Positions 1-64,000 of a stretch of 64,000 nt of DNA are shown here, piece by piece; positions within the stretch are counted from its first letter, which is position 1, and each line of letters opens with the position of its first letter. The notes under the pieces were generated by a model that was not told the DNA's origin, did no database searches, and was given only the letters and a program-made list of their open reading frames with translations. Source of the stretch: Henckelia pumila. Lineage: Eukaryota; Streptophyta; Magnoliopsida; Lamiales; Gesneriaceae. The stretch lies in contig NC_133123.1 of assembly GCF_033568475.1 (NCBI RefSeq), positions 138,462,062-138,526,061 on the forward strand, given 5' to 3'. Position numbers and translations under genes: made by a program.

Positions 1-1057
1 ACAGATAACTGCTTGAACTTAAAGAAACCAGATTGATGCGATCACAACGGATGAGCAGACAACTAATACAGTTTATATTCATCGGGTACCTGAGAAACAG
101 TGGCTTTGATAAATATATCAAGAACTCAATCGGGTACTTCCAATGGTTTTATGCTCCGAAACTAGGCTGTATATTATGTACTCCATGTAAAACACTTTCT
201 CAACGATTTACTTGAATGCAACTTAATTTCAACTTCATTCCGATAAAGCATTTGTATTGTTTTAGAGATCGTTGCACCTAGCGTTTGGTTGTCGTTACAT
301 ATACAAACGGATCATTATAATTGAAAAAACATGCAAAAAATTGTTTCTAGTATTCTTTTCCTCAGAAATTGCATTTAAGATTGGTGACTTGGTACTCCAC
401 GATGATTCCAAACTTTTCAAACCCAAACACGACCGTTTTTTACCCCTTCACTTTTCAACGTCCATCTATATTGGTCTGGTTCAGGGCTTTTACTCTATCC
501 AATCGGATTCGGTCAATTTGATTGGGTCCGGGTTGTGGGTCAGATAAATTAAAAGCTCGATCACTCATTACTGCACGATTTTTCCTCCATGCAAATTTTT
601 CCGGTTGACTATTTCTGATGACTGCATAATAAAATTGGCAACTCCCATTATGTCTCCCAAATTTGTCGCTCCCAAAGCATATTATCCATACAATCTATGC
701 TAAGAAAGGAGATAAAGAGTTCATTTAGTTAAGCCTAAAATGGTCGATCTATCTTGCTAACACACCTTTTGGATCGTGAAATGAGACGATGACGAAAAAG
801 ATAATAAATTGAAAAATAAAGATAACATAATTATTTTAATTTTTTTATTTGCTGATTCCTTCTAGAAAATATAAGCAACCTTAAAATTGCAGGTGTTCTT
901 TTTGCTTTTTTTTTTTTCCCTCTTAGGAGAACTACTCGTAACAAGTTCTCTTCATGCAATTCAGATTTAAAAATTTTGGACATAAAAGTTTTGCTCACTA
1001 TATATATATATATAATTAGCAACCATAACACACGTTAGGAGAAAAAAAGTTATGTTT
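1..1057. other. AT-rich intergenic stretch
   Basis: No convincing gene. Short open frames at 33-215 and 272-547 have no recognisable domain and look like chance. T-runs and a short TA microsatellite occur near 905-1015. Confidence 0.5.
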
Positions 1058-1062
1058 ATCAT

Positions 1063-2440
1063 TGTAGTGATCCACGCCGTGATCATCTACTAATCAGAAG
1101 TTTAAGCATGTATTTAACTTAATTAAACATAATCAGAGAAATCACATCGGAAACTATAAAAGATAAACAACCCAAGATAATTTAAGCTTAAATACAACCA
1201 AATCGAATAAATACCAGATAAAATCTTAATCTAAAACTCTTCTGAAGACTCCTGCTACCAAGCCCTGGTCACCGACCAACTACAGTTCTCGCTCCTGGTC
1301 CACCTGCAAACCTGCCCGTCGAATGGGGTGTTCGAGATAAAAGCATGGACGTGAGCGCTAACACCCAATACGTAAAGTATTGAATATACAGGTCTATATG
1401 AAGCATGCAATCATGAACTATGAATGCTCTGGTAAACTGGGATCATATCTGGAAAATCATGCTCAGTACACAGGCGCCTCCAATATGTGCACGTTGCTCC
1501 GAAGATCCAGTGGGTGCCACACATACTGAACCCGATCTTGGAGTATCACCGTCCTGGGTAAACCGCACACGCTGCCCCGTCAGTCCAGTGGGTGTCACAC
1601 GGTACCCGATCGTATAATAACAACAACCCTAGGGCTGAGCGACCCTAGAACAACTGGCTATCTCAAAAGGATAACAGGCTCAACATGGTATGCAAATGAC
1701 GCATACAAATCATGAACAGTAAATCATACATATCATGACAGATAATAATGCAACACATAATTATGCAACACATAAACATGTATATTCAGCTGGCTATCTC
1801 AGTCTGTACTTACGTACCTTAGTTCTACCAGGCAAGCTAGACCAGCTCTATGTCCAAGCCTACAGTTCACACTACAATGAAAAATACTCATGCATTATAA
1901 CCTTATTCTAAAAGTCTTAACTACTTTATAGCATACTCCCTATTTACTATAAGGAGCTAGAGCTTACATGCGTCCGTCGTCAGCCCATTGATGAACACTG
2001 CCCCAAAACTTGGGCACTGCTCCGCCGCAACCCTGAAGCACCTGGCCAACCTCCGGACCAAGCCTAGGAAGGCTGGAATCACCCCTAAACCCCTAAAACC
2101 AAGCTGGAACCAAGAGAGAGTGTGTGAAATTATGTGAGAAATGAGGCCCTCAGATGGCCTATTTATAGGCGGAGTTCGGACGGTCCGAACTGCCACTTGT
2201 CCGAGCCATTTTCGGATGGCCCGAACTGGTCCGCACGCTCCGAACTGTTTTGGTCCTTCCGAACTCATTTTGGATCCCCCGGGACCTATCCTACCATTTT
2301 TTGACGTTTCGGATCTAATTTTCCACTTATTTTCACCAAATAATGACTCCTTAAACATGTTTTGACACTTTTAAATTATATGTTATTTTTTAACATGTTT
2401 AAAATCAATTAATCTTGTATAATGGGACCAGACTACTACA
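1063..2440 (-). mobile_element. solo LTR of an LTR retrotransposon (probably Gypsy), minus orientation
   Basis: A 1378-bp unit begins TGTAGTGATCC and ends ACTACA, so it has TG...CA ends with a short terminal inverted repeat. It is bounded by the 5-bp duplication ATCAT (1058-1062 and 2441-2445). No gag or pol is attached, so this is a solo LTR left by recombination between two LTRs. A TATA-type box (CTATAAATAG on the minus strand, about 2157-2167) sets the transcription direction as minus. Upstream of it on that strand (2174-2290) lies a cluster of TTCGG/CCGAA palindromes. The assignment to Gypsy rests only on general resemblance of the R/U5 part, so the lineage is uncertain; the solo-LTR call is firm because of the TSD. 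Confidence 0.85.
2174..2275. repeat. TTCGG/CCGAA palindrome cluster in the solo LTR
   Basis: Starts with the near-perfect palindrome GTTCGGACGGTCCGAAC (2174-2190), followed by diverged copies (TTCGGATGGCCCGAA, and half sites such as GCTCCGAAC and CTTCCGAAC). It lies just upstream of the minus-strand TATA box, i.e. in U3, the usual place for LTR enhancers. The same motif recurs in element D. Confidence 0.7.
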
Positions 2441-2445
2441 ATCAT

Positions 2446-4294
2446 GCTTAAGGGAGTGTTTTGTGGAGCTTTTGCTTATTTAAAATTGATTTTTAGAGAT
2501 TATTTTGAAGTTGGAGAAAAGTTAAAGCACAAAGTGTTTGAAAATAGAAGTTTAAAGTTAATACAAGCTAAAGTTTGAGTGTTTTGAAAATAATTGCTTC
2601 CAAACTTAATTTTTAGTTAAATTATAATCATACCCTTAAACTATATAAAATTGATCTCTTTTAATAATTAAATTTTGATACTCACACTATAAAAAAACGT
2701 ATTTATATAATTATTATATTATGAATATTGTATCAAAATTACTTTATTTTTTTATAACATGGATGCTTGAAAAAATATGTAATATTAATAAAAATAAAAA
2801 TAAAAAAATGACAAAATTTTACTAATACAAAAAATATGTATAAGACAATTCTGAAAATTCAAATAATATAAAAATTAAAAATATATTTAAAAATAAATGC
2901 TTGTATTAAAATATGACTGAAATTTTATAAATTATAGATATTAAAAACTATTAAAAACTTATAATGAGATAAAATTAAGTTAAATGAATCATGGGTATAT
3001 TAATATAAGTATGTGATATGATAAATATTGTATGGAAATCAATGTCAACTTATAATTTTAAACTCTAAAGTAAAAAAACAGGAGGAGGAAAAAGCATAAC
3101 ACTAGCTCTTGTTTCTAGCTTTTGGCTAAAATTTATAGAAGTTGAAGCTGAATTTGATATTGAAAAACACTCAAAAGCACTTCTATGCGGCTAGAATCTA
3201 AGAAGTGCTTTCTAGAAGCTTTCCAACATAGTCACTGACTGCGATGTTACAAGAACATGATCGTGACATAATTTGAGATGCCTCTCATAATATATATTAT
3301 TGTTTACCATTTTTTATATGAATATATGCAATCGTTTCGTTTGTGAGATGAGACGATAGAAGATGTGTGATGTAGAGATGATATGTGTATATGTGAATAA
3401 CATAACATTTTACAATTCTAATATTTCGTAGAACTTAAATAAAAAATTGGATGAAATGAATTCGATATATTATTAACTAATATCCAATCATTAGTATCAA
3501 ACAATATCTGGTAATTAAAAAACAAGAGTGTAAATCACCTTTCTATTAAAAACGTATTTAATTCAAAAGTTAGTGGGAGTAAGTCCGCTTTACATGCAAC
3601 TCTTGACTGATCAAAGTTGGTAGTTTTCTAAGAGACACTTCCAAAATTGTCGAAAAGAAAAGCAAGGGAAGACCATATTCATATCATATGCGTACAAAAA
3701 AGCGAACAACGAATATTAATTCGTAATTCCCACATAAAATATGCATGTCCACTTATTCATATATATTTAATTAAAAATAGAGTTTAATATAAAATTGCAT
3801 GATTTTTTTTTATTTTTTATGTATTAGATTCGATTACTTATTTACTTTGTTCAAAGCAAAATTTTTCATTTATTAATTTATACATTTAATAACTGAATAT
3901 AAATAAAAATAATGCACTGCAAAAAAGAAAATAAAAATAAAACGTTATACAAGTTCCAAATCTCACACAATCAATTACTCAATCATATAATCTGATGCCG
4001 CAAAATTTCCAAAGTCAATTTTGGACTGCTGAGGAAGTGAAAAGAGTGATTCAGTATATCAAGATCTGACGTATAAATGTTCGAGAGATTGTTCAAGAAA
4101 ATTTATATTTGTGGTGAAAAATAATATTTTTAACATTAAAATTAATATTTTTTTCATAAATCAAATCGAAAATTCATCTCACAAATTGACTCGTGGAATG
4201 GTTTCATATGATTTTTTGTGAAATGGAAAATAGCTATGGCTAAATATACCCAGGGGCCATGATCAATTGTTTTGTTACATAAATTTTTTAACCC

Positions 4295-4325
<31 letters not shown>

Positions 4326-4560
4326 CACACATACACATATATAATATATACATTTTTTCGCACTTTTGACCATCCGTCACTAATTTTTTTAAAAAAACAC
4401 ACACATATATATAATATATATAAACAATTTTTCGCACTTTTGACCATCCGTCACTCGTTCACTGAATCAATAAGTTTCTACATTGGATCTTGCATTTAAT
4501 TGTTTCTCATACTAAAATAATGGAGCATTCGGGTTGTTTGTATGTGACGATTTTAATCCT
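2446..4560. other. AT-rich spacer with microsatellites
   Basis: Very AT-rich, no gene seen. An A-run followed by a CA/TA microsatellite sits at about 4294-4345, and a similar CA/TA tract at about 4396-4425. A short repeated phrase (TTTTTCGCACTTTTGACCATCC) flanks the second tract, so 4355-4455 looks like a local duplication. The ends near 2450 and 3215 weakly resemble a decayed inverted repeat. Confidence 0.5.
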
Positions 4561-4572
4561 AAAAGTTAGGGA

Positions 4573-5701
4573 TTTTTTTTTTTTTTAGAAGACTTGTAAC
4601 TTTATTGAAGAGACTTAGTTACAAGATTGATCAATTGGCACCCAATAAAAAATTACCGGGGAAAAAATAACAAATTTTATTAGAAAGTAAGCTACAATAT
4701 TTGCCAGAGCCGGCCCTGGGACAGGGCTACCAGGGTTCCTGTCCAGGGCCCAAAATTTTATATATATATATATATACTTATATATTAAATAAAATAATTT
4801 TAAAAATAAGTTCATTATACCTAAAATATATATCTTCACAATTTTTATTGTCGATTAAACTCTCACTCTATATCTATAAAAAAAAAATCACTTCATGAAC
4901 TGGTGAAGAGAAAAACTCTTGCGACACTTAGGTTTATATATTCACAATCTCACGAGAAACCTTTTTCTTTTAATTGACTCAAGTTTGTTAATTTTTTATT
5001 ATTGTTATTTAGTGATTTATGGATTAATATTTTTTTCAAATCTATTTTGTTCTTTAATTAATTTCTTAGACATAAATTTGAGTGATTTTTTTTATGGTTT
5101 GATTAGATTTTTGCGTATTTTATGAGCTTTAATGAAAAAATTTGTTCTTTAATTAATAAAATCTTACTTACTAACCACAATGACTCTAGATAGGCTAAAT
5201 GGATTTGCAATTTTAAGCATTGAAAAGAATATTTTGGAAAACATTGGATATAATGATATCATTGATGATTTTGCCTCTAAAAGTGCATCAAAAAGACACT
5301 TTAAATGAGTTGCTTGTGTTGTTTTTTTGTTGGTATATATGCTATCATGAATGATGTAAAAAATTTTTTTGGAAGAAGCAGTGCTCGTGGAAGACAATTT
5401 ATTGATCGAAAGATAAACTTGGTGCATAATTTATAGTTTCGTCCAGGGTCTTTAGACAACAAGAACCGGCTCTGGTATTTGCATGTCTCCTAACATGAAA
5501 AAAATCTACTGTTGCTAAATCCGATAGCAAATATTTTATCTCTGAGACACATAATCCAACATAACTCAAATCACTCAAAGGCTCGGTAATTGCTTACACC
5601 AACAAAAGTGAGTCAGATGTGAGTATAACGTTCTGAAAACCTTTCTCTTGTATTTGTTTGAGGCCCTCCCTGCCAATGACCACCGATCCAGGATTCGCCA
5701 A
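4573..5701 (-). mobile_element. 5'-truncated LINE-type retrocopy with RNase H-like 3' end and poly(A) tail
   Basis: On the minus strand a decayed reading frame resembles the C-terminal RNase H (RVT_3-type) domain found in plant L1-like LINEs and related genes: a GREGLKQIQEKGF-like helix, a SDSLLLV strand with the usual Asp, and an FFHVRRHAN segment. A UAA interrupts it after LLLV. The frame ends in a stop, then AATAAA, then a 14-nt poly(A) (T-run at 4573-4586). Imperfectly placed duplicates of AAAAGTTAGGGA flank it (4561-4572 and 5702-5713), the long TSD expected of target-primed reverse transcription. A hAT-type element interrupts it. Whether the source was a LINE or a processed cellular transcript cannot be settled by eye. 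Confidence 0.65.
4705..5474. mobile_element. non-autonomous hAT-type DNA transposon nested in the retrocopy
   Basis: Ends are CAGAGCCGGCCCTGG at left and, reverse-complemented, CAGAGCCGGTTCTTG at right: a short TIR of the hAT style. It is flanked by 8-bp duplications differing at one base (atatttgc 4697-4704, gtatttgc 5475-5482). No transposase is visible in 770 bp, so it is non-autonomous. Removing it restores the RNase H-like frame of the host retrocopy across HVRRHAN. Confidence 0.75.
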
Positions 5702-5713
5702 AAAAGTTAGGGA

Positions 5714-6480
5714 ATTTTTTTTTAATCATCTATATTTGAATTTTTGCAATTTTGATCCATTATTATATCATCATAATAGAGTTTTACTCTTGGATATATA
5801 TATTTATTGATGTTTAGCTTTTCGGTGGAAGTGTTTGCATGTTACTAAACATTTTTGTTGATTTTCAATAATTGTCTCTGTTGGATAGAGCGATCGAACC
5901 ATGACGTTTAGACTGCTGTGAGATTTAAAAGATTTGTGTTGCACTATTACCAACAGCTATAGCTTTTGGTAAAACGACAAGCGCTCGGTTCTACAGTTGA
6001 TATCAAAGTCAAGTTCATGGATAATAACATAAAAATAATCCTCCTTAAAATGTCAAGAGCCAAGAGAAATAGCAAAAAAATAAGAAAAGTACTCTAAAAA
6101 TATAAAAACGTACTATTGCATAAAAAGTTGTAAACTATAGCAATGAAATTGTAAAATTATTAAAACAACTAAAATCTATGAATTGCAATATTCAAGAAGC
6201 TTATCAAAAATTAAAAAAAAAAATCCAAACAATTAATTTTTCCAATGGAAGGGTTTTTGGTTCAAATACCTAGCACGTCATCTTCAACAACGTTACATGG
6301 CCTATGCATACATAAATACACACGCCACATATATATATATATATGTTGACAAGTTCAAACATTGATTATTCAGTACACCACGAAAGCGGCACCAATTACC
6401 CTTCAAATGAGTAGTATTATACTATTACTATAGACGAGTAGCCAATAACACTTGATTTTTTTTAAATATGTTTCACAATT
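5714..6480. other. upstream region of the VQ gene
   Basis: AT-rich, no coding signal. A short TA microsatellite lies near 6328-6343 and the WRKY-type core TTGAC at 6346-6350. Confidence 0.5.
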
Positions 6481-6491
6481 ATTATACTCCA

Positions 6492-6530
6492 TTGACCAAG
6501 TACTACCCCCTTCCCCCCATGTATATATAC
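6492..6530 (+). promoter_or_regulatory. core promoter of the VQ gene (W-box core and TATA)
   Basis: TTGACC (6492-6497) is a W-box core. GTATATATAC (6521-6530) is a TATA-like box about 100 nt before the ATG at 6631, which would leave a leader of roughly 70 nt. A second TTGAC core is at 6346-6350. Functional use is inferred, not shown. Confidence 0.45.
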
Positions 6531-6630
6531 ACATTTCACATTCTCAAAAAATAATATATATACTTTATTATTATTATTATTATCCAACAATTAAAAAACC
6601 ACCACCACCATCTCCGGTTCCTCCGCCGCC

Positions 6631-7374
6631 ATGGACACGCCGGACATCCCATTTTCCCGTTCTCCCAGACGCGAGATCCAGGGTCCCCGCCCGACCCCAC
6701 TCAAAGTACGCAAAGACTCCCACAAGATCCGGAAACCACCGGTGGCGCCGCCTCCAGCAGCAGCTTCTGGTTCTCAGAACCACTACCACCCCCACGCGCC
6801 GCCTCCGCCGCGGCCGCCTGTCATTATATACACCGTCTCCCCCAAGATCATCCATGCAAACCCTAACGAGTTCATGTCCCTAGTACAACGTTTGACCGGC
6901 CCAAACTCAAATATTAGTACTACTTCCAATTACTCTAATAATTTCCAGTTTCAAGACAACTCCGGGGCCATTTCCCCGGCGGCGCGTTTGGCTTCCATCG
7001 AGAAGACCAGGTCGCCGGAAGGAAGAAAAGCACCGCAGCAGCTGGTTGCTGATTATTATGATGACATGGGAATGGGATCGTCGATCCAAGGGATAGAGAT
7101 AGGATCAGATATCCAGAGGACTTCACAGTTCCCTGGAATCTTATCCCCTAATCCAAATGCTCTTCCTCCAATCCCACCAAACTTCTTCTCCCCTCCATCT
7201 GATATTCATTCAAATCCCCTAAACTTTTTTCAAGAATATTTCACGAGCCCCGCTGCTTTACACAGTAACACTACTACTTTCCTCCTCCCAAGTCCTTCTA
7301 CTTTATTTTCACCTCAAATCAACATGCCTTCTCCAAATACTTTACATCTTTTCAATACTTTGTTTGACCTTTAA
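6631..7374 (+). CDS. VQ motif-containing protein, MKS1/VQ20-like
   Basis: A single-exon ORF encodes 247 residues. The VQ core FxxxVQxLTG is FMSLVQRLTG at residues 81-90, preceded by PPVIIYTVSPKIIHANPNE. An N-terminal block (IQGPRPTPLKVRKDSHKI, about 16-33) is shared with Arabidopsis MKS1 and relatives. The rest is low complexity, rich in Pro, Ser and Asn, with many Ser-Pro and Thr-Pro sites suited to MAP kinases, and a C-terminal PSPSTLFSP...FDL segment. Known role of the family: nuclear cofactors that bind WRKY factors; MKS1 is an MPK4 substrate in defence signalling. The ATG at 6631 is the first in frame and sits after a Pro-rich leader and TATA box. The length and absence of introns are normal for VQ genes. 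MKS1 versus VQ20 orthology cannot be decided here. Confidence 0.93.
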   Translation: MDTPDIPFSRSPRREIQGPRPTPLKVRKDSHKIRKPPVAPPPAAASGSQNHYHPHAPPPPRPPVIIYTVSPKIIHANPNEFMSLVQRLTGPNSNISTTSNYSNNFQFQDNSGAISPAARLASIEKTRSPEGRKAPQQLVADYYDDMGMGSSIQGIEIGSDIQRTSQFPGILSPNPNALPPIPPNFFSPPSDIHSNPLNFFQEYFTSPAALHSNTTTFLLPSPSTLFSPQINMPSPNTLHLFNTLFDL

Positions 7375-7890
7375 CTTCTTTATTTTACATCATGTACACA
7401 CACAATTCAAGAAAACCAAAAAATATAACTTAGTGCTGCGTGGCGAGGCAAAAAACATCGCCCCAGAAATCTTTGAATTCCAATATCCATATTATTATAC
7501 TCTATTTCTTTTTAGTCTTGGCAATAGTAGCTAAGCTCCGATCCATGCCAGCTACCAAACATTGAACAAGGAAGGGACAGAATTGTAATTCCATCGATTC
7601 GATCGACATTTTCGAGCAAGTGGGGACTTGGAGTATTTAATTATTTATTTAATCGTTATAGGTGAGGGTTTATAATATGTGGGGCATTGGATTCTGATGT
7701 AATAATTATGGTTACATTTTTTGGCTGAAATATCTGTTTTTTTGTCTTTGTATAGTCATCATATCTTATGGTATCATTTTTGTCACGTAGCCCACCGCTT
7801 GTGGATCACAAAAAAAAAAATTTTATTTTCTTCTTTGTTTTCGGCTCATTTGTATACCTAGACAAATTTTCAATTATTACGTACAAATAG
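7375..7890. other. 3' flank of the VQ gene
   Basis: Presumed 3' UTR and spacer up to Copia element A. No clear polyadenylation signal was picked out and no other gene is seen. Confidence 0.4.
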
Positions 7891-7895
7891 TATGT

Positions 7896-8149
7896 TGTTG
7901 TGAAAAGTAAAAATTTATGATAAAAACTAAAAATTTTAAAATTCAAAATATATATCAAATCAAACACTTATAAAAATTTTTCTCTAAACTTGTGTTATTT
8001 CTTCACAAATGTTGAGGTTTATTTATAGATCCTCAATTGAGAAATGTCCAAAAATAAATATGTCATCCATTACATAATCAAAAATTAAAATATCTTCACA
8101 TCACCATAACAATAATTTTCAATCTAATTTTAATATATAATTTCCAATA
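7896..8149 (-). repeat. 3' LTR of element A
   Basis: 254 bp, starting TGTTGTGAAAAG on the plus strand and ending TTTCCAATA. The terminal CAATA differs from the CAACA end of element B, so the end has probably mutated. PPT complement CTCCCCCTTG begins at 8150. Confidence 0.88.
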
Positions 8150-8300
8150 CTCCCCCTTGTGATGATGATCGTGATATTACGTGTTTGTATACTGCCTCGT
8201 TAAAAACTTTACTAGGAAAAACCCAGTGAGATAAAAACCATATCAAGAAAAAAAGAGTGCAGCCACGTAAACTCCCCCTCATGTTAATACGATCGATTCT

Positions 8301-11300
8301 TCACATACGCTGTAGATTTCGCATCCCAATATTATATATATGCTTTCTGAATATTGCTGTAGAAAGCGCCTTTGTGAAGAGATCTGATGAGTTCTCACTT
8401 GATTGAATGTAACAGATATCAATATCTTTATTTTTCTCAAGCTATTGAGTGTAGGCAAAGAACTTTGGGGGGATATGTTTGGTTCTGTCACTTTTGATGT
8501 ATCCTTCTTTCATTTGAGCAATACATGCAGCATTATCTTCATACAGCGTCATATGATTCTTGTTTACTGATAATCCACAAGAAGTTTGGATATGTTGTGT
8601 CATTGATTTTAGCCAAACACATTCACGACTTGCTTCATATAGCGCAATAATCTCGGCGTGATTTGATGAAGTTGTTACTAGTGTTTGTTTCTGTGAACGC
8701 CAAGAAATTGCTGTGCCTCCAGGAGTAAATACATATCCGGTTTGGGAACGTGCCTTATGTGGATCAGATAAATATCCAGCATCAGCATAATCAATGATAC
8801 TTTGATTGGTATTTTTTGAGTACAAAAATCTCAAATCTGTCGTTCCTCGTAGATAACGGAATATATGTTTAATTTCATTCCAGTGTCTCTTTGTAGGATA
8901 TGAACTGAATCTTGCTAATAAATTTACAGCAAAAAATATATCAGGTCTAGTGCAATTTGCAAGATACATAAGGGCACCAATGACACTTAGATATGGTACT
9001 TCTGGACCAAGAATAACTTCATCATCTTCACATGGACGAAATGGTTCCTTTTCTATGTTTAATGATCTTACAACCATTGGAGTACTTAATGGATTTGAGT
9101 TATCCACATTAAAACGTTTAAAGATCTTTTCTGTATAATTTGTCTGATGAACAAAAATTCCACATTCTTTTTGTTCAATTTGCAAACCCAAGCAATACTT
9201 GGTTTTCCCAAGATCCTTCATTTCGAATTCTTCTTTCAAGTACATCATAACTTCTTGAATTTTTTTATTCGTTCCAATGATATTTAAATCATCAACATAT
9301 ACAACAATAATTACACATCCGGATGTTGTTTTCTTGATGAAAACACAAGGTCATATTGGATCATTTACATATTTCTTTTTCATCAAGTGCTCACTTAGCC
9401 GATTATACCACATTCGACCGGATTGCTTCAACCCATATAATGATCTTTGCAATTTTACATAATAAAATTCTCTGGGTTTTGAACTTTGTGCTTCAGACAT
9501 CTTAAATCCTTCAGGGATTTTCATGTATATATCACTATCAAGTGATCCGTATAAGTAAGCTGTAACAAAATCCATAAGACACATTTCCAAATTTTCAGAC
9601 ACGACCAAACTAATCAAATATCGAAACATAATTGCATCCATAACAGGAGAATACATTTTTTCATAATCAATTCCAGGCCTTTGAGAAAAACCTTGTGCAA
9701 CAAGTTTAGCTTTATATCTTGCTATTTCATTTTTCTCATTTCGCTTTCGAATAAAAACCCATCTGTATCCAACAGGTTTTACACCTTTAGGTGTGAGGAC
9801 TATAGGTCCAAAAACATTACGTTTATTTAGCGAATCCAATTCAACCTGGATGGCATCTTTCTATTTGGCCCAATCATGACGAGTTTTACATTCTCCAAAA
9901 GATTTTGGTTCATGATCCTCATTTTCATTTATGATGTCACATGCCACATTATAAGAAAATATCTCATCAATATCTTCTATATCTTTTCGGTTCCATATTT
10001 TTCCAGTATTAATATAATTGATAGAGATTTCACGATTCTCGTCAGTTTGTGGTTCTGACAGAATATTTTCATCATCAGGTGTTTCTTCTGGAACACCATT
10101 TTCTATTTTATGATTATCGTGTTTCTCTATGCCTTTTCTTTTCCGAGGATTTTTATCCTTGGAACCGACTGGCCTTCCACGCTTTAAGCGTTTTATGACA
10201 TCATGAGTGTCTTCAATTTGTTTCTTTGGAATTTCAATTCGAGCAGGGGCATTTACAGCATGTATATATGATTTTGTTATCCCTTTTGTGTCTGCAAATA
10301 CATCTGGAATTTGATTTGCAATTCTTTGCAAGTGCACAATTTGTTGTACATCTTTCTCACATTGTTTGGTCCTGGGATCCAAATGTAACAATGGTACATA
10401 CCATGTGATTTTCTTTTCGATGTGTTTCTTTTCTCCCCCTAAAATTGGAAAGATTTCTTCATTAAAATGACAATCAGCAAGGCGTGCTGTGAACACATCG
10501 CCTGTCTGAGGCTCAAGATATCGAATGATTGATGGGCTATCATAACCGATATAAATACCGATTTTTCTTTGAGGACCCATTTTTGATCGTTGAGGTGGTG
10601 CAATAGGCACATATACCATACATCCAAAAATTCTCATATGAGAAATATTTGGTTCTTTACCAAATGCAAGTTGCAATGAGGAGAATTTATGATATGCACT
10701 TGGTCTGATGCGAATTAATGCCGCAACATGTAAAATTGCATGTCTCCATATAGAAATAGAGAGTTTTGTTCTCATAATAATTGGTCTAGCAATCAGTTGT
10801 AGACGTTTAATCAATGATTCAGTTAATCCATTCTGTGTATGAACATGAGCAACAGGATGTTCAACAGTAATTTTCATTGACATACAATAGTCATTGAAAG
10901 TTTGAAAAGTAAATTCTCCAGCATTATCAAGTATTATTTTTTTGATTGTATAATCGGGAAATTGATTCCGCAATTTTATTATTTGAGCCATTAATGTTGC
11001 AAATGCCACATTTCGAGTTGACAATAAGCATACATGTAACCATCTGCTGGAGGCATCGATCAATACCATAAAATATCGAAATGGTCCACATGATGGATGA
11101 ATTGGCCCACAAATATCATCCTGAATACGTTCAAGAAATATGAGTGATTCTGTTTGGATTTTAGCAGGTGATGGTCTTATAATAAGTTTTCCAAGAGAAC
11201 ATGCTTTACATTGAAACTTATTATTCTGAAAGATATTCTGGTCTTTCAATGGATGACCATGTGTATTTTCAATAATTCTTCGCATCATTATTGAACCAGG

Positions 11301-11843
11301 ATGTCCCAATCGATCATGCCAATTGGTTAATATTGAAGAATTATTAACCATCATATTTGATTCGATTGACCTTATATGTGTATAATGCAATCCAGTAGGG
11401 ATCATTGATAATTTTTCAACCACATATTTCTTTCCTGATTTATATGTGGTAAGACACATATATTTCTGATTTCCATCAGTTATCGTCTCAGTATCATATC
11501 CATGAGAATATATGTCATTAAAACTCAACAAATTTCTTTTCGATTGTGGTGAATATAAAGCATCATTTATCCGAAATTTTGTACCATTTGGTAACAAAAA
11601 TTGTGCTTTACCACAACCTTCAATCAAGTCTACAGGACCTGATATGGGATTCACCATTGTTTTTGTTGGTTTTATTTCCATGAAATATTTTTCATATCGC
11701 AAAACAGTGTGCGTTGTACCACTATCCGGTATGCAAATTTTTATGATATTATTTCCATGTTTGCTCATAGCATTTTCCATATCAAACTTCACAAAAATGC
11801 AATAAAGAAAAATTAAATACAATACAAATGCAAAATATAACAT
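8301..11843 (-). pseudogene. Copia pol (PR-IN-RT-RNase H) of element A
   Basis: Domains in order from the 5' side: protease with intact catalytic DSG (IPDSGTTH, Asp codon 11724-11726); integrase zinc region (WHDRLGHPG ... CKACSLGK); catalytic core with LDNAGEF and NGLTESLIKR; a basic KRGRPVGSKDKNPRKRKG tract; reverse transcriptase with YVDD (complement 9288-9299); RNase H ending with LFTKAL. In-frame stops: TAG 9861-9863 (Trp in the sister copy context), TGA 9351-9353 just before the YVDD segment (Cys in element B), TAG 8442-8444 near the end (Glu in B). The natural ATG may be 11780 (MENAMSKHG). The pol frame differs from the gag frame. Confidence 0.9.
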
Positions 11844-11905
11844 GCTTTATAATACAAGAATGCATGAAAAATACAATTTTGTTACAATCTAGTCCCACCA
11901 ATCTT

Positions 11906-12952
11906 TTAATCAATGTCTTCGAAATCATTCAAAAAATCTGCAGCATTAAAACTAGTTGAACCAATTAAATGGTAACTATTTTCAATAAAATTGGTCTCTT
12001 TTCCTTTCCCCTTTGTCGATTCTTTATAGAGCTTACACAGGTGCTCAGGGAATCGACAAATATGTGACCAATGTCCTGGAGTGCCACATCTATAACAAAC
12101 ACTCTCAGATCTTTTTGAGTGATTTTTATTTTCACTCGTATTTTCATGCTGCCTTTTTGGTGGGTGGTTCGTGAAGTTCTTTTGAGATGAGTTATTGAAA
12201 TAACTATCTCGATTATTTTCACATCCACGACCACGACCACGACCGCGATAATTTTTACGTCCACGTCCACGCCCACTTCCACTTCCTCGACCTCGTCCAT
12301 GACCAAAATATTGTCTATGCCTTTGATTTTGGTTTTTATTTTTAATTACGACATTTTCTTCTGGAAATGACGTTGAACCAGTGGGTCGGGATTGATGATT
12401 TCTTACTAACAGTTCGTCGTTCTTTTCCGCCACAAGAAGACATGCGATGAGTTCAGAATATCTCAAAAATCCATGCACTCTATACTGTTGTTGTAGAGTT
12501 ATATTTGATGCGTGGAATGTGGAAAATATTTTTTCAAGCATTTTCATATCAGTAACAACATGCTCACAAAATTTCAATTGCGAGACAATTCGATACATCG
12601 CAGAATTGCAATCACTGACTTTTTTAAAGTCTTGGAATCTCAACGTATTCCATTCATCACGAGCGGTCGGGAGTATAACTTCCCTTATATGCTCAAATCT
12701 TTCTTTCAACCCTTTTCATAAAATCATTGGGTCTTTTTCTGTGAGATACTCACATTTCAATCCTTCATCAAGATGTCTACGTAAGAAAATCATAGACTTT
12801 GCCTTTTCTTGTGAGGATGATATATTATTTTCTTTGATGGTATCACTTAGACCCAATGACTCAAGATGCATCTCTACATCGAGAGTCCATGGCATATAAT
12901 TCTTTCCAGTGATATCGAGCGCGACAAATTCAATCTTTGCCAAATTTGACAT
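11906..12952 (-). pseudogene. Copia gag of element A
   Basis: Starts MSNLAKIEFVALDITG and carries the Copia gag helical domain (ERFEHIREVILPTARDEW, FHASNITLQQQYR). An Arg-Gly repeat tract and a CCHC zinc knuckle CYRCGTPGHWSHIC follow. It ends DFEDID-stop at 11906. A TGA at 12716-12718 lies where relatives have Trp; element B has the same stop at the same codon. Confidence 0.88.
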
Positions 12953-13362
12953 GGTGGTACTAGAAAAATAACAATGCATTTTATTAGTTAATTTCTATAC
13001 AATAAAAAATAATGGAATAACGAAGATTACAAGTGCGTGTACAAATAGAGAAAAAGTATGTGGTGAAAAATCGCTGGTGAGTACAAGACTCGTGAGTATG
13101 ATGATCATAGTCGTTATGAAAAATAGCCTTATAAATGTCATCATCTTCATCTTCGAAAAATCGAGGAGAAATTATTTTGAGAGAAAGAGTGAATTTGGTG
13201 TGATTGAAAATGAGTTTGAGTGAACATATTTATAGGGCAAAAACTAGCCGTTTGTTACCGTTGGAGGTAAGAAAAAATTGAGTATGTGTTGAATAAAAAT
13301 TTGTGATAATCATGTGATGCATATAATGATAATCATAATTAAATATACACAATAAAATATAT

Positions 13363-13597
13363 ATCATATCACGTTATTATAAGGTCAGTGTCATAGATAG
13401 TCTCTTATATAATAACATGAAATTATACAAATATAATTAGACAATAAAATTATATAAGCAGTAATGTATAATCATATCACGTTATTATAAGGTCGGTGTC
13501 ATAGACAGCCTCTTATATAATAATATGAAATTATACAAATATAATTACACAATAAAATTATATAAGCAGTAATGTATAATCATATCGCGTTATTATT
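13363..13597. repeat. tandem repeat (108-bp period) in the untranslated leader of element A
   Basis: The phrase ATCATATCACGTTATTATAAG starts at 13363, 13471 and (diverged) 13579, giving two full 108-bp units and a partial third between the 5' LTR and gag. Element B has a homologous array with a 98-bp period. Confidence 0.85.
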
Positions 13598-13841
13598 TAA
13601 AAATCTTAGAAGCTTTTATACTTGTCGTATCCCTTACTGGGAGTGTGGGATGTAGTCTTAACATTCTCCCAGGATTTATAACAAGTTTTTTTAAAAAACT
13701 TATTTTTTTTATCGTGTGTGATAATAACATGATATTATATATTAAATATATACACTACAAATAAATAAACAATAAAATAAATATACTTACTTGTTAAATA
13801 TTTTTGTCTTCTCTTTGTGTTTTGGAGCGTTGAAAATTATA

Positions 13842-13871
13842 GAGAACCTTCGAGCGATCGTGCTGATAACG
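13842..13871 (-). promoter_or_regulatory. candidate primer-binding region of element A
   Basis: Directly inside the 5' LTR the minus strand reads CGTTATCAGCACGATCGCTC. This is not the usual TGGTATCAGAGCC complement of initiator Met-tRNA. The same 30 nt follow the 5' LTR of element B exactly, so the segment is constrained or recently shared. An internal (half-tRNA) primer, as known for Drosophila copia, is possible but unproven. Confidence 0.5.
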
Positions 13872-14125
13872 TGTTGTGAAAAGTAAAAATTTATGGTAAA
13901 AACTAAAAACTCTAAAACTCAAAATATATATCAAACCAAACACTTATAAAATCTTATCTCTAAACTTGTGTTATTTCTTCACAAATGTTGAGGTCTACTT
14001 ATAGATCCTCAATTGAGAAATGTCCAAAAATAAATATGTCATCCATTACATAATCAAAAATTAAAATATCATCACATCACCATCACAATAATTTTCAATC
14101 TAATTTTAATATATAATTTCCAATA
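13872..14125 (-). repeat. 5' LTR of element A
   Basis: 254 bp, same boundaries as the left copy; twelve substitutions counted by eye against it. Followed by tatat, the imperfect TSD. Confidence 0.88.
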
Positions 14126-14249
14126 TATATGATATATTGTAAACATTTTTACTTCTATTTTGGAGTATCACACTTGTTTTAGAATCTTTAGGCACTCTTA
14201 TCTCGCAAGTACATTTATAAGAGTTGAGCGGCACAGGGCACACTAATAA

Positions 14250-14254
<5 letters not shown>

Positions 14255-14326
<72 letters not shown>
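14255..14326. repeat. (TA)n microsatellite
   Basis: About 72 bp of nearly pure TA. It adjoins a hairpin MITE; further TA tracts at 14473-14490 and 14631-14663 bound that MITE and the next. Confidence 0.9.
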
Positions 14327-14329
<3 letters not shown>

Positions 14330-14472
14330 TTTTTTTTAAGTGTCCACCTACAATGCCCACTATCATGTTCATCAATGATGTGACACTATTCTATTGGACC
14401 TACAATTTATCACATTCAATAGAATAGTGTCACATCATTGATGGGCATGATAGGTGGACACTTGAAAGAAAC
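14327..14472. mobile_element. hairpin MITE 1 (146 bp) flanked by TA
   Basis: Outer arms GTTTYTTT..AAGTGTCCACCTA and inner arms CATCAATGATGTGACACTAT plus TCTATTG pair with their reverse complements, around a roughly 20-nt loop. The left arm carries a few extra bases. TA tracts on both sides fit a TA-target element (Tc1/mariner/Stowaway-like habit), but the exact TSD is hidden by the microsatellite. Confidence 0.75.
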
Positions 14473-14490
14473 TATATATATATATATATA

Positions 14491-14626
14491 ATTTTGATCA
14501 CCTGCACCCTAGGGTGGTGCATGATTTTTCGTGTGCGACCACTAAAACCCGGTGCCGTGTTTTAGTGTAAAAAAAAACAATGATCGCACACGAAAAACCC
14601 TGCATCCTAGGGTGCAGATGATCATT

Positions 14627-14630
<4 letters not shown>
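14491..14630. mobile_element. hairpin MITE 2 (140 bp) flanked by TA
   Basis: A different sequence from MITE 1. Arms TGATCACCTGCACCCTAGG and TTTTTCGTGTGCGA are repeated inverted at the right end. Within it, CACTAAAAC and GTTTTAGTG form a second small hairpin. TA microsatellites bound both sides. Confidence 0.75.
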
Positions 14631-14666
<36 letters not shown>

Positions 14667-14702
14667 TTTTTTTGTTTTTTGTTTTTTTTTAAATTGTTAA
14701 TT

Positions 14703-14850
14703 TCAAGTTGGGACATGGGATTCATATAATTATCAAGCTCTACATTTAGTAATATTGAATCGTCATATCCCTAACTAATTGGCATTTAGTAATATTGAAT
14801 CATCAAGTTGGGACATGGGATTCATATAGTTATCAAGCTCTACATTCATT
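14703..14850. repeat. direct duplication, about 48 bp at 100-bp spacing
   Basis: TCAAGTTGGGACATGGGATT followed by a CATATA..TATCAAGCTCTACATT phrase occurs at 14703 and 14803, differing at one or two bases. The intervening TTTAGTAATATTGAATC is also doubled. Confidence 0.8.
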
Positions 14851-15320
14851 TTCATATTGTGAGCGAGTGTTTGATACATGATTATCCAAATGTAATAAAA
14901 TAAGATATTAATTACGATCTTATTAATACGTTCATCTTAGCTCATGTATAAATATATATATTACATAATTGGATTCTAAGTCTCGATATTATTTCTCCAC
15001 TACCTTATTACTTTTTATCTTTTGGAATCTTTTGAGGGTTTTTTTTTACTATATATATTAATTTCATAATTTGCATGCCTCGCTAATTTCATACATGGTT
15101 TAAAACACGAAATATTTTTTGAGATTGATTTTTTAAAATATTGTTGCGCTTTATGGTACCAAATTGTTTACGGATTAATAAATGCTAATCACATGTAGTG
15201 CTCATTTGATTTCCATTATTTCATATCTTCAGCTCGAATTAATATTAGGTTGCGTACGGGTGGAATTATTAAATTTTGAGAGAGATTTGGTCGATGAATA
15301 TTTCATAATTATTTAAAATT

Positions 15321-16695
15321 GGTATAATTCTCCATTTAATCCCTTTTTTTTGATGCGGTTTTGATTTCGTCCCTCATTTTTTCGTTAACCCAATTTAGTA
15401 CTCTAATTTTTGAACGCTTTTCGAAATCAGTCCTTCCGTCCAATGAGATGTTAAAATAGACGGGATGACTTGTTTACCAAGTAAAAGTGACATATTGAAT
15501 AGGTTGCTTTTATTAAAACTCTCATTTTTTAAAAAAATATTTTTATGTTTTATTTATTTTTTCATGATTTGTTTTATTTATTTTAGGTCTCTATAATTTA
15601 AAAATATCATAAATTAGTCCTCAAAAATATATTAGATCATAAAATAAATTATAAGGACTAATTGTGTTGCAATTTTCAAAGTTTAAGGACTAAAAATGTT
15701 GCTTTGAAATGTTAGGGACCAAAAACATTTTGATATGAAAGTATAAACTAAAAAAGTATTTTTCTCCTTTTATTGTTGAATCTTTTTACGTTAAAAGATT
15801 AAAATTTTCAAACAACTCACCATTTTAACATGAGTCACCTTAAGATGTCTAACTATGTCTGAATATTATAGTCAACATTCCACGGTTATAATTTTCAAAT
15901 GTAAACATACAAATTATAATATTACAACAAAACAATAGTCGAATCAAACATATATCATTATATTTAGCGAATTTAATGAAAATCAGCACATGAAATAGAA
16001 AATAAATACCAATGGTTTAACATCAATCCAACAAAGCCTGATAATCAATCTAATTTATGCATAAAAAATACAAATACAAATTCAAAACATAACGTCTGAT
16101 GAAAATAAAAAAATCTCAAATCAAATTAATTAATAAAAAAACGAAAACAATATATTTCTCAAGAAAATAAATACAAAAAACAAAATTATCATATTCTCCA
16201 AAAAAATAATAAATACAAAAAAACGAAAGAAAATTGAATTTCAAAACACAAAAAATAAAAGACATAGTACATACAAATCTGAAGAAATAGATTATGAGAT
16301 TACGTAAAAAAAATGAGAGAAATGTGTTAAACAGATTAGCTCTTTCCATTTCGTATATTTTAACAGTTAATTCGACGAAAAGACCGATTTCGAAAAACAT
16401 ACGAAAATTAAAGGACCAAATTGGGTCAATTGAAAAACGAGAGACGAGTCAGGACCGCGTCACATAATGAGTGACTAAATTGAGAGTTATCCATAAAAAA
16501 AAATTTTTTTTAAAAAAAAGAGATGTGCTAAACAAGTTAAGTATTTCCATTCCGGCTATTTTAACAGGTAATTGAATGGAAGGATCAATTTCGAAAAACA
16601 TTCAAAAATTGAAGGACGAAATTGGGTCAACTGAAAAATGAGGGACGAAATCGGAATCACATCACAAAACGAGAGACTAAATTGTGAATTATCCC
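15321..16695. mobile_element. non-autonomous long-TIR Mutator-like element
   Basis: Left end GGTATAATTC... and right end (reverse complement GGGATAATTC...) are inverted repeats of about 170 bp, recognisable throughout (TTCGTCCCTCATTTTT, CCCAATTT, TTTTTCGAAAT, TGTTAAAATAG). A perfect 10-bp duplication ATTTAAAATT flanks it (15311-15320 and 16696-16705). Long TIRs with a 9-11-bp TSD are the signature of MULEs. The right TIR exists twice in tandem (about 16325-16495 and 16510-16695). The interior has no transposase or captured gene. Confidence 0.85.
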
Positions 16696-16705
16696 ATTTA
16701 AAATT

Positions 16706-17580
16706 CCTTGATTCAAACGTAAATTTAAAATAAAAACGGAATCAGATTCATTGGTATGAAATCCAAACAAACGTGAGTTAACTATTTTTTATTCCAAATA
16801 ATTTAAACTTGACTAATTTGTATATGAATTGGCAAATTAATAATTGTTTACTTTGGTTCGGCCATATGGGTGGAACTGTGGAGCAGTAATGAAAGAAATT
16901 GCTCCTCCACGAAAATAAAAGGCAAGTCTCGAAAATTTTTTAATCCATTTTATAACTCTTATCTGGGGATGTTAATGAAATTAAATAAACAGACTTAGAT
17001 TATCATCAATGGAAAGTCAACGAAATCCACTAAAGATTTAACATTAGAAGCAGAAAACTTGTCAAAGTATTGAAATAAACAATGCTAATAAAAGATTTTA
17101 TTTTTAAAAAAAAATATTTAAAATGTTTAATAAAATAATACAACGGGCAGCACCCCAAAGACTAGAAAACTAGAAGATTTTAGAATATACACGAAGAAAA
17201 TAAACATATGCTCCAGACAGACCATCCATCCACCAAACATGCAGACTCTTGCAAATATATATTAAATAGTTTATTAAGATTTATTTAATTCAACAGGCAG
17301 CTTTATTCTTTAACCAATATAATTATTAATCAGTATGTCACTAGAGTAGTTATCATTCGTCAGCCTCCAAATACTTAAATAATGCATATACTCAAAACTT
17401 TCTTTTCCAAACCGAGCATTTCAATCCTTTAAAAATATGTTTTTTTTCCAAAATCATCTAATCTTGCAAGCATAAGAAAAGATAAAACCTTATGCACTAG
17501 CCGATTAGCATCAACTACATAATGTACATGGTTTCAATAAAAGATGAGGCAATTTACCAGATACAACTAGCATGATATGA
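16706..17580. other. AT-rich spacer
   Basis: No gene or clear repeat structure recognised. Confidence 0.4.
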
Positions 17581-17848
17581 GATGTTAGAAACCAGGCGGA
17601 GCGCCAACTAGAAGAGCACATTCTTAGAATAACTCAAGAAGTGCCTGAGCCACATGTGCCACATTTGCTGAGCCTAAGAGGACTCGAGCATGACAACTCT
17701 TCATATTCAGATCTGTGTTGTTTGGAAGATCATCGTTCAGGTGTTATGGACCCAAATCATGTTAGGTGCTTTAATATATCGAGCCTAGACCGAAACAAGC
17801 TCAAGAATGCAAGACCGTGGAAGAGTTTAGAAAAGGGTAACGAATAAA
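17581..17848 (+). pseudogene. orphan coding-like exon fragment
   Basis: An open frame enters from the left and ends in TAA at 17846-17848. It encodes about 85 residues with a charged helical start (RNQAERQLEEHILRITQE), then a Pro/Leu segment and SLDRNKLKNARPWKSLEKG. Composition and codon pattern look coding, unlike the AT-rich surroundings, and TAG just upstream could be a splice acceptor. No upstream exon or start codon is visible, so it may be the last exon of a decayed or captured gene. I do not recognise the family. Confidence 0.35.
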
Positions 17849-18093
17849 AATGTAAACGTGGAGAGTTGGTTAAGGCACTCGTTAATTTTTCCTCTTGAGT
17901 AGTAAGTAATAACCACGGGCTTGTAATTCTTGGGCTTGTTTTGATCTAGGCTCAGTATATTTTGCATGTAACAAAAGGTCATTCCACAGTTTCACTGTAA
18001 GTGAATTGGGATCCAATGGATTGGGGTTGCTTTGCCCTAAATACGCCCCATAGATAATACTTCTTGTTAAATCCTGAAAAAACCTAATATGTT

Positions 18094-21000
18094 TTAGAGG
18101 TTTACGTCTTCTATAAAATGACTATGGAAATTATGACGTTTGATCAACAGATCTTGAAAAGGATTGGAATCAAACTTACTCCAGTACAACAGTGGCAAAA
18201 CCATGGAAGTAAAAATCAAGATCTCCGCATTCTGAACAACACCTTTTAAAGCGAGTTCTTTATCCCTCATGTCATCAATCAATCGATCATAAGCAGGTTC
18301 ACTGTCATAGGAAAATAGTAAAACTAAATTGGTCAAAACGTAAGTAAATTGGGAGAGAATGATTAAGAGCATAGACCACGGCTCGAAAAATCACCTCATC
18401 TCGGATGGAAAGAAAAAGAGAGCAATATCTTCTTCATTGGGATCTGATAACTCAAAACGTTTTGGCCATACATCAGACTGTGGAAGCATTTTCAGGTGAA
18501 GATCCTGTTGAAACAACCTTATTTCCTCGTACACTTTCTGGCATGCTTTGTTAGAAACGTGGCCTTTGAGTCCATCGAGAATGTCACGTCTTTTCCCAGA
18601 CATGTTAAAACTTCCACTGTCGATTAGGAAATAGAAAATGGTAGTTAGATAGAGAGTCAAACACATAATATATAGGTGTTCTGAAAAAAACTACATATTA
18701 CATAGGTTGACAAACTTGGTATCAGTAATAAATAATAATTATTTTTCTCAACTCCAAATTATCAGTAATAAATAATAATTATTTTTCTCACCTCCAAATT
18801 GGCGTGATTATTGGTTCAGCACATGTAGAGCATTCAAGCATATTTGTGTCTTGAGGAAACTCTTTTCCAGCTTCTAATTCTCCATTCTCCTCGTGGCCAT
18901 TACTCGTGCAGATGACCCCGCCCTCCATCCTCGTGCCAACACAATGATTTACACATATGACTCCGTTGCTTTCCTGATTTTGCTTCTCCGAATTAGTTCC
19001 TGAAGACAGAAGAGTTGTCTTCTTCTTGTCTGAACTTTTAGAAGATGTGTTACAAGGTAACACAGGATTCTCCATCATCCCAAGCTCAGAAATTTTCTTT
19101 CCCTTCATTTCACAAGCTATAGGATCATCACTTGCCAATTTAATAGGCTTGTGATGGTCTATGTTTTCGCATTCCACAAAAGGTTTCTTGGAGGAGTTAC
19201 TGTAGTTTTTCTTCACAGTAGATTTCTTAGTCTTACTTCTTTTTCTCTTCATGTTCGCTTTCAGAGGAATAAAATCTGACAACTTCGTTTGCTGCGTCTT
19301 ATTATACCGATCTTCTCCTTGCTCAAGTTGTTGGGAGTTCTGCTCGATTTTTTCTTTTTTCTCATTGTTCAACCCTCTGAATTCCTCAGAAGAATTCTCA
19401 TTGGATGCTTTGGGACCTTCAATCGAGTCGAACTTTGTACAAGGATCGTATAAATGCTGAGGGAAATCCTCATAGACATGTTCCTTGGTCTCAATTGATA
19501 CAAAATCTTTCTCCAAATTTTTTCGAGTAGAAACTGTTCGGGTCTGTTGTTCTGCTTCGCAGTCATCACAAACCCAATGAACAAATTCATCAAAATGTTC
19601 TGGTACTACATCCAAACAATATCTGGAAAAAAGAAAGGGAATGGTGAAACACATACACACAACAATCACATTGTTTGTAAGTAGTACAAGATTTTGATGA
19701 AAGCAATATGTCAATCAATCCCGATTCTTTTTTTTCCTCTTGGTTCTGTTCATTGGGTGTAAAAGTTAGGATCCCAGAAACGAATAGACCTCAGCGAAAG
19801 AAGAAGAACAGAAAGAGAATATCAGTTAGCTGTGCCATAAATCATTAATAAACCCTCCATTGAATTTAGAGCCACATTCTCGTGCATCCACTGTGTTTCT
19901 TTACTTCTACTTTGCAGTTTGTAAAAATGCTAGTTGATGAGAATAACATCCGGACAGAGAATTAAGAAACATATTTAGTTCCAATTCCAGGAGACAAAAG
20001 CAGGATTTCGTAGGGATTCAAATATATAAAATAACACATAAGATAAGCAATCACATCTTACCGATGGACAGCAAAAGCCACACATTTGACACAAAATACA
20101 AAAGCATTGTCATATCCTTTATTGCCACACTGCAAACATACTGTCTCCTGCAGGATTGATATGTGTAGCAGTTAATATGAAAGCATAATAACATAATGCA
20201 AGCAACAGGGAAAGCGAGATATCCGGTCGATGCTCAGAGAATTCAGAATCCATAAATTCATGAATCCAGCACCCTATCCTACTGTCAAAAAAAAGTAAAC
20301 AGCTGAGCTGAGTAAACTTTTTCCGAAAAAATGTTGCAATATTTGACTTTCACGCATCTCCTTTCCATTTAGCATCTCATTCATGCCCCAATTTTGAGTT
20401 TGTTTCATACAAGCAGTTGAGTATAATGACATTGCTAAACAAATTGAAATGTCCATTTTTAGAGGATTCAAGGCCCCGAAATCTTAAGCGTTCCATACTA
20501 TCTTTCTCATTATTCAATTTTTCCCCTGCAGCACCCATCCAGTGCAAGCTTAATATACAATTACCCACAACAAATTAGCCCAAGAAAAATATTAAGCTGG
20601 TCTTGCAATGTCGATTTCTCTTCTGGACACTTTGTTCTGTTGATCATGTTGCATACATATCACTACAAGTTACAGTCTTACAGAGTAAAAATTTTTGGTC
20701 TTTTCAAGCCTACGAGAATACAATGTCACTGATAGCGAGAACATTATATCAAAAAAGGTGCATCATTTTGATACAAGGTCAATTTCAAGCTCGAAAAGTT
20801 CACAAATTACAATCCTTTATATATCCTTGTCGTGCTAATTTAAATTTTTTACAAGTGAATTCAGATCTACGGAAAAATACAACCATAAGATAAACCGGTT
20901 GGCCCTGAATTGCAAAATTTCAGACGTAAGAACCGAGGAGAAATGAGTAAAGAGCATTTAAAATCGAGTTTTCAAACATCATTGGCATGCAATTGCTAAA

Positions 21001-21240
21001 AAAAATGCGACGATTATTTCTCCCTAAAAACATGCATTTTGCGTTAATAAATCTCAAAAAAGTCCAACTCATAGAAAAGAAAAAGGTTTTGCTTCGAAAG
21101 ACATAAACTTGGTACTCTCAAAGTTTCCGAACGCCAAAAAATGAAAAGAAAAGAAAAGAATGCAATACGAAAGACTCTAAAAACTCGCAAGATTCAGAAG
21201 AGTAGTAAAGGTAAGGAACACGGAAATGGAATGTTACCAT
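18094..21240 (-). CDS. PHD-finger protein, AIPP2/PAIPP2-like (five coding exons)
   Basis: Proposed CDS: complement(join(18094..18301, 18395..18616, 18792..19622, 20062..20147, 21238..21240)), 449 residues, phases consistent at every junction with GT-AG introns. Exon 1 contributes only the ATG. Exon 2 and the start of exon 3 form a complete C4HC3 PHD finger (Cys5, 8, 20, 23, His29, Cys32, 48, 51). Residues about 55-300 are a polar linker rich in Lys, Ser and Glu, with a basic KRKRSKTKKS stretch that may be a nuclear signal. The C-terminal 140 residues match the AIPP2-type SPOC-like domain: PIW, GLKGHVSNKAC, SDVWPKRFE, DIALFFFP, LALKG. Arabidopsis AIPP2 reads unmodified H3K4 and works with BAH proteins and CPL2 in Polycomb-type silencing. 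Nuclear location and this role are inferred. The extreme C-terminus after LPLLYW diverges from relatives, so a further exon or alternative end is possible. Confidence 0.85.
18721..18800 (-). repeat. 40-bp tandem duplication across the exon 3 splice donor
   Basis: Two 40-bp copies (18721-18760 and 18761-18800) differ at one informative base. The right copy holds the donor used in the model (exon end GGAG then GTGAG); the left copy reads GGAGTTGAG, so its donor GT is lost. The last 9 coding bases of exon 3 are therefore repeated inside the intron. Confidence 0.85.
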
Positions 21241-21440
21241 GGCTCGTGAATTGTTTCGCGACCACCAGAGAATTACATGTTTCTGGCGAAAATTGAGTGA
21301 TTATTAAAGTAAATCTCTAATCCTGAAATATAAGACGCGAAAATTCTCGAGGTATCTTTGTGGGAGTTCTTCAATCCGCCGTTGGAGGTGTTCCGAGATG
21401 GAAGCAAAAGGGATTTTTCTTGAATTTATTTCTCTTCTAG
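21241..21440 (-). promoter_or_regulatory. 5' leader / promoter-proximal region of the PHD gene
   Basis: Sequence upstream of the ATG in exon 1, presumably mostly 5' UTR because the coding part of exon 1 is only three bases. No clear TATA box was picked. The transcription start is not determinable by eye. Confidence 0.35.
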
Positions 21441-24386
21441 AACCCTAAAAGAGATTTCCTTTGGACCAACAATATCTGCAACCTCTGTACGATTCTCTAA
21501 AATATGTTTGATCTTTTCAAATCAAGACATGGATTCTTCCGGGAGAAAATTTGCATCTGGCTCCCTTAATTTTTTATATTTAAACATTCAGCAATTTTAG
21601 ATAACGGTGATCGAAGCGGTTTATTTAAAAAAAACGATGTAATCAATTCGACTTTATCAATTGACGGTCGGATTAAAAAACCGTTTATATAATATAATAT
21701 AATTAATAATATATTTTAAAATTTAAAAACCTAAAATATATATATATATATATAATATAAAATAATTTATATGTATCATAGTTTAAAAACTAAATTATCA
21801 TAAAAATATATTCAAAATATTAATTATAGTTATGTATTTTTTAAAAATTAATTAATTAATTAAAAAACTCTAATTATTAAAATAATATTTTTAATGAAGT
21901 ACAAATTTCAAATAATCATGTTTATATAATAAAAATATTAAATTAAAAAAAACTAATCTTTCAAAAAATTAAAAAAAAATCGAAAAATCGGTTGAACCGA
22001 TTTCGACTGGTTTTGATTGGTTCAACCGTTAAAACGATTTTTTTAAAGTATTTTAGATTGAACCAATTACCAATTTTAAGTCGAACACCCATGTGATCCA
22101 ATTTTGAAAACATGAAGTCGAGTTATTCATGAGTCATGAGTATCTTGGAAGCTGTTGATAAGTTCGAATCATATATATAGGTACTTTAGGATATATGTTT
22201 TATTGTATCCCTGCTTATTTGACATCTTTATTCATATTTTTCAATTATTTTGTTTAATTTCGTATGGCTTTTTTTAAGCTAATTTCGTATGATTTTTAAG
22301 GTTTTGAAAACAAGGTCAAATCATGTGATGCCAATTGTCATGTATCCTCGATGAAGACGGAAGCGGCGGACAATGAATATCGAGATTTAAAGAAATAATT
22401 GACGGAGAGTTTCTCTTTCAAGGTAATTTTATAAGACTCAAAAGACCTCAAAATTCCACCAAAAAAGAAATAAAATAACAAATGAATTTTTATTTTTTTT
22501 CCCTGCACATCTACCTAGGAGTGAGAGTGTGAACGAATAAAATATTAATAAAAATTTAGGGCTCGAATTAAATATATTTAAATTTAAGTTCCATTCGAAA
22601 TTCAGCTCGAGTTTGACTCGAAATGAAGTTTGATTTGAAATATATAATATAATATAATAATCAGTAAAGTTTGTAAGCGGATAACAAATTATTGAACAAA
22701 ATAATTTTGCTCAAAAAATGTTCAAATATGTTCGAGTTTGGCTCGAGTCATTAATAACATCAAATACGAACAAAATATTATCAAGTCAGCTCGAAAAATT
22801 CGCGAATCAACTCGATTCGTTTACAATCATATGGCATCATCTCATAAAAGACTTACTTTAATCGTTATGATCAAATTTGGGTCAACCTAATATCTTTTAA
22901 TTTTTGAATATATATATATATTGACATAACATCGACATATTTGACGGCATTAGTTCATTCATGTAAAAAAAGGTCTAAAAACAATTATAATTGCAAACTA
23001 ATATACAAAATTGTAAGGGGGAAAAGATAATAAAAGAAAAAGAAAAAGAAAAATGGAACATATCAGGCTGATACGCATTTAATTAATAACAAATATTACT
23101 TAACCAGTTAAAATAAAATTCCAAAGATATATAAACATTTGGCCTAGATATATTGAATATAATTGCTGAGCTTAATTATCAAGTTACATACATTATTTCA
23201 ACTATCTTTTATAATTGTTGTCATAAGGTAAAGTACTTTCCTACAACACCGGATATTAAGTTTGTAATATACGACGTTTTATAATTTTTTTACTTACATT
23301 AACAGTTAGCACAAAAAATAAATATGAATTGATCACACATCATTATTTTATCATATGTTTGACTCGAATTCTATTCGGAAATTACAATATATATATATAT
23401 ATATCATATAATCATTTATGGTACATTTTTTTATCATAGCATCATATGAACCAAAAAGTGATCTAATACTTTATGAAAGAAAGAACTCAGAGGTCAAAAA
23501 AACAAAAGAAAGAAAGAACTCAATAAATACACATAAAATTGCACATATCCAAAGTTTTCAAAGAATATGGATTTGCTGAAATTGCTTCTTCTCTCCCTAA
23601 CCCGTTTGTGTGGGAACATGAGAATTCTCCTTCCTGTAATCCTGTTTGGAAGATATATTGTATTGTAAATTTTCCATTTAATAATATTTAGAGTCTTCCT
23701 CTCGATCAGGAAAAAAAAAAACCAATTATATGATTTGGACACTTGGGCTTTATTATCTTCAATCTCGTGCTCCACCATGTATATTTTACGCTTATAATTC
23801 CACATTTATGTCCATCTTATCATCAACACAAAAAGTTCAGCTAATAATGCTTCATTAGTTATATATGATTTGACCCACCAGGGGCCCCCTTCTACCTATG
23901 TTGGGCATTTGACTGCACCAAGACAATACAAATTTATAAATATTATTAAGCATGGAACTGATTAAGACTCAATTTCAGTTCCATAATTATCACTAATACA
24001 AGATAGCTAATATTATAACTGATAATTAATTAATAAAGAAAAAGCAGTGCTGAAGCACACTTGGATTAATATAGATCCCATTCCACTCGAAGTGGTAAAT
24101 TAATCCGGTGGCTAAATTACCAGATAACCACAATCAGCAGCGCTTTAATTTCCTTTTTTTTTTTAATCATAAAAGACACGTAGAAAAGCTAGAATCTGAG
24201 GTCATAATGACAACCTTAATTAGTAGTTAAATTTAGCGCACAAATTCGATAATTCTTCAACACATATATGTTAAGTCATCATTTCCCATCATTCTCGAAC
24301 TTTAACTTTCAGGGCATTATTATTTTATTCCAATATTTGTCTTCTTGAGCATGGAGTGGCCAAATCACAAGATGTAAGATTATTAT

Positions 24387-24421
<35 letters not shown>

Positions 24422-24500
24422 CATGTATATTTTATACATGATCATATAGCTCGGCATTTGAGTGAGTTGAATAAAAATGCCTAGCCGTGCTCACTTCTCA
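21441..24500. other. AT-rich intergenic region with decayed repeats
   Basis: About 21610-22085 carries a repeat with CGGTTGAACCGATT/GGTTCAACCG ends, resembling another copy at about 31990-32470. About 22560-22820 has many dispersed CTCGA/TCGAG words typical of old plant repeats. TA microsatellites occur near 23389-23404 and 24390-24419. No gene is supported. Confidence 0.45.
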
Positions 24501-24516
24501 GTATCTGTCAATCAGC

Positions 24517-24630
24517 ATGGAGTTTTCTTCTTCTTCTTCTTCGTCTTCCTTAGGACGGTGTCGGGCGGAACGACGACGACTACTTTTCAGATTGAGATGT
24601 TCGTGGTGTCGAAAGCTGCAGCTTAATTAA
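24517..24630 (+). CDS. possible small Ser/Arg/Cys-rich peptide, 37 residues
   Basis: ATG at 24517 opens a frame ending TAA at 24628-24630: MEFS, a run of eight Ser in all, then a basic Cys-containing segment (LGRCRAERRRLLFRLRCSWC). GC content rises locally compared with the AT-rich flanks, and a TATA-like TATATTTTATAC lies about 90 nt upstream. It does not contain the conserved block of DVL/RTFL peptides. It could be a short peptide gene or chance. Confidence 0.25.
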   Translation: MEFSSSSSSSSLGRCRAERRRLLFRLRCSWCRKLQLN

Positions 24631-24639
24631 CTGATGGGC

Positions 24640-25680
24640 TTATATATTTCATATGGTAAATAAATATCGTTTTTTTTTCTTTGATTTGTATTTTTTTTTT
24701 TTCAAATTATTTTCCTCTGGTTTCCCATTATTGTGAACAGCAAAATATTTCAGGATTTTGAGAATTATGTGTAGGTTGTTTAATAAGGAAATATGTAGTA
24801 ATTCCTGGAACTCCAGGTTTAAAGTGCATATCCGATTCAGTAACAGTCCAATACCAAACAGCTGATTGTATTTTTGACAAGAATAAGCAGTCATAATTTT
24901 CACTTTCTTTTTCTCAAATATTTTAACAGTTTCTTTCCAAACACGTTCGAAGTTTAGAGGTATCAAATTATTGTCCCATGAATATCCGGATGAAGTCCTT
25001 AAAAACTGTATACATAGACTTGGACAATTTTCTCTCTGTTAAGGATCGAGTTAAACGCAAGTTCATGATTTTAACACACACAGAGTAAATTAGAAATTCA
25101 ATAAAAGTTGAAATTTACAAAGATGTCAAGAGTTAAACGTGTGGACACATCATGTATGAAAAGCCCGAACCCACCGTATTTTTTTTGTCTTGCCGGCCAA
25201 ACCAAGCTGCCAGGTTTTTTTTCGCCCCTTTCCTCCTGAGTGGTCCATGTATTTTTCTAACATCCAAACACGAACTTACCACGAAATTAAGGTTGTAGAA
25301 AGAGCAACATTTCATTTTAAACTAAAAAAACCCAAAAAAATGTTTTTTTCCCCCACTCGTTTCAACAAGAAATATCACCAAAAAATTGTTGGCAAAAGAA
25401 GTCTCTTTCTTCCACTTATATTATAAGATAAGACGAGATAAGAAAACGTCTTTTCGGGTAGGAGAGAGTCTCAACTCGAGGTTGAATCATCTATCATCTA
25501 TGGACATGGACGATGCCATTGAACCCATACGACAAACACAACAGCATAGTGTGGTCCTTGTGACTTAGCGGCCACAGCGATTATTACACAGAAACAACCA
25601 ATTCCTATTTGGTTTGATGTTTTTGTCAGCTTCAGTGAGATCATCCGAAAAATTGCAACACAAATCTTGAATAACATTTC
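24640..25680. other. spacer with a possible decayed gene relic
   Basis: On the minus strand 24760-24960 has a long open frame with non-AT-biased composition but no recognised domain. Nothing else is supported. The right part is likely the downstream flank of the Tubby-like gene. Confidence 0.3.
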
Positions 25681-26057
25681 TTGTTACATTCTCTAATCAA
25701 TCAACAAGTAGTTTTGGCTAAATGAAGCTGTCGTTGTATGAGACAAAATATGCAAGACTAGGGACAGGATAGCCAATCCCTGCTCGCATAAAACCTCCGA
25801 CTATTTTCATACAACTTGGACAGCTCGCTCTCATGCTGGAATTTGCAGCTAAATGGGAGACGCTTATATCAATGCATGCAGCCCACAAGTGATCAAAAGA
25901 AATGCCCGATCAATAAATTTTTGGTACAAGTAAATTCAACGGCATAATCTTTACACGAGGTGCATATAAAATTCAACAATTCAGAAACAGAAGATCCGTA
26001 TGTAAACATAATAGCAAGAGTGTTTGGGCATTTAAGACAAATAACATTCTGCTACTT

Positions 26058-28470
26058 TTATTCACATGCCAGCTTGGTATCGAAGCTGCTTAAACAGATG
26101 GCAAAGGCCTGAAACGCAGATAAAGGGTACCGATAATCCATGGTGAACATATCTTTACCAACCTTACCAAATTGCAAAATGACCTTGTCATGATCAGATT
26201 GTGTCGGTTGAGATGGTGTAGGTGCACCAGCAGCAGGCTGCGAGGCAGCGATAAGCTGGAAATTCTTGACAGAAGCAACAGTCACTCGCCCACGGAAATT
26301 GAGGCACCAACACTGCAACTGTTCATGCCATCTCGGTGGTTTGTTCTTCAGAACCAAAGGTCTTTCTTTCAAGGTATCCTCGTCCTCATGCGAACTGATG
26401 ACCATGTCTGAAAACCTAGCACTGCCAAATTCTGTGGAGCTACCCATGGATTTTGAAAAGGAAATACTCCTGAATGAATCATCAAGAGATTGGGGAAGGA
26501 GTTCGGGTTGACCAGGGACAGTAGCACCAGGCTCCAGTGAGGAAACAGGAATAGAGTGCATGATGCACTGCATTTTACGTGGGCCCCGAGTTCCTAGAAC
26601 ATTAAGTTCGTACGTGATTTGAGCAATATTGTGACTTCCAATCGAGACTTTTGGAGAAACTTTCTTAGAGCGGAACCTACGGCTGGTATTACCAGGAGCG
26701 GGAATATTGGAGCTGTTGTATGGTGGCTGTGTATCGTATATTATGAACTTGGTACCAAGAAAATTAGACCTGAATTCGGAAGGAGTAGCAGACAAGTCAG
26801 TTGAACAACTATAAGGATCCCCACCACCTAACAAAGAAAGAAATGGCAGCAGTGCACTTCGGTATATGGAAATATAGAACGATACCATTAAGTGCAGGTT
26901 CATCTTCATTCATTTCCATGCTTTGGCGCATTTGATAATTTCATTTCAATTACAAACAACAATGCAAAAACTATATATAACTCAAGGAGAGATTATTCTA
27001 TCTAAATCCCTTTCTCTACAGCCTAATTCGACTAATTGAAAATAAGAAAGTTTAAAATCTGACATGCTGACACGCGGAAGTAGAACAAGATAATGTGACC
27101 GGTCGGAAATAAGCTCACCTAAGTTTTCCAATGTAACTGCGACTTGACCTTGATATTTTATCAGCATCCATTGAAATTACATACTCTGTACAAGTTGTTT
27201 TGCGATTCCGTTTTGCAGAAAGAAGAAATTTGCCATTCTCTACAAGTAAAGCTGAAAAAAGAAATAGCTTACTAATTTATTATTAAGTTCAGAAAATGAA
27301 TAAATTCAAATAAAATGGAGCATTAATCAAAAGCATTTCAGCCAATCCATTTCAAGCATCAACTCATTTTTATAGAAATATTTGGGGAATTGATTTGAAG
27401 CCTTTAATTCAAATTCACTCTAATTGTCTAGAAAAGTTTTAATTTCATCGTTACACCAAAAACCTATAGCCAATGGCAGCAGGGCAACTCAAATATTTTC
27501 AATCTGTCAACCACTCAAACAGTGTGTTTCGCTTAACTTAAAATAAGTAGTTTCTCCTGTCAAAAAAAAAAAGTTGTTTCTCCTGTCAAAAAAAAAAGTT
27601 GTTTCTCCTGTCAAAAAAATTTTTTTTTGCTTCTTGAACCAAAACAAGGTACTTTAAAATGAAGAAATAATTTCAATCCTTCCTGATTCACTCCTCAAAT
27701 TTTCTTACTTTAAAATGAAGAAATAATTTCAATTCTTCCTGATTCACTCGTCAAATTTATTTTTTTAAAAAAAAAATCAATCTAAACACAACCATAAATT
27801 ACAGCAGAAAAATCATTCCAAAATTAATTTTAAACATAAAATAACTTGTTCATCTTGGCAGATAACAAGGTCAACAACAAACTTTAGTCCAAGAACTCAA
27901 CAGACCGAACAATGGAGAGTAAATCATCAATGAGAAAACTTGCCAGGGCTTAGGCAAAGGAACAGATGGTAATTCAAATTCAACTTGTCTCTCTTAATGA
28001 AGCATTGTACAGTTCCATCTCGTGGGCCAGGCTGCCAAAGGGAAACAAACAAGATGGTTTCAGAATGTAAGAGTCTACTCAATCAGCCTCTCAAGAAACA
28101 ATGAAAAAGAAAAAACTTTTACTTGTTTGAGAGACACGGGAAAGGTCAGTTTTCCACAAAGCTCGGGACTCTGAACAATTTCCAGGCACATCTGCCTCCA
28201 CGATCTACAGACAGCTGCACAGGCAACAACATGTCTCCGACCAGGCCACGAACTCTCGCTCTCCTCCAACCTCTTAATCACGTCGCGGAGTAACTCTGGA
28301 GGAAGACCAGCCCAACAACTGCTCTGTATAACTACAGGCTGATCATGCAACTCGTGAACAGCACCATGAGACTTACCACGGTGATGACCAGCAAGCTGTA
28401 CTTCAAAACCTCGTCTCGATAAGCTTCCAATACTATCCCTTAACTCACGAGCTAGGCTACGAAATGACAT
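26058..28470 (-). CDS. Tubby-like F-box protein (four coding exons)
   Basis: Proposed CDS: complement(join(26058..26769, 27119..27251, 27944..28031, 28123..28470)), 1281 nt, 426 residues, the usual TLP size. An F-box lies at about residues 50-105 ([18 protein letters not shown] ... VCRSWRQMC). The tubby beta-barrel runs from about 116 ([15 protein letters not shown]) to the diagnostic C-terminus KLACE. K188 and R190 (GKLRSNFLG) correspond to the phosphoinositide-binding pair described for Arabidopsis TLP3. The protein is expected to dock on plasma-membrane PIP2, move to the nucleus on stimulus, and act as an SCF substrate adaptor. Intron 2 (27252-27943) has a GC donor (CTG then GCAAGT). The R190 codon is split by intron 3. 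Introns 1 and 3 are GT-AG. ATG 28470 matches the family start [22 protein letters not shown]. Confidence 0.95.
27541..27762. repeat. tandem repeats inside intron 2 of the Tubby-like gene
   Basis: GTTTCTCCTGTCAAAAAA occurs three times at about 27-bp spacing (27550-27620). A 55-60-bp unit (TACTTTAAAATGAAGAAATA...) is then duplicated at about 27650-27760. They enlarge the GC-AG intron. Confidence 0.8.
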
Positions 28471-29209
28471 TTATAGAAAGTTGCGACATCCACTGCTTCT
28501 TCTTTATAATTCTTTCTGTATTTGTAGGGCAAAATTATGTGTCATCATAAAATTGAGGTTTAAATATAAACAAGTGAAATCAGACATTTATATACTCGAA
28601 AACTAGAAGTAACCTTAGTGCTAAAAACCTTTCATCATATCTTAACAGGAAATAATAAAGAAGAATACGAAAAAGCATAAAGGAAGATTCCCACAAAAGA
28701 AGTTCCTCACATGGGACACACAGGAGTAGATCAAAATTCAAATCACTTCTACATCAATATTCAAATTAGCAAGCTAATCCACGGATTCTTCATCAATTAC
28801 GGAAATCTTCAGTAAAATTTTAAAAAGAAACACTTAAATGTCACATTTTAACCCCAACAAAAACCGATTCTGATCTTTCAACCCAAAAGAAGGGGGGAGG
28901 AAAAACACCCAAAGCAAGAAAATTAATTCGAAGAACAAGAAATAGCAAAAATTAATAGCTTCGAATTTAGAATCTTTACAGTAAACCAAAAATCGACAAA
29001 AGCGAGACCTTTAATATATCATCTTCATGCTTGAAGGCAAATTCACAGAACCAGCACACGAATTTCAGGTAAAATCCAAAACCATCACCACCCACTGAAC
29101 ATTTCACACACACAAACCTAATTAGAACTGTGAAGAATACGAAAAGCTTAAAATCAGAGCACAAAAGCGGAAAAAGGGTACAATTGAGTCTCACGTTGGG
29201 GGCCTAACC
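28471..29209 (-). promoter_or_regulatory. 5' UTR with leader intron of the Tubby-like gene
   Basis: Upstream of the ATG the minus strand has an acceptor (TACAG then AAAGAATT, exon from 28515) and, about 690 bp further up, a good donor (GCGCCAG then GTTAGG, exon end 29209). This implies a 693-bp leader intron (28516-29208), common in TLP genes. It is not confirmed by transcript data. Confidence 0.6.
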
Positions 29210-29280
29210 TGGCGCCGAAGGAAGGCAGTTGGCCTCGGTTGATTGTGACTAACGGTTGGCTATGCCTGTATGTATGTATC

Positions 29281-29312
29281 TCTCATCTCTCTCTCTCTCT
29301 CTCTCTCTCTCT
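29281..29312 (-). repeat. (GA)n tract in the Tubby-like promoter/leader
   Basis: A CT run on plus reads as (GA)n on the coding strand, in or just upstream of the first untranslated exon. GA tracts there can bind BPC/GAGA-type factors; use here is inferred. Confidence 0.6.
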
Positions 29313-29329
29313 GGAAATGTTGAACAGCC

Positions 29330-31585
29330 GATTCCACTCCCCATTTAAGTCGGCCTCACGGGCTAATCTATCTACGCAAATTTTATATTAATTAACATTA
29401 TAAAATCATATTCTTATTATTATATTTATATATATATATATATTTTTTCATGATATGTGTTTTTTTTTTTTCATTTTTATGAAATAACGAAAAGTTTGAA
29501 AATTTTCATTTCATGAATTAGAAAATAATTATCATAGAAGATGAGCGGAGACGGTTTGGATCAAACTCATCTCAAAAGTTAGCTCTAAAATGAAAGGTTT
29601 ATCATTGTCTATATAAAAAGCTCAGCGTGAAGATATTAATGGGTGAATATATTAACGGGTGGCCAACTATATCTATATAAAATGCTCCCAGGTTATTTGA
29701 TTATATAGTTGAAATATTTGTCTAAATATTCAAAATGATTTTTTTTTACATTTTTTATTAAGAGTTTATGATTGAATACAAACTGCTTGTCGGATGACTA
29801 ATTAAAGGTACAAAATGTTCTAGTTTCACCCACTTCCTTAACTACCATTAATGTGCATTATTTTTTTAAGTAAATTTCTCTAGACTTATTTTGCTTGCAT
29901 AGAAGTTAAACAATATTGTAGCTCTAAATAATTGATTACTTAAATTGCATTTATAATCTACAATCCATAACCGGCCTAACCCTAGTCATGAGGAGAATAA
30001 TTTATATGTATGTGTGTGAAGAGGTCCATCCAATTCATACATACAGTTAGAAGTGACATTTTAACCAAAAAAATAATAATTTTTATGGGTTGGGTAAGAT
30101 ATCTATCTCATAAAATAGATTTATGATACGGTTTCATAGAGTTTTTGTGTGTATATGTATGTATATATGAGTAGGTTTCCTGTGAAAGAGTCTCACAAAT
30201 TCATATCCGTGACACTGAATAATAGGTTTATAACTTTGGCGAAAAATAATGTTTTTGACACAAAAAAAATATTTTTTTCGTTAGATGGGTCGGATTGGAG
30301 ACACGCCTCACAGAAGAGACGATGTTATACGAATTTGTGTGCAAGTATGCTTTTTTCCGATTTCAAATACTTCGAAAGTACGTGAAACATTAAAAATGTA
30401 CGACGATATTATACGAATTTGTGTGCAAGTATGCTTTTTTTCGATTTCAAATACTTCGAAAGTACGTGAAACATTAAAAATGTATGCGTAGTTTGGAAAG
30501 TAAGGGCGAAATATCCTCGAAATCGCTAAGTTGAAGTGTAAGCATATTTTAAAATTGTCAAGGCGACAGTAAATGTGGTTGATATACATGTTTAAACTAA
30601 TATGCAAACGTAACGCATAATTTAATCGCACAAGGATAAGATAAAGTAATATTTTAAATGTAACAAGTTAGATTTGAGAGCGAGATTTTATATGGTAACT
30701 GTCCGATAAGCACATTATAATAGAATTTAGTTAAAGTCAAATGTTTTGATTTGAGTACTCAAAGGTCATCTAGTGGGTGTAGCATCTCACCTTTCACATG
30801 CCCAAAAGTCTAAACCAAATACAATATTACAAAAATGGTATTCAGTTAGTTTATCGATCGAATTAAATGCAGTGCACACGTGTGATTTGGCTACTTAATC
30901 ATTTAATTAATACAATTATTAGTTCGTTTGATGGTAATTAAAACTTGAAGGAAAAAAAAGAGAAGGATTCATGTATTATTTTTCAAAGTAATTTGATGGT
31001 GACAAAATTGTGGAATCCAGGTTGTATATGACAAAACAGAAGAGATGCCCCAAACTTGGTGCACATCCTAAATAATATCGCACGATATGATAGCCATAAT
31101 TAATTATTAGCCCTAAATTAAATCTATCATTTACCGCATTACTGTAATTTTGGACAATTTTGAGTTAAAATACAAAAAAAAAAAAAAAAAAAGGTAGTCC
31201 AATGATAAATTATTGATCGCACAATCTAAGAAATGTGTGGAACTTTATATTTATTTAGAAATATGCATGATTAAAAAATTAAACAAGTGGTGGACAGTTC
31301 ACAGTCCTCCGATCCATTCAAACAAGGACTCTTAACATTTATTTTAATTTAATTAAAAGAACGGGGGAAAAAGAAAAGGAAACATGTCACCAATTTTAAT
31401 GTTACGCAAACTACTCTAGTGTGCATGAAAATTACGGTAACGTACCAATCCCTTCGAGCAAAAAGGATATAGTTTAATTAACCCACCTAATTAACACAAT
31501 TATATTACGTTAATTATCAGTTGATATATATGTACGTCTATCAATTCCAGTGGTTACAAATCGTAGCTTGCGAGTGAAGTGTGGA
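29330..31585. other. AT-rich intergenic region
   Basis: No gene. Contains an 84-bp tandem duplication at 30319-30485 and TA/A-rich tracts. Confidence 0.45.
30319..30485. repeat. 84-bp tandem duplication
   Basis: GAT(G/A)TTATACGAATTTGTG starts at 30321 and again at 30405; the two units are nearly identical over the full 84 bp. Near-identity indicates a recent duplication. Confidence 0.9.
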
Positions 31586-31588
31586 TTA

Positions 31589-31717
31589 GGTAGTATTTGG
31601 GGGAGTTTTTTTTAAAAGCATTTCTCAGTTTTTTCGTTAATAAAATTTTGAAATTTTGTAAAATTTTGTTAACGAAAGGCTGAGAAGTGATTCCTAAAAG
31701 CTCTTCCAAACACTATC
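31589..31717. mobile_element. Tourist-like MITE (129 bp)
   Basis: TIR GGTAGTATTTGG at left and, reverse-complemented, GATAGTGTTTGG at right. The arms continue inward (AAAAGCATTTCTCAG, TTTTCGTTAA, AAAATTTT) to form a near-complete hairpin. The trinucleotide TTA is duplicated at 31586-31588 and 31718-31720, the PIF/Harbinger target habit. Confidence 0.85.
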
Positions 31718-31720
31718 TTA

Positions 31721-33414
31721 ATCACGCAATGCATGCATACGGACCCAAATCTTCTACTGTTACTTAATAATAGCATTTGGTGCTGACACCGTGCTGTTGA
31801 GCAAAATGTCATCGTTTTGCTTGTCATATGTTAAATTCTTTTGTTTTTTACACCTTCGTCTTTATTATTTTTTGTTTTTAACACTATTATCGTTACTTCA
31901 TTCCTATTTATGCTATTTAAATATATTGCTCTTTATTTATATTAATGTGAGTGTTTTCATAACTGGACTAATTATAATCAAACTTATAAATTCTTAAAAA
32001 ACCGTTCAACAAAATATTTGGTTCAACATATCGAAATAATGTTATGTTATAAAAAAAATATAATATAATAATTGATATATATTAAATTTTAAAGATTTTA
32101 AATTAGAAATTAGTTAAAAAAAAGAAGTACATATATAATATTAAAATATATCTTTATCAAAACTAAAAATCTAAACTACAACATATATATAATAAAATAT
32201 CAAAAAAATTATATATACTTTTCAAGTAAAAATAAATGAAAATAAACTCAAATATTATTAAAATGATATTTTTAACAAAGTTAAAAATAAAATAATCATA
32301 TATATCATCAAAACAATATTTTAAATTATAAATATAGAAAATAATGTTTTTTGAAAGAGATATATGAAATAGATGAATCGGTCGAATTGGTTTTAAACCA
32401 ATTCAAGGATGATAAGACCGATTCTTGATCGAGTTTAGCCTATCAATTCAGTCCAATTTTAAAAACACTAGTTAATGTCCGTAAAATTTGATTTCTTACA
32501 CGAACCAGTTAGAAATAAATAATTGGTACATGATTGTGCTTTAAATATAAATAAAAAATATTTATTTTATTGTATTTTTATCAGTTTATTAAAATATATT
32601 TTAGGCATATATATGATTATTTATGACTATGATTTTATAACTATATAATTATAATACTTTAATATAAACAGAGGGAAAACATATAATTGTATTATATATT
32701 TATAAATTTTTGAAAATATATTGTATTTGAATATATAATTTATCAACATAAATCTATAATTGCTATCCAAAAACTAAAATAATTAATTATTATATTATAA
32801 TTTTAAAAACTTACATTTATTTTTACACTTTTATTAATAAAATAATTTTGAAAAATAAAATGTCAAGTTGAATTTATTAAAAATATTTGGATCTAAAAGC
32901 AATTTTATTCAAAAGTAAAATTAATTATTTAGTTGGATAATATACTAATCAAGTCATTTACAATAGTTCATACATCAATTCGTTAATTTATCAATTATTC
33001 GTGAATTTTAATTTGTTAATGTTGTGCGAATAAATTTCATTTTATTTTTACTTTTGAAACTCTTTTTTTAAAAAATGAAAAGAATCTAAAAAAACTAAGA
33101 AAGAAACAAAGAAGGAAAGTAAAAGTAAATAGATGAACATCACCAAATGTTGTTATTAGACCACAGTGGAGTATCCTTGTCCCATACATACATATATATT
33201 TATTTATTCGATATGATGAACACAAACAATGATCACTTATTTAAGTATTGACTGGTGTGACGTTCACTTATTAGATTTAAAAAGGTCACATCAACGATGT
33301 TAACGATAAGTGTTCACTGTATCAAACTCATAAATATATCAACTCAAAAAAAAATTCCTTGTTTGCATGTATACTTATAAAAAGTTTTTATTAAAATAAA
33401 TAAATAAATAACGG

Positions 33415-33445
<31 letters not shown>

Positions 33446-33784
33446 TTTTTTTTTTTGTTTTTTTGTTATGGTCTTCGTCACTACCTATGTACAATCTTCC
33501 ACTCAAATTTGGAGGAAGATGTCATGTCATTTTATGCGTTTAAGGTAGTGTTTGTCTTGCTAGGCTCAAGGAATTTAAATAGTTTTATTTTATTCCCAAT
33601 TGTGTGCTTGTACTTGATATATAAATAAAATCGATTCATCCAAAACATATATCAAGTTATTTATAAAGATTGTTTTTATCCATAAGCTTATTTAGCGGTC
33701 AAATCTGATCAAGAACGAATCGAATCGATTCAAAATCGATCGGAATCATTATTTCTTTTATCTCCTATAAAAAACAAAAAATAT
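31721..33784. other. AT-rich intergenic region
   Basis: Contains a diverged repeat (about 31990-32470) related to 21610-22085, and a GT/T run at about 33414-33456. No gene recognised. Confidence 0.45.
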
Positions 33785-33789
33785 TATTA

Positions 33790-34074
33790 TGTTGTGAAAA
33801 AGTAAAAATTTACGGTAAAAAGTAAATACTCCAAAACTCAAAATATATCAAACTCTACACTTTATAATATTTTTCTCTCAACTCAATTGTATTTTTCATC
33901 ACAAATGAAGACTTATTTATAGATCCACATTTGAGATTAGTCCAAAAATAAATACATCATCATCTACATCATCACACACTAATTTTCCACATTTTACAAC
34001 TCAATATTCAACATTCAACATTCAATATTCAATATTCAACATAATAATAAAAAATAATAATATATTTTTCAACA
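33790..34074 (-). repeat. 3' LTR of element B
   Basis: 285 bp, ends TGTTG/CAACA. Includes a run of TTCAATATTCAACATTCAA-like short repeats in its right third. PPT complement CTCCCCCTTG follows. Confidence 0.95.
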
Positions 34075-34239
34075 CTCCCCCTTGTGATGATGATCGTGAT
34101 ATGATGATTATCTTCATTACGTGTTTTATACTGCCTCGTTAAAAACCTTACTAGGAAAAACTCAGTGGGATAAAAACCATAGTAAGGGAAAAAGAGTGCA
34201 GCCACGTAAACTCCCCCTCATGTTAACATGAGTGATTCT

Positions 34240-37200
34240 TCACATATTCCGCAGATTGCGCATCCCAATGTTGTATATATGCTTTCTGAATATCGTCGTG
34301 GAAAGTGCCTTTGTGAAGAGATCTGATGAGTTTTCACTTGATTGAATATAACAGATATCAATATCTTTATTCTTCTCAAGCTCTTGAGTGTAAGCAAAGA
34401 ACTTTGGGGGTATATGTTTTGTTCTGTCACTTTTGATGTATCCTTCTTTCATTTGAGCAATACATGCAGCATTGTCTTTATACGACGTCACATGCTTCTT
34501 GTCTACTGATAATCCACAAGAAGTTTGAATATGTTGTGTCATTGATTTTAGCCAAACACATACACGGCTTGCTTCATGTAGCGCAATAATATCAGCGTGA
34601 TTTGATGAAGTTGTTACGAGTGTTTGTTTCTGTGAACGCCAAGAAATTGCGGTGCTTCCATGAGTAAATACATATCCGGTTTGGGAACGTGCCTTATGTA
34701 GATCAGATAAATATCCAGCATCGGCATAACCAATGATACTTTGATTGGTGTCTTTTGAGTACAAAAGTCCCAAATCTGTCGTTTCTCGTAGATAACGAAA
34801 TATATGTTTAATTCCGTTCCAGTGCCTCTTTGTTGGATATGAACTGAATCTTGCCAATAAATTTACAGCAAAAGATATAGCTGGTCTAGTGCAATTTGCA
34901 AGATACATAAGGGCACCAATGGCACTTAGATATGGTACTTCTGGACCAAGAATAACTTCATCATCTTCACATGGACGAAATGAATCATTTTCTATGTTTA
35001 ATGATCTTACAACCATTGGAGTACTTAATGGATTTGATTTATCCATATTAAAATGTTTAAGGATCTTTTCTGTATAATTTGCCTGGTGAACAAAAATTTC
35101 ACATTCTTTTTGTTCTATTTGCAAACCCAGACAATACTTGGTTTTTCCAAGATCCTTCATTTCGGATTTTTCCTTCAAGTACATCATAACCTCTTGAATT
35201 TATTTATTCATTCCATTGATGTTTAAATCATCAACATATACAGCAATAATTACACATCCGGATGTTGTTTTCTTGATGAAAACACAAGGGCATATTGGAT
35301 CATTTATATATCCCTTTTTCATCAAGTGCTCACTTAGCCGATTATACCACATTCGGCCGGATTGCTTCAACCCATATAATGATCTTTGCAATTTTACAGA
35401 ATAAAATTCTCTGGGTTTTGAACTTTGTGCCTCAAGCATCTTAAATCCTTCAGGGATTTTCATGTATATATCACTATCAAGTTATCCGTATAAGTAAGCC
35501 GTAACAACATCCATCAGACACATTTCCAAATTTTCAGACATTGTCAAACTAATCAAATATTAAAACGTAATTGCATCCATAACAGGAGAATACGTTTCTT
35601 CATAATCAATTCCAGACCTTTGAGAAAAACCTTGTGCAACAAGTCTAGCTTTATATCTGACTATTTCATTTTTCTCATTTCGCTTTCGAATAAAAACTCG
35701 TTTGTATCCAACAGGTTTTACACCTTCAGGTGTGAGGACTATATGTCCAAAAACATTACGTTTATTCAGCGAATCCAATTCAACCTGGATGACATCTTTC
35801 CATTTTTCCCAATCATGACGAGTTTTACATTCACCAAAGGTTTTTGGTTCATGATCCTCGTTTTCATTTATGATGTCACATGCCACATTATAAGAAAATA
35901 TCTCATCAATATCTTCTATATCTTTTCGGTTCCATATTTTTCCAGTATTAATATAATTGATAGAGATTTCACGATTCTCGTCAGTTTGTGGTTCTGACAG
36001 AACATTTTCATCATTAGGTGTTTCTTTGGAACACCATTTTTTATTTTATGATCATCGTGTTTCTCTATGCCTTTTCTTTTTCGAGGATTTTTATCCTTGG
36101 AACCGACTGGCCTTCCACGCTTCAAGCATTTTATGACATCATGAGTGTCTTCAATTTGTTTCTTCGGAATTTCAATTCAAGCAGGGGCATTTACAGCATG
36201 TAAATATGATTTTGTTACCCCTTTTATGTTTGCAAATGCATCTGGCATTTGATTTGCAATTCCTTGCAAGTGCACAATTTGCTGTACATCTTTCTCACAT
36301 TGTTTGGTACTTGGATCCAAATGTAACAATGATGGTACATACCATGTGATTTCTTTTTCGATGTGTTTCTTTTCTCCCCTAACATTGGGAAGATTTCTTC
36401 ATTAAAATGACAATCAGCAAAACGTGCTGTAAACACATCGCCTGTCTGAGGCTCAAGATATCGAATGATTGATGGGCTATTATAACCGATATAAATACCG
36501 ATTTTTCTTTGATGACCCATTTTTTATCGTTGAGGTGGTGCAATAGGCACATACACCATACATCCAAAAATTCTCAGATGAAAAATATTTGGTTCTTTAC
36601 CAAATGCAAGCTGCAATGGGGAGAATTTATGATATGCACTTGGTCTGATGCGAATTAATGCCGCAACATGTAAAATTGCATGTCCCCATATAGAAATAGG
36701 GAGTTTTGTTCTCATTATCATTGGTCTAGCAATCAGTTGTAGACGTTTAATCAATGATTCAGCTAATCCATTCTGTGTATGAACATGAGCAACAAGATGT
36801 TCAACAGTAATTCCCATTGACATACAATAGTCATTGAAAGTTTGGGAAGTAAATTCTCCAGCATTATCAAGTCTTATTTTCTTGATTGTATAATCGGAAA
36901 ATTGATTCCGTAATTTTATTATTTGAGCCATTAGTTTTGCAAATGCCACATTTCGAGTTGACAATAAGCATACATGTGACCATCTGCTGGAGGCATCGAT
37001 CAATACCATAAAATATCGAAATGGTCCACATGGTGGATGAATTGACCCACAAATATCATCCTGAATACGTTCAAGAAATATGAGTGATTCTGTTTGGATT
37101 TTAGCTGGCGATGGTCTTATAATAAGTTTTCCAAGAGAACATGATTTACATTGAAACTTATTATTCTGAAAGATCTTCTGGTCTTTCAATGGATGACCAT

Positions 37201-37840
37201 GCGTATTTTCAATAATTCTTCGCATCAATATTGAACCAGGATGTCTCAATCGATCATGCCAATTGATTAATATTGAAGAACTATTAAACACTATTTTTGA
37301 TTCGATTGGCCTTATATGTGTATAATTCAATCCAGTAGGGAGCATTGATAATTTTTCAACCACATATTTCTTTCCTGATTTATATGTGGTAAGACACATA
37401 TATTTCTGATTTCCATCAGTTATCGTCTCAGTATCATATCCATGAGAATATATGTCATTAAAACTCAACAAATTTCTTTTCGATTGTGGTGAATATAAAG
37501 CATCATTTATCAGAAATTCTGTACCATTTGGTAACAAAAATTGTGCTTTACCACAACCTTCAATCAAGTCTAAATGACCTGATATTGTATTCACCATTGT
37601 TTTTGTTGGTTTTATTTCCAAGAAATATCTTTCATCTCGCATAATAGTGTGCGTTGTACCACTATTCGGTATGCAAATTTCCATGATATTATTTCCATGT
37701 TTGCTCATAGCATTTTCCATATCAAACTTCACAAAATGCAATAAAGAAAAATTAAGTTCAATATAAATGCAAAATATAACATGCTTTATAATACAAGAAT
37801 GCATGAAAAATACAAATTTGTTACAATCTAGTTTCACCAA
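34240..37840 (-). pseudogene. Copia pol of element B
   Basis: Same domain order as in element A. Protease is IPNSGTTH: the catalytic Asp of DSG is Asn (codon 37664-37666). Integrase is open to a TAA at 36524 (Ser in A). A one-base deletion near 36374-36382 shifts frame before the linker. TAA codons at 35560, about 35485 and 35200 break reverse transcriptase; YVDD itself is intact. RNase H is open from 35187 to the natural stop at 34240. The element is inactive for its own protease and polyprotein. Confidence 0.9.
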
Positions 37841-37843
37841 TCT

Positions 37844-38884
37844 TTAATCAATGTCTTCGAAATCATTCAAAAAATCTGCAGCATTGAAACTAGTTGAACC
37901 AATTAAATGGTCACTATTTTCAACAAAATTGATCTCTTTTCCTTTCCCCTTTGTCGATTCTTTATAGAGCTTACATAGGTGCTCAGGGGTTCGACATATA
38001 TGTGACCAATGTCCTGGAGTGCCACATCTATAACAAACACTCTCAGTTCTTTTTGAGTGATTTTCATTTTCACTCGTATTTTCATGCTGCCTTTTTGGTG
38101 GGTGGTTCGTGACGTTCTTTTGAGATGAGTTATTGAAGTAACTATCTCAATTATTTTCATATCCACGGCCGCGACCACGACCGCGATCATTTTTACGTCC
38201 ACGTCCACGCCCACGTCCTCGACCTCGTCCACTACCAAAATCTGGTCTATGCCTTTGATTTTGATTTTCATTTTTCATTACGACATTTGCTTCAGAAAAT
38301 GCCGTTGATCCAGTGGGTCGGGATTGATGATTTCTTATTAACAATTCGTTGTTCTTTTCCGCCACAAGAAGACATGCAATGAGTTCAGAATATCTCGTAA
38401 AACCACACACTCTATACTGTTGTTGTAGAGTTATATTTGATGCGTGAAAAGTGGAAAATGTTTTCTCAAGCATTTCCATCTTCGTAACTTCAAGTCCACA
38501 GAGTTTTAATTGCGTGAATATTCGATACATCGCAGAATTATAATCACTGACTTTTTTAAAGTCTTGGAATCTCAACGTATTCCATTCATCACGGGCGGTC
38601 GGGAGTATCACTTCCCTTATATGCTCAAATCTTTCCTTCAACCATTTTCATAAAATCATTGGGTCTTTTTCTGTGAGATACTCACATTTCAACCCTTCAT
38701 CAAGATGTCGGCATAAGAAAATCATTGCCTTTGCTTTATCTTGTGAGGTTGATATATTAATTTCTTTGATGTTATCACTTAGACCCAATGACTCAAGATG
38801 CATCTCAACATCAAGAGTCCATGGCATATAATTTTTTCCAGTGATATCGAGTGCAACGAATTCAAGCTTTGCCAAGTTTGACAT
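37844..38884 (-). pseudogene. Copia gag of element B
   Basis: Starts MSNLAKLEFVALDITG; ends in the TAA at 37844-37846. A TGA at 38648-38650 sits at the same codon as in element A, and a second TGA (38147) replaces Arg (CGA in A). The Arg-Gly tract and CCHC knuckle (CYRCGTPGHWSHIC) are present downstream of that stop. Confidence 0.88.
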
Positions 38885-39294
38885 GGTGGTACTAGAAAAA
38901 TAACAATACATTTTATTAGTTAATTTCCATTAATATGACAATACAAAATAATGGAAAAATGAAAATTACAAGTGCGTATACAAATAGATAAAAAGTATGT
39001 GGTGGAAAATCGCTGGTGAGTACAAGACTCGTGAGCATGATGATCATAATCGTTATGAAAAATAGCCTTATAAATGCCATCATCTCCATCTTCGAAAAAT
39101 CGAGTAAAAATATTTTGAGAGAAAGAGTGAATTTTGGTGTGATTGAAAATAAGTTTGAGTGAACATATTTATAGGCCAAAAACTAGCCGTTTGTGACCGT
39201 TGAGGGTAAAGAAGAAATCGAGTATATGTTGAATAAAAATTCGTGATAATGATGCAATGCATATAATGATAATCATAATTAAATAATTATGTAT

Positions 39295-39580
39295 ATCATA
39301 TCACATTATTATAAGGTCAGTGTCGTAGACAGCCTTTTATATAATATTGTGAAATTATACCAATATAGTTAGTATAAAGTCAGGTATAGTATATCATATC
39401 ACATTATTATAAGGTCAGTGTCGTAAACAACCTTTTATATAATATTGTGAAATTATACCAATATAATTAGTATAAAGTCAGGTATAGTATATCATATCAC
39501 ATTATTATAAGATCGGTGTCATAGACAACCTTTTATATAATAACATGAAATTATACAAATATGATTATATTGTTTAATAA
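39295..39580. repeat. tandem repeat (98-bp period, three units) in the leader of element B
   Basis: ATCATATCACATTATTATAAG starts at 39295, 39393 and 39491. Homologous to the 108-bp array in element A but with a different spacer, so period length has changed within the family. Confidence 0.88.
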
Positions 39581-39839
39581 CCTTAGAGGCTTTTATACTT
39601 GTCGTATCCCTTACCGGGAGTGTGGGATGTCGTATTAACATCCTCCCAGGATTTATAACAAGTTTTAAAAAAAAAAACTTATTTTTTTTCATAACATGAT
39701 ATTATATATTAATATATACACAATAAAAATATATAAACAGTAAAATAAAAATTCTTACTTGTTGAATATTTTTGACTTCTTCTTGTATTTTGGAGCATTG
39801 GAAATTATAGAGAACCTTCGAGCGATCGTGCTGATAACG

Positions 39840-40124
39840 TGTTGTGAAAAAGTAAAAATTTACGGTAAAAAGTAAATACTCCAAAACTCAAAATATATCA
39901 AACTCTACACTTTATAATATTTTTTTCTCAACTCAATTGTATTTTTCATCACAAATGAAGACCTATTTATAGATCCACATTTGAGATTAGTCCAAAAATA
40001 AATACATCATCATCTACATCATCACACACTAATTTTTCACATTCTACAACTCAATATTCAACATTCAACATTCAATATTCAATATTCAACATAATAATAA
40101 AAAATAATAATATATTTTTCAACA
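39840..40124 (-). repeat. 5' LTR of element B
   Basis: 285 bp; identical ends to the left copy, followed by TSD TATTA. Confidence 0.95.
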
Positions 40125-40129
40125 TATTA

Positions 40130-43100
40130 ATCATATTCAAAATTCAAAATTTTATTCTTTATTATATATTTTGAAATTTGTTAAATACATTACTTACGTA
40201 GTATTTAAGCGTATTATGATTTACTTTTTCGGAATATATATTTATATTTGATAATTTAATTTTATATATTGTTTAGATTTTAAATTTTGGTTAGTATATA
40301 TTTTTTATTGTTTATATACATATTCAGGTTCTTAAAAATTAAAATATATATTATTTACTATATTATCTTATTATTTTATATAATATAAAAGTGTTACCAT
40401 TGGATCGTTCAATTGACTCGGTCTAACCAGATGTACTATTTTTTAAAGGATTATTCTATACACCTAGTACTTCTCATTTTTATAAAAATATATATGGGTC
40501 TCACATTATCTAATGATATTGAAATAGAACGAGAAATACTTTCAATGTAGCATAGACTAACATTTTTTAAAGGTATTCGATCACCAATATAGTTATAAAA
40601 CTTTGATTCAAATTCACTCTAGAGGGTTTCTTTAATTAAAAATTGACCAAAATTATTTTGGTAACCATCCCGATTTTGGTTAGACATTTTTATGCAATAT
40701 ACATGGATAAAGAAGCCGCAGGCGGATTATTCTCAACCTTCCAAAATTTTCGAGATAGTGACACTGACACAATCATATTTATTAATTAGTGTTCCTCAAT
40801 TTTCCCACTGTCTCCCATGAAATGCTATTTTTGACTCGTGAATAGAGGGAACCACACAATGTTTTGAATGTGCTTTATACATTACAATTGGTTGGATATT
40901 GCCATATTGGTGACTTTTTTTTTTTTTTTTTTTAATGTCATACTAGTCACATCAACATATGCAATGAATATATTGTTAAAATATGTATATTTATTGTTGT
41001 TGTTATATTTTTATTTCTAATATATTTAAAATTAAAATTAAAATGGAGAATGCATATTTGTTGTTGTTGTTGTTGTTATATTTTTATTTATAATATATTT
41101 AAAATTAAAATTAAAATGGAGAATGGAGAAAATCAGGGGCACATGGAGTTTAAAATAGAGAGAATTTTTTTTCATTTTTCATTTTTGCTTTTTGAATTAC
41201 ATTTTAGATATTTTATCTTTGGTTTCATTTTATCAAATCAATTATAATTCGGTTACTAAGTTATACTTTTATTTAATAATGTAGTAAGATAAAATTAAAG
41301 AAACAGTTTAAATATTTCCTTGAATTACATAATCATTGAAATCTGATTGCTTCATTCTATAAAGATTGTGATCACATTTAAATAAGAAACATCTTGATTT
41401 GAAAAGTTTATAAATTAAAAACGGTCAAATAAATATATATACCCTTTCGTTTTTAATGTCATTTAATGTTGTCCCTTGGATATGGACTATTACCGAATCA
41501 ACCATATTGAAACAAGTGATGATATTCTGGAAAACAAGATATTGAGAAGCTTTAATTTGTTAGCGTGAGAAACAATGTCATGAATACTTGATCGGTAGAA
41601 CTACATTTTGATTTTGTCTTGTTATTTGTAATTTTTTTTTCACTTTTAGTCATGTTAATGCTGGATTTATATTTTAAGTCTTATAACTTGCATGTATATA
41701 CATTTTTTATTTTTGGTCGTGTTATGATGAATTTTCATTTTTAATCTTGTAACTTGTATATTGTGTTCATTTTTTGTCATTTAACTTGTAATTATTTCAT
41801 TTTTTAATTTTTTATCTATCATATAAGGGTCGAAAATGAAAGAAAATGAAAGTTAAATGATCAAAAATTAAAACAATAAACAAGTTACATATAAAATGAA
41901 AACATCGTAACAGGACAAAAAATAAAAAAAACATTCAAGTTATATGATTGAAAATATAAATTCAACATTAATATGAATCTATATTTTTTAAAAATTCAAA
42001 TAACAAAGACGTACCAAGTATAAAACTGTTATTATACCTGCTGAGCTGGAATTCCATCGCAAGGGGATGCTGAATATATACTAATGGGTTTTTCAAAATG
42101 GGCTTTCCTTTAAAGTTCAGACACTTGTTGGGCTTTTGTTTGGGCTTCTGTGCTATTCCGCGCAAAAACTTTAGAAATGATTATTTTTTTAATTAGTTTT
42201 TGGGTGCGAAGATTTATAATTTGATTGATACTCACAAGTTATGAAAAATCTCGTTTTTAAGAACGATAAGTTTCAGCTAAAAACAGTGTGGAAATTGTTG
42301 TATACAAGTTTGAAATACAATTTTAACATAAAAATTTAGATTATATTTTGAGTTAGGACCACAAAATTGATTTGTTTATATATTGGAAATCCAATTTTAA
42401 ACTATGTCTAAAAAAATTAGTGAATTTTTTGGAAGACCTATAAATACGTTTATCTTTCCCGGTTAAAAAATAAAAATAAAAAATGGGTCATGTCCGTAAT
42501 TATTATGCTGTATGTATTACAATGTAAAAATGATTTTTTGTTGGATAGAAACAACAAGAATATGATTTCATGACTATTATTACGATAATTGGTTTCTACG
42601 GTGTGGAGTCATGAAGCGAGAGGAATTTTTTTACTCTACACTATGAAGGATTTCTCTGGTTACAATGTGTCGATATTTTCATCTTCTGATCAATTTTTTA
42701 AAATATAAAAATTTTATGATATAATGATATTGAAATATAAAAAAGAATTACAATAATATATAATAGACTAACACCATGAAAGGAAAGCAATAATTTTACC
42801 AATAATGCCACATCTCTGATCACTTCGATTAGTTGGTTAGAAATTTAATTAATCATTACAATAATTGTGTGCTGTTTATTTAAAAATAAGGTCGTCATCC
42901 TTTTTTTTTACGTTAATATATATATATATGTAATTATACATAAATTACTGAAAGTTGCAATGTTATCATATTTGAAATATCCTTATTTACATTTATCAAC
43001 ATTAGAAATATTGTGCTTGTAGAAGAGTATTTGAATTGATGAAATAGGTAAACATTTAATCAATGAAAAAAAGTTCAATTCCTCTCACATGCAACACTTT

Positions 43101-44141
43101 ATATAAGAGTCAGTCACATAAGTTTTGAGCTATACGATTTATCTACCTGGTATAGTTTAAAAACTACGATAGCTTGATAATTTATCAATGCGCACCATTA
43201 AAATGCAACAAATGTAAGTTTCATCGTCATAAAAAAAGTAAGTTTTTGGAACGATCCAAGTTTCATTTAACATAATAAATATTAAAACATGATTATTAAT
43301 ATTGATGAAGTATGTTCGGTTAGTAATGTCAATATGTTTGATTATGGTGTTTAGGATCGAGCTGAGCTTAGGTGATTATTCGATAAGTAGATTGCATTGT
43401 TATATGTGCATTTTATTTGACAATATATGAATGTACATGTCATGATATTATATGATGCATTGTATTATCATGTTGAGTTAGTATCTTTTGGAATTGTACG
43501 GGTACGCTCAGCCTTTTGTCTTTCGTGTACAGATGGACATTGAGAGTCATAAGTTGAGCGTGTTTTGGTTATATTGGAAATTTTAAGTCCACGCGCGTCT
43601 TGATGATCGGTGTGTTAGCCACAACTCATGTTGGCGACTACACATGATGGCGCGCAGATCTAAATTGATCAGAACGTTCTAGATATAATCTCAAATTCCA
43701 ATTCATGATACAAGTCTTACGTATATGACATCTCATTCAATGAATATGTCTTAGGTTGGACGAGACATGTGTTTTGGATCAAGGTTAACTAAAGAGTATG
43801 TGTTGATCCAAGGACGACCGTTGTTGTACTAACTTTCGCTAAGTTCACGATTTTTTTACATTTTAAGGATTTAATTTATCCGTACTTTCAATTAGAGACG
43901 ATTTTTTGGCAAACCGTCGTTATTAGTGACGCATTATAAAAAAAAGTTTCGTTAAAGTTAGCAATGTTTTTTTTAATTAATTAGTCGTTAAACACCGTGT
44001 TTTTTGTTGTGGATATTTCAGATATTGATTCGATGTAAATGTATAACTATTTTGTGTTTTATTATGCTTTGTGTTATCCGTTATTTTTGTCAGATTTACA
44101 TTTTCTCTTCTTATGATCATGTTTTAATTTAAATTAATTAC
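40130..44141. other. AT-rich intergenic region
   Basis: No gene. Holds a duplicated 70-bp unit at about 40990-41125 (TTTAAAATTAAAATTAAAAT then GGAGAATG), an inverted-repeat element at 41635-41985, and near 43890-43990 GACGATTTTT/CCGTCG words reminiscent of CACTA subterminal repeats (weak). Confidence 0.45.
41635..41985. mobile_element. foldback element with about 150-bp arms
   Basis: The left half (CATGTTAATG..GGATTTATATTTT..ATAACTTG..TTTTTATTTTTGGTC..CTTGTAACTTG..CATTTAACTT) recurs inverted in the right half with about 80% agreement by eye. The arms leave only a short centre. No TSD could be fixed. Probably a non-autonomous DNA transposon. Confidence 0.55.
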
Positions 44142-44877
44142 TGTTATCAAAAGTATCACGAACAACCTCAGTACGCAATCAATGGCACAACAACAGCGAG
44201 CCGAGAGTTTAACTCTCTATCTTTAAGACAGATTTTTTCCGCCTAGGTGTTTACGGGTTTAGCGCAAAATGTCTCCCAAGATAGAACGCTGACAGCTTTG
44301 AGTAGTAACACTACAAACTCAAAGAACTTCGAACACAAAGTGTTTTGAAGAAACTCTTTAACGAAGAGAAATGAGAGTGATCAGAAGAGTAAATTGATGA
44401 GAATGAATGCAAGTGAGGCTGTCTATTTATAGACGTTGGACAGTTGCATGCGGACAAATGCATCAATTGGATGCACACTCAGCCGAGAAGACGCAATGGT
44501 TCGGCCTGAAGAGATGCACCGGTTCAGCCGAAATGACGCACTGGTTCGGACCAAAAGTCATAAATATTTATTTGATTTTTGTCCAAAAAAGCTATATTAT
44601 GTCAAAGCCCAGCCCACGCCCGTGTCCGTGCCGCATCGGCCGGTCGGACGGCGGCGGCGGCGGCGGCGCACGCGCGTGTGGCTAATGGTTCGAACCTAGC
44701 CTAGACTAGGTCCGCTCCCCTTAACAAACATGGGTACCCCTTGGGGCCCTAATCCATTGTCTCAATTTAGGCTATATATTTAGACATATATTCCCACATT
44801 TTACCAATGTGGGACAATGAACATTTATCTCATTCACCACCAATTTTCCAACATTTGTCCAAACATATTTTCCAACA
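44142..44877 (-). repeat. 3' LTR of Copia element C
   Basis: 736 bp, TGTTATCAAAAG...TTCCAACA, followed by the PPT complement ATCCCCCACATG. A minus-strand TATA (CTATAAATAG, about 44420-44429) with three 20-25-bp repeats upstream (44480-44560: GACGCA..GGTTCGGCCTGAA type) marks U3. The partner 5' LTR lies beyond the right edge, so this boundary rests on ends and PPT only. Confidence 0.75.
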
Positions 44878-45416
44878 ATCCCCCACATGAATGTGATTTA
44901 TGCGAATATGTATGCATATGTTAAAACAGAATTTCTTACGAAAAATTATTGCATGGGGAGAGGTAGCTTGCTGCTTTGAACCTTTCTTAGTGAATTACTA
45001 TCGGATTTACGAGGCTGCCTAGTGAACGTGATGTCTTGAACTATTCAGCCATTGATGTAAACCAAGACAACAATATTCACATAATAATTTTTCTCACACT
45101 TTATTTGTTCTCACGGTTATGTCCATTTTGGCCCTGGACAACATCTTGGATTCTTAAGTGTTTCATTGAAGCGGCCCGTCTTCACACTTAAATAGGTGAT
45201 CTCCTATTATATGAGTATCCTGTCATACTCTATTTCTTATAGAAATATAGGAATCATTAAAAGTTTGTTAAAACTTAACCTCACTACTTGCACAGGTTGC
45301 ACTTTATCATAGGAATGAGAATATAACGAAGTTCTAAGTGCACACGAACATTCATAACTTGATTTTTCCATTGAACCAAGATCTTGGGATCTCCAATCTA
45401 CAAGGTTGGGTTTCCG

Positions 45417-47874
45417 CTATGAATTATCTTTTAATTTTGTAGGTTTTAATCTCATTCCTCTTGATAAGCAGTTTACTTGATCTCTCCCTAAACCTTTTGT
45501 CAATGGATCCGCTAAGTTATCTTTTGATTTTACATAATCAACTGCGATAACACCATTTGAGATCAACTATCTAATGGTATTATGTCTTCGACGTATGTGT
45601 CTACCTATAGCCGACTGACTATCGCAATGTAACATTATCGCTGGCACTGGTTTCGTCCAACACGGAATATCTTCTAGGAAATTACGGAGCCATTCCGCTT
45701 CTTCTCCCTCTTTGTCTAAAGCTATGAATTCCGATTCCATTATTGAACGAGCTATACACGTTTGTTTAGAGGATTTTCATGACACAGCTCCTCCACCGAT
45801 GGTGAATACATATCCACTTGTGGACTTCGAGTCTTTTGTGTCTGAAATCCAATTTGCATCACAATATCCTTCAAGTACAGAAGGATATGTTGCATAATGT
45901 AATCCATAGTCCATTGAATACTTTAAGTATTTAAATACTCTTTCCAATGCTTTCCAATGATCATGACTAGGATTACTTGTAAATCTACTCAATTTATTTA
46001 TTGAGTATGCAATATCAGGACGAGTATAATTTGTAATATACATTAGACTCCCAATTATCCTTGCATATTGTTGTTGAGATACGGGTTCACCTTGATTTTT
46101 GGATAAATGTAAACTTAAATCCACGGGTGATCTTAATGGCGTAACATCATATGCGTTGAATTTCCTAAGTACTTTCTCAATATAATGAGATTGTGTTAGA
46201 ATAATTCCTTCAGGCGCTTTTACAATCTTAATTCCTAAGATAACGTCTGCTTTTCCCATATCTTTCATATCAAAATGTTTTGTCAATATTTTCTTAGTTT
46301 TCATGATGATATCATGATTACTACCCATTATGAGCATGTCGTCTACATATAGACAAACAATTACATACGAGTCATGTGTGCCTTTTATATAAACACATTT
46401 ATCACACTCATTAATCTTGAATCCATTTGACATCATTGTTTTGTCAAATTTTTTATGCCATTGTTTATGAGCTTGTTTTAGCCCATACAACGATTTAATG
46501 AGTCGATACACTTTTCTTTCTTGACCGGGAGCAATGAATCTTTCAGGTTGTGCCATATATATTTCTTCCTCTAACTCACCATTTAAAAATGCCGTTTTTA
46601 CATCCATTTGATGTATTTTGAGATTATTTAAAGAATCTATTGCTATAAGTACTCGAATAGACGTTATTCTCGTAACAGGTGAATATGTGTCGAAGAAATC
46701 CAACCCTTCTTTTTGTCTAAATCATTTGGCCACCAACCTTGCTTTGTATTTTTCCACCGTTCCAACAGCTTTGTATTTCCTTTTTAAGATCCATTTGCAT
46801 CCTAAAGATTTGATTCCCGGTGGTAGATCTACTAATTCCCAAGTATGATTTTGCATGATGGAATCTATTTCACTGTTTATGACCTCTTTCCAAAGCGGAG
46901 CGTCAGGACTAGATAACGCTTTGCTTAAGGTCCTTGGATCATTTTCTATAGCATAACTAAGAAAATCAGGACCAAAAGTTTTAGCTATCTTAGCTCTCTT
47001 ACTACGCCTTGGTTCTTCACTTTCATGAGTTTCCTCATTAGTGGATTCATGAACTCTTTTGGAAGAGCTCTTTTCTTTTCCTTATTTACAAGGAAAGACG
47101 TTCTCAAAAAATGCAGCATTCCTTGATTCAATAATCGTATTCTCATGTATATCAGGAATTACTGACTTGTGCACTATGAATCTATATGCACTACTGTTGT
47201 TTGCATATCCAATGAAGATGCAATCCACAGTCTTAGGTCCAATCTTCACTTGTTTTGGTTTTGGTATTTCTACATTCGCCAAACACCCCCACACTTTCAA
47301 GTATTTGTATGAGGGCTTATGTCCTTTCCACAATTCGTAAGGAGTTTCATTCTTCTTTTTATGTGGAATTTTGTTAAGAATATGATTTGCCGAAAGTATT
47401 GCTTCCCCCCACAAGTTTTGGGGTAGTCCAGAACTTATTAGCATGGCATTCATCATTTCTTTCAGAGTACGGTTTTTCCTTTCCGCAACACCATTAGATT
47501 GTGGTGAATAAGAAGCAGTTGTTTGATGAATAATGCCAGGTTCATTGCAAAATTCTTCAAACGGAGCAACATATTCACCTCCTCTATCACTTCGAATTTT
47601 CTTTATTCGTTTGCCTAATTGATTTTCAACTTCATTCTTATAGGTCTTAAATGCTTCAAGAGCTTCATCCTTGCTTCTTAAAAGAAACACGTAACAGAAT
47701 CTTGTGCAATCATCTATGAATGTAATAAATTACTTTTTCCTACCTCTAGTTTGTACAAACTTTAAATCACAAACATCGGTGTGAATTAGTTCTAGAGGTA
47801 TTGTACTTCTTTTCACTGTGTGAAAATGTACTTTTGTTAATTTAGCTTCAACACATACTTCACATTTGTAGTTT
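45417..47874 (-). pseudogene. Copia element C pol, 3' part (integrase core, RT, RNase H)
   Basis: Tork/Tnt1-like Copia pol on the minus strand. The integrase core has FIDDCTRF, IRSDRGGEY and NGVAERKNRTL (the D,D,E triad). Reverse transcriptase carries [11 protein letters not shown] and RNase H ends with NLADPLTKGL near 45480; the final TAG is 45417-45419. In-frame stops: TAA near 47729, TAA 47082, a TGA just before the RT start (about 46725), and TGA 45777. The segment is cut at 47874 by insertion of element D; the frame resumes at 63043. Confidence 0.9.
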
Positions 47875-48112
47875 GAATCTGTTACGCCTTAAACGCATAC
47901 AAATCTTATGTAATGAGATTAATATTTTTAATGCATTAACAATTCTCATAATTAAATTATTTTGATGATTACAAAACTCGGTTAATCGTTACTAACAGTT
48001 TAAAGTGAGAAATTTGCAGGTAATAATATTTTTGAGTATAGACAATATTGGAAGCAAGAACCGATAATCAAAAATTGGGAATAAAAATTCAAAATTTCAA
48101 ATCTGTCCAGGT

Positions 48113-48500
48113 TCGGACGACCCGAAGACAACTTCGGATGCTCCGATGTATTTCCAGAATTTAATAAAGATCGGAGGACAAGTTCGGAGACTTCGAAGAC
48201 TACTTCGGACGATCCGAAGTGAGTTCGAACGACCCAAAGATTTTCCAGAAATTAAATAAAGATAGGAGGCACTCTCGGAGGCCATGAAATGACTACTTCG
48301 GACGACCCGAACTCCTTTACGGCCATGAAGATTTTGTCGGAAGAAAATTTGCCGGAATGAATTTAATGCCGCCGTTCGGACGACCCGAAGATGACTTCGG
48401 ACCACCCGAACAGTACACCAGCTGTAAGAATTTGAATTTCAATCAGACAAGGTTCGGACGACCCGAAGGCCCGTTCAGACGACCCGAACCCGTTCGGATT
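48113..48500 (+). repeat. TTCGGACGACCCGAA palindrome array in U3 of the 5' LTR
   Basis: About eleven full or degenerate copies of an inverted repeat TTCGG-N5-CCGAA within about 390 bp, spacer most often ACGAC. It ends about 7-10 bp before the TATA box. The architecture (reiterated dyad sites next to the core promoter) is that of an LTR enhancer; the binding factor is unknown. Confidence 0.85.
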
Positions 48501-48506
48501 GGCACC

Positions 48507-48514
48507 TATAAATA
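48507..48514 (+). promoter_or_regulatory. TATA box of element D 5' LTR
   Basis: TATAAATA preceded by the palindrome array; the same box is at 62488-62495 in the 3' LTR. It defines U3/R. Confidence 0.8.
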
Positions 48515-49057
48515 CATGCCATTTGAAGCCTTCTCAACTCACCAATTCACTCTCAACTCTCTTTGCAAGCAAGTTCCTCTCCTACAAGAGTTAAAAGAAA
48601 TATTTGTGAGATATATATTCAAAATCGAGGGTTGTTTGTATAAGTTCATTCGTGAGTTGGTTGCTCGGTTATTGTAAACACTTGTGTGTGAAGTCAAGTA
48701 TATTTACGAGTGTTGTGGCTATCCTTGGAGCCCTTAAGGCCAAGTGTTGAGTTGTATCGGCGCGGTGATTGTGTCAAGTTGTAAGGCTATCCTTGGAGCC
48801 ATCAAGGCCAAGATGTTGAAGTGCTAGTGGATCCTTGGTTAATCGATCTTAACCAAGAAGGTAAGACGTAGACGATTTATCGTCGAACTTCCATAAACAT
48901 CTCTTATCCCTTTTATTTACATTACGCATTTATTTACCGCACTTATTATTAATTGTTTTAAGTCTTCCGCTTGCGTACTAGCATAATCACTTTAAATTGC
49001 TAAAGTTTGACAATAGAACCTAAATCTCCCCCCCCCCCCCCATTAGGTTCTAACAAG

Positions 49058-49070
49058 TGGTATCAGAGCC
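49058..49070 (+). promoter_or_regulatory. primer-binding site of element D
   Basis: TGGTATCAGAGCC, complementary to the 3' end of plant initiator Met-tRNA, two bases after the LTR end. Confidence 0.95.
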
Positions 49071-49102
49071 ACCTTTTTCAAAATATTTTCAAAAAGGTTC
49101 TT

Positions 49103-50517
49103 ATGGCAAATCTAGCGAGCGACTATGCTCAAGGGCAATCAACAAATCGTCCTCCTCTTTTCAATGGCATAAACTACGGATATTGGAAAAATCGAATGTC
49201 CCTATATATCCAATCCGTAGACTATGACCTTTGGAAGGTTACTGTGAAAGGTCCCTTCATACCTACTAAAGAGGTTGAGGGTGTCAAAATTCCTTAGGGA
49301 ATGGACGACTTTTCTAAGGAGGATATGAAACTTATATCTCAAAATGCTAAAGCCATGAATATTCTTCATTTTTCCTTAGATATGAACGAATACAATCGGA
49401 TCTCGATGTGCTCATCCGCTAAAGAGATATGGGACAAGTTGGAGATATGCCATAAAGGGATTAATCAAGTCAAAGAGACGAAGATCGATCTACTCCAACT
49501 CAAATACGAAACATTTGAGATGGAAATCAATGAAGATGTTGACACAATGTCCGAAGGCTTAATCAAATCATCAATGAGTTAGCCCAACTTGGAGAAAAGT
49601 ATCCATCCAAGCAAGTTTGGAGAAGAGCTTTACGCACCCTACCCAAGGAGTGGGATGCAAAGAGGACTGCCATCATTAAGTCCAACAAAGGTGACACCGC
49701 ATCATATGATCTTGATCAACTCCATGGGACCCTAAAAACCCATGAGTTGGAAGTATCTACAAGGAAAGAGTCAAAGAGAGAGGATGAAAAGACCAAGGCA
49801 AAGGGGATTGCCTTATCTACCCAAGTCGAAGAAGAAGATGATGATGATATGGCACTCTTCGCAAGAAAATTCAAAAGATTTATGCGAGAAAACAACTTCA
49901 AAAAGAATATGGACAAGGAAGTTACTTGCTACAACTTTCAACAATAAGGGCATTATGCAAATGAGTGCCCTCTCAAGAAGAAATCTGACAAAGGAAAGAA
50001 TAAAACACTTCTAGCCACTTGGAGCGATAGCGACGATGAAGAGGAGGAAGCTAACATTTGCCTCATGGCTAAAAGTGATGACATCGTCTCCGACGACGAT
50101 GACGAGGTAACTTCCTATGACGAACTACTACATGCATATAAACAAATGTTTGATATGGCTAAGTCACTTAGAAAGGAAAATAAAAACCTTAAAAATGAAT
50201 TAGAAACTAAGGGGCATGAAAACGTAAGATTAAAGGATGACATAGCCCACTTAGAAAAATATTTTAATAAGTTCAATGTCAGTAGTAATAAATTGAATAA
50301 TCTACTTAGCATGCAGAAATGTAGTTTTGATAAGGGTGGAATAGGGTACGGTAAGAAATCAATAGACTTTACTAGTCTAATTGCTAAAGCTAAAATGAGA
50401 TCACCCCCTACATGCTCTTATTGTTGTAAAATTGGTCATGCTAGATATAAATGTAGATCTTTAAGATTTCAATATGATCAAAAGAGCTATATGAAATGGA
50501 GGCCTAAGAGTACTTAA
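49103..50517 (+). pseudogene. gag of element D
   Basis: Starts MANLASDYAQGQSTNRPPLF with the Copia gag fold (FNGINYGYWKNRM, EIWDKLEICHKG). Breaks: TAG 49295-49297, a frameshift near 49555-49565, and TAA near 49945 within the first zinc knuckle. There CYNFQQ-stop-GHYANEC has also lost its second Cys to Phe. A second knuckle CSYCCKIGHARYKC (about 50417-50458) is intact. An acidic SDSDDEEEE and coiled-coil stretch lies between, typical of SIRE gag. Confidence 0.88.
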
Positions 50518-50824
50518 CAACTCATCAGCCGACATTATGAGATCATGATCAAAGGGAGTTCATCATAGACCGGTTTAAACTCCTTGACTTGCGACTGGTC
50601 TTCCTGATGAACGCTGCTCTGTTCAAGAAAATAGGTTTTTAAAGAGGCCATGGCCCTACCTACTACTGGAAGCACTCTTAGAAAGTGGCGATGATGTTAC
50701 TATGAGAGACTGAACTCTTAGAAGTCTATTTTGTATCTCTCTTTTCTAACATTGTGGACCCAAAAAAACTAAAGGGTACCAAAACCAATTTTTGCAAGGA
50801 AATAGGAAAACTGTTCTCCCTAGC

Positions 50825-53800
50825 ATATGATATCTAGACAGTAGATGTTCTAGACATATGACGGGAAACAAAGAGCTACTCCAATCCATCAAACCAAAGG
50901 AAGAGAGATCTATCACCTTTGGAAACAACAGCAAAGGAGTTATCGAAGGAATCGGCTCAATAGGTATATCTGAATCCTGCTTGATTGATGATGTACTCCT
51001 AGTGAAAGGGCTTAACCATAATTTACTAAGCATAAGTCAATTGTGCGATAGAGGTTATGAAGTCAAATTCACTCCCCAACACTGCACTATATCACTCATG
51101 ACTGACAAATCCATAAATTTCAAAGGATATAGAAGTGAAAATGTATACAAGGTTTCTTTAAATAATTTATCTTTATCAAATATTAAAAGCCTTGTATCCT
51201 TGAATATTGATGGCAACATTCTTTGGCATAGACGACTAGGTCATGTTGGTCCTAGTACCATAGAAAAACTTTTTAAACTTGATTTAGTTGTTGGTATTCC
51301 AAAACTCAATTTAAAATTAGATTCTGTTTGTGATGCATGTCAACTTGGCAAACATACAAGAGAATCTTTTAAAAGGAAATATTTTGTATCAACTTCTATG
51401 CCCCTTGAACTTCTTCACCTAGATCTATGTGGTCCCTCGAGGAACGCTAGACTAGGAGGGAAGCTTTATGCATTTGTCATTGTGGATGATTTTTCACGTT
51501 ACACGTGGACATTGTTTTTAGCCCATAAAAATGATGCCTTTGATTATTTTAAAACTTTTGTCAAACGAGTTGAGAATGAGAAAAATCTTTCTATAAAACA
51601 GATCCGTAGTGACCACGGAACTGAATTTCAAAATGAGAGTTTTTCAACCTTTTGTGAAGAGAAAGACATCGGTCGCAATTTTTCTTGTCCTAGGACTCCT
51701 CAACAAAACGGGGTCGTTGAGAGGAAAAATAGGACACTTGTGGAGATTGCAAGGACCATGATATGTGAGCATTCTCTACCAAAATATTTTTGGGCTGAAG
51801 CAATGAACATTGCTTGTTACATTATCAATCGTGTTTCAATAAGACCAATTCTCAAGAAAACTCCATATGAATTATGGAGAGGGAGAAAGCCTAACATTTC
51901 CAACTTTCGAGCTTTCGGTTCCAAATGCTATATTCATAATAATGGTAAGGACAACCTTGGCAAATTTGATGCCAAATCCGACAAAGGTATTTTTCTTGGA
52001 TATTCTACTACAAGTAAGGCTTTTAGAATATTTAATAAACGTACTTTACTTGTTGAAGAATCAATGCATGTAATATTTGATGAACCTATGTCTATAGTTC
52101 CTCGTAATACTAACGATGATGTAGAATTACTCGAACAAGACATGACCTCCTCAAGCTTAAATGATATAGATGTTTCTGTTGAGAAAACACCACTTCCGAA
52201 GGATTGGACGCTTCACAAAGATCATCCTATGGATCTTATCATTGGAAGTCCTTCGAAGGGAGTAACCACTCGCTCTTCAATTAATAATATTTGCAATCAT
52301 CTTGCTTTTGTTTCGCATGTTGAACCTAAGTGCATTGATGATGCTTTATTATATGATTCATGGATTATTGCTATGCAAGATGAGTTGAATGAGTTTAGAC
52401 GTAATAATGTTTGGAATCTTGTTCCTAGGCCGCATGATAGATCTATTATTGGAACTAAATGGGTATTTAGAAATAAACTTGACGAGCATGGTACTATTAC
52501 TAGAAATAAAGCTAGGCTTGTAGCTAAAGGATATAGTCAAGAAGAAGGAATAGATTATGATGAAACTTATACGCCTGTTGCTAGACTAGAATCTATTCGC
52601 ATGCTACTTGCTTTTGCTTGCTCAAGAAATTTCAAGTTATTTCAAATGGATGTCAAGAGTGCATTTCTTAATGGTGAATTGAAAGAGGAGGTTTACATTG
52701 AACAACCTGATGGCTTTGTTGATACTGCTTTGCCTGATCATGTGTTTAAACTTAACAAAGCTTTGTATGGATTGAAACAAGCTCCTAGAGCTTGGTATGA
52801 TAAACTGTCTACTTTCTTGCTTTCAAATGGTTTTTCAAGAAAAGATCGACATTACTTTATTCACCAAGAATGTCAAAAATGATCTTTTGATTGTGCAAAT
52901 TTATGTTGATGATATAATATTTGGTTCTACTGACGAATCTCTTTGTCAAGATTTCTCCAAGCTTATGCAGGAACACTTTGAGATGAACATGATGGGGGAA
53001 CTTAACTATTTCTTCGGATTGCAAATCAAACAGTGCAAGGATGAGTTCTTTGTGAACCAAAGCAAATACATCAAGGAGATTCTAAAGAAGTTTGGGATGA
53101 AGAACACAAAATCATTATCCACACCGATGAGCACATCAATCAGACTCGACAAGGATGAAAATGGTAAAACTGTAGATCAATCTTCCTTTCGTAGTATGAT
53201 TGGCTCCTTATTATATGCTTCTGCTAGTAGACCGGACATTATGTTTAGTGTTTGCTTGTGTGCACGATTTCAATCATGTCCAAAGGAATCACATTTGTTC
53301 GCCTTAAAACGCATTTTCAGATATCTTTCAAATACTCCAAATCTCGGCTTGTGGTATTCGAAAAATTCTTTCTTTGATTTAAAAGCTTACTGTGATGCCG
53401 ACTTTGGTGGATATAAGGTGGACCGAAAAAGCACTAGTGGAACTTGTTTCTTTTTAGAAAACTGTTTAGTTTCTTGGTTTTCCAAAAAGCAAAACTGTGT
53501 TGCGTTGTCAACGACCGAAGCCGAATATATGGCTGCCGGTAGTTGTTGTGCGCAATTTCTTTGGATGAAGCATTAATTGCTCGACTATGGCGTCTCTTTT
53601 TTAAAAATCCCTATTTTTTGTGACAACACTAGCGCCATTTGTCTTACAAAGAATCCGATTCAACATTCGCGCACCAAACATATTGACCTTCGTCATCATT
53701 TTATTCGTGACCACATCGAACGAAATAAAGTTGAACTTCAATATGTTGACACGTCAAATCAAATTGCCGATATTTTTACAAAACCACTAGATGAAAATAA

Positions 53801-53843
53801 TTTTATTCGTTTGCGTGGTGAACTTGACATGATTGAGTTGTAA
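50825..53843 (+). pseudogene. pol of element D (PR-IN-RT-RNase H)
   Basis: Protease region [12 protein letters not shown]: the usual DSG is DSR (Arg codon 50843-50845), with a TGA three codons before the Asp region. Integrase: WHRRLGHVG...CDACQLGKH, core with [18 protein letters not shown] and [13 protein letters not shown] begins near 52440; a frameshift near 52835-52845 precedes IYVDDIIFGS. RNase H with SKKQNCVALSTTEAEYMA is broken by TAA 53574-53576, then runs to TAA 53841-53843 (IADIFTKPLD). Coding capacity is lost. Confidence 0.92.
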
Positions 53844-54265
53844 ACACTTACAAACATAAATAAATTTAATGTCATATTAAGGGGGAGCTTAATATTAAAA
53901 TCGAGCAAATTAATTTTGGATAATATAAATCAATTATATTTATTCAAAATTAAAAAGCTCACATTTTATGTGAATTATTTGATTTAATACTTAAAATTGC
54001 AAAATTTAATGTAAGGGTCATTTTTCGAATTTTTGAAACTTCGGCTGGTTCGGACCACCCGAACCATAGTTCGGATTGTCCGAACTGCCTCGCGCCCATT
54101 CAATTCAAGACTTTCAAAATTCCCTCCTGATTAGCCAGTTCGGGCCCTCCGAACCAAGCTTCGGATCGTCCGAACTATGGGCGGTAAAACTTTGAATTTT
54201 GACCGCCTCAGCTTCGGGCCTTCCGAAGAACTTCGGACGTCACGAACTTAAAAATGTACTGTTCG
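53844..54265 (+). other. pol-ORF2 spacer of element D, left part
   Basis: Untranslated. A PPT-like AAGGGGGAGCTT sits at about 53879. From 54047 on there are six or so TTCGG/CCGAA dyads (TTCGGACCACCCGAA, TTCGGATTGTCCGAA, TTCGGATCGTCCGAA and others). The target duplicate GTTCG (54261-54265) ends the segment. Confidence 0.7.
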
Positions 54266-54644
54266 TGTAACGACCCACTGTATCAAGACGGGTCTTTTCA
54301 GCGTGCTTATGTCCTCACTCACACGCACCCTGAGAAACTTCCCAGGGGGTCACCCATCCTATAATTGCCCCAAGTAAAGCACGCTTAACTTTGGAGTTCT
54401 TATGTGATGAGCTCCCGAAAAGAAGATGCACCTTCTTGATATGAATAGTACATATGAAATCTTTTAAGCCCTCCTCAACCATGTAGTCCCATACCTACAC
54501 TGTCTCAGAATCCCTCTCATTTCGGCACGGGATCGGTTCATTCATGTCTCCCTCCGCCTAGAAGCCTATCAGGAGCCGCTCATTGTCCGTGCAACCTCTT
54601 GGCACCGGCGATCACTCCCTGCCTCTTCAGCCCCGGGCGTCACA
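54266..54644 (-). repeat. Cassandra LTR 1 (type alpha)
   Basis: 379 bp, TGTGACGCCC...CGTTACA on the minus strand. Carries a 5S rRNA-like segment (54331-54412). Variant bases (GAGAAACTT, ATATGAATAG, CCCTCCTCAACC) match LTR 3, not LTR 2 or 4. Confidence 0.88.
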
Positions 54645-54714
54645 TGCCCACCAGCTTCCGCTTGGTTCGTCCCCGAACCATACCGTACTAAGAGAGGTCG
54701 GCTCTGATACCATT
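54645..54714 (-). repeat. Cassandra internal domain with PBS
   Basis: 70 bp containing, on the minus strand, TGGTATCAGAGCC right after the LTR end and AGCGGAAGCTGGTGGGCA before the next LTR start. No coding capacity, as in all Cassandra TRIMs. Repeated at 55095-55164 and 55544-55613. Confidence 0.85.
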
Positions 54715-55094
54715 TGTAACGACCCACTGTATCAAGACGGGTCTTTTCAGCGTGCTTATGTCCTCACTCACACGCACCCTGAGTAACTTCCCAGGGGGTC
54801 ACCCATCCTATAATTGCCCCAAGTCAAGCACGCTTAACTTTGGAGTTCTTATGTGATGAGCTTCCGAAAAGATGATGCACCTTCTTAATATGAGCAGTAC
54901 ATATGAAATCTTTTAAGCTCTCCTCAACTATGTAGTCCCATACCTACACAGTCTCAGAATCCCCTCTCATTCCGGCACGGGATCGGTTCATTCATGTCTC
55001 CCTCCGCCTAGAAGCCTACCAGGAGCCGCTCATTGTCCGTGCAACCTCTTGGCACCGGCGATCACTCCCTGCCTCTTCAGCCCCGGGCGTCACA
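54715..55094 (-). repeat. Cassandra LTR 2 (type beta)
   Basis: 380 bp. Distinguished from LTR 1 and 3 by GAGTAACTT, GAGCTTCCG, TTAATATGAGCAG, CTCTCCTCAACT, CACAGTCTC and TCCCCTCTC; these variants are shared with LTR 4 at the right end. 5S-like segment at 54780-54861. Confidence 0.88.
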
Positions 55095-55164
55095 TGCCCA
55101 CCAGCTTCCGCTTGGTTCGTCCCCGAACCATACCGTACTAAGAGAGGTCGGCTCTGATACCATT

Positions 55165-55543
55165 TGTAACGACCCACTGTATCAAGACGGGTCTTTTCAG
55201 CGTGCTTATGTCCTCACTCACACGCACCCTGAGAAACTTCCCAGGGGGTCACCCATCCTATAATTGCCCCAAGTCAAGCACGCTTAACTTTGGAGTTCTT
55301 ATGTGATGAGCTCCCGAAAAGAAGATGCACCTTCTTGATATGAATAGTACATATGAAATCTTTTAAGCCCTCCTCAACCATGTAGTCCCATACCTACACT
55401 GTCTCAGAATCCCTCTCATTTCGGCACGGGATCGGTTCATTCATGTCTCCCTCCGCCTAGAAGCCTATCAGGAGCCGCTCATTGTCCGTGCAACCTCTTG
55501 GCACCGGCGATCACTCCCTGCCTCTTCAGCCCCGGGCGTCACA
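55165..55543 (-). repeat. Cassandra LTR 3 (type alpha)
   Basis: 379 bp; differs from LTR 1 at about one base (AGTCAAGC versus AGTAAAGC). 5S-like segment at 55230-55311. Its internal domain (55544-55613) runs directly into a Gypsy LTR at the primer-binding site. Confidence 0.88.
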
Positions 55544-55613
55544 TGCCCACCAGCTTCCGCTTGGTTCGTCCCCGAACCATACCGTACTAAGAGAGGTCGG
55601 CTCTGATACCAAC

Positions 55614-58316
55614 TGAAACGACCCTAACTCTCTAATAAATAAATATGCGGAAATTTTTTTTTTTTTATACTACTAAATAAATATAAGTACATATATGCCC
55701 ATACATATATGCACTAAATAAAAATACTAAAAATAAATTCATGACTAAATAAATAAACAATTTGAATACTTAAATAAAATGCATTCTTAAAAATAATTAA
55801 ACAACTGAGTCAACCCTAGAATTAAAAATATACTGCATAAATAAAATAAATAAAAATGTGCATGCACTAAAATATTTAATAAAATATTTCAAACACCTCA
55901 ACCCAAATAAAATAATAAAATGTATCATAAGACATCAGCACGGTGACTCAAAAACTGTCACGGTCACGGGGCTACTGCAGCGCTGCTCATACATCCTCAC
56001 CACCGGTAGGAGTAACCTGCTCCTCTATGTACTCACCTGCACCATATCAGTGTAGTGAGCCTAGAGGCCCAACATGCATACTAACAAGGGTTTAAAATAA
56101 TTTAAATCACTTTAATACTAATACATACATATACATGAATGAGCATGCTTAAAAATTTACATAACATAACTTACATAAATAAACATACATAACATACATA
56201 ATATCATACATACATAAGTTGTTGAGCATTTATTTTCTGAACATCGAATGGTCCTATCCGTAAGTGTGACCCATAGTGCGACTGATCAGTCTAGGAAACC
56301 ATCGTACGAGGCTGGTGGCGAACCACCCATACATAAATGGCAGAAAACTGCCCATACATAAATGGCAGAAACTGCCCATACATAAATGGCCACACTACTT
56401 CAATTTCCACCTAAAATATTTTATTTGCTCAACCATAGAAATTAAATCATAGCATAAAAATTGATTTCATGAATGCATGTACTTAAATAAATTGTGTGTC
56501 CTTTATATATATTTAATTTAATTTTTCTTACTAACATATAAATATTAAAATAACTTAAATGCATAAAAATAATTAAATATATAATCAGGACACATGCAAT
56601 TTTCTCATGGATGGTTCTGGACTGCTGGCCCTACACTCAAGCCCATTAACTTAAATCTGGCCCGTTAACATACTTAAGGCCAATAACTTAAACTTTAAGC
56701 CCAATTAATTAATCTAAGCCCAATTACATTAATTAAGCCCATTAAATTAATTAAGCCCATTAAAAATACTCGAAGCCCAATAACACTTAAACTGGCCCAT
56801 TGGGTCCAAAAACCCAAAGACTGGCCCATTAACTTTTATGGGCCCAAAAGCCCATAAAATTAATGGACAACCTTAATTAAAATTTTAAAAGTCCAAATAA
56901 AATTATTTGGGAGTCCAAATAATTTTATTTCAATTTATTTGACCCAAAAACACATAAATTCGTAAAATACTTTAAAAATAAAAAGACTCGAGCCCAGCCC
57001 ACCAAACTCGGACCCGAACTCACTAACCCAACCCACTACCTAACCGACCCGACCCGGACCACTCAGACCCGACCCAGACCCCTAACCCAGCCCAACCCGA
57101 TCCCCCCTCTCCCATTGCTTCTCGGCCGTGAGCAGCAGGCCTTCTTGGCCTGCTGCCGGCCGGCTCCGGCCGCCCCTGGCCGGAGCGCCGCCGCCCGGAC
57201 GTAGCCCACGTCCGGGCGGACCTAACCCAGCCAAGCCCCAACCCCCATGCAGCCAGGAACCACCGAGCCGCAGCCTTTCTCCCCAAACCCTAAACTGGTC
57301 TCGGCTGCGCCTCCTGCACCTTTCTAGTTCAAAACCAATCGGCCGAGCCCTTCTCAGCCCCAAGCCTTGACATGGCTCGACCCTTAGGCACCCTAGGACC
57401 TTACCTGACCGAACCCTCAGCCCCGAACCAAGCATGGAGAGGAAAAACGTGAGTTATGCATAAGAATCGAATCACAAGGCACCACAGCAACAAAGAAATC
57501 GTTTTTCTGAAAATTTCTTAAAAGGTTCAGATGCCTACCGTAACTGTCATGATATATATACTGATATAGCGAAAAAAAATAAGAAAAGAACATGCCTTTC
57601 ACCGAAGATGACGAGAGAACACGAGCGTGAGACGGTTCCGGGACGACGGGACGAAAATACGGGCTTTTGGAGCTTCGAACCTCTTGGCTATGGCTTCTCT
57701 GGGACTGCTGGGTCGAGAGGATGAAGACAATGAGTGGGGGTGGCGGCTGAAGTTGAGAGTGACGTGAGGTTTTGGGTGGGGTTGGGTAGATTTAGGTTTT
57801 ATTTTAATAGAAAATAGGGTAATTAATTATATAATTAAGGATATAATATATATATAAAATATAACTCAACTAAAACTCTAAAAGAAACCTTTAAAAAAAA
57901 TCTGAAACATAAAATAAATCTCGAAATATTAATTTAGGGGAATTTTAAAAATACTAAAAAGTCAATATTTTGACTAATTTTGGATAAAAATGACTCCCTA
58001 AAATTAAATAAAATTAAATACTTAAAATTTTGGGATAATAAAACTCAAAATAATATTTTAAGGCTCCAAAAAGGCTCATAAAATAATCTGGCTAGAAAGT
58101 TGTCATCTCGTCCGTCCACGGTCCCGTCTACGCGATTAAATAATAAAAATACTAAAAATCATATAAATCACTAATTATGGGTTAAATGCTTAAAAATAAA
58201 TTAAATCATGCATAAATAATTCACATAATTATTTAACCCATAAATCATAAATTTAAATAATTAAAAATCCTAATTATGCAGGCGGATTTATGTAATTAAA
58301 AATACCGGGTGTTACA
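55614..58316 (-). repeat. Gypsy LTR (2.7 kb), minus orientation
   Basis: Runs from TGAAACGACCC to GGGTGTTACA (TG...CA). On its right is a Gypsy PPT (AAGGGGGGGAGAAT on minus, 58317-58330) and on its left a PBS (TGGTATCAGAGCC on minus, about 55600-55612). An LTR bordered by the PPT on one side and the PBS on the other is the junction of tandem elements or a circle, not a simple insertion. A GC-rich island lies at 57000-57400. Confidence 0.75.
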
Positions 58317-58361
58317 ATTCTCCCCCCCTTAAATTGAATTTAGTCCTCGAAATTAAAGTAC

Positions 58362-58526
58362 TTACCCGAACAACTCCGGGTAGCGAGTCCTCATATCCTC
58401 CTCGGTCTCCCAAGTAGCTTCCTCCTCCGAGTGATTCAGCCACTGGACTCTGACCATCGGTATGACCCGCGTCCTAAGCCTCCTCTCCTCTCTAGCCAAG
58501 ATCCGCACTGGTCTCTCCTCGTAAAC
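58362..58526 (-). pseudogene. Gypsy chromodomain C-terminus
   Basis: Minus-strand frame ending RYPELFG-stop at 58362 with the chromoviral signature [38 protein letters not shown]. This is the normal end of a plant chromovirus (Tekay/Del-type) polyprotein, followed by the PPT and LTR in the expected order. The frame is cut at about 58526, where sequence on the opposite strand begins. Confidence 0.85.
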
Positions 58527-59733
58527 AAGATCTGGAGGCACTATCTTTACGGCGAGAAGTGCAAGATTTTCACCGACCACAAGAGCCTCAAGTACTTTTT
58601 CACCCAGAAGGAGTTGAACATGAGGCAGCGTAGATGGCTTGAGCTTGTTAAGGACTATGACTGTGACATTAGCTACCATCCGGGTAAGGCTAATGTAGTG
58701 GCAGATGCTTTGAGTCGAAAGTCGTCAGTGGTATCATGTTTGACTGTACAGTTACCACTACAGACCGAGATTCAGAGATTTGGGTTGGAGTGCTATCCGA
58801 GCGGCCATGCACCGAGCTTGTCAGTGTTGACGGTGCAGCCAGTTTTGAGAGATCGGATTAGAGAGGGACAGTCCACTGATGAGGAGCTACAGCGATGGAG
58901 ACAGAGAGATGAGGCCAGAGGTAGTCTCTTGTATACAGTGGAGGATGACATCGTTCAGTATCGTGGGAGGATGTGGGTACCGAACGTTGATCAGTTGAGA
59001 GCCGAGATTCTAGCAGAGGCTCATGCATCTCCGTACTCCATTCACCCCGGAAGTACGAAGATGTACCGAGACTTACAGTTATCGTATTGGTGGCCCGGGA
59101 TGAAGAGTGACATCGGGAGAGTGGTGTCAGAGTGCTTGACTTGTCAGCAAGTCAAAGCAGAGCATCAGCGTCCAGCAGGACTACTTAGACCTCTCCCTAT
59201 ACCGGAATGGAAGTGGGAGAATATTACGATGGATTTCGTGGTTGGCTTACCGAGGAGTACCAGAGGGTGTACAGCGATTTGGGTGATTGTGGATAGACTC
59301 ACCAAGTCAGCTCATTTCTTGCCGGTAAGGACTACTTACACCTTGACACAGTATGCAGAGCTTTACATCAGAGAGATTGTTAGACTGCATGGCATACCAG
59401 TGTCTATCGTGTCAGACAGAGATCCGAGGTTCACCTCAGCGTTTTGGAAGAGTCTGCACACAGCTTTGGGGACTAGACTCTTGTTCAGTACAGCTTTTCA
59501 TCCCCAGACAGATGGTCAGTCCGAGAGAGTGATCCAGGTTCTCGAGGATCTTCTGAGAGCTTGTGTCATCGATTTTCGAGGATCTTGGGAGACTAGACTG
59601 CCATTAGTGGAGTTTACCTATAACAACAGCTTTCAGTCGTCTATAGGTATGGCTCCATATGCAGCACTGTATGGGAGGAGATGCAGATCTCCGGTGCATT
59701 GGGATGAGGTTGGTGAGCGGAAGCTGGTGGGCA
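58527..59733 (+). pseudogene. Gypsy RNase H-integrase fragment
   Basis: Open plus-strand frame (part of the ORF 58431-59738). RNase H end: [42 protein letters not shown]. Integrase: zinc region around [17 protein letters not shown] with CLTCQQVK, then core [26 protein letters not shown] and [14 protein letters not shown] (D,D,E intact). It stops at GERKLVG, well before the end of a normal integrase and chromodomain, fused to the Cassandra internal tail. No stop codon within it. Confidence 0.9.
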
Positions 59734-60113
59734 TGTGACGCCCGGGGCTGAAGAGGCAGGGAGTGATCGCCGGTGCCAAGAGGTTGCACGGACAATGAGC
59801 GGCTCCTGGTAGGCTTCTAGGCGGAGGGAGACATGAATGAACCGATCCCGTGCCGGAATGAGAGGGGATTCTGAGACTGTGTAGGTATGGGACTACATAG
59901 TTGAGGAGAGCTTAAAAGATTTCATATGTACTGCTCATATTAAGAAGGTGCATCTTCTTTTCGGAAGCTCATCACATAAGAACTCCAAAGTTAAGCGTGC
60001 TTGACTTGGGGCAATTATAGGATGGGTGACCCCCTGGGAAGTTACTCAGGGTGCGTGTGAGTGAGGACATAAGCACGCTGAAAAGACCCGTCTTGATACA
60101 GTGGGTCGTTACA
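59734..60113 (+). repeat. Cassandra LTR 4 (type beta), plus orientation
   Basis: 380 bp, TGTGACGCCC...CGTTACA. Nearly identical to LTR 2 in reverse complement. Preceded by 18 bp of Cassandra internal tail (59716-59733) that is continuous with the Gypsy integrase frame. Confidence 0.88.
59975..60055 (+). promoter_or_regulatory. 5S rRNA-derived segment (Pol III promoter elements)
   Basis: Resembles the 3' two-thirds of plant 5S rRNA: AGAACTCCAAAGTTAAGCGT (A-box side), ATAGGATGGG (intermediate element), GGGTGACCCCCTGGGAAGTT (C-box). This is the hallmark of Cassandra TRIM LTRs. It is not a functional 5S gene: the 5' third is absent. Confidence 0.88.
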
Positions 60114-60118
60114 GTTCG

Positions 60119-60241
60119 AACCATCCGAATGTACTTCGGGTCCTCCAAACTTGAATTACAGACTGTCAATCTTATCTCCTCGATAATCAGGTTCAACCGT
60201 CCGAACCCAGTTCAGATCGTCCGAACCCTCTGCTATATATA
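60119..60241 (+). promoter_or_regulatory. putative internal promoter of element D ORF2
   Basis: Diverged TTCGG/CCGAA dyads (60119-60230, continuing the array interrupted by the composite) lead to TATATATA at 60234-60241, about 75 nt before the ORF2 ATG. The arrangement copies that of the LTR U3 (array, then TATA). Promoter activity is inferred. Confidence 0.5.
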
Positions 60242-60314
60242 CCCCCTCGGGCCATCCGATTTCTTCACCCCTAAACTTTCTTTTCTCCTCTCTCATCTGA
60301 GATCTAGCCTAAAA

Positions 60315-61550
60315 ATGCCTGCCAAACGCCGTCGTGATCAAGCTAGCTCTAGCCGCCCAATCCCTATCCATGATCCAAATTTACCGGCTATTTCTCGTCC
60401 TATCCCTGAGGATTATCCCACTCGACCGATTTTACCCGGTCGTATTCTCGATGTCACCTATCTTGCGACATCACATCTGCTTTTATTGCCTCTCATTGCT
60501 GCCCAGCATTGGGAATCCTTTTTCCAGCCTTCCATTTCGGATGCCATCTTTCCAGAGTTACTTTACGAGTTCTACGCCAACCTGGAACTCGAACTTGGCG
60601 AGGAGCTTTATATCGCCACGATTGTCCAGGGTCGGCATATTCGCTTTTCTGTCTCCAACTTTTCCGAGTGGTTTGATCTTCCTTTGCTGGGACCCAGCAA
60701 CTATTTCGGTCAGGGATGGCCCACTAATGATCCTACTTTTGATCGAGATGAGGTTCTTTCTACTATTCTTGGTCGTCCAGCCACTGTTGCCGACGATCGT
60801 CTTTATTTGAAACAACTCCGTCCCGACTACCAAATCATTCAGAAATTGATCACTACTTCCATCATTCCGCGCAGTGGAGACTCATCCACCTGCAAATATC
60901 TTGATCTTTATGTTCTCTACCATATTGTCTCTTCCCGTCCTTTCAACCTTCCTCGATTCATTATGCAGGCTATGCAAAATGCGGCTAAAGCCACGAGGAA
61001 AAATTCTCTACCTTTTGCTCGTGTCATCAACCGCATTTTGACTCATTTTGACATCTCTTTTGATGACCCAAATGCTCTTCCCATCTCTGATTTCCACACT
61101 TTCAACCATTCTTCGATTACCAAGATGGAACTATCTTGGAATCCTATCCTTTCTTGTTGGGTTAATGACCCAACTCGTGCCTTTAAAAAATATCTTCCGG
61201 ACAAACATTTTTCACTCCCTTATTCGAGTCTTTCACCCACTTCTCAAGCTAAGGGTTTTCCCAATGGGCCGCCTGCCGAAGAAGGAGGACCTTCTTCTTC
61301 TGGTTTTCATACTTTTCCAAGAAATCTTGGCGAGCTTCCATTTGAACTACCCGAAGTTCCTGAGACCCCCGCTCCTCAAACTGATCGTCTTTTCAAGACT
61401 CTTCAGCGCATTGAAGGGAATCTGGCCAGCCACTTTGCATCTTCTACTGCCTCTATGGATGCATTGACTATGAGAGTTGCCTCGCTGGAGACTCGCTTCG
61501 ATGACTTTATCTCTCGCTATCCTCCGCCGCAGCACGATGATGACTCTTAG
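60315..61550 (+). CDS. ORF2 of element D: putative plant transposon protein-like, 411 residues
   Basis: Intact ORF downstream of pol and upstream of the PPT. ATG at 60315 (MPAKRRRDQASSSRPIP) is preferred over the longer frame from 60051, which begins inside the Cassandra LTR. After a basic/Ser-Pro N-terminus, residues about 75-280 (LLYEFYANLELE, IRFSVSNFSEWFDLP, KYLDLYVLYHIVSSRPFNLPRFI) resemble the domain annotated as putative plant transposon protein (Transposase_32 type). The C-terminal 60 residues form a heptad-like helix (LFKTLQRIEGNLASHF, MRVASLETRFDDF). SIRE-lineage Copia elements carry an extra ORF here, often called env-like. No signal peptide or clear transmembrane segment is evident, so the env label is not supported. 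Function unknown. It is uninterrupted although gag and pol are ruined. Confidence 0.8.
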   Translation: MPAKRRRDQASSSRPIPIHDPNLPAISRPIPEDYPTRPILPGRILDVTYLATSHLLLLPLIAAQHWESFFQPSISDAIFPELLYEFYANLELELGEELYIATIVQGRHIRFSVSNFSEWFDLPLLGPSNYFGQGWPTNDPTFDRDEVLSTILGRPATVADDRLYLKQLRPDYQIIQKLITTSIIPRSGDSSTCKYLDLYVLYHIVSSRPFNLPRFIMQAMQNAAKATRKNSLPFARVINRILTHFDISFDDPNALPISDFHTFNHSSITKMELSWNPILSCWVNDPTRAFKKYLPDKHFSLPYSSLSPTSQAKGFPNGPPAEEGGPSSSGFHTFPRNLGELPFELPEVPETPAPQTDRLFKTLQRIEGNLASHFASSTASMDALTMRVASLETRFDDFISRYPPPQHDDDS

Positions 61551-61839
61551 ATTTTATTTTTGCATTTTAAGTTGTACTTGTTTATGCTTTTAATGTAAAA
61601 ATTTCTAAATTAGTTTAATGAAATTATTGTGTAATTTAATTTTTTCGTCTTTTAATTGCTTTTTGATTATCGCAAAAAGGGGAAAAATTAATTTGGTTAA
61701 ATAATTATTCATTAAATTGAGAGGGAGTTTTAATTATTATAGCTTTAACAATATTTGAGTAAATTTGTTTAATTATATTATTGCCTTATTTTATTTCTTC
61801 TATTTAACCAAGTTTTGTGATCATCAAAAAGGGGGAGAT
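61551..61839 (+). other. 3' untranslated internal region and PPT of element D
   Basis: AT-rich, non-coding. Ends with the polypurine tract AAAAGGGGGAGA (61827-61838) adjoining the 3' LTR. A second purine tract GAGAGGGAG lies near 61719-61727. Confidence 0.75.
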
Positions 61840-63037
61840 TGTTACACCTTAAACGCATACAAATCTCGTGTAATGAGATTAATGTTTTTAATGCATTAAC
61901 AATTCTCATAATTAAATTGTTTTAATGATTACAAAACTTGGTTAATCGTTACTAACAGTTTAAAGTAAGAAATTTGCAGGTAATAATATTTTTTAGTATA
62001 GACAATATTGGAAGCAAGAACCGATAATAAAAAATTGGGAATAAAAATTCAAAAGTTCGAATCTGTCCAGGTTCGGACGACCCGAAGACAACCTCGGATG
62101 CTCCGAAGTATTTCCAGAATTTAATAAAGATCGGAGGACAAGTTCGGAGACTTCGAAGACTACTTCGGACGATCCGAAGTGAGTTCGGACGACCCGAAGA
62201 TTTTCCAGGAATTAAATAAAGATCGGAGGCACTCTCGGAGGCCACGAAATGACTACTTCGGACGACCCGAAGACAGGTTCGGACGACCCGAACTCCTTTA
62301 CGGCCATGAAGATTTTGTCGGAAGAAAATTTGCCGGAATTAATTTAATGCCGCTGTTCGGACGACCCAAAGATGACTTCGGACCACCCGAACAGTACACC
62401 AGCCGTAAGAATTTTAATTTCAATCAGACAAGGTTCGGACGACCCGAAGGCCCGTTCGGACGACCCGAACCCGTTCGGATTGGCACCTATAAATACATGC
62501 CATTTGAAGCCTTCTCAACTCACCAATTCACTCTCAACTCTCTTTGCAAGCAAGTTCCTCTCCTACAAGAGTTAAAAGAAATATTTGTGAGATATATATT
62601 CAAAATCGAGGGTTGTTTGTATAAGTTCATTCGTGAGTTGGTTGCTCGGTTATTGTAAACACTTGTGTGTGAAGTCAAGTGTATTTACGAGTGTTGTGGC
62701 TATCCTTGGAGCCCTTAAGGCCAAGTGTTGAGTTGTATCGGTGCGGTGATCGTGTCAAGTTGTAAGGCTATCCTTAGAGTCATCAAGGCCAAGACGTTGA
62801 AGTGCTAGTAGATCCTTGGTTAATCGATCTTAACCAAGAAGGGGAGACGTAGACGATTTATCGTCGAACTTCCATAAACATCTCTTATCCTTTTTATTTA
62901 CATTACGCATTTATTTACCGCACTTATTATTAATTGCTTTAAGTCTTCCGCTTGCGTACTAGCATAATCGCTTTAAATTGCTAAAGTTGCCAATAGAACC
63001 TAAATCCCCCCCCCCCCCCCCACATTAGGTTCTAACA
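61840..63037 (+). repeat. 3' LTR of element D
   Basis: 1198 bp. Its palindrome array (62092-62480) has one more unit than the 5' LTR: 21 extra bases containing a complete TTCGGACGACC site near 62270-62290. TATAAATA at 62488-62495; C run near 63006-63020. Confidence 0.95.
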
Positions 63038-63042
63038 GAATC

Positions 63043-64000
63043 AATCTTAGTCTTTGGAATAAGATTTAGTTTTCCAAGTTTTCTCAAAGTGTTGAAGTTA
63101 ACATGTCCTAATCTATTATGCCATAAATTAGAACATTCAACCAAGTAATTCAAAGCATTAACTTTATTACTTTCAAGATCACGAAGTACAGTCATTACAT
63201 TCATTTTGAACAGTCCCTTTTCTATATATCCTTTCCCTAGGAACTTTCCATTTTTCATGATTACAACTTTTCCAGCTTCAAAAATTATTCTAAATCCGGC
63301 CTTAACAAGCCTAGAACCGGATACAAGATTCTTCCTTATGTCTGGAACATGAAGGACATCAATAAGAGTAAACTCTTTTCCCGAAGTCATCTTGATCATC
63401 ACTTTGCCTAATCCAACGATCTTAGAAGTCGCATTGTTACCCATATTGAGCTCTCGTCCACTTATAGGAGTATACTTCGAGAATAGATCCTTGTCAGCAC
63501 AGACATGTCGCGTCGCTCCGGTATCAATAAACCATTCTTTGGGATGATCAACCATGTTAGCCTCGAAGATTACTGCTGACAGATCTATCTCAGACAAATC
63601 AATAGGCACAGATTTGTGTTGGACCACATTTTCCCGGTACTGATTGTTCTTCTTTGGTAAGCGACAATCCTTGGCTTTGTGGTTCGTTTTCCTACAGTTT
63701 CAACAGGTTCCTTTCCACTTTTTATTTTTCCCTTGCATCACATCTTTCCCAAACTTCTTCCTCTTCTTCATAGCATTCAGCTCTACCAAGTTTGCCTTTG
63801 CTTCCATCGGCATCTTACCAGCTTTGATCTCCGCTTTGCGATTGTCTTCCTCAATTCGTAGCCTGACGATCAAGTCTTCGAGCCCCATTTCCTTGCGTTT
63901 GTGCTTCAAATAATTCTTGAAATCCTTCCATAAGGGTGGCAGTTTTTCGATTAATGCAGCCACTTGGAAGGACTCACTGATCATCATCCATTCAGCCATT
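63043..64000 (-). pseudogene. Copia element C, gag end, protease and integrase N-terminus (continues past the window)
   Basis: Minus strand. The gag end has the LVVR-type helices (WKDFKNYLKHKRKEMGLEDL) and a zinc knuckle interrupted by TGA (63700-63702). Protease is WFIDTGATRHVC with intact DTG. GAG-pre-integrase runs to WHNRLGHVNFNTLRKLGKL and ends at KIDS, where element D's TSD begins; the frame then continues at 47874 with the missing CxxC of the zinc domain. Together with 44142-47879 this is one element whose 5' LTR lies outside the window. Confidence 0.9.

Follow-up and report, generated by a model that had tools for sequence, protein, structure and literature searches.

Cassandra retrotransposons are widespread in plants and encode no protein. 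Several described insertions approach the structure reported here. Complex insertions of Angela, Squiq and Opie have been ascribed to switches between co-packaged RNAs (Sabot and Schulman 2007, PMC1950507), and in maize two inverted TRIMs with the TSD CTTCA make up the PCR-validated Zma-SMART composite (Gao et al. 2016, PMC4717578). Cassandra itself forms LTR-int-LTR-int arrays, for which template switching is given as one possible cause (Kalendar et al. 2020, PMC7215508). The autonomous partners of Cassandra are called unknown in the available portion of that paper, and PMC10886601 states that nothing indicates what they are; the latter also places the beginning of Cassandra RNA where the 5S-like sequence starts.

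We analysed a 64,000-nucleotide stretch of the Henckelia pumila genome (the window) that contains an insert combining features of these systems. Like the Angela, Squiq and Opie complexes as presented in the available text of PMC1950507, it is chimeric and multi-LTR, with an outer TSD and a hybrid interior, but those complexes have three LTRs, alike outer LTRs and a single family, whereas here Cassandra is combined with gypsy. In template-switch complexes, moreover, the outer LTRs are in direct orientation, so that a U3 end lies on one side and a U5 end on the other, whereas both ends here are U5; the word "inverted" is absent from the text of PMC1950507. The Zma-SMART array is likewise an inverted TRIM composite with a TSD, but it is 559 bp long and is described as SMART alone, and the available text of PMC4717578 gives neither a mechanism nor the outward LTR end. 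The left arm of the insert resembles the Cassandra arrays, which in the accessible parts of PMC7215508 consist of Cassandra units alone, whereas the left arm continues into gypsy. A Ty3/gypsy chromovirus is the source of an LTR, PPT, RNaseH-integrase and chromodomain in the window, present there as fragments only and in two orientations. Among the titles and abstract openings listed from the open-licence literature, none describes a U5/U5 insertion or names a Cassandra partner. The initial annotation held that no standard element class is known to have such a structure. The paired U5 ends do set the insert apart, but the complexes of PMC1950507 and the inverted maize TRIM of PMC4717578, as far as their available text goes, are precedents; because publications already cover template-switch complexes in direct orientation and, in maize, one inverted TRIM, we regard the insert as a variant of a known phenomenon.

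The inserted unit (54266-60113, 5848 bp) has GTTCG on each side (54261..54265 and 60114..60118, + strand); chance agreement of a 5-mer at two random points is expected with p = 0.0016 anywhere in the host element and with p = 0.0049 within 300 bp. The host is a copia element (47880..63037, +), delimited by self-comparison, its edges and Pfam matches to RVT_2 and rve, with + strand LTRs at 47880-49055 and 61840-63037 (94.7% identical to each other), the TSD GAATC (47875-47879 and 63038-63042), a PBS at 49058 and pol frames at 50858-53573 (+; RVT_2/rve). For empty sites we used the 30 loci of the same genome that best matched the left flank, with 40 of 1281 candidates scored; one of the 30 was the window itself, leaving 29 paralogues. 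At all 29, a single alignment spans the junction, the insert is absent and the target is present once (in L027 an alignment gap begins 7 nt past the junction). This confirms 54266-60113 as one insertion inside the copia element, in agreement with the initial annotation, which had also set the relation of the two GTTCG copies to an empty site as a point on which its reading could fail; they are related, the target reading GTTCG in 27 paralogues and GTTTG in two. Cassandra is abundant, with 1123 matches to its U5 end on the + strand and 1132 on the - strand at up to 3 mismatches, and the region is repetitive, as would suit two independent Cassandra insertions that were later rearranged by inversion, deletion or recombination, or else a faulty assembly. 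Against such a history, and indirectly against an assembly error, stand the perfect common TSD, the 29 of 29 empty paralogous sites, the host element, whose two LTRs and TSD enclose the insert, and a second, independent insertion of this type (L009, below); we consider it the least probable of the readings and highly improbable.

At both borders the U5 end of one Cassandra-type LTR is outermost, and comparison of the 379-380-bp copies upholds the earlier claim that the same U5 end faces out at both termini. The best inverted-arm pair is 398 nt with 1 mismatch. A DNA transposon with TIRs was rejected: the inverted arms are Cassandra LTRs, found in direct pairs elsewhere, and the Pfam matches inside the insert are to RNaseH and an integrase zinc-binding domain. 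The LTR length, a non-coding internal region of 70 bp, a PBS and a PPT are traits of Cassandra, and plain 830-831-bp Cassandra copies with a TSD occur at L004, L005, L007 and L011. Three of the four insert LTRs match the 5S rRNA model RF00001 over its full length at 26.5-29.3 bits (E 0.008-0.04), scores that all fall short of the 38-bit gathering threshold; the outermost left LTR (L1) has no RF00001 match at E 0.1.

Beyond what had been described initially, the left border is not a single LTR but an array, L1-int-L2-int-L3-int (54266-55611), on the - strand. It comprises L1 (54266..54644, type X, U5 outward), an internal region of 70 bp from an iMet-type PBS to the PPT (54645..54714), L2 (54715..55094, type Y, 5S-like match at 54769-54882), a second 70-bp internal region (55095..55164), L3 (55165..55543, type X, 1 mismatch to L1) and a third internal region (55544..55613) fused to a gypsy LTR at a PBS common to Cassandra and gypsy, TGGTATCAGAGC (55600-55611), where the GT spacer is that of gypsy. 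The gypsy LTR, 2703 bp in length (TGTAACACCCGG...GGGTCGTTTCA; 55614..58316, -), is homologous to the LTRs of the gypsies at L009, L047 and L049, and is followed by an antisense gypsy PPT and chromodomain end (58317..58535, -), identical to the L009 gypsy at 95.8% of positions over 58317-58530.

The orientation then switches at a 6-nt microhomology, ATCTGG (58530..58535, no strand assigned), between the antisense chromodomain and a sense gypsy RNaseH-integrase fragment (58530..59717, +; Pfam RT_RNaseH and Integrase_H2C2) that is 95.6-95.9% identical to the L009 and L049 gypsies. This fragment meets the final 18 nt, on the PPT side, of a Cassandra internal region (59716..59733, +) with about 2 nt of microhomology, and the right Cassandra LTR (59734..60113, +; type Y, U5 outward, by LTR comparison and its 5S-like match) completes the insert. 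Both junctions were read by comparison with the gypsies at L009 and L049: a palindromic AGATCT at the switch was discarded because these read otherwise, leaving ATCTGG, and where integrase meets Cassandra a homology of 16-20 nt was likewise given up, since they differ there and only the 2 nt or so remain.

The best explanation, and in our judgement a probable one, is a single integration of a chimeric reverse-transcription product. A Cassandra RNA and a chromovirus-type Ty3/gypsy RNA would have been packed in one particle, where tRNA-iMet would prime two minus-strand cDNAs at Cassandra PBSs, giving each a Cassandra U5 as its 5' end. One cDNA would run through Cassandra LTR-int repeats, cross at the common PBS, and continue into the gypsy LTR, PPT and chromodomain; the other would copy one Cassandra LTR and then cross into gypsy integrase-RNaseH. 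Their 3' ends would anneal at ATCTGG and each be extended with the other as template, yielding a linear DNA duplex that carries U5 at each terminus, made without PPT-primed plus-strand synthesis, which integrase would insert with the usual 5-bp duplication. The integrase is presumably that of gypsy, whose LTR ends (TGTAACACCCGG/GGGTCGTTTCA) closely resemble those of Cassandra (TGTGACGCCCGG/GGGTCGTTACA) and whose PBS is the same. The anatomy, the TSD, the empty site, the PBS and ends in common and a further U5/U5 locus are observed, whereas we infer the co-packaging, the order of the switches, the pairing of two minus strands and the identity of the integrase. The initial proposal that integrase joined two U5 ends gains support from the empty sites (29 of 29) and from L009; the palindrome-ended DNA proposed with it is not needed beforehand, and the two U5 ends and their joining by integrase have withstood the tests applied.

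The LTRs themselves bear on how the arms arose. L2 has 13 differences to L1. The right LTR departs from L2, the middle copy on the left, at a single position, but from L1, the outermost copy, at 12; two different cDNAs therefore explain the arms better. Against snap-back, in which a single minus-strand cDNA folds on itself and copies its own 3' part, stand this match to L2 and not to L1, and the inner arms of the insert, which are different gypsy regions. The near self-complementarity of the RNA start, two such 3' ends being able to pair, speaks for snap-back, which we nonetheless hold to be very unlikely. The second U5/U5 insertion, L009, involves the same gypsy family and has the TSD CAACT. 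Its order is antisense Cassandra LTR-int-U5R, a fold, sense Cassandra R-U5, a full-length gypsy and the gypsy U5 end. Across 171 nt the fold arm departs from the outer LTR at two fold positions alone, and differs from the adjoining inner copy at 6 further positions besides the fold. The arm was thus not made by copying its own 3' end, again at odds with snap-back; it could be a copy of the same strand's far end. The fold falls no more than a few nt from where the 5S-like sequence starts (RF00001 model position 1), the Cassandra RNA start reported in the available text of PMC10886601, and both cDNAs therefore look like run-off ends.

Host microhomology-mediated or non-homologous end joining of two double-stranded, truncated Cassandra-gypsy cDNAs at their broken inner ends, before integration, would give an identical product with two U5 ends and is compatible with a single integration and TSD. 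The 6-nt and roughly 2-nt microhomologies at the two switches in the window suit such joining, that at the integrase-to-Cassandra junction being equally compatible with it, but it does not predict a fold within a few nt of the 5S-like start in L009, and it would yield U3/U3 insertions equally often. The pairing of two minus strands predicts U5/U5 and never U3/U3. Among 14 TSD-bounded insertions none was U3/U3, a small sample and a weak test, and we regard end joining as unlikely. Two of the loci examined, the window and L009, are clean U5/U5 insertions; loci were chosen because they resembled the window LTR and, in many cases, because their structure was unusual, and Cassandra and gypsy were the sequences used to annotate them. 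The numbers therefore give no frequency, and a hybrid with another family would have escaped notice. Under the paired minus-strand model, U5/U5 structures would preserve reverse-transcription intermediates that normally vanish without trace.

The gypsy at L009 has pol domains RVP_2, RVT_1, RT_RNaseH, Integrase_H2C2 and Chromo (Pfam), the Chromo match (E 5e-4) falling under its cut-off; by its pol order, protease-RT-RNaseH-integrase plus chromodomain, it is of the Ty3/gypsy chromovirus type. Viral contigs scanned with a gypsy protein pattern gave 1 matching stretch and no relative, and none of their stretches contained a Cassandra DNA word. Hybrids of Cassandra and gypsy in direct orientation, each with a perfect TSD, occur at L047 (AAGTG), L051 (GGTCT), L011 with L045 (ACTTA) and L049 with L055 (GCATC), and one is a full-length gypsy flanked by identical Cassandra LTRs. 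These hybrids, together with the shared gypsy family at L009, strengthen the initial suggestion that gypsy points to Cassandra's partner, for which a chromovirus-type gypsy is, under the best explanation, the best candidate; sharing LTR ends and a PBS with Cassandra, it is a concrete one, checkable in any plant genome. We give even odds to a broader proposal: a recurrent LTR-element route that skips plus-strand priming, in which two minus-strand cDNAs of one particle, paired through their 3' ends either where the RNA starts or where microhomology happens to occur, would yield U5/U5 DNA, with chromovirus gypsy as Cassandra's partner in this plant and Cassandra LTRs now bracketing a complete gypsy coding region.

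When up to 2 mismatches are allowed, the genome has 13 gypsy-LTR/Cassandra-int junctions, against 0 for the backwards control, and L049 has a Cassandra U5/gypsy PBS junction identical to that of L009. Because of this identity, and because the left arm's gypsy-LTR/Cassandra-int junction recurs at 12 other places, parts of the window and L009 chimeras may derive from standing hybrids and not from the same event. A further locus, L048, may run from a gypsy U3 to a Cassandra U5, with inverted pieces inside, bounded by GTGTA, a TSD that may be due to chance, about a dozen end pairs having been tried.

Comparison of the LTRs bore out the initial annotation that the 5848-bp unit at 54266-60113, which has GTTCG on either side, carries the U5 end of a Cassandra-type LTR facing outward at both termini: the two ends are the U5 end of one and the same LTR. 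This LTR is 379 to 380 bp long, its sense strand reads TGTGACGCCCGG...GGGTCGTTACA, and it adjoins a 70-bp internal region containing a purine-rich PPT and a PBS that, from its motif, is presumably of the iMet type. Three of the four LTR copies in the unit have a full-length yet sub-threshold match to 5S rRNA. We took the LTR and internal region to belong to the Cassandra family. On comparison with the parts of PMC7215508 and PMC10886601 consulted, the LTR features and the 5S rRNA match fit Cassandra as described there.

The unit lies inside a copia element (47880-63037; TSD GAATC) with a PBS, a PPT and copia pol, whose LTRs share 94.7% identity over 1199 aligned columns, of which 39 are mismatches and 24 are gap positions. 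Searching the same genome (884.7 Mb, 133 contigs) with the left flank of the unit, with 40 of 1281 candidates scored, gave 41 matches, from which 30 loci were taken, one being the window itself. At all 29 others a single alignment spans the junction and the target is present once, as GTTCG at 27 and GTTTG at 2; at one of them (L027) an alignment gap begins 7 nt past the junction. Because these paralogous sites are empty, the unit arrived as one insertion and its 5-bp target duplication is genuine, confirming the single integration initially proposed. It looks younger than its host, since the first and third LTRs of its left array differ at 1 of 379 sites, and the second LTR and the right LTR (59734-60113) at 1 of 380.

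Read from the outside inward on the plus strand, the left arm consists, all antisense, of three Cassandra LTRs each followed by an internal region, then a shared PBS, a 2703-bp gypsy LTR, the gypsy PPT and a chromodomain. The right arm, in sense, runs from RNaseH-integrase through 18 nt of the Cassandra PPT region to a Cassandra LTR. Taking as reference two gypsies elsewhere in the genome (L009 and L049) that are not the true parents, the three switches in the unit share 12 nt from PBS to PBS, the microhomology ATCTGG from chromodomain to RNaseH, where the strand changes (58530-58535), and about 2 nt from integrase to Cassandra.

As is established for retroelements, each end of the unit is a position at which tRNA-primed minus strands start. 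A DNA with ends of this kind on both sides would arise most simply from a pair of minus strands that paired at their 3' ends and were then filled in. The main rival, two truncated double-stranded cDNAs united by end joining, is suited by the junction of about 2 nt in the unit just as well. The two readings can be weighed at a second insertion with U5 ends outward on both sides (L009 and L013; contig C3:161686638-161694900; TSD CAACT). Its order is antisense Cassandra LTR, internal region, antisense Cassandra R-U5, fold, sense Cassandra R-U5, full-length gypsy (pol open, gag interrupted) and a gypsy LTR with a terminal U5 end; the gypsy is of the same family as that of the unit (integrase 95.5%, chromodomain 95.8%). 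The fold coincides with the beginning of the 5S-like sequence, AAGAAGATGCACCTTCTT, a structure that would be expected of two cDNAs that each extended to the 5' end of a Cassandra-headed RNA, ran off it and paired at that point. This placement at the RNA start favors paired minus strands over end joining. Compared with the outer LTR, the sense R-U5 has differences at the two fold positions only, and compared with the adjacent antisense copy it has them at 6 further positions, which rules out a strand copying its own 3' end; the template was either another molecule or the far end of the same strand. Two long tandem arrays in opposite orientation, with a spacing of about 99 bp (L012, L014), flank this insertion, and one adjoins a 241-base match (82.9%) to the U5 part of the unit's gypsy LTR.

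Direct hybrids also occur. One of 3084 bp (L047; TSD AAGTG) reads gypsy LTR-PBS-Cassandra internal region-LTR, and a larger gypsy-Cassandra array (L051) has TSD GGTCT. Another (L011 and L045; TSD ACTTA) reads Cassandra LTR-gypsy leader-PPT-gypsy LTR-Cassandra internal region-LTR. At C1:2695022-2703322 (L049 and L055; TSD GCATC), two Cassandra LTRs identical at 380/380 positions enclose a gypsy internal region of full length, whose open frames span 361 and 1136 aa, followed by a gypsy LTR and Cassandra internal region, so that gypsy transcription may start from a Cassandra promoter there. Weaker cases are L050, with ATATA at a low-complexity site, and the possible hybrid L048 (C2:80088982-80093665), which is flanked by GTGTA and runs from a gypsy U3 end to a Cassandra U5 end; the interior of L048 holds inverted Cassandra and gypsy pieces.

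The structure survey covered 19 sequences at 17 places, counted as 18 insertions (L011 and L045 together as two, L048 as one). A TSD was present at the LTR ends in 14 of the 18, including L009, and none was found for L003, L046, L053 and L054 within the stretch examined. The 14 comprise 4 plain Cassandra copies, 2 Cassandra variants (L010 and L052, with no gypsy match) and 8 Cassandra-gypsy hybrids including that of the window; two of the 8 are U5/U5 and none U3/U3. These counts are not frequencies, because the places had been selected as those most similar to the window's own LTR, with 40 of 1615 candidates scored, and 13 regions were chosen as odd-looking or as continuing an odd-looking one. 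A pattern for the gypsy LTR-PBS-Cassandra internal region junction, allowing up to 2 mismatches, occurred at 13 genomic places, including the window, L047 and L049, and the backwards control at none. Parts of the U5/U5 insertions may have been copied from standing hybrids, as the PBS junction of the unit's left arm recurs at 12 further places and the Cassandra U5/gypsy PBS junction of L009 recurs in L049.

The gypsy, which its domain order and a weak match to the chromodomain place in the chromovirus type, had been proposed as a pointer to Cassandra's partner. In support, 10 of the 12 first and 10 of the 11 last LTR bases are common to both families, and the insertions L009, L047 and L051 each have one gypsy and one Cassandra end, which shows that both are usable in one integration. 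The PBS is also common, and alone is no test of partnership since the host copia has the same one. Co-packaging, with trans use of this gypsy's enzymes for Cassandra, we infer as the natural reading of the hybrids, which were annotated with Cassandra and gypsy sequence. The partner is called unknown in the part of PMC7215508 consulted, that of PMC10886601 states that nothing indicates it, and none was named in the portions of the literature searched; a Cassandra-gypsy U5/U5 insertion is of value for this open question. Those portions described no U5/U5 retroelement insertion. Like the unit, template-switch complexes already published (PMC1950507, as consulted in part) have TSDs, and a single maize composite in the part of Gao et al. 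(PMC4717578) consulted has two inverted TRIMs with a TSD.

Elsewhere in the window, two related copia-type elements (7896-14125 and 33790-40124), whose terminal repeats measure about 250-285 bp, are 89.6% identical over 6.3 kb, and a tubby-like protein has 99% identity, across 84% of the query, to one from Henckelia pumila. In the host copia, a frame at 60318-61547, between RT and the 3' LTR, matches PF20167 (Transposase_32, putative plant transposon protein).
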